In this document: positions 1 to 39,816 of the stretch, piece after piece
Numbering within the stretch: position 1 is the first letter of the stretch
Layout: each line of letters starts with the position of its first letter
From: Syntrophobacteraceae bacterium
GTDB taxonomy: Bacteria; Desulfobacterota; Syntrophobacteria; Syntrophobacterales; Syntrophobacteraceae
Direction: 5' to 3'
Assembly (NCBI GenBank): GCA_017881795.1
Contig: JADGQM010000004.1
Coordinates: 1-39,816 of the forward strand
Length of the DNA stretch: 39,816 bases
Position numbers and translations under genes: made by a program
The notes under the pieces: generated by a model
What the model was told of the DNA's origin: nothing
The model's input: only the letters and a program-made list of their open reading frames with translations
Database searches by the model: none

Positions 1-20
1 GCATGAAAGTCCTCTGCGTC

Positions 21-77
21 ATTCCGGCGTACGCCGGAATCCAGAAGAATAGCCTGGATACCGGCTTTCGCCGGTAT
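21..77. repeat. Extragenic double palindrome
   Basis: Positions 21-40 are a perfect 20-base palindrome built on TTCCGGCG/CGCCGGAA. It is followed by CCAG, a short spacer, CTGG, and a second hairpin with arms 58-65 (ATACCGGC) and 70-77 (GCCGGTAT) around a TTTC loop. This is the familiar dispersed CATTCCGGCG-type intergenic element seen in many proteobacterial genomes. It lies downstream of the minus-strand porin gene and could act as a transcript-end structure, although no T-run follows. Confidence 0.75.
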
Positions 78-153
78 GACGGGAGTAATTTCATATAAAA
101 GCTTCAGCAATTTGAACCTTATGTAGTACGGAGAAGAATAGAATTTTGAACAG

Positions 154-1410
154 CTAAAACTTGTAGACCATGTTCAGGTTAATCACATTGATGTTGTTGG
201 GACCATAGTCCCCAACCAAACTACCAATGATGGGACCACCGGACTTATTGATGCTATCAGATCCAAGGTTGATATATTCGTAGGCAAAACCCAGGGTCAG
301 GTTGGGGTTCCACTCGTACTGGATGCCTGCGGCGCCCCTCCAGTTGCGATCAAAGGGGAGAGAAGGCGAACGGTTCTCTTCGGTCATGGGGGAACTGTCA
401 TAGGCAAAACCGAGGGAAAGAAGCCAAGGTTTGCCGATCCGATATTGCATCCCGAGGGCGCCATGCCAGGTGTCTTTCAGATTCAGATTTGCCGTAAAGC
501 TCGTCGGTCTCGAGACGTCAGCTTGTAAAGACACATCCACGCTGCCAAACTGGCTCCAGTCCTGCCAGCCAAAATTCGCCATAATTGCCAGGTTATCGGT
601 GACCTGCTGGTAGCCGCTCACCATGAGCCACTGGGGTATGGTATAGGTCAGGCCCAGTGGACGCCCCGTAAACAGCGCGCCCAAAACCGGTCCCAGGCCG
701 CTGAACGACGGCGTATCACTGAAGTTCATACTGACCGGGGAGTAGTAGGTTACGCCCAATCGGGTGCTGTCTGTCGGTTCGATGAGCAAGCCTGCCCCAC
801 CCCCGACACCAGCATTACTATCCTTATAAGTGACCTGCCCGTCGGGTCCGACAAGGTTGTTGACCGCTGATTCAGTCTTGAAATAGGCATAAGTGATGTT
901 GAGCAAGGCTCCGACGGACAGCCAGCTGTTGATTCGATAAGCGAGGGAGGGAGCAATGGTGGAGGTGATAAAAGCGACCTTTTCAACCCGGTAACGGCCC
1001 GCCCAGGTGTCGCCGTAATCAAGCGCCGCCCCGAAATAAGAAAGCAGACTGATGCCCAGCTTCAGACGGTCGGAAGCGCTATACACATAATAACCGCCTC
1101 CCGAGGGCAGGACCATGCCCGCATTGCCGCCACCGCCCATTACCGTGGTGCCGGAGCCGGCGTTAAACTCCGAGGTCACAATTACCGGTTGGACGCCTAC
1201 CAGCAGTTGTGAGCGGTCCAACCGGGTCATCCCGGCTGGATTCTGGAAGGCCGTGGAAGCGTCCTTGGCAAGTGCCGCCCACCCTGCCGAAGCCGTGCCC
1301 GTACTGGGAGAATCGACTTCATAAACAATCGCCCCTGATGCCCACGCCATTCCCGAAAACAGACACATAAGCATTCCGAGACCAACAATCCAAGGTGTTT
1401 TGAATCTCAC
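154..1410 (-). CDS. OmpP1/FadL/TodX family outer-membrane transporter
   Basis: Probable outer-membrane beta-barrel channel for hydrophobic compounds such as long-chain fatty acids. I place the start at a GTG because AGGAGGG at 1421-1427 lies 10 bases upstream; an in-frame ATG at 1482 has no comparable site. From this start the protein is 418 aa, usual for the family. It opens with a signal peptide (hydrophobic core IVGLGMLMCLFSG, cleavage probably after AWA, about residue 24). The mature N-terminus carries the FadL-like motif FQNPAGMTRLD. Alternating beta-strand sequence runs to the end, which finishes YKF, the terminal-Phe signal for outer-membrane assembly. It diverges from an HpnN-like exporter, hinting at a shared lipid theme. 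The substrate cannot be read from sequence. Confidence 0.9.
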   Translation of the reverse strand: MRFKTPWIVGLGMLMCLFSGMAWASGAIVYEVDSPSTGTASAGWAALAKDASTAFQNPAGMTRLDRSQLLVGVQPVIVTSEFNAGSGTTVMGGGGNAGMVLPSGGGYYVYSASDRLKLGISLLSYFGAALDYGDTWAGRYRVEKVAFITSTIAPSLAYRINSWLSVGALLNITYAYFKTESAVNNLVGPDGQVTYKDSNAGVGGGAGLLIEPTDSTRLGVTYYSPVSMNFSDTPSFSGLGPVLGALFTGRPLGLTYTIPQWLMVSGYQQVTDNLAIMANFGWQDWSQFGSVDVSLQADVSRPTSFTANLNLKDTWHGALGMQYRIGKPWLLSLGFAYDSSPMTEENRSPSLPFDRNWRGAAGIQYEWNPNLTLGFAYEYINLGSDSINKSGGPIIGSLVGDYGPNNINVINLNMVYKF

Positions 1411-1735
1411 GATAGTTTCTCCCTCCTGATAATTGTTGTGCCACCCGACAACGCCGGCAAATTTCCTCCACCCTTGCCGCATGCCTCAGCGCGAGGCCCT
1501 GTTGTCCCCGCTCATTGAGCTTGAATGAGCGCCGGGCCTGAAGCAATTTGGCCATTATAGTTATCTAAAAGGTGTAGTCCACATTTATCGTACTCAGCAC
1601 GCCTATGGACCTCAGATAATTTTAGCATTATGTTATATGGCCTTGGTTGTATTCGGAAAGAGACGGGTGATTTGGTGATCTGGAAGCCTGATGAGACAAT
1701 TTTCAGCCCGACAGAAGAGGGAATGTAACTCAACA
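1411..1735. promoter_or_regulatory. Divergent intergenic region with a folded leader and likely porin promoter
   Basis: This 325-base gap between divergent genes holds a plausible minus-strand promoter: -10 TATAAT at 1554-1559 and a weak -35 TGGACT at 1576-1581, spaced 16. The resulting porin leader would be about 135 bases and would contain a nested inverted repeat: outer arms AGGCCC 1494-1499 and GGGCCT 1534-1539, inner arms GCTCATT 1510-1516 and AATGAGC 1524-1530. I found no confident promoter for the plus-strand exporter gene. The signals are by eye only. Confidence 0.35.
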
Positions 1736-4468
1736 ATGAATTGGTTATCACGACTGTTACAGCTTTGGATATCATGGGTTTTGACTCGGCCGCGACTGGT
1801 TTTGGGCATTGCCGTAGCAGTGGCTTCAGCATCGCTTGTTTTAGCCGCCACGAGGCTTGAGATGGTAACCGATCAACTGGAAATGATCTCGGCAAACCAT
1901 CCCTTGATCGCCCTGAGCAAGAAGTTAGACCCATTCAGGCCAGGGGGAGAGCACACTTTTTCCGTCGTCATTCAAGCTCCCACGCCGGAGCAGGCAGTCT
2001 CCTTCATCGCCAAGCTCTCTTCACGCATCCAAGAAGACGACTCTCACTTCCGAGATATCATTTACCGGGTGGATCCGGACTCGTTCAAGTCCTATCAGTT
2101 GCTCTATCTGGACCAGCAGGAATTGATGAATCTCGGAAACAAAATCGATGAGCATTACCGATTGCTCCAAGGAATTTCCAAGCAGCCCGATTTGCTGGGC
2201 TTTCTGAAGCTCATCAACCAGGAAATGGCTTCTCGCATGGTAGGAGAACTTTTCACCAGCTTTCTGGATGACTCAAAACCTCCCCGAGAATCCGAGGGGA
2301 AGAAAGAGCCCTTCGATCTGAGCTTTCTCACCGTAACCCTCGAAGGGATGCTGAACCACCTCCACGGGTCGCCCGCGTTTAGGTCGCCATGGTCGTCCTT
2401 TTTTAAGGACACTTCCTGGGATCCGAATCTGGCCGGTTATTTTTGGGAAGCAAACAAGCGTTACCTGCTTGCATTCGTAGTCCCCCAATCACGAGGAGGC
2501 GGTTTCATCGAGACCCAGGAGGCTCTGACCCTGTTGAGGAAGATGTTGCGCGAGACCGAAGCGCTTTTTCCAGGGGTAGGGGCCGGCGTGACCGGCCAGG
2601 AGGCTCTGAAAAATGATGAGGTCAACACCGTCTCGGCGGATATGACCGTGGCCACCTGGATCTCTCTCGTGGGTGTCTTTATACTCATGGTGGTTTTTTT
2701 ATGCGGATTTCGCCGCCCGCTTCTCGAAATCTTCTCGCTCATCATAGGGCTTTGTTGGACATTCGGCTGGGTCACTCTTTTTATCGGCCATCTGAATATT
2801 CTTTCCGTCGTCTTCGCACCCATCCTCTGCGGCTTGGGTGTGGATTATGGGATCCACTGGCTCGCCCGCCTCGAGGAGGAAGAGAGCTTCGGAGGTGGGG
2901 ATATTCGGTCGGCGATCGTGCGGGTTAATGAACGTTCAGGTTCTGGGATATTAGTCGCGGGATTGAGTGGTGTGCTCTCCTTTTTACCCTTGATTTTCAC
3001 GGGCTTCAGGGGCTTGGTGGAAATGGGTCTGGTCACAGGGATGGGGATATTGCTCATCTTGCTGGCTACTTTTACGGTGCTGCCGGCGCTGACCGTGCTC
3101 TGGCCAGGAAAACCCAAAACCACGTTGCTTCCCTGCGCTTCACCATCCGCGAGGGACTTGCTATCCTTTAGGCCCAATCAGGCACGAATGATCCTCGCAG
3201 GGGCAGGAATCCTTACCCTTCTTTGCATCTGGAGCGGCAGCCAGGTCTCCTTCGATCCCAACCCTTTGCGCCTGCAAGCCGCGAATGCAGAATCGGTTGT
3301 GTGGGAAAAGGCGCTTATTGAGAACGCCAAGCGTTCTCCATTATTTGCCACTGCTTTTGCCTCATCACCTCCGGAAACCATGGCAAAGTCCAAGGCGTTG
3401 GAAAAGTTGCCGTCGGTCGCCGAGGTTGAGACCGTTTTCTCACTCCTGCCGGAGAACCAGGAGGAAAAAATCCCCATACTCCATGCCTTAGCCCCCAAGA
3501 TTCCTGCAATAAGCATCGATCTCTTGAAGAATCAGCCGAATGATGTCGGCGGGTTTATCGATGTCCTGGCCCGCATCCGATTCAAGATGCAGGAGGATCA
3601 GGCTGACCGCTGGGGCGCTGAAAAACCCATTGTCGCTCAGATGGCTCGCGTTAGGTCTCTTGCTCAAGACATCATCGACGCCCTTGCCAACTCGCCTGGT
3701 TCTGAAAAAGGCCTTCTCACATATCGGGAGGCCTTTGCCGAGGATTTGCAAAACAAGTGGGATGTTATCAGTAAGAGCGCCAATACCACTGCCATGAAGG
3801 TGGACGACTTACCTGCTGTAGTGAGGGGCTGGTTTCTTCAGAATGGCACCTATTTGCTTCGCATCTATCCCAAGGAATCCATTTTTGAGGAGGACACCCT
3901 CGGCCGCTTCATTCACGACATTCAGAGCGTCGAGCCGGAGGTGATCGGCAACCCGGTATCCCTTTATGTTTTTGCCGAGGCTTTCAAGAGCGCCTGTGCC
4001 AAGGCTTCCATCTACGCGGTTTTTGCCATTTTCATCCTGCTCCTGTGCACCTTTCAAAATCTGCTGCTCACCCTCCTGGCCCTGGTGCCGCTGTTCCTGG
4101 GATCTCTTTGGACCTTAGGGATAATGGGGTGGGCGGAGACTCAGTTTAACCTTGCAAACAGCATGTTCATGCCCCTCGTGGTTGGCGCGGGAGTGGAATA
4201 TGGAGTAATCGTCCTGTACCGTTGGCGAGAGGGAAGAATGCTTCCGGGGCATCTGCCTTTCAGCACCGGCAAAGGGGTGATCCTGGCCGCCTTGAGCACC
4301 ACCATCGGCTTTGGCGCGCTGATGGTCTCTCATCATCGGGGCATCTTCAGCCTCGGCTTCGTGGCCTGGGCGGGAAGCCTGTGCGTCCTGCTGCCCGCCA
4401 TCGTTATTCTCCCCGCCATCCTGTCGGGCATGACACCATTCAAGGCCACCCCGGACCAAAGAGCGTAA
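1736..4468 (+). CDS. hpnN: HpnN-like RND/MMPL family lipid exporter
   Basis: Inner-membrane RND-superfamily transporter of 910 aa. The closest family I recognise is the hopanoid-associated HpnN, which moves hopanoids toward the outer membrane. The architecture fits: one N-terminal membrane segment (about residues 14-37), a periplasmic domain, a five-to-six-helix block with GLGVDYGIHW at about 365-374, a second periplasmic domain, and a second helix block with the matching VGAGVEYGVIVLYRW at about 815. An ATG at 1691 is in frame, but the 1736 start gives the family-typical N-terminus. No squalene-hopene cyclase or other hopanoid gene is visible, so the cargo could be another lipid. It is followed by a small putative ORF. 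Confidence 0.8.
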   Translation: MNWLSRLLQLWISWVLTRPRLVLGIAVAVASASLVLAATRLEMVTDQLEMISANHPLIALSKKLDPFRPGGEHTFSVVIQAPTPEQAVSFIAKLSSRIQEDDSHFRDIIYRVDPDSFKSYQLLYLDQQELMNLGNKIDEHYRLLQGISKQPDLLGFLKLINQEMASRMVGELFTSFLDDSKPPRESEGKKEPFDLSFLTVTLEGMLNHLHGSPAFRSPWSSFFKDTSWDPNLAGYFWEANKRYLLAFVVPQSRGGGFIETQEALTLLRKMLRETEALFPGVGAGVTGQEALKNDEVNTVSADMTVATWISLVGVFILMVVFLCGFRRPLLEIFSLIIGLCWTFGWVTLFIGHLNILSVVFAPILCGLGVDYGIHWLARLEEEESFGGGDIRSAIVRVNERSGSGILVAGLSGVLSFLPLIFTGFRGLVEMGLVTGMGILLILLATFTVLPALTVLWPGKPKTTLLPCASPSARDLLSFRPNQARMILAGAGILTLLCIWSGSQVSFDPNPLRLQAANAESVVWEKALIENAKRSPLFATAFASSPPETMAKSKALEKLPSVAEVETVFSLLPENQEEKIPILHALAPKIPAISIDLLKNQPNDVGGFIDVLARIRFKMQEDQADRWGAEKPIVAQMARVRSLAQDIIDALANSPGSEKGLLTYREAFAEDLQNKWDVISKSANTTAMKVDDLPAVVRGWFLQNGTYLLRIYPKESIFEEDTLGRFIHDIQSVEPEVIGNPVSLYVFAEAFKSACAKASIYAVFAIFILLLCTFQNLLLTLLALVPLFLGSLWTLGIMGWAETQFNLANSMFMPLVVGAGVEYGVIVLYRWREGRMLPGHLPFSTGKGVILAALSTTIGFGALMVSHHRGIFSLGFVAWAGSLCVLLPAIVILPAILSGMTPFKATPDQRA

Positions 4469-4502
4469 CGTGATGAAAGCCTGCTAAGGAGACCCCACTG
4501 CA

Positions 4503-4682
4503 ATGGTCGTGCGCAATGCCCTTTTCTTGCTCTTACAGATCAGTTTGCCGCTCTTCGTTGTCGATCTTGGGAAACCGGCTTTCACCGATGGTTGGGACGC
4601 CATTCTACCGGCAGGATCGGATTGTGGAGATGTCTTGCATAACGAGCGCATGCAGTGCTATGGATCCACTAAGCCAACGTGA
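4503..4682 (+). CDS. Possible small secreted or membrane protein, 59 aa
   Basis: A 59-codon frame starts at ATG 4503, with AAGGAG about 11 bases upstream. Its N-terminus (ALFLLLQISLPLFVVDLG) looks like a hydrophobic signal or membrane segment. The rest is polar and contains two cysteines. I do not recognise a family. It lies 34 bases after the exporter stop and could be co-transcribed with it. The evidence is only the ribosome site and the hydrophobic start; it may equally be non-coding. Confidence 0.25.
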   Translation: MVVRNALFLLLQISLPLFVVDLGKPAFTDGWDAILPAGSDCGDVLHNERMQCYGSTKPT

Positions 4683-4701
4683 CAAGCCAAGGGTTTGACT
4701 G

Positions 4702-4980
4702 ATGAAGATTCGTTTCTACGTTGACCCAGGGACAGATTTGCCTCACCTATACAAGCATGACGTATCTGAAGATGAGGTCGAAGACGTGCTGTTTCATGCA
4801 GGTGAGGATCGTCCCGGCAAGGAGGGCTCACGCATTGCTATAGGGCAGACGAGAGCGGGGCGATATGTTCGGGTGATATATGTCCCTGATCCTGAACCTG
4901 ACAGCGTTTTTGTGATCACTGCATATGAACTGAGTGGCAACCCACTTAAAGCATATCGGCGCCGACGTCGAGGAAGGTGA
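4702..4980 (+). CDS. DUF4258/BrnT-like putative toxin
   Basis: A 92-aa basic-ended protein. The pattern HDVSEDEVEDVL, then RIAIGQTRAGRYVRVIYV, then DSVFVITAYEL resembles the compact RelE-fold proteins of the BrnT/DUF4258 group, many of which are ribonuclease toxins. It ends in an Arg-rich tail (RRRRRGR). The start has AAGGG eight bases upstream. It is followed at once by a small acidic protein (4986-5234), the usual layout of a toxin-antitoxin pair with the toxin first, as in BrnTA. Toxicity is inferred from fold resemblance and gene order, not shown. Confidence 0.6.
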   Translation: MKIRFYVDPGTDLPHLYKHDVSEDEVEDVLFHAGEDRPGKEGSRIAIGQTRAGRYVRVIYVPDPEPDSVFVITAYELSGNPLKAYRRRRRGR

Positions 4981-4985
4981 AGAGC

Positions 4986-5234
4986 ATGAAACAAAGCAGA
5001 TTCCCCAAAGGCTGGGATGAAGATCGAGTAAGGAGAGTTCTCGCCCACTATGAGAGCCAATCAGAAGAGGAAGCTATGGCAGAAGACGAAGCAGCATGGG
5101 AGGATCGTTCACAGACATTCATGGAGATTCCCAATGATCTAATACCTACCGTACGTGAACTACTTGCAAAGAGGGCGGAAAAGGCAGCGAGCAAGACAGC
5201 TCACAAAAACACCGAAGGAATAACCAGCCAATGA
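4986..5234 (+). CDS. Putative antitoxin partner of the BrnT/DUF4258-like protein
   Basis: An 82-aa protein starting at ATG 4986, five bases after the previous stop, with GAGGAAGG eight bases upstream. A GTG at 4977 would overlap the upstream gene and is the alternative start. It opens FPKGWDEDRVRRVLAHYESQ, followed by an acidic stretch (SEEEAMAEDEAAWEDR) and EIPNDLIPTVRELLAKR, which looks like a short helix-strand segment ahead of a C-terminal helix. The last 20 residues are Lys/Ala/Thr-rich and disordered-looking. I know similar small proteins next to DUF4258-like partners but cannot name a characterised antitoxin family. Confidence 0.55.
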   Translation: MKQSRFPKGWDEDRVRRVLAHYESQSEEEAMAEDEAAWEDRSQTFMEIPNDLIPTVRELLAKRAEKAASKTAHKNTEGITSQ

Positions 5235-5411
5235 GCCCGGCGAGCAACCACGGGGCAGGATCACCGGTTCTATCCGAAAGCGGTCAAGAGCCTGAAGTGA
5301 GGCGGCATGGCAATCAGCTTTGGATGAAAAGGTGCCACCAGCTTTTAACAGCGATGTCGGTTCGGTCATTCCAGGGGATGATTCAGAGGGCCCCATTTCG
5401 AGGAGAGGCCA

Positions 5412-6425
5412 CTAGCTCGCTTCCGGACAGGCAGTCCGTGAATTTTCCCGACCGACCACCAGGAGTCCCAGGGATAGCCAGAAAGCTTCCCGGAGGCGGC
5501 GCACGATGCTGAAAGTCACGCCCAGCGCGGCCCCAAGGTTAAACCCGAGCGAGAGCAGAATCGTACCCCCATCCTGCACCCCTGCTGAGGCGGGAATCAT
5601 GAAGCCCAAGGCGGCAAAAAGCACCGCCAGGGCATCCAGACAGAGGGCCATAACCCAAGTGATGGGATGGCCGATGAGCCAAAAAAACAGATAGACCTCC
5701 ACCCCGTGAACCAGCCAGCTCAGGAAGAAAAGTAGAAAGGCCAGCAGGCCACGGCCGGGATGTTCCCGATAAAACTGCGCCAACCACGCATCCAGGCGAA
5801 CACACTCCGCTTCCTTAGCTTTGAGCTTTGCCGGACAGAGACCGAATTTCTCCAGAAGCCGGATTCCCGAGGCGCAAGGGTTCTGGCGCTGCACGATCAT
5901 GAAGGCCAGGGCCAGACCTCCCAGGAGCAGGCCTCCGAGACTGAGAAAACCCAGTTGAGCCCCAGCCCCGGGCAACAGAAAGGGAGTCAAAGCCAATCCC
6001 AGAAAGATATACAGCACAAGGCTCATCACTCCAATGCCCTTCTGGATGACCACTGAGGCCGCCGCTTCTTCCCACGGTACCCCTCCGGCCTGCAAGCGAA
6101 AGGCCTTAAAGGGCTCGCCCCCCATTGACGCAGTCGGCGTAAGCTGATTGAGGGACTCCCCGGCCAGGCGGAGGAAAAAGAGGCGGGTCAGCGAAGGACG
6201 GCTCTCTCTGGTCAGTAAAAGGCAATCCCACGAGACCGCCCCGAGATAGTTCATCAGGCAATATGGGGTCAAGAGCAAGGGCCAGTAATATCCTATTTTG
6301 AGGAACTGATGGCCGACGTCGGCCCAGCCGATTTCCTTCAGCATCCAAAAAAGAAAGGCCGCGGCAACGATCAAAAGAATTGAGTTGAGGCGACGCATTG
6401 GACTAATATTAGACAGAAAACCCAT
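5412..6425 (-). CDS. Flippase-like integral membrane protein (UPF0104/HpnL-like)
   Basis: A polytopic membrane protein of about 337 aa belonging to the lysylphosphatidylglycerol synthetase membrane-domain/UPF0104 family, which includes the hopanoid-cluster protein HpnL. The family motif is clear at residues 88-110: RLAGESLNQLTPTASMGGEP. About eight hydrophobic segments follow, and a late PASAGVQDGG loop is also typical. ATG 6425 has AAAGG five bases upstream; GTG 6431 and ATG 6398 are alternatives. It reads in the same direction as the sulfotransferase about 130 bases upstream. A role in moving or modifying an isoprenoid or phospholipid is family-level inference. Confidence 0.8.
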   Translation of the reverse strand: MGFLSNISPMRRLNSILLIVAAAFLFWMLKEIGWADVGHQFLKIGYYWPLLLTPYCLMNYLGAVSWDCLLLTRESRPSLTRLFFLRLAGESLNQLTPTASMGGEPFKAFRLQAGGVPWEEAAASVVIQKGIGVMSLVLYIFLGLALTPFLLPGAGAQLGFLSLGGLLLGGLALAFMIVQRQNPCASGIRLLEKFGLCPAKLKAKEAECVRLDAWLAQFYREHPGRGLLAFLLFFLSWLVHGVEVYLFFWLIGHPITWVMALCLDALAVLFAALGFMIPASAGVQDGGTILLSLGFNLGAALGVTFSIVRRLREAFWLSLGLLVVGRENSRTACPEAS

Positions 6426-6553
6426 CCTCACCTTTCATGATCACGTACTGTCACTAACTGCAAGCAGCGAAAAGATGGCTCATTCTCCGCACGCGTCAAA
6501 ACATTTGAATGAATATAATACTGACTGAGGGTCTGGTCGAGAACCTGTTGGCA

Positions 6554-7816
6554 CTATTCGAGCTCGATTCCATAGTGATCGGTGTAAAATCGAAAGCGGC
6601 GCCGTTCGGTTTCGCGATTCAGACCGTATGTTTCCAGAGAGTATCGATGCACACCGCTTTTGTGTTGGGGGTTTGCCGCCAGAAATCGCAGCATGGCACG
6701 CTCTGCTTCGTTCGTCAGCACCATTTCAAAATGGTCGTATATCCCTCGGACCACCGCCATCGGGTCTTTCACCAGGTCCGCATACCACACATCAAGAAAG
6801 CGTCCCTGCAAAGAGGCTCGGTCCTGGCGAAACTGGATGCCGAGACGAGCTCCCTTCTCCCAGCGTCGCGCCACTTCGTCGCCGAGCTCATCCCGGTCGA
6901 GGCACTCGGTGAAGGGCCCTCGCAGGACTTCGGCAAAACTTGCACAGGAGGCGAGGACTTTGAGGGGATCACGATGAGTCATGACAACCCCCGCATCGGG
7001 GTAGATCTGGAAGAGCGCTTTCAAGGCCAGTAAGTGACTGGGCGCCTTGAGCACCCAATGGGATCCAGGACACCGCCACTGCAAATGCTGGAGGAATTCT
7101 CGGTGAAATTCATAGGCCGGAAGTTTATCCCGGTCCTCATGCCAGATGCGATAGGAAGAGACGAAGTACATCGACTCGAAGACGTAACTCATAAAGGAGT
7201 GACCCATGATCGCGATGCACTCCTGGGGCAGTCGGGCATCGAGCAGATGGGCTGTCCTGAAGCCCGGCATCAGAACATCGACCCACTTCAACTCCTTGTC
7301 AGCCTGCGAGATGCGCGGGTCAGAGTCGCTGGTGGCCGTTTCGGGAGGGGGAGACGGATGCATTACCTCCCAGACTCTGGGCGCTCGACTGGCAGGATCC
7401 TGGGCGAGCAGGGCATGCAAGAGCGTCGAGCCAGTTCTTGGAAGACCCGTGATGAAGAGGGGACGCCTGATCATTTCGTCGGCAATTGCCGGGTTACGTT
7501 TGCGATCTTCCTCCAGACGCAGACGATTACTCAACACCCGCAGGATGTCACTATACACGCAGATTCGCCCAATGAAATTAAGGTGTGCATCATGTTTGAA
7601 CGAGTGGAGCAGGATTCCAAGCCGTTCAAAAAGCAAGTCATCGCCAAAATCATCAAGACCGGTTTGTCTGCGGGCTTTGTCGATGAGGGCGCTTTCATCC
7701 AGGGTCAGCAGGGAAAAACCATCCTCGGGGAACAATCCGCCCAGGGCATTCACCGCTCTCAACAGCTTCCAACGCTTGCTATGATGAGGTGCGAGGCGCC
7801 TCGCACTTTCGCTCAT
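6554..7816 (-). CDS. PAPS-dependent sulfotransferase family protein
   Basis: A 420-aa protein of the Sulfotransfer_3 type that would move a sulfuryl group from PAPS to an alcohol or amine acceptor. The 5'-phosphosulfate-binding loop FITGLPRTGSTLLH is at about residues 122-135. The 3'-phosphate-binding segment is probably VMTHRDPLKVLASCASF, about residue 280. I chose ATG 7816 because AGGAGGT sits nine bases upstream; the ATG at 7837 overlaps that site and cannot use it. The acceptor is unknown. Its nearest downstream neighbour is an HpnL-like flippase, which suggests a lipid. The by-product PAP can be removed by the CysQ and NrnA proteins encoded elsewhere in this window. Confidence 0.85.
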   Translation of the reverse strand: MSESARRLAPHHSKRWKLLRAVNALGGLFPEDGFSLLTLDESALIDKARRQTGLDDFGDDLLFERLGILLHSFKHDAHLNFIGRICVYSDILRVLSNRLRLEEDRKRNPAIADEMIRRPLFITGLPRTGSTLLHALLAQDPASRAPRVWEVMHPSPPPETATSDSDPRISQADKELKWVDVLMPGFRTAHLLDARLPQECIAIMGHSFMSYVFESMYFVSSYRIWHEDRDKLPAYEFHREFLQHLQWRCPGSHWVLKAPSHLLALKALFQIYPDAGVVMTHRDPLKVLASCASFAEVLRGPFTECLDRDELGDEVARRWEKGARLGIQFRQDRASLQGRFLDVWYADLVKDPMAVVRGIYDHFEMVLTNEAERAMLRFLAANPQHKSGVHRYSLETYGLNRETERRRFRFYTDHYGIELE

Positions 7817-7906
7817 TTCCTTAAGACCTCCTGCCATTTTTTTCCTGAGTCATCAACTGGTTGAAGTTCGCGCCAAGCCCGGAGAAGGTCACCCCCGCGC
7901 AAGCCG

Positions 7907-7934
7907 GTAGGGGCGACCAGCCGGTCGCCCCTAC
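7907..7934. repeat. GTAGGGGCGACC palindrome
   Basis: Arms 7907-7918 and 7923-7934 are perfect 12-bp reverse complements around an AGCC loop. This GTAGGGGCGACC/GGTCGCCCCTAC element is a widespread extragenic palindrome. No T-run follows on either side, so a terminator role is doubtful. Confidence 0.8.
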
Positions 7935-8035
7935 TGAAGAAACCGGATAATAGCCTTCGCAGGAATGATGTCAATGGACTTTTGCATGAGGCGCCGTTCC
8001 AATGGGTGATGTCCAAAATAGACTTCTTCTTTTAC

Positions 8036-8091
8036 CACGAAGCTCACGAAGAAAACGAAGGACACGAAGTGTTTTCTTCGTGAGCTTCGTG
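8036..8091. repeat. CACGAAG/CTTCGTG inverted-repeat element, copy A
   Basis: Left arm 8036-8056 and right arm 8071-8091 are perfect 21-base reverse complements around a 14-base loop that itself holds GGACACGAAG. Related elements occur at 19258-19325 and 29098-29182. The element lies between the sulfotransferase gene and the tRNA and has no coding potential. Confidence 0.85.
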
Positions 8092-8253
8092 TCCTTCATG
8101 GTTGGTAAATAGGTCATGATATGAGAGCAAGTTATTTTTGGACGGACCCAAACGCCGACCATTTCTCTGTTACGTCAAGAATCAACGGTTCTTCCCAAGG
8201 CAGGATTCGCCTTTGGGGCTTGACTCAAACGCACATCTAACAACAAATTGGAC

Positions 8254-8283
8254 TTGACTTCCCTCCCTGGGATCGTTTAGTGT
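8254..8283 (+). promoter_or_regulatory. Candidate promoter for tRNA-Gly
   Basis: A -35 TTGACT at 8254-8259 is followed after 18 bases by TAGTGT at 8278-8283, a weak -10. The mature tRNA begins 24 bases downstream, a suitable distance for a short 5' precursor. The -35 is convincing, the -10 less so. Confidence 0.4.
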
Positions 8284-8306
8284 TCGAGAGATTAAAAGGC
8301 TTCCGA

Positions 8307-8382
8307 GCGGGTGTAGCTCAGTTGGTAGAGCACAAGCTTCCCAAGCTTGGGGTCGCGGGTTCGAATCCCGTTGCCCGCTCCA
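8307..8382 (+). tRNA. tRNA-Gly (anticodon CCC)
   Basis: A 76-base cloverleaf including an encoded CCA end. The acceptor arms are GCGGGTG and TGCCCGC, with T as discriminator base. The D arm is GCTC...GAGC. The anticodon stem is CAAGC/GCTTG with loop TTCCCAA, giving anticodon CCC (codon GGG). The T arm is GCGGG TTCGAAT CCCGT. It stands just upstream of rimP-nusA-infB, a position analogous to metY before rimP in Escherichia coli. Confidence 0.95.
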
Positions 8383-8396
8383 GTCTGGAAGATGCT

Positions 8397-8423
8397 CCTT
8401 CTGTAAAGAAGGCTTCCCTTTTT
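8397..8423 (+). terminator. Weak hairpin after tRNA-Gly
   Basis: CCTTC 8397-8401 pairs with GAAGG 8408-8412, and a pyrimidine run ending in five Ts follows at 8413-8422. The stem is short and the T-run is six bases away, so this may be a 3' processing or weak termination signal rather than a strong terminator. Confidence 0.3.
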
Positions 8424-8433
8424 GAGGTGGCAG

Positions 8434-8462
8434 CCGGCCGGGTGTATGGGCAAAGGCCGGCG
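8434..8462 (+). other. Hairpin in the rimP leader
   Basis: GCCGGCC and GGCCGGC form a perfect 7-bp GC-only stem around a 15-base loop. It lies in the untranslated stretch between the tRNA and rimP. Together with the terminator at 8559-8584 it gives the leader a folded upstream part and a terminator downstream, the layout of an attenuator. No known riboswitch class was recognised. Confidence 0.35.
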
Positions 8463-8558
8463 ACTTCGATTAGTGGATGGCAGGACTATTAGATAGACTC
8501 TTATTACAAGAGAGCCCTGGTTAAGTCGGGCCTAAATAATTGTCGCGTCTACTAACAG

Positions 8559-8584
8559 AAGTGGGTATGTTACCCGCTTTTTTT
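8559..8584 (+). terminator. Intrinsic terminator or attenuator ahead of rimP
   Basis: GTGGGTA 8561-8567 and TACCCGC 8571-8577 pair around TGT, extended by A-T pairs, and a run of seven Ts (8578-8584) follows. This is a textbook rho-independent terminator. It ends about 40 bases before the rimP start. It could simply end the tRNA transcript, or it could be the decision point for read-through into rimP-nusA-infB. Confidence 0.75.
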
Positions 8585-8625
8585 GTTTATAAAGGTGTTA
8601 CTCAGGTGTTCGGAGCACCGTGCCC

Positions 8626-9114
8626 ATGGCTGAAGATGCGAATAAGACCACGCAACTTATCGCTGCGATCTGGCAATTGGTGGAATCGGTCATTCGCGCC
8701 GAAAGAATGGAACTGGTAGAGGTCGAATATCGCTGCGAACCCCATGGATGGGTGTTGCGTCTCTTTATTGACCAGGAGGATGGGATTACGGTGGATGATT
8801 GCGCTCGGGTAAGTCGGGTTGTGGGGGATCTCCTGGACGTCGCCGATCTCATTGCCAATCAATACCACCTCGAGGTTTCTTCTCCGGGGTTGAATCGGCC
8901 ACTGCGCAAGTGGGAGCATTTTCAAGGACATTTAGGAAGCATCGTCGACGTACGAGCCAGTACGTCCATTAATAACCGGCGCAAATTCAAGGGAAAACTG
9001 ATCGATGCCGGACCTGAAGGAATCACCGTTGACTGTGATGGTCACCTTTTCGACATCCCATTTAACCTTCTGGAACGGGCTCGGTTGCGTTACTTTGAAT
9101 CTCTGAACCTCTAG
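8626..9114 (+). CDS. rimP: Ribosome maturation factor RimP
   Basis: Needed for 30S subunit maturation. The 162-aa protein shows the family pattern: ELVEVEYRCEPHGWVLRLFID near residues 28-48, ITVDDCARVSRVVGDLLD after it, then HLEVSSPGLNRPLRK, the hallmark motif, and a C-terminal SH3-like domain (KFKGKLIDAGPEGITV). ATG 8626 lies 10 bases after GGAG; GTG 8620 lies four bases after the same site and is an alternative. First gene of the rimP-nusA-ylxR-infB set; the nusA start is 68 bases after its stop. Confidence 0.93.
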   Translation: MAEDANKTTQLIAAIWQLVESVIRAERMELVEVEYRCEPHGWVLRLFIDQEDGITVDDCARVSRVVGDLLDVADLIANQYHLEVSSPGLNRPLRKWEHFQGHLGSIVDVRASTSINNRRKFKGKLIDAGPEGITVDCDGHLFDIPFNLLERARLRYFESLNL

Positions 9115-9182
9115 AATATTGCACAAGCTGGTTATTTCCATGCGCCAGGTCTGTCTGGTAACAGACGAGGAGATCGAGAATC

Positions 9183-10550
9183 ATGAATGGTGAACTCAAG
9201 CGTTTGATCGATCAGGTCAGTCGGGAAAAAGGTATCGACCGGCAAACGTTGATTCACACCTTGGAAGAAGCCATTAAGTCGGCAATCAAGAAAAAATACG
9301 GCGGCAAACTCGACCTTGACGTAACCTTTAACGAAGAGTTCGGCGAAATCGAGGCCTTCCAGTTTAAGGAAGTCGTTGAGCTGGTGACGGACCCGGAAAA
9401 ACAGATCTCTCTGAAAGACGCTCGCCAGATGGACTCGGAAAGTGAGCTGGGCGATGAACTCGGCATCCGCATGGATACGGAAACCCTGGGACGTATTGCC
9501 GCCCAATCGGCCAAGCAGGTCATCATCCAGAAGATGAAGGATGCCGAGCGGGAAGTGGTATACGAAGAATTCAAAGGGCGGAAGGGCGATATCGTTCACG
9601 GCATCGTGCAGCGAGCGGACAAATCAGGGGTCGTTGTCAATTTGGGCCAAACCGAAGCGATCCTCCCCGCCAAAGAACAGATCCCGAGGGAGATCTTCCG
9701 GCAGGGAGACCGGATTCGCGCTTTCGTGTTGGAAGTGAAGAAGATCAGCAAGGGACCGCAAGTCATTCTCAGTCGAACCCACCCCCACTTCCTGATCCAG
9801 TTGTTCCACTTTGAAGTGCCGGAAATCGGGGACGGCGTTGTCAGCGTTATCAATGCCGCACGGGAACCCGGTTCGCGAGCGAAGATCGCGGTCGTTTCGA
9901 GGAACCCGGACGTGGATCCGGTGGGCGCCTGCGTAGGCATGAAAGGATCCCGCGTCCAGAATGTGGTCCAGGAACTGCGGGGTGAAAAAATCGATATCGT
10001 TCCCTGGAACATGGATCCGGCCAAATTTGTGGTGAATGCTCTGGCTCCGGCCATTATTTCCAAAGTTATCATCGACCAGGCCAATCGCAACATGGAAGTG
10101 ATCGTCCCCGACGATCAGCTCTCCCTGGCTATCGGGAAACGGGGGCAGAACGTCCGCCTGGCCTCCAAGCTTACAAACTGGCGGATTGATGTGAAGAGCG
10201 AAAGTCGCTACAACCGCCAAAAGCAAGCTGGCTACCAGTCCTTATTGCGTCTCCAAGGGCTGACCGAGGAGATGGCTGACCGTCTCTACGACGCCGGCGT
10301 CACTTCGCTGGAAGAATTTGCTGACGCAAGCCTGACGGAACTGGAGGACGTGACTCACGTTTCTCAGTCAGCTCTTGAGACTATGGTTGAGGAAGCCAGA
10401 CATCTGCTCGTTCGGGAAGCAACTGCAGCAGCAAGGGAGGCGGAGGACGCAGCGGAGCTCCCGGCAGACCAGGATGAAGTTCCCGATCAGTTGAATCCTG
10501 AGGATCAGGCCCCGGAAGAACATCTTTCAGGAGATGAAATTGGAGCCTAG
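9183..10550 (+). CDS. nusA: Transcription termination/antitermination factor NusA
   Basis: Binds RNA polymerase and nascent RNA to control pausing, termination and antitermination. The 455-aa protein has the N-terminal polymerase-binding domain (about 1-125), an S1 domain (GDIVHGIVQRADKSGVVVN, about 135-200), two KH domains (VGACVGMKGSRVQNV and LAIGKRGQNVRLASK), a helix-hairpin repeat (GLTEEMADRLYDAGVTSLEE) and an acidic tail. The start has GAGGAGA upstream. Its last 17 bases overlap ylxR. In many bacteria NusA represses its own operon, which would fit the terminator in the rimP leader; here that is inference. Confidence 0.96.
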   Translation: MNGELKRLIDQVSREKGIDRQTLIHTLEEAIKSAIKKKYGGKLDLDVTFNEEFGEIEAFQFKEVVELVTDPEKQISLKDARQMDSESELGDELGIRMDTETLGRIAAQSAKQVIIQKMKDAEREVVYEEFKGRKGDIVHGIVQRADKSGVVVNLGQTEAILPAKEQIPREIFRQGDRIRAFVLEVKKISKGPQVILSRTHPHFLIQLFHFEVPEIGDGVVSVINAAREPGSRAKIAVVSRNPDVDPVGACVGMKGSRVQNVVQELRGEKIDIVPWNMDPAKFVVNALAPAIISKVIIDQANRNMEVIVPDDQLSLAIGKRGQNVRLASKLTNWRIDVKSESRYNRQKQAGYQSLLRLQGLTEEMADRLYDAGVTSLEEFADASLTELEDVTHVSQSALETMVEEARHLLVREATAAAREAEDAAELPADQDEVPDQLNPEDQAPEEHLSGDEIGA

Positions 10551-10788
10551 AGCCCACGTACCCGTGCGCACGTGCCTGGTTTGCGGCAAAAAGAGTGCGA
10601 AGTTCGCGCTGCTGCGCGTCGCCCTCAGCCCTGTGGAGAGGACCGTCGTTCTGGATCGCAAGCAACGTCTGGAAGGACGTGGAGCTTATATATGTCAAGG
10701 CTGTTTGCCTAATCTGCGCTATACCAAACGAGTTCAGAGGGCTTTTCGCAATGAGGCGAAGGGGCTGGCAGAGAGCCTGGGCCGATAA
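10534..10788 (+). CDS. ylxR: YlxR (RnpM) family RNA-binding protein
   Basis: An 84-aa DUF448 protein. The diagnostic motif is PVRTCLVCGKK near the N-terminus, followed by the conserved GRGAYICQGCLPNL and a helical tail. Homologues bind RNA, and the Bacillus protein RnpM has been reported to modulate RNase P. The start codon lies inside the nusA end, directly after AGGAG, so its translation is probably coupled to nusA. The position between nusA and infB is the standard one for this family, which makes the call firm despite the short length. Confidence 0.9.
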   Translation: MKLEPRAHVPVRTCLVCGKKSAKFALLRVALSPVERTVVLDRKQRLEGRGAYICQGCLPNLRYTKRVQRAFRNEAKGLAESLGR

Positions 10789-10889
10789 TCCTGGTCCCTT
10801 CCCCACCTGTGGGGCTTTGTGGATGCCAGGGACGGCAGCGCGACTAAGTTGGAGGCGACATGGTAGAGAAAGATAAGGGAGAAGTTTTA

Positions 10890-13796
10890 ATGTCGCGCAT
10901 GAGGGTGCACGAACTTGCAAGAGAATTGAAAATGAACAACAAGGATCTGATTGAGCGGCTCCAGAAGTTGGGGATTCAGGTCAAGAACCACATGAGCACT
11001 TTGACTGAATTGACCGTGCAAAAGGTTCGGCAGCAGTTTGCTGAGGCAAGGACGGAGATGATCGAAGAAAAGCGCATCACCAGGGGAGTTATTCGCAGGC
11101 GCAAACGGGTTACGGAGGAAGAAGTGGGGCCCCTGGCAGCTACGCCCGAAGAAAGTATGGAGCCCCCTCTCGCTGCCGAAATGGAATCCGTTCAACCCTT
11201 GTCGAAGGTTGAGGCGGGACTTGCCTCCCCGGAACCTGAAGCAGAGCCCATTGCCCCCTCGCCGCTTCGTGAACGGCCGCCGGAAAGTGTCGAAGGAATC
11301 AAACCTGAAAGTGCTCTCGAGACCGCTCTTTCTTCGGAAGCAGCGGTGATTGAACCCTCTCCTGCCATTATCCCACAAGCTGACCTGGCGTCCGTCACCC
11401 TCGAGAGCCCAGGTCTTCCAGCGGAAAAGGAAGCTCCCAGCGCACCGATCACGATTGAACACCCGGAAGAACATAAGGTCGAAGCACGCGATCTGAAAAC
11501 CCAAGCAGAATTGAGCCCTGCACCCATCCCCCAAGCGGCTCCCAGCGCCCCAGTTCAAGCAACGGGGGCACCTTTGGAAGCCGTTCCTGTAATTCCTGCG
11601 GAGGGGGTTGAAGAAGAGGAAGAAGCGGATAAAGGAAAACCGAAGAAGGCAAAGAAGCGGCGGCGAAAAAAGGTCCGTAAAGACGAGCCCGCCCGCATCA
11701 TCAGCCTTCCTGAACTGATCCTCGAGGAAGAAGTGGAAGAGGAGCCGGAGCCTCTCCCTATCGCGGCGCGGTTGCAGGTCAAAGCCGAAGAGCCCGATCT
11801 CAAGGAACTTGCGCGCAAACGAAAGCCGAAAGCGGAAGAATTCGAACGTGAGGCAGCCGACAAGAAACGGCGATCGGTGGGGCGCAAGGAAGTTTTCGAA
11901 CGCGAAGATCTCTATTCCAAGAAGGAACTGGCCGCTCAGGCAGATCGCGGCCGCCTCAAAGGCAGAGAAAAACTTCCCCTGCTTCGGGAGATGTCCAAAC
12001 CCGAACTGGCTGTACCCAAGGTCGGTAAGCGCCGCGTAAGGATTGATGAGGCGATCACGGTGGCCAACCTGGCCCATCAAATGGGAGTCAAGGCGGCTGA
12101 GGTGCTGAAAAAACTGCTGCTTCTGGGACTGCCCTCAAATATCAATCAGGCCATGGATTTTGATACCGCAGCACTGCTCGCTTCGGAATTTGATTTCGAA
12201 GTGGAGAAAGTTGGTTTTGAGGAGGAAGAAATTTTACAGATTCAAGAAGACCGCCTTGAGGACATGGTGCTGAGACCACCTGTGGTGACGGTGATGGGCC
12301 ACGTCGATCATGGCAAGACTTCCTTGCTCGATGCCATCCGGGACACGAAAGTGATCGAAGGAGAAGCGGGCGGCATTACGCAGCATATCGGAGCCCACTA
12401 CGTTAGACTCAAGAATGGCGACGTGGTGTTCCTCGACACACCGGGGCACGAAGCCTTCACCTCGATGCGCGCCCGCGGCGCCAAGGTCACCGATATCGTC
12501 GTGCTGGTGGTCGCGGCCGAAGACGGCGTGATGCAGCAGACCATTGAGGCTATCAACCATGCCAAAGCCGGGAATGTACCCATTATTGTGGCCATTAACA
12601 AAATCGACAAACCCAACGCCAATATCGACCGCGTCAAGCGAGAACTTGCGGAACAGGGCCTGATCCCTGAGGAATGGGGCGGAGACGTCGCCATGGTCGG
12701 CATTTCGGCCAAGGAACGCGTGGGTATTGACGAACTTTTGGAGCTCATTCTGCTGCAAGCCGAAATCATGGAGCTCAAGGCCAGTTCCAACAAGCCCGCT
12801 CGCGGCCGCGTGATTGAAGCCAAACTGGATAAGGGTCGCGGGCCGGTAGCGACAATCCTGGTTCAAGAAGGGACGCTCAAAACGGGAGATATTTACGTCT
12901 GCGGCGCGCACTCCGGCCGGGTGCGAAACCTTTTTAACGACGTGGGACAAAAACTTGATGAGGCCGGACCCTCGACACCGGTCGAGGTCCTGGGGTTTTC
13001 GGGCGTGCCGAATGCCGGGGACGATTTCGTTGTCATAACTGACGATAAACAGGCCAAAATGGTCGCCGAACACCGTCTCGTGAAGCTCCGTGAAAAGGAG
13101 CTCTCGCGCAGCACCAAAGTCAGCCTGGAAAATCTTTACGACCAGATCAAAGAAGGGGAAATCAAAGAGCTCCCGATAATCCTCAAGACCGATGTCCACG
13201 GTTCTCAGGAAGCGATCAGCGACTCCCTGCTGAAACTCTCCACCCAGGAAGTGAAGATTAATCTCATCCACAACGCCACAGGAGCGATTACGGAAACCGA
13301 TGTCATGCTGGCTTCCGCATCCAAAGCGATCATTATCGGCTTTAACGTGCGCGCGGATGCGAAGGTTCAGGAACTCGCCGAACAGGAACACGTAGACGTG
13401 CGGTACTATGACATCATCTATCAGCTCCTGAACGACATCAAGGACGCCATGGTGGGGATGCTTGAACCGGTCTATCAGGAGAGTGTCCTCGGGAGAGCGG
13501 AGGTACGCCAGACTTTTCATGTCCCCAAGATCGGGATGATTGCAGGTTGTCAGGTTCTGGACGGACGCATTGAACGCGGAGCGCGAGTAAGGGTCCTGCG
13601 GGATCAGGTTGTTGTGAACGACGGGAAGATCGGTTCTCTGCGCCGTTTTAAAGACGATGTGAAGGAAGTCAAAGCGGGCTTCGAATGTGGCATCGGCATA
13701 GAGAATTTCAATGACATTAAGGTCAATGACATCCTCGAAGCTTACGAGCTCAAAGAAGTCAAGCCCGTTCTTGAGAGCGATGGCGAGCGTAAATAG
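10890..13796 (+). CDS. infB: Translation initiation factor IF-2
   Basis: GTPase that places initiator tRNA on the ribosome. From ATG 10890 the protein is 968 aa. It has an IF2_N domain at the start ([22 protein letters not shown]), then a long Glu/Pro/Ala and Lys-rich linker (about 70-370), a second IF2_N-like segment ([22 protein letters not shown]), and the G domain with GHVDHGKTS at about 470, DTPGHEAF at about 515 and NKIDKPNA at about 569, followed by domains II-IV. ATG 10860 is in frame with its own GGAGG and would add ten residues. I prefer 10890, with AGGGAG eight bases upstream, because it matches the family N-terminus; both could be used. Confidence 0.96.
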
Positions 13797-13808
13797 GGCA
13801 GTGATTAT

Positions 13809-13899
13809 GGTTGATGGTTGATGGTTGATGGTTGATGGGTAGCGATAAGGGTTTAGTGTTAAGAGCTGAAAGCTGACAGCTAAGAGCCAAGTGGTTATG
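13809..13899 (+). repeat. Heptamer-period array between infB and ylxP
   Basis: Thirteen consecutive 7-base units can be laid in one unbroken register. Four exact GGTTGAT units (13809-13836) are followed by drifting units GGGTAGC, GATAAGG, GTTTAGT, GTTAAGA, GCTGAAA, GCTGACA, GCTAAGA and GCCAAGT, and finally GGTTATG at 13893-13899. Every unit starts with G. The last unit contains the ATG proposed for ylxP. The array fills almost the whole gap after the infB stop. Confidence 0.85.
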
Positions 13900-14223
13900 A
13901 CGGTCGGAATTGCGCGAATCCAATTTAGACTCCATGGCAACCAATCCCTTAAGGACAAACGTAAGGTGGTTAAAAGCCTTATCGAAAAGTGCCGCAATCG
14001 TTTCAACGTGGCGGTGGCAGAAGTTGAGGATCAGGATCTACACCAACGAGCGACGCTGGGTATCGCCGTCATTGGGAGCGACGGTCGTATCCTCAATTCG
14101 GTCCTGGACCGCGTCGTCGATTTCATGGATTCCCTCAATCTGGCTGAACTCGTGGGCCATGAAATGGAATTGATTCCCCTCGGCGGTGGCTCCGATCATG
14201 TCGTTGGCGCTCACCAAGCATGA
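13897..14223 (+). CDS. ylxP: DUF503 family protein YlxP
   Basis: A 108-aa protein of the YlxP/DUF503 family. The hallmark N-terminus is present: a short beta strand, then GNQSLKDKRKVVKSLIEKCRNRFNVAVAEV. The C-terminal half (HQRATLGIAVIGSDGRILNSVLDRVVDFMD) is also typical. The molecular role is unsettled; the gene is conserved between infB and rbfA, which suggests a part in ribosome or translation biology. ATG 13897 lies within the last unit of a heptamer array and has only a weak ribosome site; GTG 13891 is the alternative start. Confidence 0.88.
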   Translation: MTVGIARIQFRLHGNQSLKDKRKVVKSLIEKCRNRFNVAVAEVEDQDLHQRATLGIAVIGSDGRILNSVLDRVVDFMDSLNLAELVGHEMELIPLGGGSDHVVGAHQA

Positions 14224-14256
14224 CAAACGGCATCGACTCTTCTTGTGGCACCTTCT

Positions 14257-14291
14257 CTGATCACTGGTCACTGACCACTGATCGCTGCTTT
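14257..14291 (+). repeat. Heptamer-period array between ylxP and rbfA
   Basis: Units CTGATCA, CTGGTCA, CTGACCA, CTGATCG and CTGCTTT run in register from 14257. The first four differ by one or two bases. The array lies about 15 bases before the rbfA start and just upstream of its GAGGGA ribosome site. Confidence 0.75.
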
Positions 14292-14305
14292 CGAGGGACG
14301 CGATA

Positions 14306-14665
14306 ATGATCACCGCGTACAAGAGGTGTGATCGCATAGCGGATTTGCTGCAGCGGGAAATTGCCGACCTGCTGCTGCGTCGGGTGAAGGATCCCCGAAT
14401 TGAGGGAGTGACCATCACGGGCATTAAGGTCTCAGGAGATTTGCAGCACGCCCGAGTATTTTATTGCGTCATGGGTTCCCCGAGGAATGAAGGAAAGGAG
14501 GCCGTTGCCACCGGCCTGGAAAAGGCGAAGGGATTCATGCGCCAGGAATTGGGTAAACGCCTTCATATGAGGTATGTTCCTCAGCTCGAATTTGTTTATG
14601 ATGCTTCGTTTGACTATGGTGATAGGATCGAGCGGTTGCTGAAAGAGTTACACCAGGATGAATAA
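14306..14665 (+). CDS. rbfA: 30S ribosome-binding factor RbfA
   Basis: Assists late 30S assembly and 16S rRNA 5'-end processing. The 119-aa protein has the usual length and motifs: RIADLLQREIADLLLRRVKDPRI at the start, then VTITGIKVSGDLQHARVFY, and the C-terminal RYVPQLEFVYDASFDYGDRIERLL. GAGGGA lies seven bases before the ATG. Its last eight bases overlap nrnA. Confidence 0.95.
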   Translation: MITAYKRCDRIADLLQREIADLLLRRVKDPRIEGVTITGIKVSGDLQHARVFYCVMGSPRNEGKEAVATGLEKAKGFMRQELGKRLHMRYVPQLEFVYDASFDYGDRIERLLKELHQDE

Positions 14666-15656
14666 TCCACAGCATGATGTCATTCAGGAAATCGGTGCAT
14701 CGATCCAACTCAGTCAACGTTTCCTCGTTGCCACTCACGTCCGGCCTGACGGCGATGCCATCGGTTCGGTCCTCTCCATGACGCACCTGCTTCACCGTCT
14801 GGGAAAGAAGGCTGATCCCTATTGTCAGGACCCGGTGCCAACGGCTTACCGATTCCTGCCCGGGGTAGGGTTAATTGGCGCTCGCGTGCTCGAGCCGGCG
14901 CATTATGACGTGGCCATTCTCGTCGATTGCGGAGACTTTCTCCGAGTGGGAACGGGGCTGGCGGAATCCATCGGGCGGGTGCCAGTTCTAATCAGCATCG
15001 ATCATCACATCGCCCACGCCTCTTTTGGGAATATCTACTGGAGTAATACGTCGGCCAGCAGTGCCTGCGAGATGCTTTATGACTTGTGCCTTAGTCTTCC
15101 TATTGCCATCGACGCCGACCTGGCGACCACACTTTACACCGGACTGCTTGCCGATTCCGGCTCCTTCCGGTTTTCCAACACCAATCAGCGTGTCCTTGAG
15201 ATGGCAGCGAATCTGGTGGCTGCCGGCGCCGATCCGGCCTTCATTGCCGAACAGGTGTACGATTCGGCTTCGGTGGAAAGCCTCCGTCTGCTGGCAATGG
15301 TCCTTGCCAATATCTCTTTCCACGCCGGTGATCGCCTGGCCACCGCTGAACTGAGCCTGAAAATGTTTGCCGAAACCGCAGCTTCGCCCGCGGATGCCGA
15401 AGGCTTCATCAATTTTTTGCGCTCGGTAAAAACGGTCGAGATGGCGATGCTCTTTCGGGAGGGAACGGAAGGCAAAATAAATGTCAGCATGCGTTCCAAG
15501 GGCAAAGTGGATGTGGCGAGCTTTGCGCAGAGGCAAGGCGGAGGAGGACACCGGCATGCGGCAGCCTTTGAAATCTCGGGAACCTTACCGGCGATCCGCT
15601 CTCGCTTTACCCAGGAAGCTCTGACATACCTCGAGCGCATGATATGGAAAACGTGA
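14658..15656 (+). CDS. nrnA: NrnA-type DHH phosphoesterase (nanoRNase/PAP phosphatase)
   Basis: A bifunctional enzyme family that degrades very short RNAs and hydrolyses 3'-phosphoadenosine 5'-phosphate. The 332-aa protein shows VRPDGDAIGS (motif I, about residue 27), LVDCGD (motif II), SIDHHIAHASFG (the DHH motif) and GLLADSGSFRFSNT, and ends with the DHHA1 signature GGGGHRHAAAFE. Manganese-binding residues all appear present. It overlaps rbfA by eight bases and truB by one. PAP hydrolysis links it to the sulfotransferase and CysQ in the same window. Confidence 0.93.
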   Translation: MNNPQHDVIQEIGASIQLSQRFLVATHVRPDGDAIGSVLSMTHLLHRLGKKADPYCQDPVPTAYRFLPGVGLIGARVLEPAHYDVAILVDCGDFLRVGTGLAESIGRVPVLISIDHHIAHASFGNIYWSNTSASSACEMLYDLCLSLPIAIDADLATTLYTGLLADSGSFRFSNTNQRVLEMAANLVAAGADPAFIAEQVYDSASVESLRLLAMVLANISFHAGDRLATAELSLKMFAETAASPADAEGFINFLRSVKTVEMAMLFREGTEGKINVSMRSKGKVDVASFAQRQGGGGHRHAAAFEISGTLPAIRSRFTQEALTYLERMIWKT

Positions 15657-16738
15657 TGTGCCACTGCCCACCCCAAGCCCCCGACAGGGCTCCGCCCGTT
15701 TCCGCGGCAGGACCGTCGCTCACGGTGAGTGGCATGCTGGTTCTGGATAAACCCGAAGAGCGCACTTCCTTCAGTATCGTTAGTGAGGTCAAGAAATTAT
15801 TGAGGCTCAAGAAAGTGGGGCATTGCGGCACCCTCGACCCCTTTGCCACGGGAGTGTTTTTGCTTTGTCTGAACCGCGCTACACGCATTGCGGATCAACT
15901 TCTGGAACAGGACAAGGTATACCGATGTGGGATCCATTTCGGGTACGAATCAGACACGCTGGATAAGACCGGCAAGATCGTCCCGGTTTATGACGGGCCA
16001 CCGGTTTGCGAGGCCGAACTGCAGCAATGCTTGGACCGCTTCCACGGTACTTATGAGCAGCAGGTGCCCCGATACGCAGCGGTGAAGGTGCAGGGGCGGC
16101 GCCTCTATGCTCTGAGCAGGAAAGGGATTGAGATCGACTTGCCCTGCCGTGGGGTGCATATCCACCGCATCGAGTTGTTATCGTTTGACTGGCCGGAAGC
16201 AACGCTGCAAGTTCACTGTTCCAAAGGCACCTACATCCGTCAGTTGGCTGCAGATATCGGACGCGATTTGCATTGCGGCGCCTACGTAAGTGAGCTGAGG
16301 CGCCTTGCGAGCGGACGCTTTGCGCTTGGTCAGGCCATATCCCTCGAGGAACTTCGAAATGCCCAGCGCAGCAACTGCTGGCAGCAGAAATTGATCGGAA
16401 TGAACGAGGCTCTGGCGCACTTGCCATCGGTCTCCATCGCCGGTAGAGAAACGATGAAACGTTTGCAGGATGGACACCTGGACCCGGCTTTGGAAATCAA
16501 CTTTCAAGAACGGTTTCCGAAGCAAGAGGCCCCGGTGCGCCTGGTTGCAGCATGGAACAACGAACTCATCGCTTTATGGTGGCCTCATGAAAACGGTCAG
16601 AAACAGCGTCGTTTGCGTGTCTTTGGCGCTGACCATACCGAGAACACGCTCGCATCACCGGGCATAAATGATTCAGTGGCACCGGCTTTCCGACGCGAAA
16701 GCGACACCACAGAGAACACGCTACCATCATTAAGATAG
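15656..16738 (+). CDS. truB: tRNA pseudouridine-55 synthase TruB
   Basis: Makes pseudouridine 55 in the T loop of tRNAs. The catalytic Asp is in [39 protein letters not shown] and [12 protein letters not shown] are further family motifs. I place the start at ATG 15656 because it overlaps the nrnA stop as TGATG. ATG 15644 adds four residues, and ATG 15734 would give the more usual N-terminus MLVLDKPE without the Pro-rich lead. The C-terminal 45 or so residues go beyond the normal end and contain two TENTL segments encoded by a direct repeat (16640 and 16712). Confidence 0.93.
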
Positions 16739-16751
16739 AGGAGGACAAACC

Positions 16752-17021
16752 GTGGTAATGACCCCTGACAAGAAGAAGACAATTATCGAAGACTTCAAAA
16801 CCCATCCCTCGGACACGGGATCTCCCGAGGTGCAGATCGCGCTGCTTAGCGAGAGGATCACTTATCTGACCGAACACTTCAAGACCCACCAGAAGGACCA
16901 CCATTCCCGTCGCGGGCTCCTGAAGCTGGTGGGGCAGCGCCGACAACTGTTAAACTACCTCAAGAAGAAGAACGTCGACCGTTACAACACCGTGGTAGAA
17001 CGGCTCGGACTACGCCGCTAG
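16752..17021 (+). CDS. rpsO: Ribosomal protein S15
   Basis: Primary 16S rRNA-binding protein of the 30S platform. The 89 aa are the exact family length, with [42 protein letters not shown] and RLGLRR as conserved segments. GTG 16752 has AGGAGG seven bases upstream, so I prefer it to ATG 16758. It is followed after 65 bases by pnp, the standard rpsO-pnp pairing. Confidence 0.97.
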
Positions 17022-17086
17022 ATCACTTTTTCTTTTGCCGCCGGACCACTCGCGATGCTGGGGTCCGTAACACACACCGGAGGTGT

Positions 17087-19198
17087 ATGGAAGCAGCCAT
17101 GAAACACACAGTGCAAGTAGAGGTGGGTGGACGTCCGCTGACCATCGAATGCGGCCATGTTGCCCAACAGGCCAGCGGTGCAGTTTTAATGCGATATGGT
17201 GACACCGTGGTTTTGGTCACCGCAACCAAAGAGGACCGGACCCGGGAAGGCATTGATTTTCTGCCCCTCATGGTCGATTATCAGGAAATGGGCTACGCTG
17301 CGGGCCACATCCCCGGCAGCTTTTTCCGACGGGAAGTTGGTCGCCCCAGCGAGAAGGAAACGCTGACCTCGCGCCTGATCGACCGTCCCATCCGCCCGCT
17401 CTTTCCCAAAGGATACGCGCTGGAAACGCAGGTCATCGCCACCGTGCTCTCCGTCGATCAGGAAAATGAACCTGATGTCGTCGCTATGACCGGCGCCTCA
17501 GCAGCTTTGCATATTTCCCGCATCCCGTTTCAGGGGCCCATCGCCGCGGTTCGCGTCGGCCGCTTAAACGGCGAGTTCATCATCAATCCCAGCCTGAAAC
17601 AGCTGGCGGAGAGCGACATGAACGTGGTCGTCGCGGGGAGCCGGGATGCCGTGGTGATGGTGGAAGGCGGTGCAAAGTTCGTTTCCGAAGATGATCTCGT
17701 CGAAGCCATCGATACCGCTCATCGAGCCATTTTGCCCATCCTCGACGCTCAGGAAGAGCTCAGGAAAATGATCGGAGCCGTCAAAGACGCTCCTCCTGAG
17801 ATCATAGAATATGCCGGGCTGATCGAAGCGCTGAAGAAGACCGCGGCCGAAGAGATGAGACAGGTTGTCACGACGCCGGAGAAATTACTCCGTCGCGACC
17901 GGAAGAAAGCGTTGAAGCAGCGCGTGGCGGAAGAGCTTTCGGTCGAATTTCCGGAACAGGGGAAAGAGATCAAGGGCCTTCTCGAAGATCTTGAAAAAGA
18001 GACGGTGCGGCGCCTGATGGTTGAGGAAAACCGACGCATCGATGGTCGCCGTTTTGATGAGATCCGCCCCATCACCATTGAAGTGGGCATCCTCCCCAGG
18101 ACGCACGGCTCGGCGATGTTCCGTCGCGGCGAGACCCAGGTGCTCGCCGTGGTCACCCTCGGGTCCTCGTCCGATGAACAGAAGATCGAAACCCTGGCGG
18201 GCGAAACGTTCAAATCCTTCATGCTCCATTATAATTTTCCTCCCTTCTCGGTCGGCGAGGTGCGGCCGCTGCGAGGGCCGGGGCGTCGGGACATCGGTCA
18301 TGGGGCTCTTGCTGAACGCACCGTGAAAACCGCCCTGCCCAAAGATGGTGAATTCCCGTACACGATTCGGGTCGTCTCGGAAGTCCTGGAATCCAACGGC
18401 TCCAGTTCTATGGCCACCGTCTGCGGAGCTACCCTGGCGCTCATGGACGCCGGCGTCCCGCTGACCGACACCTTGGCCGGAGTGGCCATGGGTTTGATCA
18501 AAGAAGGCAGCGAAGTGGTCATTCTCTCTGACATCCTGGGGGATGAAGACCACTTTGGCGATATGGATTTCAAGGTTACGGGCAGCGAGAAGGGGATTAC
18601 TGCCCTGCAGATGGATATCAAGATTTCCGGAATCGACCGGGAAATCATGCGCCGCGCCCTGGAACAGGCCCGAAAAGGCCGCATCCATATCCTCGAAAAA
18701 ATGCGCGAAGCTCTGTCTACACCCCGATCGGAGCTCTCTCCCTACGCGCCACGAGTCGTCAGCTTACAGATCAACCCGGACAAAATCCGCGATGTCATCG
18801 GGCCGGGAGGCAAGGTGATCCGCGCCATCGTAGCGGAAACCGGAGCCAAGATCGATGTCGATGACACCGGCCGCGTGGTGGTTATGAGCCCGGATCAGGC
18901 GGCTTGTGACAAAGCCATCAACAAGATCAAAAGCTTGACTCAAGAACCTGAAGTTGGCCAGCTTTACATGGCCAAAGTGGTGCGCGTCACGGATTTCGGG
19001 GCCTTCGCGGAAATCCTGCCGAATATCGACGGCCTGATCCACATTTCGCAATTGGATCACACGCGGGTGCGCAAAGTCACCGACGTCGTCAACGAAGGCG
19101 ATGAGGTGCTCGTCAAAGTCATCGAAATCGACAAAGACGGCCGTATCCGGTTAAGCCGCAAGGCTGCCATGGAAAAGCCGGGAGACAGTAGGGAGTAG
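17087..19198 (+). CDS. pnp: Polyribonucleotide nucleotidyltransferase (PNPase)
   Basis: 3'-5' phosphorolytic RNase and degradosome component. The 703-aa protein has two RNase PH domains ([22 protein letters not shown] in the first; the catalytic Asp pair in [11 protein letters not shown] at about 483-493 in the second), a KH domain ([12 protein letters not shown], about 565) and an S1 domain ([19 protein letters not shown], about 640). ATG 17087 is three bases from GGAGG; ATG 17099 is an alternative. Its stop codon lies inside two GTAGGGA heptamers, so the final residues DSRE are encoded by repeat sequence. Confidence 0.96.
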
Positions 19199-19201
19199 GG
19201 A
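19188..19201 (+). repeat. Two GTAGGGA heptamers spanning the pnp stop codon
   Basis: GTAGGGA occurs exactly twice in tandem, and the second copy contains the TAG stop of pnp (19196-19198). It is a minimal member of the heptamer-array family found elsewhere in the window. Confidence 0.55.
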
Positions 19202-19257
19202 GCCTCTCTATTCTTGTCCATGCTGATGTCTGGATGGAAGCGTCGAAGAAGCCCAGA

Positions 19258-19325
19258 CACGAAAGGCACGAAGGACTTTTACAGCGTTTATGAATACTCT
19301 TTCGTGCTCTTCGTGTTTTTCGTGG
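19258..19325. repeat. CACGAAG/CTTCGTG inverted-repeat element, copy B
   Basis: The left side holds CACGAAAGGCACGAAGG and the right side TTTCGTGCTCTTCGTG then TTTTTCGTGG, so CACGAA-type words face each other across an AT-richer centre. It is less perfect than copy A (8036-8091). It lies in the pnp to M16-peptidase gap; the rest of that gap shows nothing else. Confidence 0.75.
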
Positions 19326-19416
19326 TTAAGCTTTTTTTGAGTTGTGGCCGAGGGCCGCACTGTGGTCTCCCCGAATTCTGCGCTAAATTCTTATCGAACT
19401 AGAGAGAGGAAAGAGG

Positions 19417-20679
19417 TTGTACCAGAAAACGGTCCTCGCCAATGGCGTTCGCGTCCTGACTGAAAGGATCCCGTCCTTTCATTCCGTGTCTACGGGCATC
19501 TGGGTGAATGTTGGCTCGCGGGATGAACTGAGCGAAGAACGCGGGATCACCCATCTCGTCGAGCATATGTTGTTCAAGGGCACGGAGAAGCGGAGCGCCA
19601 GAGACATTGCCAAAGAGCTCGACGCGGTGGGGGGCTTTGTCAATGCCTTCACTTCCAAGGAACAGACCTGTTTCCACGCAAAAGTCCTGCACCCTCATCT
19701 CCCGCTGGTGGTAGATGTGCTGACGGACATTTTTCTCAATTCCGTCTTTGCTTCCGCCGAAATCGTCCGCGAGCAGCAGGTCATCGTGCAGGAGATCCGG
19801 ATGATTGAGGATACACCGGACGAGTACATCCACATCCTGTTCCAGGAAATGTTTTGGCAGGACAATCCCCTGGGGCTTCCTATTTATGGGGCCATAGAGG
19901 CGGTGGAAGGCATCGATCGTGAGGGCATCCTTCGCTACTTGTCCAGGATGTTCCAGCCCGAACGGATCGTCATCGCGGCAGCCGGAAACCTCGAACACGA
20001 GCGGTTTCTCGATCTGGTGGGGCCGACCATGGCCACGCTGAACCACCCCGACCAGCCGCTCAAGCGTCATAGGCCAACCGATCACTACCACATTAAATTA
20101 GTTCCCAAGGACATCGAGCAGGTCCATTTGTGCATGGGAATGCGCGGCCCTTCGCAGTCTGATGAAAACCGCTTCCTCTCCCATCTGCTCAATGTGGTTC
20201 TCGGCAGCAGCATGAGCAGTCGCTTATTCCAGGAAATCCGTGAGAACCGAGGCCTCGCGTACTCCGTTTTCTCGTTTGTTAACAGCCATGAAGACACTGG
20301 AATGTTTGGCATTTACGCAGGAGTGGCTCCGGAAAATGTTCAGGAAACCCTCGCCATCATTCATGAGCAGCTTGCAATACTGTTCAAGGAGCCCATACCC
20401 GAAGCCGAACTGCACGCCGCCAAGGAGTATCTCAAGGGCAGTATGTATCTGAACGCTGAAAGCACCGATTCCAGAATGAACCGCCTCGCCAAGAACGAAT
20501 TCCTCTTCGGCCGCTACGTCCCCTTCGAGGAAGTCCAAGAGAGGATCGATGGCGTCACTTCAGGGGCTATCCAGAAGTGGTTTGAAGACGTATACCAGGA
20601 ATCGCAGGTGGCCCTGATGCTATTGGGCCCAGTGGAACAGGACTCACTAGATTCGGCAGACGACGCTCTTGATGGATAG
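19417..20679 (+). CDS. M16 family zinc metallopeptidase
   Basis: A 420-aa insulinase/pitrilysin-type peptidase of the single-chain bacterial group that commonly follows pnp. The inverted zinc motif is HLVEHMLFKGT (HxxEH, about residues 46-50), and the third zinc ligand Glu lies downstream in EQQVIVQEIRMIEDTPDE. The second half has FQEIRENRGLAYSVFSF, the conserved substrate-binding region. The start is a TTG with an AGAGAGG site seven bases upstream. No signal peptide is seen, so it is probably cytoplasmic. Its substrate is unknown. The next gene begins seven bases after its stop. Confidence 0.92.
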   Translation: MYQKTVLANGVRVLTERIPSFHSVSTGIWVNVGSRDELSEERGITHLVEHMLFKGTEKRSARDIAKELDAVGGFVNAFTSKEQTCFHAKVLHPHLPLVVDVLTDIFLNSVFASAEIVREQQVIVQEIRMIEDTPDEYIHILFQEMFWQDNPLGLPIYGAIEAVEGIDREGILRYLSRMFQPERIVIAAAGNLEHERFLDLVGPTMATLNHPDQPLKRHRPTDHYHIKLVPKDIEQVHLCMGMRGPSQSDENRFLSHLLNVVLGSSMSSRLFQEIRENRGLAYSVFSFVNSHEDTGMFGIYAGVAPENVQETLAIIHEQLAILFKEPIPEAELHAAKEYLKGSMYLNAESTDSRMNRLAKNEFLFGRYVPFEEVQERIDGVTSGAIQKWFEDVYQESQVALMLLGPVEQDSLDSADDALDG

Positions 20680-20685
20680 GTGCTC

Positions 20686-21468
20686 ATGTCGCTCCGCTTT
20701 CAAACCCTTGCCAGTGGTTCCAAAGGAAACGCCATCCTGGTCTGCAGTCACAAGACGAGGATTCTTCTGGACTCCGGTCTCAGCGCTAAAGAGTTGGTCC
20801 GCCGTCTGGAGCTAACCGGCGTCAAGGCAGGTCAACTGGACGCTGTCGTCATCAGCCATGAACATACCGATCATGTACGCGGACTGGGCACCCTGAGCCG
20901 CCGGTTTGACCTTCCCGTGTACCTCAGTCAGGGAACGCTCGACAATCTTCCTGCCGAAATCGGACAATTAGCCGACGTCAAGCTGTTTCAGCCTGGGAAT
21001 TCCTTCGTGATCGGCGACTTGAGGATCAAACCGTTTGCCATATCTCACGATGCGCAGGATCCTGCCGGTTTCGTCCTGGAACACGATGCTCACCGGCTTG
21101 GGGTCTGTACGGACCTCGGGATTGCGACCCAGTTGGTCAGGACCCGACTGCAGGCGTGTCATGGTTTGATCCTGGAAGCCAATCACGACCCGGAACTGCT
21201 GCTCAATGGCCCCTACCCGCTCCCTTTGAAACAGCGCATTCGCAGTCGCCACGGACATCTCTCCAATGCCGAATCCTTCGAACTGCTGCAAAGCATCACC
21301 CATGAAGCTTTGCAGATCGTTCTCTTTGCTCATCTGAGCGAGGTCAATAACCAACCCGACCTGGTGCTCCGAAGTTCTCGGGACTTCCTGAACAACTCCG
21401 GGTGGGATGATCTCACCATCGAAGTTGGAAAACAGCACGAAGTGTCGAAAGGCTATGAATTGATCTGA
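20686..21468 (+). CDS. YycJ/WalJ-like metallo-beta-lactamase fold hydrolase
   Basis: A metal-dependent hydrolase of 260 aa. The N-terminus FQTLASGSKGNAILV and ILLDSGLSAKEL are typical of the YycJ/WalJ group. The metal motif is ISHEHTDHVRG (HxHxDH), with further ligands probably in ISHDAQDPAGF and LEANHDPELL. Substrates of this group are poorly known; some members act on nucleic acids. ATG 20686 is preferred over GTG 20680. It sits between an M16 peptidase and a stress protein with very short gaps, so the three are probably one transcript. Confidence 0.9.
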   Translation: MSLRFQTLASGSKGNAILVCSHKTRILLDSGLSAKELVRRLELTGVKAGQLDAVVISHEHTDHVRGLGTLSRRFDLPVYLSQGTLDNLPAEIGQLADVKLFQPGNSFVIGDLRIKPFAISHDAQDPAGFVLEHDAHRLGVCTDLGIATQLVRTRLQACHGLILEANHDPELLLNGPYPLPLKQRIRSRHGHLSNAESFELLQSITHEALQIVLFAHLSEVNNQPDLVLRSSRDFLNNSGWDDLTIEVGKQHEVSKGYELI

Positions 21469-21484
21469 CAGGAAGGTCGCCTCC

Positions 21485-22423
21485 ATGCCCCCCTTGCCCA
21501 AGTGCCTGCTGCTGCCCATTGACGGCTCGGAAGAAGCCTTGAAACCCGTTGAATTCCTGAGGCGCCTTTACCCCGATCGGAGCCCGATCAGCATTATCCT
21601 CTCCTATTCTCCCCCATCCCTGCCACCCGCTTATAAGGGGAAACTCCTTTCACCGGAACTCCTTAAGAGAAAACAGCAACTGAGCGAATCCCGGGAACAG
21701 GAAACTCGTGCGATTTTGGAGCGAGCGAAGAAAGTTCTTATCAGGGAAGGGTTTTTAAACGACATGATTGAAGCACACGTTCAGGAAAGGCAGGCGAGCA
21801 CTGCCAAAGATGCCTGTCTTCTTGCCGACCGAAAAAAGGTGGATGCGGTTCTGGTGCAGAAGCGGTTTACCGGTAGTCTGGATAGCTTCCTTACAAACGA
21901 TCCCACCCATGGTCTGCTCCATCATTGCCAGGTGAACCCCGTCTGGCTGACCGAAGGGACCATCGGTGTTTCCCAGGCGGCCATCTGCATCACCAATGAA
22001 CAGGCTTCGCTTGGAGCCGCCGACCATGCCGGCTTCATGCTTTCCGGGACGGACGTAAGGATCACCCTGCTCCATGCTGGACGGACCATCTCGCGCCCGG
22101 CAACCTCCCCGGCAACCTTCATCTCGGCGGAATTGGAGAAGTGGTTGATAACCCCGGAAGGCCGGCAGGTGAAGCCCTTCCTTGTAGAGGCACACGACCT
22201 CCTGCAACGGGAAGGAATTGATGACGAAAAGATTACGATCACCATTCTGCCCAGCCAAGGTAAGCCAGCCTCGGAGATTCTTTCCTACTGCCGTGGGGCA
22301 GGCATCGGCATCGTCGTCCTCGGCCATTCACTCCCCACCGGGATCAAAGGGTTCTTCCAGGGCTCGGTCACCAAAAAAATCCTCGCCGACCTCAAGAATA
22401 TGGCCGTTTGGGTCAATCAATAG
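21485..22423 (+). CDS. Tandem universal stress protein (UspA family)
   Basis: A 312-aa cytoplasmic protein with two Usp-like halves. The first begins CLLLPIDGSEEALKPVEFL, and the second ends ILSYCRGAGIGIVVLGHSLPTGIKGFFQGSVTKKILADL, which includes the G-rich nucleotide-binding pattern GxxGxxxGS/T in relaxed form. The first half appears degenerate in that motif. Start ATG with AGGAAGG eight bases upstream. The likely role is stress survival or ligand sensing; nothing more specific is visible. It follows the YycJ-like gene by 16 bases. Confidence 0.82.
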   Translation: MPPLPKCLLLPIDGSEEALKPVEFLRRLYPDRSPISIILSYSPPSLPPAYKGKLLSPELLKRKQQLSESREQETRAILERAKKVLIREGFLNDMIEAHVQERQASTAKDACLLADRKKVDAVLVQKRFTGSLDSFLTNDPTHGLLHHCQVNPVWLTEGTIGVSQAAICITNEQASLGAADHAGFMLSGTDVRITLLHAGRTISRPATSPATFISAELEKWLITPEGRQVKPFLVEAHDLLQREGIDDEKITITILPSQGKPASEILSYCRGAGIGIVVLGHSLPTGIKGFFQGSVTKKILADLKNMAVWVNQ

Positions 22424-22462
22424 GAGGCTGATCGCTCTTCTAAAACGGGAAGGGCTGCTGTC

Positions 22463-24166
22463 ATGATCCGACTCAAGGTCTTCATCAGTTCCGTGCAAAA
22501 GGAGCTCCAGGAGGAGCGAGCGGCTCTGGGGGGCCTGCTGGCGACCGACCCGTTCCTCGCCTCCAGTACCGTTCCCCGGCTGTTCGAGGAGTATCCCGCC
22601 CCGCTCAGGCCGAACAAACAGGCCTATCTCGACCTCCTGCGCAGTTGCCATGTCTGCCTTTTGATCATGGGGAAAGAGTACGGTCAGCCCCTGGCCGACG
22701 GCCTGTCGGCCACGCATCAGGAATATCGCCTTGCACAGAGCTTAAAACTTCCGACGTTGGTCTGTGTGAAAGGCGACGCTGGATTTGAGCGTGACGAGAA
22801 GGAAAAAGCATTCCTCGCGGAAGTGCGGCATGATGGCCACACCTATAGCCGCTTTGCAACTCGGGATGAGCTTCTCAAGAAGGCTCGATTGCGACTGATC
22901 GAGTACCTCGAAAAGACTTTTGAAGCGGGGCCTACCCCACAACAAAACGAGCAGGCGCGGGAGACTCTAAGGTGTGCGTCGGATTTCGAACGGCAACGAG
23001 CTCACAGCCTGTCTTCAGGTGAACTCGATCCCGGCCTGGTCAGAGAACTGGTGGCTGCCGCCGAGGACAGGCCTCCCGACAAGCTCAATGACGAGATGAT
23101 CACCCAGGCACTGGTTTCACGCGGCTACCTCTGGTTTGACCCCGGAGACAACCAGTATCGTCCGACCGCCGCCGCCGTGTTGCTCATGGCAAAGTCCCCA
23201 TCCAAAGCGTTTCCCCAGGCGCGTGTTCAACTGGATGCCTACGTGGGTGAGACACGTGACGCCCGGCCCCTTGACAGCATCCTCGTGGATAAACCGCTGC
23301 CGGCGGCCATTGAGCAGGCAGTGGCCTTCATCCGGCGGAATACGGCCCAACCCCTGAAGGTTGAAGGCTTGCGTCGGGTGAGTGCCGAGGTCTTCCCCCA
23401 GGAAGCCCTCCGGGAGGCCATCGTCAATGCCGTTGCCCATCGCGACTACGAGGCTGCAGGGGTGAAGATCACCGTGGAGGTTTTCGCCGACCGTGTGGTC
23501 TTTTCAAGTCCCGGTCCGCCGCCAGGCAATCAGAAAATCGAGCGCATCGGGCGGGGAGAAGGGCGCTCCAAGGCGCGCAATCCCCTTGTTGTCCAGGGAT
23601 TGACCTGGCTCGAACTGATGGATGAGCGCGGCAGCGGCATTCGTCGCATGCGGGAGGTTATGCATCGGCATGGCCTCGAGATGCCTCGGTTCGCAGTGGT
23701 CGACGATGAGTTCACGGTCACGCTCACAACACAACCCAAGTTTGTCGAAACTGATCGAGTGGCTGTTGGACTATTGCCCGGTGAACCCTATTCCCCATAC
23801 CCGGAGCTGACAGAAAACCAAAATGCCGCTTTGACGGGCGCGGCTGAAAGGGGCTACCTCTCCACCGCATGGTGCGTTCAGAACCTCGGCCTGTCCAGGG
23901 ACACGGCCTGGCGGATGCTTGATGATTTGAAGGAGAGGGGCTACCTGGAAAAGATCGGTGCCGGACGAGCCACACGGTATGTCCTCAAGATTCACCCACC
24001 TGACGTGGATGCGCAGGAGCGTCAGGCGCAAATCAGGCGCAAATCAGGCGCAGATCAGGCGCAAATCGGGCGAAAGGCGCCAGCCGATCAGGCACAAACC
24101 GGAAGCAAGAGCAAACCCTCTGGCGCAATTCTGACGAAATCAGGCGAAAAACCAACGAAGAAATGA
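22463..24166 (+). CDS. DUF4062 + GHKL-type ATPase + winged-helix protein
   Basis: A 567-aa protein with an unusual domain order. Residues 1-115 are DUF4062-like (LKVFISSVQKELQEERAAL, then LLRSCHVCLLIMGKEYG and SATHQEYRLAQ). Residues about 170-430 match the RecG-C-like GHKL ATPase region (EALREAIVNAVAHRDY as the N-box, DRVVFSSPGPPPG, and DERGSGIRRMREVM). Residues 445-515 look like a winged helix (LGLSRDTAWRMLDDLKERGYLEKIGAGR). A basic Gln-rich tail follows, encoded partly by an 11-base tandem repeat. In the usual relatives the ATPase is preceded by an AlbA_2/Schlafen-like domain; here DUF4062 takes that place. It may be a regulator or a stand-alone defence gene; neither is shown. GGAAGGG precedes the ATG. 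Confidence 0.85.
   Translation: MIRLKVFISSVQKELQEERAALGGLLATDPFLASSTVPRLFEEYPAPLRPNKQAYLDLLRSCHVCLLIMGKEYGQPLADGLSATHQEYRLAQSLKLPTLVCVKGDAGFERDEKEKAFLAEVRHDGHTYSRFATRDELLKKARLRLIEYLEKTFEAGPTPQQNEQARETLRCASDFERQRAHSLSSGELDPGLVRELVAAAEDRPPDKLNDEMITQALVSRGYLWFDPGDNQYRPTAAAVLLMAKSPSKAFPQARVQLDAYVGETRDARPLDSILVDKPLPAAIEQAVAFIRRNTAQPLKVEGLRRVSAEVFPQEALREAIVNAVAHRDYEAAGVKITVEVFADRVVFSSPGPPPGNQKIERIGRGEGRSKARNPLVVQGLTWLELMDERGSGIRRMREVMHRHGLEMPRFAVVDDEFTVTLTTQPKFVETDRVAVGLLPGEPYSPYPELTENQNAALTGAAERGYLSTAWCVQNLGLSRDTAWRMLDDLKERGYLEKIGAGRATRYVLKIHPPDVDAQERQAQIRRKSGADQAQIGRKAPADQAQTGSKSKPSGAILTKSGEKPTKK
24023..24066 (+). repeat. Four 11-base tandem repeats inside the DUF4062 gene
   Basis: CAGGCGCAAAT occurs at 24023-24033, 24034-24044, 24045-24055 (one change, A to G) and 24056-24066. 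Because 11 is not a multiple of three, gain or loss of one unit would shift the frame and replace the last 30 or so residues of the protein. The encoded segment is Gln/Lys/Arg-rich. Confidence 0.85.
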
Positions 24167-24343
24167 TCCGGCACCCCTCGCAGCAGCAGGTTTTCCGTTT
24201 GCCGGGAATAGACCAAGAGGAACTGAAGGCTTTGCCATGATATCATCAGCTCCCGTTGATCAGGTCCAGCACGGCGTGAAGAACTTCCTCAAAGAGCTCC
24301 TGCAAAGAGCTTCTCAACACAGGAAATGCTAAGAGAAGAGAAG

Positions 24344-24389
24344 AAAATGCTCACTATCGTGACAGGCTTGTCACGATAGTGAGCATTTT
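24344..24389. terminator. Bidirectional terminator between the DUF4062 gene and secF
   Basis: Arms 24344-24364 and 24369-24389 are perfect 21-base reverse complements around a GGCT loop. The left arm begins AAAA and the right arm ends in a T-run (24385-24390), so it can stop transcripts from both convergent genes. It lies 11 bases beyond the secF stop. The remaining 177 bases back to the DUF4062 stop show no supported gene; a 32-codon frame at 24238 is not convincing. Confidence 0.9.
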
Positions 24390-24400
24390 TCAAGAGCATG

Positions 24401-25465
24401 CTAGGCTGTCGCCTTCTTCAGCACCCGTTTTCCCTTGGTCAGATCCTCGTATAGAATCAGGATCGGACTGGCCACGAAAATGGATGAATAGGTCCCGGTG
24501 ATGACCCCGATCAGCATGGCAAAAGTAAAATCGTGAATTACCGTTCCTCCGAGGAAGAAAAGGCAGAGCAGCACAAACAGGACGGTGCCGGAAGTCAGCA
24601 TGGTGCGACTGAGCGTCTGATTGATCGCACCGTTGATCATTTCGTGGAAGGGTTGCTTGCGATCCTTGTGACGATTCTCGCGGATGCGGTCGTAGACGAT
24701 GATCGTATCATTCAAGGAGTAGCCGGCAAGGGTCAGGAGCGCGGCAAAGACCTCCAAGGTAAATTCTTTGTTGGTCAGAGCAAAGATCCCCAAGGTGATC
24801 AGGATGTCATGAACCAGAGAGAGGAGGGCTCCGAGAGCATAGGGCAACTTGAGGAACCAGCAGAGCAGGAGGGTGATGATGAGAGCGCCGATGATCAAAT
24901 AAATGGCATTCAGGCCAATGGCTTCGAGCAAGTAAATCCCGACCAGCATCACCCCGCCCATAACCCCGCTGATCGCCCATTTGAACTCGAAGCGCCCGGA
25001 AATATAGATACCAATGAAGAGCAGTGCATAGTAGATGGCCTTCAGGGCCTTTTGCCGGAGGTCTTCACCGACTTTTGGGCCGACCATTTCCACCCGCCGC
25101 ACCGTAACCTGCCCCTCTCCGTAGGTCTTGGAGAGCTCATCCTGAGCCTGCTGCGAAATGCTTTGCAGTTCGGAGGAAATCAGGTCGGCGCGAATCAGGT
25201 ATTCGTTCGCGTCGGCAGCGCCGATCTGTTGGATCGTGCACTGGGAAACGAGCTCCCGCACAGCATTCCGGATCTCGTCGGGATTGGTCGGTTTAGTGAA
25301 CTGAACCTGGATTACGGTGCCGCCGGCGAAGTCTACCCCCATGTTCAGCCCACCCCTGGCAGCCAACACGGCCATGCCGAGGAGAATGATGATGCCGGAA
25401 AGAAGGAAGGCCTTGTAGCGCAACCCTACAAAGTTGATATTAATACCTGGCTTGATCCATTCCAT
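24401..25465 (-). CDS. secF: Protein translocase subunit SecF
   Basis: With SecD, drives the proton-powered late stage of Sec export in the inner membrane. The 354-aa protein has the first membrane segment (FLLSGIIILLGMAVLA), then MGVDFAGGTVIQVQF, a small periplasmic domain, and five further membrane segments containing the conserved GYSLNDTIIVYDRIREN. GAGGGAT lies seven bases before the ATG. It follows secD after a gap that is mostly a heptamer array. Confidence 0.96.
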   Translation of the reverse strand: MEWIKPGININFVGLRYKAFLLSGIIILLGMAVLAARGGLNMGVDFAGGTVIQVQFTKPTNPDEIRNAVRELVSQCTIQQIGAADANEYLIRADLISSELQSISQQAQDELSKTYGEGQVTVRRVEMVGPKVGEDLRQKALKAIYYALLFIGIYISGRFEFKWAISGVMGGVMLVGIYLLEAIGLNAIYLIIGALIITLLLCWFLKLPYALGALLSLVHDILITLGIFALTNKEFTLEVFAALLTLAGYSLNDTIIVYDRIRENRHKDRKQPFHEMINGAINQTLSRTMLTSGTVLFVLLCLFFLGGTVIHDFTFAMLIGVITGTYSSIFVASPILILYEDLTKGKRVLKKATA

Positions 25466-25509
25466 GCCGCTTATCCCTCACAATCCCGTTGAATTAGTTT
25501 TTCGCCTTG

Positions 25510-25579
25510 TTATTTGTTATCCGTTATCCGTTATTTGTCACTGAGACTGATAACTGGTCACTGATAACTGATCACTTTC
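25510..25579. repeat. Heptamer-period array between secD and secF
   Basis: Ten 7-base units in one register on the plus strand: TTATTTG, TTATCCG, TTATCCG, TTATTTG, TCACTGA, GACTGAT, AACTGGT, CACTGAT, AACTGAT, CACTTTC. The first four and the last six belong to two different word types, yet the 7-base step is kept across the change. It occupies most of the gap between the two genes. Confidence 0.85.
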
Positions 25580-25585
25580 CCCCAA

Positions 25586-27184
25586 TTAAATACTCAGGGT
25601 GCGGACGCGACGCTGCACCAGGAGATAGTCGAAGACCACCCGCGTTACCACAATCGCTGTGTAAAGATTGGCGATAAGACCAATCGAGAGGGTGACGGCA
25701 AACCCCTTCACCGGGCCGGTGCCGAATTGAAAGAGCACGGCAGCCGCAATCAGGCTCGTGATGTTTGCGTCTAAAATGGTAACGGTAGCCCTGGCGTAGC
25801 CGGTCTCGACCGCCGCCCGGGGGGTCTTCCCGAGCCGCAGTTCTTCCCGTATTCGTTCATAGATGAGCACGTTCGCATCCACGGCAATGGCAATGGTCAG
25901 AGCGATACCGGCGATGCCGGGCAGGGTGAGTGTCGCTCCGAAGGCGGCAAGCCCGGCCAGCACCAGAATAACATTCAGAATCAAGGCGAGATCGGCAATC
26001 ACCCCGGAAAAGCGGTAGTAAACGATCATGAAAATGACAATGCCAATGCCGCCCACCAAGGAAGCGAGGATGCCCTTTTGAATTGAATCCTTACCAAGTG
26101 ATGGTCCCACAGTCCGTTGTTCGAGGATCTTCACCGGCGCCGGCAACGCCCCGGCACGCAGGACGACGGCGAGGTCGCGCGCTTCCTCCATGGAGAAGTT
26201 GCCGGTAATGGTGGCCTTCCCGCCGCCAATCTTGTCCTGAATGACCGGAGCGGAATAGACCATGCCATCCAAGACAATAGCCAGACGCTTCTTGACGTTT
26301 TCACCGGTTATCCGTTCAAAGATCTTCGCTCCCTGGGCGTCAAAATCCATCGCCACATAAGGCGTATTGTACTGCGTGTCGATGTGAACTTCAGCATTGG
26401 TGATGGTCGCCCCGGTAAGCTGGGTTCGATCCTGGAGGGCAATCTGGCTGTCTCCCGTCCGCGTTTTGCCCGTATTGGACTGGCGCATCGGGTAGATTTT
26501 CACACCGGGAGGAAGCTTCCCGTCTTTCACGGTCTGCGGATTGACATCTTCGGCCACCAACTTGAACTCGAGGAGCGCGGTTTTGCCGATCAGGGCAATG
26601 GCTCGCTGTGGATCCTGAATACCCGGGAGCTGGATCAGAATACGGTTGTCACTCTCCTGGCGGATGTCGGGTTCGCTGACGCCAAATTGGTCGATGCGAT
26701 TGCGAATGGTTTCAAGGGCCTGGTTTTCTGCCAATTTGCGAAGGCGCTGAACCTCGGTATCCTGAAGCGTGAGCGTCACGACCACGCCATCAGGAAGGGT
26801 TTCGGCTCCCGCAATTTTCAACACGGGGAAATTTTTCTCAACGACTTTCGCCAGCTCAGCCTGGACTTCCGGACCGGCAAGCTGAACGTCAATGTTCCAC
26901 CCTTTGGTTTTCTCGATTTTGACAAACGGCACCCGTTCCGTGCGCAGGGTTTCCTTGAGATCGTCCGCGAGGCGCTCGGCGTTGGTCTCCACTGCTTTGT
27001 CCGCTTCCACTTCAAGGACAAGCTGCATACCACCCTGGAGATCCAGACCGAGGTGAATCTTTTCCTTCGGTAAAAACTTTTGCCACCAGGGAGGCAAAGA
27101 CGGACTTAACGAAGGCGTCAGGTAGACCATCCCCACAAGGAAGATCACCACCACCAAAATTTCGCGCCATTTCAAATCTTTCAA
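25586..27184 (-). CDS. secD: Protein translocase subunit SecD
   Basis: Partner of SecF. The 532-aa protein starts at a TTG with AGGAGG seven bases upstream. It has an N-terminal membrane segment (VVVIFLVGMVYLTPSL), then HLGLDLQGGMQLVLEV, a large periplasmic P1 domain with RIDQFGVSEPDIRQESDNRILIQLPG, and a C-terminal five-helix block with PGIAGIALTIAIAVDANVLIYERIREELR. All are standard family features and the length is normal. The order yajC-secD-secF is the common bacterial arrangement. Confidence 0.96.
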   Translation of the reverse strand: MKDLKWREILVVVIFLVGMVYLTPSLSPSLPPWWQKFLPKEKIHLGLDLQGGMQLVLEVEADKAVETNAERLADDLKETLRTERVPFVKIEKTKGWNIDVQLAGPEVQAELAKVVEKNFPVLKIAGAETLPDGVVVTLTLQDTEVQRLRKLAENQALETIRNRIDQFGVSEPDIRQESDNRILIQLPGIQDPQRAIALIGKTALLEFKLVAEDVNPQTVKDGKLPPGVKIYPMRQSNTGKTRTGDSQIALQDRTQLTGATITNAEVHIDTQYNTPYVAMDFDAQGAKIFERITGENVKKRLAIVLDGMVYSAPVIQDKIGGGKATITGNFSMEEARDLAVVLRAGALPAPVKILEQRTVGPSLGKDSIQKGILASLVGGIGIVIFMIVYYRFSGVIADLALILNVILVLAGLAAFGATLTLPGIAGIALTIAIAVDANVLIYERIREELRLGKTPRAAVETGYARATVTILDANITSLIAAAVLFQFGTGPVKGFAVTLSIGLIANLYTAIVVTRVVFDYLLVQRRVRTLSI

Positions 27185-27323
27185 CTCAAATCCTCCTGAG
27201 TTTTCCGAGAGCCTGTTCCGCGAGGCAGATCATTCGGACAACGAAAAACCCATCAAAATTTTAGGAATATTTCGTCTGGCAGGATAGGGAGTCCATGCAG
27301 ATCGGGCCAGGAGACCGGGCCGA

Positions 27324-27662
27324 TTATTCCGTGACCTCTCCTTTTGATACGAGAGCAGCGATATAGCCACGCTGCACCTTCACCCGCACCTTTTCGGCAA
27401 TCTCCAGGGTCACCACGGACTCAGTGATGCCTGTGATCTTCCCCTGCAACCCCCCCTGCGTGACTATTACATCGCCTTTTTGCAGGTTGGAAAGCATCGT
27501 TCGATGATCCTTCTGCTTCTTCTGCTGGGGCCGAATCAAGAGAAAATAGAAGATCCCCACCATCAATATCAGAGGCACGAAGGCAGCAAACTGATTCGTG
27601 GCCGATCCATTACCGCCCTGCCCTGAGGTCCCCATAGCGTACGCTATTCCTGCCCAATCCAT
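27324..27662 (-). CDS. yajC: Preprotein translocase subunit YajC
   Basis: Small single-span accessory of the SecDF complex, 112 aa. The membrane segment FVPLILMVGIFYFLLIRPQQKKQKDH is diagnostic, followed by LQKGDVIVTQGGLQGKITGI. I place the start at ATG 27662 because GGAGG lies five bases upstream; the ATG at 27674 directly precedes that site. The 139-base gap to secD shows no clear gene. Confidence 0.95.
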   Translation of the reverse strand: MDWAGIAYAMGTSGQGGNGSATNQFAAFVPLILMVGIFYFLLIRPQQKKQKDHRTMLSNLQKGDVIVTQGGLQGKITGITESVVTLEIAEKVRVKVQRGYIAALVSKGEVTE

Positions 27663-27776
27663 TGTGTCCTCCATCCTAATACCATATTGAAAACAAGTAA
27701 TCCGGGATCAGCTCCTGAGTCGAACCACCATGGTGCTTCCCCTTCGGAAGCAGTCGCCTCCAAACAAATTGAAGGG

Positions 27777-27807
27777 TATATAAACGACATTTTCCTCTGA
27801 TTGTCAA
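27777..27807 (-). promoter_or_regulatory. Candidate promoter for yajC-secD-secF
   Basis: On the minus strand a consensus -35 TTGACA (27802-27807) is followed by TTTATATA (27777-27784), giving -10 TTTATA at 17-base or TATATA at 19-base spacing. The leader would be about 110 bases long and contains a hairpin with GCTTCC/GGAAGC arms near 27735-27752. Confidence 0.5.
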
Positions 27808-27912
27808 CGAACTAAACGAATACTCAGCAACAGATTCTTCAAGAGTGATATAATCCGTGTGCGTCGATCTCCGGGCCGGGTGATTCATTGCTTATCTGCC
27901 GAGGTGCATTCT

Positions 27913-29040
27913 GTGGGTATTAGTATTCCTCAACTGCAGGAACAGATTCAGAGAAATTGCGATATTTCTGACGCCAATTATGCCGGGTTGTACTCCTTGT
28001 GCGGTCTGCTGCTTCGTATGAGAGACCTCTACAAGTGGGAACAGGGATTGCGTCCCTGGCAAGAACCTGAACCGGCCGAACTCCTGGAGTGGGTTGACGA
28101 CCGGGAGAACCGGTGGGAGGCAATCAGTTCCAGCGAACTTCAGCCGATTAGCATTGGAACCGAGCGTTTTGAACCCTTCGACATGGCCGCGATCAACGTC
28201 AGGCTGCGTCCTCTGGGCCTGGTTTATGGAGCGGGCTATGTATTGGGGATGAAGCCTTCGTTTTTTCTCGGGGAAGTGACCGAATCCCGGACCCGGGGAG
28301 CGTTGCTGGTCGATATCGTTGACCGTGAACTGGCACGAGACATTTATATGACTCCGGCCATGCGTCAGGGTGAGCAGATTTTTGCGCGACAGTCGGCGAT
28401 GCTTTTTTTCTTGTGGGACCAGATCCAGGAGATGCGCCCGTCAGCCAGAGACGCGCTCAACTACGCGCTGCAGCAATACGGCATTGACGCCCAAGCCTTA
28501 CGCCAGTGCCCCAAAGAACTGGGGCCAAGGCTGCACCATGTGGCCAGGCAAGAGATCGAGACATGGATTTACCACGAAGTTGGGGAGGTTCATGAGGATG
28601 CCTTTGATGGGCGCGTGTGGCATGAAATCGTTTCAACCTATTGCAACAGCCCTGTTGAAATCTTTGCACGGGTCATCAAAGACCTCCTTGCCGACACCCA
28701 CTCCGAGGGCTTGCTGGGACACATCATTGGCCACCGCATCCACTCCTCACTGGGCTTCTATGTTGCTTTTATGAGGCCATTCACGAGCGTGGTATTCCCG
28801 GAGATCGTCACCGCTTTTCGCGAGTTCAGGGTCTCCGGCGACTGGTCGGTTATCGAGGTGGCCCGGTCAAACGGTCATGCAAAGGCCGAATCCTATGCCG
28901 TGCAGTTGGCCGCGATCCATGAGGCTGGGCGCGAGCGCCCAACGGAATGGGCTAAATCGCAAATCATTTCCCACCTTATCGAACCCTTAGGCATTGCCGG
29001 CGCTTCCAGGAAAGACTCGGGCGAAGAGGAGTGGCATTGA
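27913..29040 (+). CDS. Conserved protein of unknown function (Sfum_1244-like)
   Basis: A 375-aa soluble-looking protein, mostly alpha-helical. I place the start at GTG 27913, with GAGGTG six bases upstream; 54 in-frame bases before it have no better site. Sequence features: NYAGLYSLCGLLLRMRDLYKWE near the N-terminus, several His-rich helices (RLHHVARQEIETWIYHEVGEVHEDAF and LLGHIIGHRIHSSLGFY), and a disordered C-terminus. Closely spaced His and Glu residues could bind metal, but this is a guess. It resembles, from memory, the Sfum_1244 family named from Syntrophobacter. A TATAAT at 27849-27854 could be its -10, though no good -35 precedes it. Confidence 0.75.
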   Translation: MGISIPQLQEQIQRNCDISDANYAGLYSLCGLLLRMRDLYKWEQGLRPWQEPEPAELLEWVDDRENRWEAISSSELQPISIGTERFEPFDMAAINVRLRPLGLVYGAGYVLGMKPSFFLGEVTESRTRGALLVDIVDRELARDIYMTPAMRQGEQIFARQSAMLFFLWDQIQEMRPSARDALNYALQQYGIDAQALRQCPKELGPRLHHVARQEIETWIYHEVGEVHEDAFDGRVWHEIVSTYCNSPVEIFARVIKDLLADTHSEGLLGHIIGHRIHSSLGFYVAFMRPFTSVVFPEIVTAFREFRVSGDWSVIEVARSNGHAKAESYAVQLAAIHEAGRERPTEWAKSQIISHLIEPLGIAGASRKDSGEEEWH

Positions 29041-29097
29041 GGCGGTTCGGCTGCGATTTGAATCATAAGCTGAGGCTGCAACCAGGGACCTCTTTTT

Positions 29098-29182
29098 CCA
29101 CGAAGGACTCGAAGAGCACGAAGTATTTTCTCAATAAATTCTATCCCTTCGTGGCCTTCGTGCGTTCTTCGTGATCTTCATG
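29098..29182. repeat. CACGAAG/CTTCGTG inverted-repeat element, copy C
   Basis: The left half (CCACGAAGGACTCGAAGAG then CACGAAG) and the right half (CTTCGTGGCCTTCGTGCG then TTCTTCGTG) face each other across an AT-rich centre. It is the third copy of the family in this window and lies just before the methyltransferase gene. Confidence 0.75.
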
Positions 29183-29220
29183 TTAAGGTTTTGTTCTGCC
29201 GAAAACCCTGGAGGCTATCG

Positions 29221-30162
29221 TTGAAAAGCCATGTTACAGATTTCCTGATTTGTCCCGCGTGTCTACCGAAAGAAATGAGGCTGACTCTGGATGTGCGTGA
29301 AAGTCATGGGATTGAAGTGATCAGCGGTGTCTTGAAATGCCCACAATGCCTCAGCAACTATGCGATTGTCGGAGGCATCGCAAACCTTGACCCGCAGCAA
29401 CGAGATCTGACCGCGGAAACCAAGTCAAAATATGAAGAATCCGAGGTGGTTTCATCTTATCTCTGGAGCCATTACGCCGATCTTTTCGGTGATGAGGAAG
29501 TCACCGGGGCTTACCCCGAGTGGGCCGAACAGATTGTGACCGAGACCGGTTTTGCCCTGGATGCCGGCTGTGCCGTGGGTCGCTTCACCTTTGAGTTAAG
29601 TCGAAAATTCGATTTTGCCGTGGGGATCGATTCCTCCCGGAGTTTCATTGCGCAGGCACGGAAACTGCTCTTGGAGCGCCGGTTGGATTTTAACTTGAAA
29701 CGCGAGGGTAACCTTCGGGAAAAGCGAGCCATAAAGCTTCCTGAAAGCTGGGACGAGACCAAGGTCGAATACATCGTGGCCGATGCTCAGGCCCTTCCCT
29801 TTCGCAGCCATTGCTTTTCCTGTGTGGCCTCGCTCAACCTGGTGGACAAGCTGCCAAAACCCCTTCTCCATCTAAAAGAAATGAGCCGGGCAGCGATGCG
29901 TACTGGAGCTCAACTCCTATTTTCTGACCCCTTTTCCTGGTCTGTTGCGTATACCCAAGAAGAAGACTGGCTGGGAGGGAGGGATTCCGGAGCCTACGCC
30001 GGGGAAGGACTGGATAATGTGCAAGCTATTTTGGAAGGTGAAGCCAGTGAAATAGATCCCCCGTGGACCATCGAGAATCGGGGTGAAGTCTGGTGGAAGA
30101 TCCGGAACCATCGTCACCACTTCGAGCTGATCCGGAGCTGTTTTATCAAAGCGGTGCGTTAG
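29221..30162 (+). CDS. Zinc-ribbon methyltransferase resembling the OvoA C-terminal domain
   Basis: A 313-aa SAM-dependent methyltransferase. I choose TTG 29221 as start because GGAGG lies six bases upstream; an upstream in-frame TTG at 29191 lacks this. An N-terminal Trm112-like ribbon (ICPAC ... CPQC) precedes the Rossmann domain: ALDAGCAVGRFTFELSRKFDFAVGIDSS (motif I), YIVADAQALPF and SCVASLNLVDKLPKPLLHL. The GCAVGR signature, DPFSWSVAYTQEEDWLGG and the ending WWKIRNHRHHFE resemble the 4-mercaptohistidine methyltransferase part of ovothiol synthase OvoA, as I recall it. No sulfoxide synthase domain lies nearby, so the substrate is open. Confidence 0.78.
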   Translation: MKSHVTDFLICPACLPKEMRLTLDVRESHGIEVISGVLKCPQCLSNYAIVGGIANLDPQQRDLTAETKSKYEESEVVSSYLWSHYADLFGDEEVTGAYPEWAEQIVTETGFALDAGCAVGRFTFELSRKFDFAVGIDSSRSFIAQARKLLLERRLDFNLKREGNLREKRAIKLPESWDETKVEYIVADAQALPFRSHCFSCVASLNLVDKLPKPLLHLKEMSRAAMRTGAQLLFSDPFSWSVAYTQEEDWLGGRDSGAYAGEGLDNVQAILEGEASEIDPPWTIENRGEVWWKIRNHRHHFELIRSCFIKAVR

Positions 30163-30190
30163 TTGATGGTTGATGGTTGATGGTTGATGG
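30163..30190 (+). repeat. Four TTGATGG heptamers between the methyltransferase gene and cysQ
   Basis: TTGATGG occurs four times in exact tandem, starting on the base after the methyltransferase stop codon. The same cyclic unit, GGTTGAT, forms the core of the array at 13809-13836. The cysQ ribosome site (GGGGAG) follows a few bases after the array. Confidence 0.85.
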
Positions 30191-30209
30191 TAGAGGGGAG
30201 TTGTTGGTT

Positions 30210-31034
30210 ATGGCAAAGGAAGTGATCAATCTTGAAATCTTGGGCAATCTGGCCAGAGAGGCGGGAAAGGCCATTCTGGAGGTTTATGAGACCGACTTCG
30301 AGGTGGAACGAAAAGAAGATTCCTCCCCCCTCACCCTGGCAGACCGGCGGTCGCACCAGATTATTGCCGCGGGGTTGCAGTCGCAATATCCGCAAATTCC
30401 TGTGCTTTCCGAAGAGGGCAAGGAGGCGCCCTATGCTACGCGGAGGGCCTGGCCTCAATTCTGGCTGGTAGATCCCTTGGACGGCACCAAGGAGTTTGTT
30501 AAGAGGAACGGCGAATTCACTGTCAATATTGCCTTAATCGAAGGAACCACGCCCACAATAGGCGTCATCTACCTTCCCGTTCTGGATCGCCTCTATGTTG
30601 CCGATATCCGCCAGGGTTGTTGGGAAATCGCGGAGGGCAAAGACCGAAGGCTACAGGTCAGCGGCTTGCTGCCGACAGGTGCGGTGCGGGTATTGAAAAG
30701 CCGATCCCATCCGTCTCCCAACCTCGAAGCACTGCTGGAGGTACTCCCCTCCCATGAATCGGTCACCCGAGGCAGCGCCTTAAAATTTTGTGCCATTGCC
30801 ACGGGTGAAGCCGATTTATATCCCCGGTTCGGGCCTACCTGGGAATGGGACACGGCGGCAGGCCAAGCGATTGTAACCGCCGCCGGCGGGGTGATGCTGG
30901 CTCTAAACGGCGAGCCTTTCACGTACAACAAACCCAACCTTGTAAATGGACCATTCTTGGTCGCCTCGAGCTTGTCCTGGCTTCAGCAATCCGGGATTCT
31001 TGACAAGGCCTCTGAACTGAATGCAAGATCATGA
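30210..31034 (+). CDS. cysQ: 3'(2'),5'-bisphosphate nucleotidase CysQ
   Basis: Removes the 3'-phosphate from PAP, the by-product of sulfotransferases and of assimilatory PAPS reduction. The 274-aa protein starts at ATG 30210, with GGGGAG nine bases upstream. The magnesium-binding motifs of the inositol-monophosphatase superfamily are present: LSEEGKE, then DPLDGTKEFVKRNGEFTVNIALIE at about residue 88, and WEWDTAAGQAIVTAAGG at about 210. It follows the methyltransferase gene, but I see no functional tie. The sulfotransferase at 6554-7816 would generate its substrate. Confidence 0.94.
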   Translation: MAKEVINLEILGNLAREAGKAILEVYETDFEVERKEDSSPLTLADRRSHQIIAAGLQSQYPQIPVLSEEGKEAPYATRRAWPQFWLVDPLDGTKEFVKRNGEFTVNIALIEGTTPTIGVIYLPVLDRLYVADIRQGCWEIAEGKDRRLQVSGLLPTGAVRVLKSRSHPSPNLEALLEVLPSHESVTRGSALKFCAIATGEADLYPRFGPTWEWDTAAGQAIVTAAGGVMLALNGEPFTYNKPNLVNGPFLVASSLSWLQQSGILDKASELNARS

Positions 31035-31090
31035 CCTGATGGCATTCGCCGTCATCCCCTGGTACACATGGGCGCAAGTCCGCCTCCCGT

Positions 31091-31176
31091 TGCGGTGGGC
31101 AGGATGAAGCCCTGCCCACCCTACGACCCTTTCTAGAATTGAGACAGTAGGGTGGGCACGTCTTTTTGTGCCCACC
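31091..31176. repeat. GGTGGGC double-hairpin extragenic element
   Basis: GGTGGGCAGG 31094-31103 pairs with CCTGCCCACC 31111-31120, and GGTGGGCAC 31151-31159 pairs with GTGCCCACC 31168-31176. The inner CCCACCCTA and TAGGGTGGG can also pair across the element. It is a common type of dispersed intergenic element. It lies between the convergent cysQ and comF genes and may help end both transcripts, though no clear T-run follows. Confidence 0.75.
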
Positions 31177-31206
31177 AGGAAAGGGTGGGACTTATGCCCG
31201 GATGTA

Positions 31207-31977
31207 TTAGTAGTCTGCCTTCCAGTCGGGCAGTGCCCGGCAGACGGTCAGGGCGTGAACTTCCGAGGCTCCCGCTGCGATCAAGGTTTTTGTGCATTCA
31301 TTAAGCGTTGTTCCGGTAGTGTAAACATCATCGATGATGAGGACGCGGCGGCCTTTGGTTCTGCTCGGATCGGGCACATGGAAGGCATCTCTGACATTCT
31401 GCAGGCGTTGTGCTCGATTCAGGCGCGTTTGCGGTTCCGTCCAGCACTTCCTGACAAGGGCATCGAATTGGACCGGAAGACCGAGCTGACGTCCAACAGC
31501 TTTGGCGAGCACTCCCGCCTGATTGAAGCCTCTTTGTCGCAGACGTTTCACATGAAGAGGGACGGGGAAGATCATATCCACACCGGGCCATGCTTCTCGC
31601 CGGAACAAATTTACCAGCAACTCGGCAAGAGGCGGCGCCCAATGGAGCTGGCCTCCAAATTTTAACTGATGAATCCGCTTGCGAACCACACCCACATGCT
31701 GAGCTGCGGAACGCGCGCTGTCAAACAGGAATACGGACTGGAGACAATCGCCACACAAATGGTCGGGAGACGACGCACTCTTGGGAAAGGGTCGCCCGCA
31801 CCTTGGGCAGATAGGAGATTCAATCCAGGGGAGCTCATCAAGGCAGTCATCGCACCAAAAACCCTGGTGGCTATGGAGCCAGGTCTTCCGGCATCCGGCA
31901 CATTGCCTGGGAAGGAATAGATCACGCAGCGAATGCGCTAGTCTGCTTAGACTGTCTCGAAAAGTCTCGGCCCCCAT
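31207..31977 (-). CDS. comF: ComF family phosphoribosyltransferase-like protein
   Basis: A 256-aa cytoplasmic protein of the ComF/GntX group, linked in naturally competent species to DNA uptake. An N-terminal zinc-binding region has four Cys pairs (CAGC, CDDC, CPRC, CGDC). The phosphoribosyltransferase half has FPVPLHVKRLRQRGFNQA and the PRPP-binding loop VLIIDDVYTTGTT. ATG 31977 is preferred; GTG 31992 lies inside a heptamer array that also supplies GAAGAG upstream of the ATG. No other competence gene is visible, so a competence role is not implied. Confidence 0.92.
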   Translation of the reverse strand: MGAETFRDSLSRLAHSLRDLFLPRQCAGCRKTWLHSHQGFWCDDCLDELPWIESPICPRCGRPFPKSASSPDHLCGDCLQSVFLFDSARSAAQHVGVVRKRIHQLKFGGQLHWAPPLAELLVNLFRREAWPGVDMIFPVPLHVKRLRQRGFNQAGVLAKAVGRQLGLPVQFDALVRKCWTEPQTRLNRAQRLQNVRDAFHVPDPSRTKGRRVLIIDDVYTTGTTLNECTKTLIAAGASEVHALTVCRALPDWKADY

Positions 31978-31987
31978 TCGGTTTCTC

Positions 31988-32022
31988 TTCACCCTTCACT
32001 TTTCACCTTTCACTCTTCACTA
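31988..32022. repeat. Heptamer-period array between icd and comF
   Basis: Five units on the plus strand: TTCACCC, TTCACTT, TTCACCT, TTCACTC, TTCACTA. The last unit contains the icd stop codon (minus strand, 32020-32022). Read on the minus strand the array is purine-rich (GTGAA words) and runs up to the comF ribosome site. Confidence 0.85.
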
Positions 32023-33255
32023 CCCCAAACGCTCCACAATAGCCCGAGCGAACTCCGAGCACCTGACTTCTCTGGCCCCACCCATCTGGCGTGCCAGATC
32101 GTAGGTGACGATCTTCTCCGCAATCGTCCGCTCCAGGCCGGAATGAATGCATTCGGCCGCTTCCGTCCAGCCTAGATGCTCCAGCATCATAACCCCGGAA
32201 AGGATTAGAGAGCTGGGATTTACCTTGTCCATTCCCGCATACTTCGGCGCCGAGCCATGGGTGGCTTCAAAAACAGCGCAGGTATCGCCGATGTTTGCCC
32301 CCGGGCTCATGCCGAGCCCTCCAACCTGAGCTGCCATAGCATCAGACAGGTAATCCCCATTTAAGTTCGGAGTAGCTAAAACATGATATTCTTCGGGACG
32401 CAGCAGGGCCTGCTGAAACATGTTATCGGCAATTCGATCCTTGATCACCACCTGCCCGGTGGGGACGACACCATGATATTTTTCGAAGAGCTCGACTTCG
32501 GTCAGGGTCTGTTCCTGGAATTCCGCCAAGGCCAGTTTATAGCCCCACTCACGAAAGGCCCCTTCCGTGAATTTCATGATATTGCCCTTGTGGACCAGCG
32601 TGACCGACGGCAATCCCCTTGCCAGGGCGTATTGGATGGCACGCCGCACCAGACGCTCGGTACCGGGGCGACTCATGGCTTTGATCCCGATCCCGGATTC
32701 CGCGGGAAGGGCTACTCCGAACTGGTCCTGCAAAATCATCGTCAGCTTCTCTGCTTCCGCCGACCCTGCCGGCCATTCGATGCCGGCGTAAACGTCCTCG
32801 GTGTTCTCACGAAAAATGACCACATTGACCTTTTCCGGATGCTTCACCGGCGAAGGAATGCCAGGATAATAGCGAATCGGGCGAATGCAGGCATAAAGGT
32901 CGAGCACTTGTCGCAAAGTCACATTGACACTGCGAATCCCGCCTCCCACGGGCGTGGTTAACGGCCCCTTGATCGCCACAACACATTGGCGAAGCGCCTG
33001 TAAGGTACGCTCAGGGAGGTACTCACCGGTTGACCGGTAAGCTTTTTCCCCGGCCAGGAGTTCCACCCAGTGGATCTTTTTCCTGCCGGGATAAGCCTTC
33101 GCGACCGCTGCATCCAGGACAAGGCGAGAGGCCGCCCAGATGTCCGGGCCAACACCATCTCCCTCGATGAATCCGATGGTTGGATCCGATGGAACATCCA
33201 GGGTTGAATTTTTCCCTATGGTAATCCAGGTCCCCGCATTCTCGTGCTGCGTCAT
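32020..33255 (-). CDS. icd: NADP-type isocitrate dehydrogenase
   Basis: TCA-cycle enzyme converting isocitrate to 2-oxoglutarate and CO2. The 411-aa protein starts at ATG 33255, which overlaps the prmA stop as ATGA. The substrate site [23 protein letters not shown] contains the Ser that AceK phosphorylates in Escherichia coli. [31 protein letters not shown] and the cofactor segment [22 protein letters not shown] are present; the HG(S/T)APKYAG form is that of NADP enzymes. It is the downstream gene of a prmA-icd-comF run on the minus strand. Confidence 0.95.
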
Positions 33256-34139
33256 TTCCGATCCTTTTTCATCTGCCCGAACTCCAACATACACCATTCA
33301 CCCGCGACTTTCGTGCCGCAGAGCTTCAAGCCTTGTCGCTCAAAAGCAGATTGAACGGCTTCTTTCTGATCTGTCAAAATCCCGCTTAATCCCAGCATTG
33401 CTGGATGATTCATTCGCTCGACCAATAATTCTGCCATATCTATTAGCGGCAACGCCTGGATGTTGGCAAGCACAACGTCATACCGACCCTGAATATCGGC
33501 CACCGTGCCCACTTGAAGCACAATGCGATCCGCCACCTCATTCAAAATGAGATTGTCGCGGGCCACTGCGACGGCTGCTGGATCGTTGTCCACCGCCATG
33601 ATCCGGTCGAATCCCAATAAGGCACCGGCAATGGCGAGGATTCCGGAACCGGTCCCCACATCAAGTAATGACTTTGGCGACCGTTCATGCTGGCGCTCGG
33701 CCCACTCCTCAAGCCACTCCAGGCACAATCTGGTCGTTTCATGATGCCCCGTTCCAAACGCCTGTCCCGGGTCAATCCAGATGATCCGATCCTCAGGACT
33801 TGGCTTGACTTCCTCCCAGGTGGGAGCAACGATCAACCGCCTTCCCACGCGCAGGGGCTTGAAATTGACCTTCCATAGCTCCATCCAGTCTTCGTCAGGA
33901 ATCGATGCAAACGAATAGGCCGGCAGCACCTCCATACGCCAGGTTTCCTTGAACTCCCTGAGCACCCGCTCCAGTTTGTCTTGCTTCTCCAGAGCAAACC
34001 GCTCTTCCTCCAAATAGAAGCGAACCCCCGCGTCCAGGATTTCGACTCCGACTTCAAAAACTTCCGCGATTTCTGCCGCCAAGTCATCGGCAAGGTCAGG
34101 AATGCATAAGACTTCGATACGAATCCAGGAACTTTTCAT
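33252..34139 (-). CDS. prmA: Ribosomal protein L11 methyltransferase PrmA
   Basis: Trimethylates ribosomal protein L11. The 295-aa protein has the N-terminal substrate domain followed by the methyltransferase domain: [44 protein letters not shown] (SAM motif I), [17 protein letters not shown] and [18 protein letters not shown] lies five bases before the ATG. It overlaps icd by four bases, so the two are probably translationally coupled even though their functions are unrelated. Confidence 0.95.
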
Positions 34140-34160
34140 GGGCGCCTTGATTGAAAGAAA

Positions 34161-34195
34161 GTGATCAGTGACTAGTGGCTAGTGGCTAGTGGTCG
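34161..34195. repeat. Heptamer-period array upstream of prmA
   Basis: Units GTGATCA, GTGACTA, GTGGCTA, GTGGCTA and GTGGTCG run in register. They begin about 20 bases upstream of the prmA start codon, where its promoter or leader should be. Confidence 0.8.
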
Positions 34196-34462
34196 GAGAA
34201 TGGTGCTCCACTGGCTTCCATGCGCTATTTCATGCTTTGTGGCACCGCCCCCAGAATGAAAATTGCCGACCCAAAAAGCATGATGAGTGACTTCCCAAAA
34301 ATCCATACAGCATATTACTATACTCCGGCAGTTCTTGCCGGCAAATCACCAAAAACACCAAAGCCCGACAAAAGGATAGCCGGCAAGAAGTATTTCTGTC
34401 CATTTCACACGGCTGATCCGCTAGACTGTCATCCCGTGGCAACGCCGCGAAAAAGCGAAAAT

Positions 34463-34581
34463 GGTTATCCGTTACTGGTTAACCGTTACTGCTTAACCTT
34501 ACTGGTTATCGGTTACCGGCCCACTGGCCACTGATAGCTGATAGCTGATAACCGATAACCGATTAACGGGAACCGATTGGT
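34463..34581. repeat. Long heptamer-period array upstream of the sigma factor gene
   Basis: About 17 units in two register blocks. From 34463: GGTTATC, CGTTACT, GGTTAAC, CGTTACT, GCTTAAC. From 34505: GTTATCG, GTTACCG, GCCCACT, GGCCACT, GATAGCT (twice), GATAACC (twice), GATTAAC, GGGAACC, GATTGGT. A short unit around 34498-34504 joins the blocks. It is the longest array in the window and ends 15 bases before the sigma gene start. Confidence 0.85.
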
Positions 34582-34596
34582 TTTGAAATTGTCTAT

Positions 34597-35202
34597 ATGA
34601 GTGAAGAGCAAGCGCCGATATCGACGAGGGAACAGGAGTTTTCCTGGATCCGCTCCGTTCTGAACAATGATCGGAGCGCATTCGACGAGCTGGTGCGCCG
34701 TTATCAGGATAAAGTGTTCAACCTGTGCTTCCGGATGATGGGAGATTACGAAGAGGCTCGTGACTGTGCCCAGGAAACCTTTGTCAGGGCTTACCGGGCG
34801 CTCAAGGATTTCCGGTTTGAAGCGAGCTTTTCCACCTGGATTCTTACGATCGCAGTGAATATTTGCAGGAACAGGCTCAAATCCTTGGAACATAGATATC
34901 GGCGAAGCATGCTGCGGATTGACTCCTTCCTTGATGGCACGGAAGGTTCGAGCAGCATCGAAATCGAAGACCCGGCGCCCAATGCGCTCGCTCAGCTCAC
35001 GAAAAAGGCACAGGATCAACTGCTGCAGAAGGCCATCGATGAGTTGCCGCATGACGCCAAGATCGTGACCGTCCTGCGGGACATCGAAGGCCTCTCATAT
35101 GAGGAAATCGTGCGCATAACCGGTTATAATCCGGGCACCGTAAAATCCAAGTTAGCCCGGGCAAGAGAGCATCTCCGCCAGAAGTTGAAAGGAATGATTT
35201 GA
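34597..35202 (+). CDS. ECF sigma factor, RpoE-like
   Basis: An extracytoplasmic-function sigma factor of 201 aa. Region 2 spans FDELVRRYQDKVFNLCFRMM through AQETFVRAYRALKDF and FSTWILTIAVNICRNRL, and recognises the -10 element. Region 4 is LPHDAKIVTVLRDIEGLSYEEIVRITGYNPGTVKSKLARAREHL, and recognises the -35. This is the RpoE-like pattern. No ribosome site is obvious before ATG 34597. The next gene, an anti-sigma factor, starts on the base after its stop. The adjacent promoter at 36165-36192 matches the RpoE-type consensus, so it may be a direct target. Confidence 0.92.
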   Translation: MSEEQAPISTREQEFSWIRSVLNNDRSAFDELVRRYQDKVFNLCFRMMGDYEEARDCAQETFVRAYRALKDFRFEASFSTWILTIAVNICRNRLKSLEHRYRRSMLRIDSFLDGTEGSSSIEIEDPAPNALAQLTKKAQDQLLQKAIDELPHDAKIVTVLRDIEGLSYEEIVRITGYNPGTVKSKLARAREHLRQKLKGMI

Positions 35203-36144
35203 GTGAAATGTTCTGAAGTGTCCGTCTTGCTGTCCGAATACGTGGACAATCATCTCGACCCCACTGCCAAAGAGCTTGTAGAAGAACACGTGGCATCTTG
35301 TGAGAGCTGTGCCGCCGAATTGCGTTCCCTTCGAGCCTGCCTTACAGCCATTGCGGGCATGGAAAAGGTCAGCGCCCCACCGGATTTTCTGACAGCGGTT
35401 CACGAACGCCTTGAACAGGCTTCAGTGTTTAAGAGGCTCACCAGGTGGCTGTTCTACCCCTTGAGGATCAAACTTCCCATGGAACTGGCGGGGATCGCTC
35501 TGGCCAGCCTCTTGCTTGTTTTTGCCTACCAGACTCCGAAACAAAAGGAAGCGAAAAATCTCCCGGCGATATCCGGAGGTGTAGGGCAGGTGGTTGTGCC
35601 CGCTGATAAGAAAGAGACAACCCTGGATAAAGCGGAGGCTAACCGCCCGGTATCGGCGCCCAGGCGGATCGAACTGGCCCTGCTACTGAGCCCCCCGCAG
35701 ATGGCGGAACACACAGCCCAACTACCGTCGCTGTCCACTGCACCATCACCAGGGAAGAAGCTCGAAGCAGATCGACGCAAAGCACGTGAACAAATCGCCC
35801 GACAACCTGCACCCCCAATGGAAGGTACGCCTTCAGCGCCGACGAATGCCGCCAAAAAGGACGAGTCATTGATGCCCCTTGATTGGCGCCAGGCCGGTGA
35901 ACTGATCAAAGAATCCGTAGCAAGCCTGGGAGGAACTGTGGTCACTGACACATCTCGAATGGCAGCGACCGACCCCAAAACGATTCTGGTCCGGATACCC
36001 GCTAGCAATTATCCCCTGTTTCTGGAGGGGCTGCGCCGGGCAGGCCGTCTCGAAGAACCCCCAGAAGCGCCCACACCAACCTCGGAAACCGCAACAGACA
36101 GTGAGCTCCTCGAAGTGCGGATCAAGCTCATCCAGCCTGAATAG
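35203..36144 (+). CDS. Membrane-anchored zinc-finger anti-sigma factor
   Basis: A 313-aa protein that probably holds the sigma factor inactive at the membrane. The N-terminal ZAS-like zinc finger has HVASCESC (HxxxCxxC) at about residues 28-35. A single membrane segment lies at about 91-108 (LAGIALASLLLVFAY). The periplasmic part has a Pro/Ala/Lys linker, then a globular region at about 220-313 (LIKESVASLGGTVVTDTS, KTILVRIPASNYPLFLEGLRRAGRL, ELLEVRIKLI) that resembles DUF4349-type sensor domains. GTG start directly after the sigma stop, with AAAGGA upstream. The signal it senses is unknown. Confidence 0.85.
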   Translation: MKCSEVSVLLSEYVDNHLDPTAKELVEEHVASCESCAAELRSLRACLTAIAGMEKVSAPPDFLTAVHERLEQASVFKRLTRWLFYPLRIKLPMELAGIALASLLLVFAYQTPKQKEAKNLPAISGGVGQVVVPADKKETTLDKAEANRPVSAPRRIELALLLSPPQMAEHTAQLPSLSTAPSPGKKLEADRRKAREQIARQPAPPMEGTPSAPTNAAKKDESLMPLDWRQAGELIKESVASLGGTVVTDTSRMAATDPKTILVRIPASNYPLFLEGLRRAGRLEEPPEAPTPTSETATDSELLEVRIKLIQPE

Positions 36145-36164
36145 TCCTTTATTTTAAAAATTCG

Positions 36165-36192
36165 GGAACTTTTCTTCTGCCTCCTTGTCCAA
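36165..36192 (+). promoter_or_regulatory. RpoE-type ECF promoter before the VIT/vWA gene
   Basis: GGAACTT at 36165-36171 and GTCCAA at 36187-36192 are separated by exactly 15 bases. This closely matches the known sigma-E consensus (GGAACTT, 15-16 bases, GTC plus AA). The start of transcription would fall near 36198, leaving a leader of about 40 bases that includes the AAGGAGG ribosome site. The ECF sigma gene lies two genes upstream. Confidence 0.7.
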
Positions 36193-36236
36193 TGAAGTGA
36201 AGGCAATCTGAATCTTCAACGAGAAGGAGGCACATC

Positions 36237-38720
36237 ATGGGAATGCAAAGAAACGTCAGAAACCTTTCGAGGTGGATCACCTCAGTCGTGCTGGCCATCA
36301 ACCTGTTCACCATCATCTTGGCGGGAGCCGGTTCTGCGGTCTACGGCAAAACCTTTCCCTCTGTTTCGCCCGCCGTTGTGAAGACTGGAGAGGCGTCGGA
36401 AGATGGCGACAAAACCTTGTCGCCCTACTTCTTCGTCAAGAGTGATGACGCGGCAACCGATCAGCTCCCCCTCAAGGCAACCTCGGTGGTCGCAAACATC
36501 GCGGGGGTGATCGCCGACGTCAGGGTCACTCAAGTTTACAGGAACGAAGGGCAGAGGACTCTGGAAGCCATCTATGTTTTCCCGGCATCCACAAAAGCCG
36601 CTGTTTACGGCTTGAAAATGACGATCGGCGAGCGGACGATCACCGCCGCTATAAAAAAACGCGACGAGGCGCGTGTTGCCTACGCGCAGGCGAAACAGGA
36701 GGGGCGGACCGCATCGCTCCTCGAACAGCAGCGACCGAATGTGTTTCAAATGAATGTGGCAAACATCCTCCCTGGAGACGAAATCAAGACCGAACTTCAA
36801 TACACGGAATTGATCACACCGACGGCGGGGGTTTATGAGTTTGTCTATCCAACCGTGGTGGGTCCCCGGTATTCCAACCAACCGGCGAGCACCGCACCTG
36901 CGACTGAAAAATGGTCAAGAAATCCCACTCTGCACCAGGGTGAATTACCCCCATACACTTTCGACATGACCGCCCGCCTAATCCCGGGCGTACCGATTCA
37001 GGAGATCACCTGCCCGTCCCATAAGGTGGATATTCGTTACCAGGAACGGTCGCGGGCTACAGTAAAGCTTGGAGCGGCGGAAAAATCCGGAGGCAATCGA
37101 GACTTTATTCTCAGATACCGGCTCTCCGGGCAGCTCATCGAGTCAGGATTGCTGCTCTACCAGGGCGAGGAGGAAAATTTCTTTCTGCTTTCCGTGCAGC
37201 CTCCCAAACGCGTCATCCAGAATCAAATCCCGCCGCGGGAATACCTTTTCATTGTGGATGTATCCGGTTCCATGCACGGCTTTCCACTCGACATCAGCAA
37301 ACGGTTGATGCGTGATCTGCTCGCGAATCTGCGGTCGAGTGACACCTTCAACGTCCTGTTGTTTTCAGGAGGTTCAACCCTTCTGGCGCCGCAGTCGCTC
37401 CCGGTGACATCCGAAAACATCCGCCATGCTGTTGAAGTCATCGAGCGCCAGCAAGGCGGGGGAGGAACAGAGCTTCTACCGGCGCTCAAACGGGCCTTGG
37501 CTTTGCCGCGCACGGAAAGGGCCGCGCGTACAGTGGTGATCGCAACCGATGGCTACGTGACGGTTGAGCCGGAAGCCTTTGCCCTCATTCGCAAGGAGCT
37601 CGGGAATGCCAATTTCTTCGCCTTTGGGATCGGTTCAAGCGTCAATCGCTTTCTCATTGAAGGCATGGCGCGAGCCGGTTCCGGGGAACCCTTCGTCATT
37701 ACCAAACCCGACCAGGCTCAGGTCATGGCGGAGCGGTTCCGAGAGTACATCCAATCGCCTCTCCTGACCCAGATCAAACTCGATTTTGGCGCCTTTGAGG
37801 TCTATGACGTTGAACCGACGGGAGTGCCGGATGTCTTTGCCGAGCGCCCGGTGACGGTTTTCGGCAAGTGGCGCGGCAAGGCAACTGGAAAGATCACGCT
37901 CCGGGGCCTTGCCGGGGACCGCAGCACTACCACAACGATTGATGTGGCAGGCGCTGAGCCGATCGCAGACAACGCGGCTCTCCTCTACCTCTGGGCGCGA
38001 ACCCGTATTGCGCAACTCGGTGACGACAACCGCCTGCAGGCCGATGACCGGCGCATTGTCGAGATTACGGAATTGGCCTTGAAGTACAACCTGCTCACGG
38101 CCTACACCTCTTTTGTCGCCGTCGACACTGAGGTTCGCCGAACGGACGGGGAAATTTCGACCGTCACGCAACCCCTCCCCCTGCCCGAAGGGGTTTCCGA
38201 CTATGCCGTGGGGAACGTAGCGGCTGTTGCACCAAGAATGCTTTCTGCTCCTGCTTCGCCCGTTGTGGAAGCAATGAAAAGCGGGGCGGCCGAAGCGCAA
38301 TCTGCCCTTGATAAGACTGACGGGAAGACGCCTGCAGCCAAAGGGGAAAAGCTGAGGGAAAACCATGGTGAAGGCGGCCCCGATTACAGACTGACCATTG
38401 GGAGACTCACCGTCACCGGGGGACTGTCCGAGCAATCAGTGCGGGAAATCGTACAGCAGAACCTGGAAACGCTCAGGAACCGTTGTCTTGCCTTCTTCGC
38501 CGCGGGAAATCCCGGAGAGCTCCTTGCCGAGTGGGTGGTTGATGCCGCCGGCAACGTCAAAGAGGTAAAGATCACCTCACCCCTGACGTCACTGGACGGG
38601 CTCGAATTATGCCTCAGGACGCTGATTCAAACCTGGCGCTTCCCGGCATCCACCGAAGCTCGAGAAAGCTCTGTCTCCGTGTCATTCCATCTCGATCCGG
38701 CTGGTCCAGCAGACCAGTGA
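36237..38720 (+). CDS. VIT and von Willebrand A domain protein with AgmX/PglI-type C-terminus
   Basis: An exported 827-aa protein. An N-terminal hydrophobic segment (WITSVVLAINLFTIILAGAGSAVYG) is a signal peptide or anchor. A VIT domain lies at about 75-195 (VANIAGVIADVRVTQVYRNE, then FPASTKAAVYGLKM). A vWA domain at about 330-510 has an intact MIDAS start DVSGSMHG. The C-terminal 100 residues (VREIVQQNLETLRNRCLAFF to WRFPAST) resemble the TonB-like AgmX/PglI C-terminal domain. AAGGAGG lies six bases before the ATG. Next to a sigma/anti-sigma pair and behind an ECF-type promoter, it is probably the main effector of that circuit. No sortase signal is visible. Confidence 0.88.
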   Translation: MGMQRNVRNLSRWITSVVLAINLFTIILAGAGSAVYGKTFPSVSPAVVKTGEASEDGDKTLSPYFFVKSDDAATDQLPLKATSVVANIAGVIADVRVTQVYRNEGQRTLEAIYVFPASTKAAVYGLKMTIGERTITAAIKKRDEARVAYAQAKQEGRTASLLEQQRPNVFQMNVANILPGDEIKTELQYTELITPTAGVYEFVYPTVVGPRYSNQPASTAPATEKWSRNPTLHQGELPPYTFDMTARLIPGVPIQEITCPSHKVDIRYQERSRATVKLGAAEKSGGNRDFILRYRLSGQLIESGLLLYQGEEENFFLLSVQPPKRVIQNQIPPREYLFIVDVSGSMHGFPLDISKRLMRDLLANLRSSDTFNVLLFSGGSTLLAPQSLPVTSENIRHAVEVIERQQGGGGTELLPALKRALALPRTERAARTVVIATDGYVTVEPEAFALIRKELGNANFFAFGIGSSVNRFLIEGMARAGSGEPFVITKPDQAQVMAERFREYIQSPLLTQIKLDFGAFEVYDVEPTGVPDVFAERPVTVFGKWRGKATGKITLRGLAGDRSTTTTIDVAGAEPIADNAALLYLWARTRIAQLGDDNRLQADDRRIVEITELALKYNLLTAYTSFVAVDTEVRRTDGEISTVTQPLPLPEGVSDYAVGNVAAVAPRMLSAPASPVVEAMKSGAAEAQSALDKTDGKTPAAKGEKLRENHGEGGPDYRLTIGRLTVTGGLSEQSVREIVQQNLETLRNRCLAFFAAGNPGELLAEWVVDAAGNVKEVKITSPLTSLDGLELCLRTLIQTWRFPASTEARESSVSVSFHLDPAGPADQ

Positions 38721-38792
38721 CGAAAATAGGTAACTATCTGTGGAGACCATACTGGCATGAGAGCTCAGTCATTGGACAGCAGCCGAGCACTT

Positions 38793-38848
38793 TTGAGAAA
38801 ATGAGGATGACTAATCATATTAGAACGTATACACTGGAAAGTATATAC
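38793..38848 (+). promoter_or_regulatory. vapBC promoter and probable operator
   Basis: A -35 TTGAGA at 38793-38798 and -10 CATATT at 38816-38821 are spaced 17 bases. Just downstream lie two palindromic words, GTATAC 38827-38832 and GTATATAC 38841-38848, 14 bases start to start. They are well placed to be the binding site of the VapB/VapC complex, which normally represses its own operon. The 152-base gap holds nothing else. Confidence 0.5.
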
Positions 38849-38872
38849 TATTACGCATCGAGGAGGCAACGT

Positions 38873-39100
38873 ATGAACACGGCAAGAATCTTCAAGAGCG
38901 GCAACAGCCAGGCGGTGCGACTGCCCAAGGGATTTAAGCTCGAAGGCGCCGAAGTCTATATAAAGAGAATTGGTCGCAGTGTGCTTCTCATCCCGAAGGA
39001 TGATCCATGGGCGTCCCTTGCCGGCAGTTTGGACAAATTCAGTGAGGATTTTATGGAGGAAAGGGCACAGCTTCCTTTGGAAACCAGGGAAACACTTTGA
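38873..39100 (+). CDS. vapB: VapB-type antitoxin (AbrB/MazE fold)
   Basis: A 75-aa antitoxin and DNA-binding protein. The swapped-hairpin N-terminus is clear: TARIFKSGNSQAVRLPKGFKLEGAEVYIKRIGRSVLLIPKD. The C-terminal tail (SLDKFSEDFMEER) should wrap the toxin. The start has a strong AGGAGG six bases upstream. Its stop overlaps the vapC start by one base (TGATG), typical of coupled expression. Confidence 0.93.
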   Translation: MNTARIFKSGNSQAVRLPKGFKLEGAEVYIKRIGRSVLLIPKDDPWASLAGSLDKFSEDFMEERAQLPLETRETL

Positions 39101-39498
39101 TGGTCTGCATGCTTGACACCAATGTTTGCATCTACGTCATCAAAAGAAAGCCGATTCAGGTCCTGGATAAGCTCAGGACCTTTGAACCCGGAGATGTGGC
39201 TGTTTCCTCCATTACCGTGGCAGAGCTCCAATACGGCGCTTGCAAGAGCAGTCGACCAGACCGGAACCGGGAGGCCTTAACCGAATTTCTCGTGCCGTTG
39301 GAGGTTGTCGCTTTTGATGACAGCGCCGCCGTCCATTACGGGGAGATAAGAGCTCACTTGGAGCGGAGGGGAAATGTCATCGGCGCCATGGATATGCTCA
39401 TAGCTGGTCATGCTAGAAGCCTTTCTCTCACCATGGTGACAAACAATATCCAGGAGTTTGAAAGAGTGCCCGGACTGCGCGTAGAGAATTGGGTTTGA
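39100..39498 (+). CDS. vapC: VapC-type PIN domain ribonuclease toxin
   Basis: A 132-aa PIN-domain protein. The acidic active-site residues are visible: Asp in [12 protein letters not shown], Glu in [12 protein letters not shown], and Asp in [11 protein letters not shown], with a final Asn/Glu region ([18 protein letters not shown]). VapC toxins usually cleave tRNA or rRNA; the target here is unknown. The length and the fusion-like overlap with vapB indicate an intact module. ATG 39100 is preferred to the TTG at 39097. Confidence 0.93.
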
Positions 39499-39544
39499 CA
39501 TAGATCTCACGGAGCATTCCCCGAAGGAAAAAACGAAATTGACC

Positions 39545-39816
39545 ATGCAGCAGATTAGAAACTTCAGCATCATTGCCCATATTGACCATGGAAAATCCAC
39601 CCTGGCCGACCGTTTGATTCAGCACGCCGGTCTGGTGACTGACCGGCAGTTCCGCGACCAGATCCTTGATAACATGGACATCGAAAGGGAGCGGGGCATT
39701 ACCATTAAGAGCCAGACCGTGCTCCTCTCCTACACCAGCCGATCCGGTGAGGTCTTCGCGCTGAATCTTATCGATACTCCGGGTCACGTGGATTTCTCTT
39801 ATGAAGTATCGCGCGC
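39545..39816 (+). CDS. lepA: Elongation factor 4 (LepA), 5' part
   Basis: Ribosome-associated GTPase, cut by the window end after about 90 codons. The start [26 protein letters not shown] is the family N-terminus with the P-loop [25 protein letters not shown] is switch I and [14 protein letters not shown] is the G3 motif. The frame is open to the last base. AAGGA lies 16 bases before the ATG, further than usual. It is unrelated to the vapBC pair upstream. Confidence 0.95.

Follow-up and report, generated by a model that had tools for sequence, protein, structure and literature searches.

Degenerate heptanucleotide arrays at gene edges in a Syntrophobacteraceae genome

Arrays of the Window and Their Neighbour Genes

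The window, that is, the whole stretch of 39,816 nucleotides of Syntrophobacteraceae DNA analysed here, encompasses infB, a DUF503 gene, rbfA, pnp, secF, secD and genes for a methyltransferase, an inositol-monophosphatase-family protein and an ECF sigma factor, all identified by Pfam, as well as icd and prmA, which were identified from their relatives. Gaps next to these genes contain tandem arrays with a 7-nt step that were located with TRF (Tandem Repeats Finder) at period 7 or 14 and with a tolerant lag-7 score. The preliminary description had listed at least eight intergenic sites with such a step, and this count holds: TRF detects a period-7/14 array at each of the eight, seven of which are solid and one, at 19188, marginal. 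Two further members, at 13848-13891 and 25546-25576, lie beyond these sites. The arrays are the following.

13807-13838, plus strand: perfect array (ATGGTTG)4.6, 10 nt past the infB stop codon (13796); TRF, infB by Pfam
13848-13891, plus strand: degenerate AGCTGAA/AGCTAAG/AGCCAAG array that fills the remainder of the infB-DUF503 gap; lag-7 score 12
14254-14287, plus strand: CTGATCA/CTGGTCA array, 18 nt 5' of the rbfA ATG (14306); TRF at 14257-14287, RbfA by Pfam
19187-19202, plus strand: AGTAGGG, 2.3 copies, covering the pnp stop codon (19196-19198); TRF score 32
25507-25534, plus strand: GTTATCC/GTTATTT array (sense GATAACn), 5' of secF; TRF at 25507-25538, SecF by Pfam
25546-25576, plus strand: ACTGATAACTGGTCACTGATAACTGATCACT, of the TAACTGA type, 9 nt past the secD stop; TRF at 25538-25576 and lag-7 score
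30162-30191, plus strand: (GTTGATG)4.3, beginning on the final base of the methyltransferase gene's TAG stop; TRF, Pfam
31985-32021, minus strand: CTTCACT/TTTCACC array (sense AGTGAAG) that overlaps the TAG stop of icd; TRF
34160-34192, plus strand: AGTGATC/AGTGACT/AGTGGCT array (sense CACTAGC), 20 nt 5' of prmA, a minus-strand gene; TRF at 34167-34192
34462-34516, plus strand: GTTACTG/GTTAACC array with 7/14-nt period, one half of an inverted array 5' of the ECF sigma factor gene; TRF
34531-34563, plus strand: CTGATAG/CTGATAACC, the other arm of this inverted array, located 33 nt 5' of the ATG of the ECF sigma gene (34597); TRF, Pfam

The array at 19187-19202, with its 2.3 copies, is marginal, not convincing alone and compatible with chance. 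The array upstream of rbfA contains no start codons on the sense strand, and the one at 30162-30191 extends almost to the Shine-Dalgarno sequence of the inositol-monophosphatase-family gene. Inverted arrangements are found at two places: the array at 25546-25576 is inverted relative to the one at 25507-25534 (hairpin z -4.3), and the whole inverted array at 34462-34563 has a predicted fold of -44.1 kcal/mol (z -4.8). Because of their location inside the infB-rbfA and secD-secF gaps, arrays are very probably transcribed. A scan of the window with Rfam yields a tRNA only.

Other repeats are present in the window as well. Those of the form CACGAAGRN, with a 9-nt step and arranged in inverted pairs (8036-8100, 19258-19324 and 29099-29182; 12 matches vs 0.2 expected), also occur in the gaps of loci L239 and L246 and represent a separate dispersed element. 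A repeat of period 11/33 (TCAGGCGCAAA) at 24022-24102 lies in the 3'-terminal part of the gene spanning 22463-24166 and is probably a coding repeat.

The 7-Base Period in the Window and Across the Genome

Periodicity was assessed by counting exact lag-p runs with 10 or more matches against a Markov expectation, with genes called by a simple, uncurated dicodon model in which starts are less certain than stops. The intergenic DNA of the window (5.0 kb) contains six exact runs at lag 7, two at lag 14, one at lag 21 and none at any other tested lag; the Markov expectation is 0.0. A further 40 contigs of this genome, picked by number (311 kb, including 52 kb intergenic), show 11 intergenic and 2 genic runs at lag 7, with lag 8 as the runner-up (5 runs). 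The tolerant score gives 18 intergenic and 4 genic lag-7 segments in the same 311 kb, though intergenic DNA makes up 17% of this sample. Thus, the intergenic 7-base peak that the preliminary description had proposed to look for, separating genic from intergenic sequence, is present both in the window and elsewhere in the genome. Arrays number about 77 per Mb (27 in a random sample of 351 kb); the window, with 9 arrays in 39.8 kb, is about threefold richer than the genome average. There really are hundreds of 7-base arrays in the gaps of this genome. Lag 7 also ranks first in the intergenic DNA of 80 contigs taken from many phyla (22 vs at most 12 for other lags).

The site at 19188 fits chance by itself, but chance as the source of the whole set is refuted by the lag-7 run counts in the window and in the independent contigs, and the presence of such arrays in complete, single-contig relatives (G015 and G046) argues against an assembly artefact, so that the probability of either explanation is practically negligible.

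The local abundance of arrays can be far greater. Locus L242, on contig C415 of this genome, carries 13 heptamer arrays in 15.9 kb (1273-15540); they occupy nearly all the gaps of an island whose short genes seem to resemble toxin-antitoxin and sugar-nucleotide genes.

Unit Sequences

The units, compared as classes that include any rotation on either strand, are highly variable, with 48 classes. The earlier view that the arrays share a period and not a sequence stands in part: most pairs of arrays share no unit, and 75% of the inter-locus pairs in the random sample differ by at least 3 bases, but identical classes do recur, in 2.7% of the inter-locus pairs among the 27 random-sample arrays vs 0.12% in shuffled ones, i.e., 23 times more often. 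The units found repeatedly genome-wide are GGTTGAT, AACTGAT, GATTTCG, GAGCTAA and AGTGACT; AACTGAT, GGTTGAT, AGCTGAT and GGCTGAT are variants of a single RRYTGAT heptamer. Such variants are scattered over 46 of the phylum's 395 genomes; the preferred variant differs between genomes, and close relatives nearly lack them.

Within arrays, one heptamer grades into another. The array of locus L049 drifts through AGTTGAT, AGTTAAT, GGTTAAA, GGCTAAA, GGCCAAG and CGCTAAG. Mismatches between adjacent units comprise 282 transitions and 195 transversions, and within-array identity declines from 0.82 at lag 7 to 0.75, 0.71 and 0.69 at lags 14, 21 and 28, respectively. The transition-rich drift together with the decay over distance is the trace expected of unit-by-unit duplication plus point mutation. 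Taken with the lack of relatedness between most pairs, these observations support the suggestion of the preliminary description that a common generating process acts on many units.

A conserved inverted sequence similar to gtgggcaggatggaaccctgcccaccctac (L135 8105-8266 and 9455-9923, L214 2067-2183, L232 10769-11102, L032 1259-1522) shares gaps with heptamer arrays and looks like a dispersed hairpin element.

Placement and Orientation of the Arrays

The stop-codon anchoring and the strand rule described here are regularities beyond the claims of the preliminary description. Both were analysed in an enlarged sample of 814 kb with 109 arrays in complete gaps, which is not random because 464 kb are mostly contigs chosen for RRYTGAT or GTTATC arrays. 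The mean distance to the nearest gene edge is 38 nt vs 58 nt expected under uniform placement (P at most 0.0005 in both the random and the whole sample); no edge hugging is seen at control lags 8, 9, 10, 11, 13 and 16. Nearly half of the arrays closest to a stop codon (30 of 66) overlap or abut it, with the stop in or against the first unit, and in gaps of at least 150 bp where the nearest edge is a stop, 25 of the 38 arrays start within 15 nt of it. Arrays nearest to a start lie at a median distance of 34 nt, which leaves space for a ribosome-binding site, and their sense strands are depleted of start triplets (3 of 43 vs 8.1 expected, P=0.003). Gaps between divergent genes are poor in arrays (0.44 per kb vs about 1.1 elsewhere). 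Sense-strand stop codons in all frames were considered as a selected feature and rejected: their excess is significant only in the stop-overlapping arrays (24 of 30 vs 16.2 expected), where it is partly built in, and amounts to 19 of 36 vs 16.1 expected in the others.

The strand read outward from the nearest gene is G-rich in 80 arrays and C-rich in 24 (P 3e-8); restricted to the random sample, a table of side by skew yields P 0.03. At up to 10 nt from a stop, 41 arrays have a G-rich sense strand and 4 a C-rich one, vs 8 and 12, respectively, at greater distances; for the arrays located 1-10 nt past the stop, the ratio is 15:0. Upstream of starts, the ratio of G-rich to C-rich sense strands is reversed (8:31), and the C-rich bias continues beyond 80 nt (9:3, not significant). 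In the same vein, GTTGATn pairs at 3' edges are sense in 41 cases and never antisense, vs 6 sense and 12 antisense at 5' edges, with pairs from one array not being independent. Background skew is rejected as the source of the orientation, given that no such skew is present in array-free gaps; among the control lags, 8 and 16 also favor G-rich outward strands, but less strongly (16:5 and 13:3).

Relatives and the icd-prmA Gap

Outside the genome of the window, the orientation rule is seen in G046, a relative that belongs to the same class but to a different family (11:0; its arrays lie a median of 4 nt from the gene edge). It is not seen in three other relatives with few arrays, namely G005, from the window's own family, G015 and G037, and in the 80 contigs from many phyla the ratio is 12:5, not significant. 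In G015, a member of the same family as the window, locus L190 contains long, near-perfect arrays of up to 187 nt (ATGGCTG, GAGCCAT/GAACCAT; 7330-7516, 7894-7992 and 17667-17813) that apparently are recent expansions.

The icd-prmA neighbourhood is conserved in nearly all of 29 relatives, and in nearly all members of the window's family the gap lacks arrays. Three genomes of genus g21, from another family, have AGAGCATAGGGCATAGGGCATGGGG, or a disrupted form of it, directly after the icd stop; in the window, the icd TAG is followed by TGAAGAGTGAAAGG, and icd ends at the same conserved residue in the window and in the g21 genomes. The icd arrays of the two families match in place and strand type but have unrelated units (AGTGAAG vs TAGGGCA). 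Within g21, the array is equally long in two species. In one of these three genomes (locus L028, 430-500), about 30 nt (CCTTCGACAGGCTCAGGACAAG...) are inserted within the icd heptamer array, which is otherwise kept in L027 and L029.

Origin and Maintenance of the Arrays

The arrays are best explained, with a probability of roughly 0.6, by slippage in 7-nt steps and point mutation, with selection near stop, start and ribosome-binding signals acting as a filter. A 7-nt stretch would be duplicated by replication slippage and lengthened by additional single-unit slips; a loop of 7 nt is too large for MutS-type repair. Point mutation would then diversify the units, so that one array could drift from heptamer to heptamer, and purifying selection would determine where arrays persist. 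Inside genes, arrays are expected to be selected against because a 7-nt change shifts the frame. Just past a stop codon, such a change would be harmless, and a duplication that includes the stop would leave the first stop in place. Before starts, the units retained would be those whose sense strand is free of ATG, GTG and TTG and of G-rich words resembling the Shine-Dalgarno sequence. Stop codons, start codons and the Shine-Dalgarno sequence all lack C, which could result in G-rich sense strands at stops and C-rich ones before starts. The recurrence of certain units might come from local recombination or from a small number of slippage-prone heptamers. A dedicated function would not be required.

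The dominance of lag 7, the decay of identity, the excess of transitions, the edge hugging, the overlap with stops and the local nature of the orientation all count in favor of filtered slippage, and so do the depletion of start triplets, the lack of skew in array-free gaps and the icd arrays in two families. The persistence of the C-rich bias beyond 80 nt before starts, which is not significant, counts against it. Taken alone, slippage accounts neither for arrays beginning at the stop instead of at some other free position in the gap nor for the complete G-rich bias 1-10 nt past the stop, where the units are not significantly enriched in stop codons, and related units at distant loci are not predicted by slippage from local seeds. 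A function, or a birth process of the arrays that is linked to gene ends, is possible.

Were the arrays functional elements acting at the RNA level or by protein binding, they could be post-transcriptional sites ahead of starts and past stops, as envisaged by MacGregor for TAACTGA, or paired sites of a global regulator, as proposed for Geobacter metallireducens. The strict rules of side and strand, most conspicuous in the GTTGATn pairs, would fit such a role, as would the strong inverted structures of two window arrays and the probable transcription of those in the infB-rbfA and secD-secF gaps. Nevertheless, a functional origin seems doubtful considering the large number of unit classes, the array-free icd-prmA gaps of nearly all family members and the complete absence of RRYTGAT in related genomes. 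Moreover, gaps with arrays are no more structured than those without (mean z -0.6 vs -1.3), so that, the two window arrays excepted, a hairpin or terminator can be rejected as the general role. Some inverted pairs of arrays exist (25507/25546, 34462/34531, L211, L047 and L225) but are in no excess over shuffled pairs, and the left and the right array of a gap show no complementarity other than that implied by the orientation rule (P 0.51).

Spread of the units by copying, through a dispersed or mobile repeat or through seeding from other copies by recombination, would account for the recurrence of identical classes, for composite GGTTGAT...GAGCTAAGAGCC arrays in five gaps and for array-rich contigs such as L242. 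It is an unlikely source all the same, given that there is no constant core, terminal sequence or second conserved part, that most pairs share no unit and that two lineages carry different units at the same gene end; the composite itself behaves as a single heptamer array that drifts gradually. Highly improbable is a scheme of break repair, in which ends trimmed to the gene edge would be extended by a repeat-adding polymerase and rejoined so that arrays read outward from both genes: this could produce edge hugging, the outward G-rich orientation and the head-to-head arrays of some gaps, but complementary units are not enriched in two-array gaps, and we know of no bacterial precedent for 7-nt end addition.

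Beyond the preferred reading of filtered slippage, it can be tentatively suggested that heptamer arrays arise or persist specifically where translation terminates, independently of the unit, in unrelated lineages. If general, stop anchoring would be a simple, sequence-independent rule that is testable in any genome.

Comparison with Known Heptanucleotide Repeats

The STRR heptamers of cyanobacteria are tandem heptanucleotides with several unit types per genome. They resemble the arrays described here, which are tandem and multi-unit as well, but belong to another phylum, and the likeness is one of description only. The preliminary description called the arrays undescribed, with no matching family; this cannot be upheld because heptanucleotide arrays have already been described in bacteria (PMC4679880, PMC4692102, PMC2700814). 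The window arrays are heptanucleotide simple-sequence-repeat arrays, an already known kind: the 7-nt tandem units exceed chance, period 7 is dominant and the location is mainly non-coding. Repeats of this type form the most common long microsatellite of many bacteria. As the work of Mrazek 2007 is cited in PMC4679880, heptanucleotides are the commonest category of long repeats in most genomes, and slippage was proposed as their source. Going by the summaries in PMC4679880 and PMC4692102, the likeness covers the 7-nt units, the intergenic location, the prevalence over other unit lengths and the proposed slippage; the arrays described here differ in being degenerate, in mixing many units and in a placement at stops far stricter than these summaries state.

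The direct repeats of TAACTGA were reported in Beggiatoaceae, Cyanobacteria and Bacteroidetes (MacGregor 2015; PMC4679880). GATAACT/AACTGAT is a rotation of TAACTGA, and both are intergenic and often located just 5' of starts (PMC4679880); exact doubles are present in L220, L232 and L234, and a degenerate copy at 25546-25576. In the TAACTGA system (BOGUAY), related heptamers are rarely tandem (PMC4679880), whereas here related and unrelated heptamers alike repeat, GGTTGAT, AGTGACT and GAGCTAA among others, and arrays are more numerous at stop codons than at starts.

In Geobacter metallireducens, which belongs to the former Deltaproteobacteria like the host of the window, elements of four or five tandem heptanucleotides are of two kinds (GGACCGG and MTYCTGA), the second with sites on opposite strands (PMC2700814). 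The arrays are alike in being tandem heptanucleotides; the two consensus sequences have 0 and 1 matches, respectively, in the 250 loci analysed here.

In placement, the arrays parallel the GGGNATC/GGGGAYT repeats that Rehm et al. 2015 described from Xanthomonas and Nostoc, which occupy the sense strand past stops and the antisense strand ahead of starts and are rare between divergent ORFs (PMC4692102). The same rule applies here, with the G-rich strand being sense past stops and antisense before starts and with divergent gaps depleted, although no GGGNATC arrays, and hence no such G-tracts, were found in the loci examined. Because the rule is obeyed without G-tracts, no quadruplex is required to account for it. 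The combination of many units with strict orientation separates explanations bound to the unit, such as a quadruplex or one binding protein, from those bound to period and position. An origin anchored at stop codons, if true, would unite the reports from Beggiatoaceae, from Xanthomonas and Nostoc, and from Geobacter under one stop/start rule.
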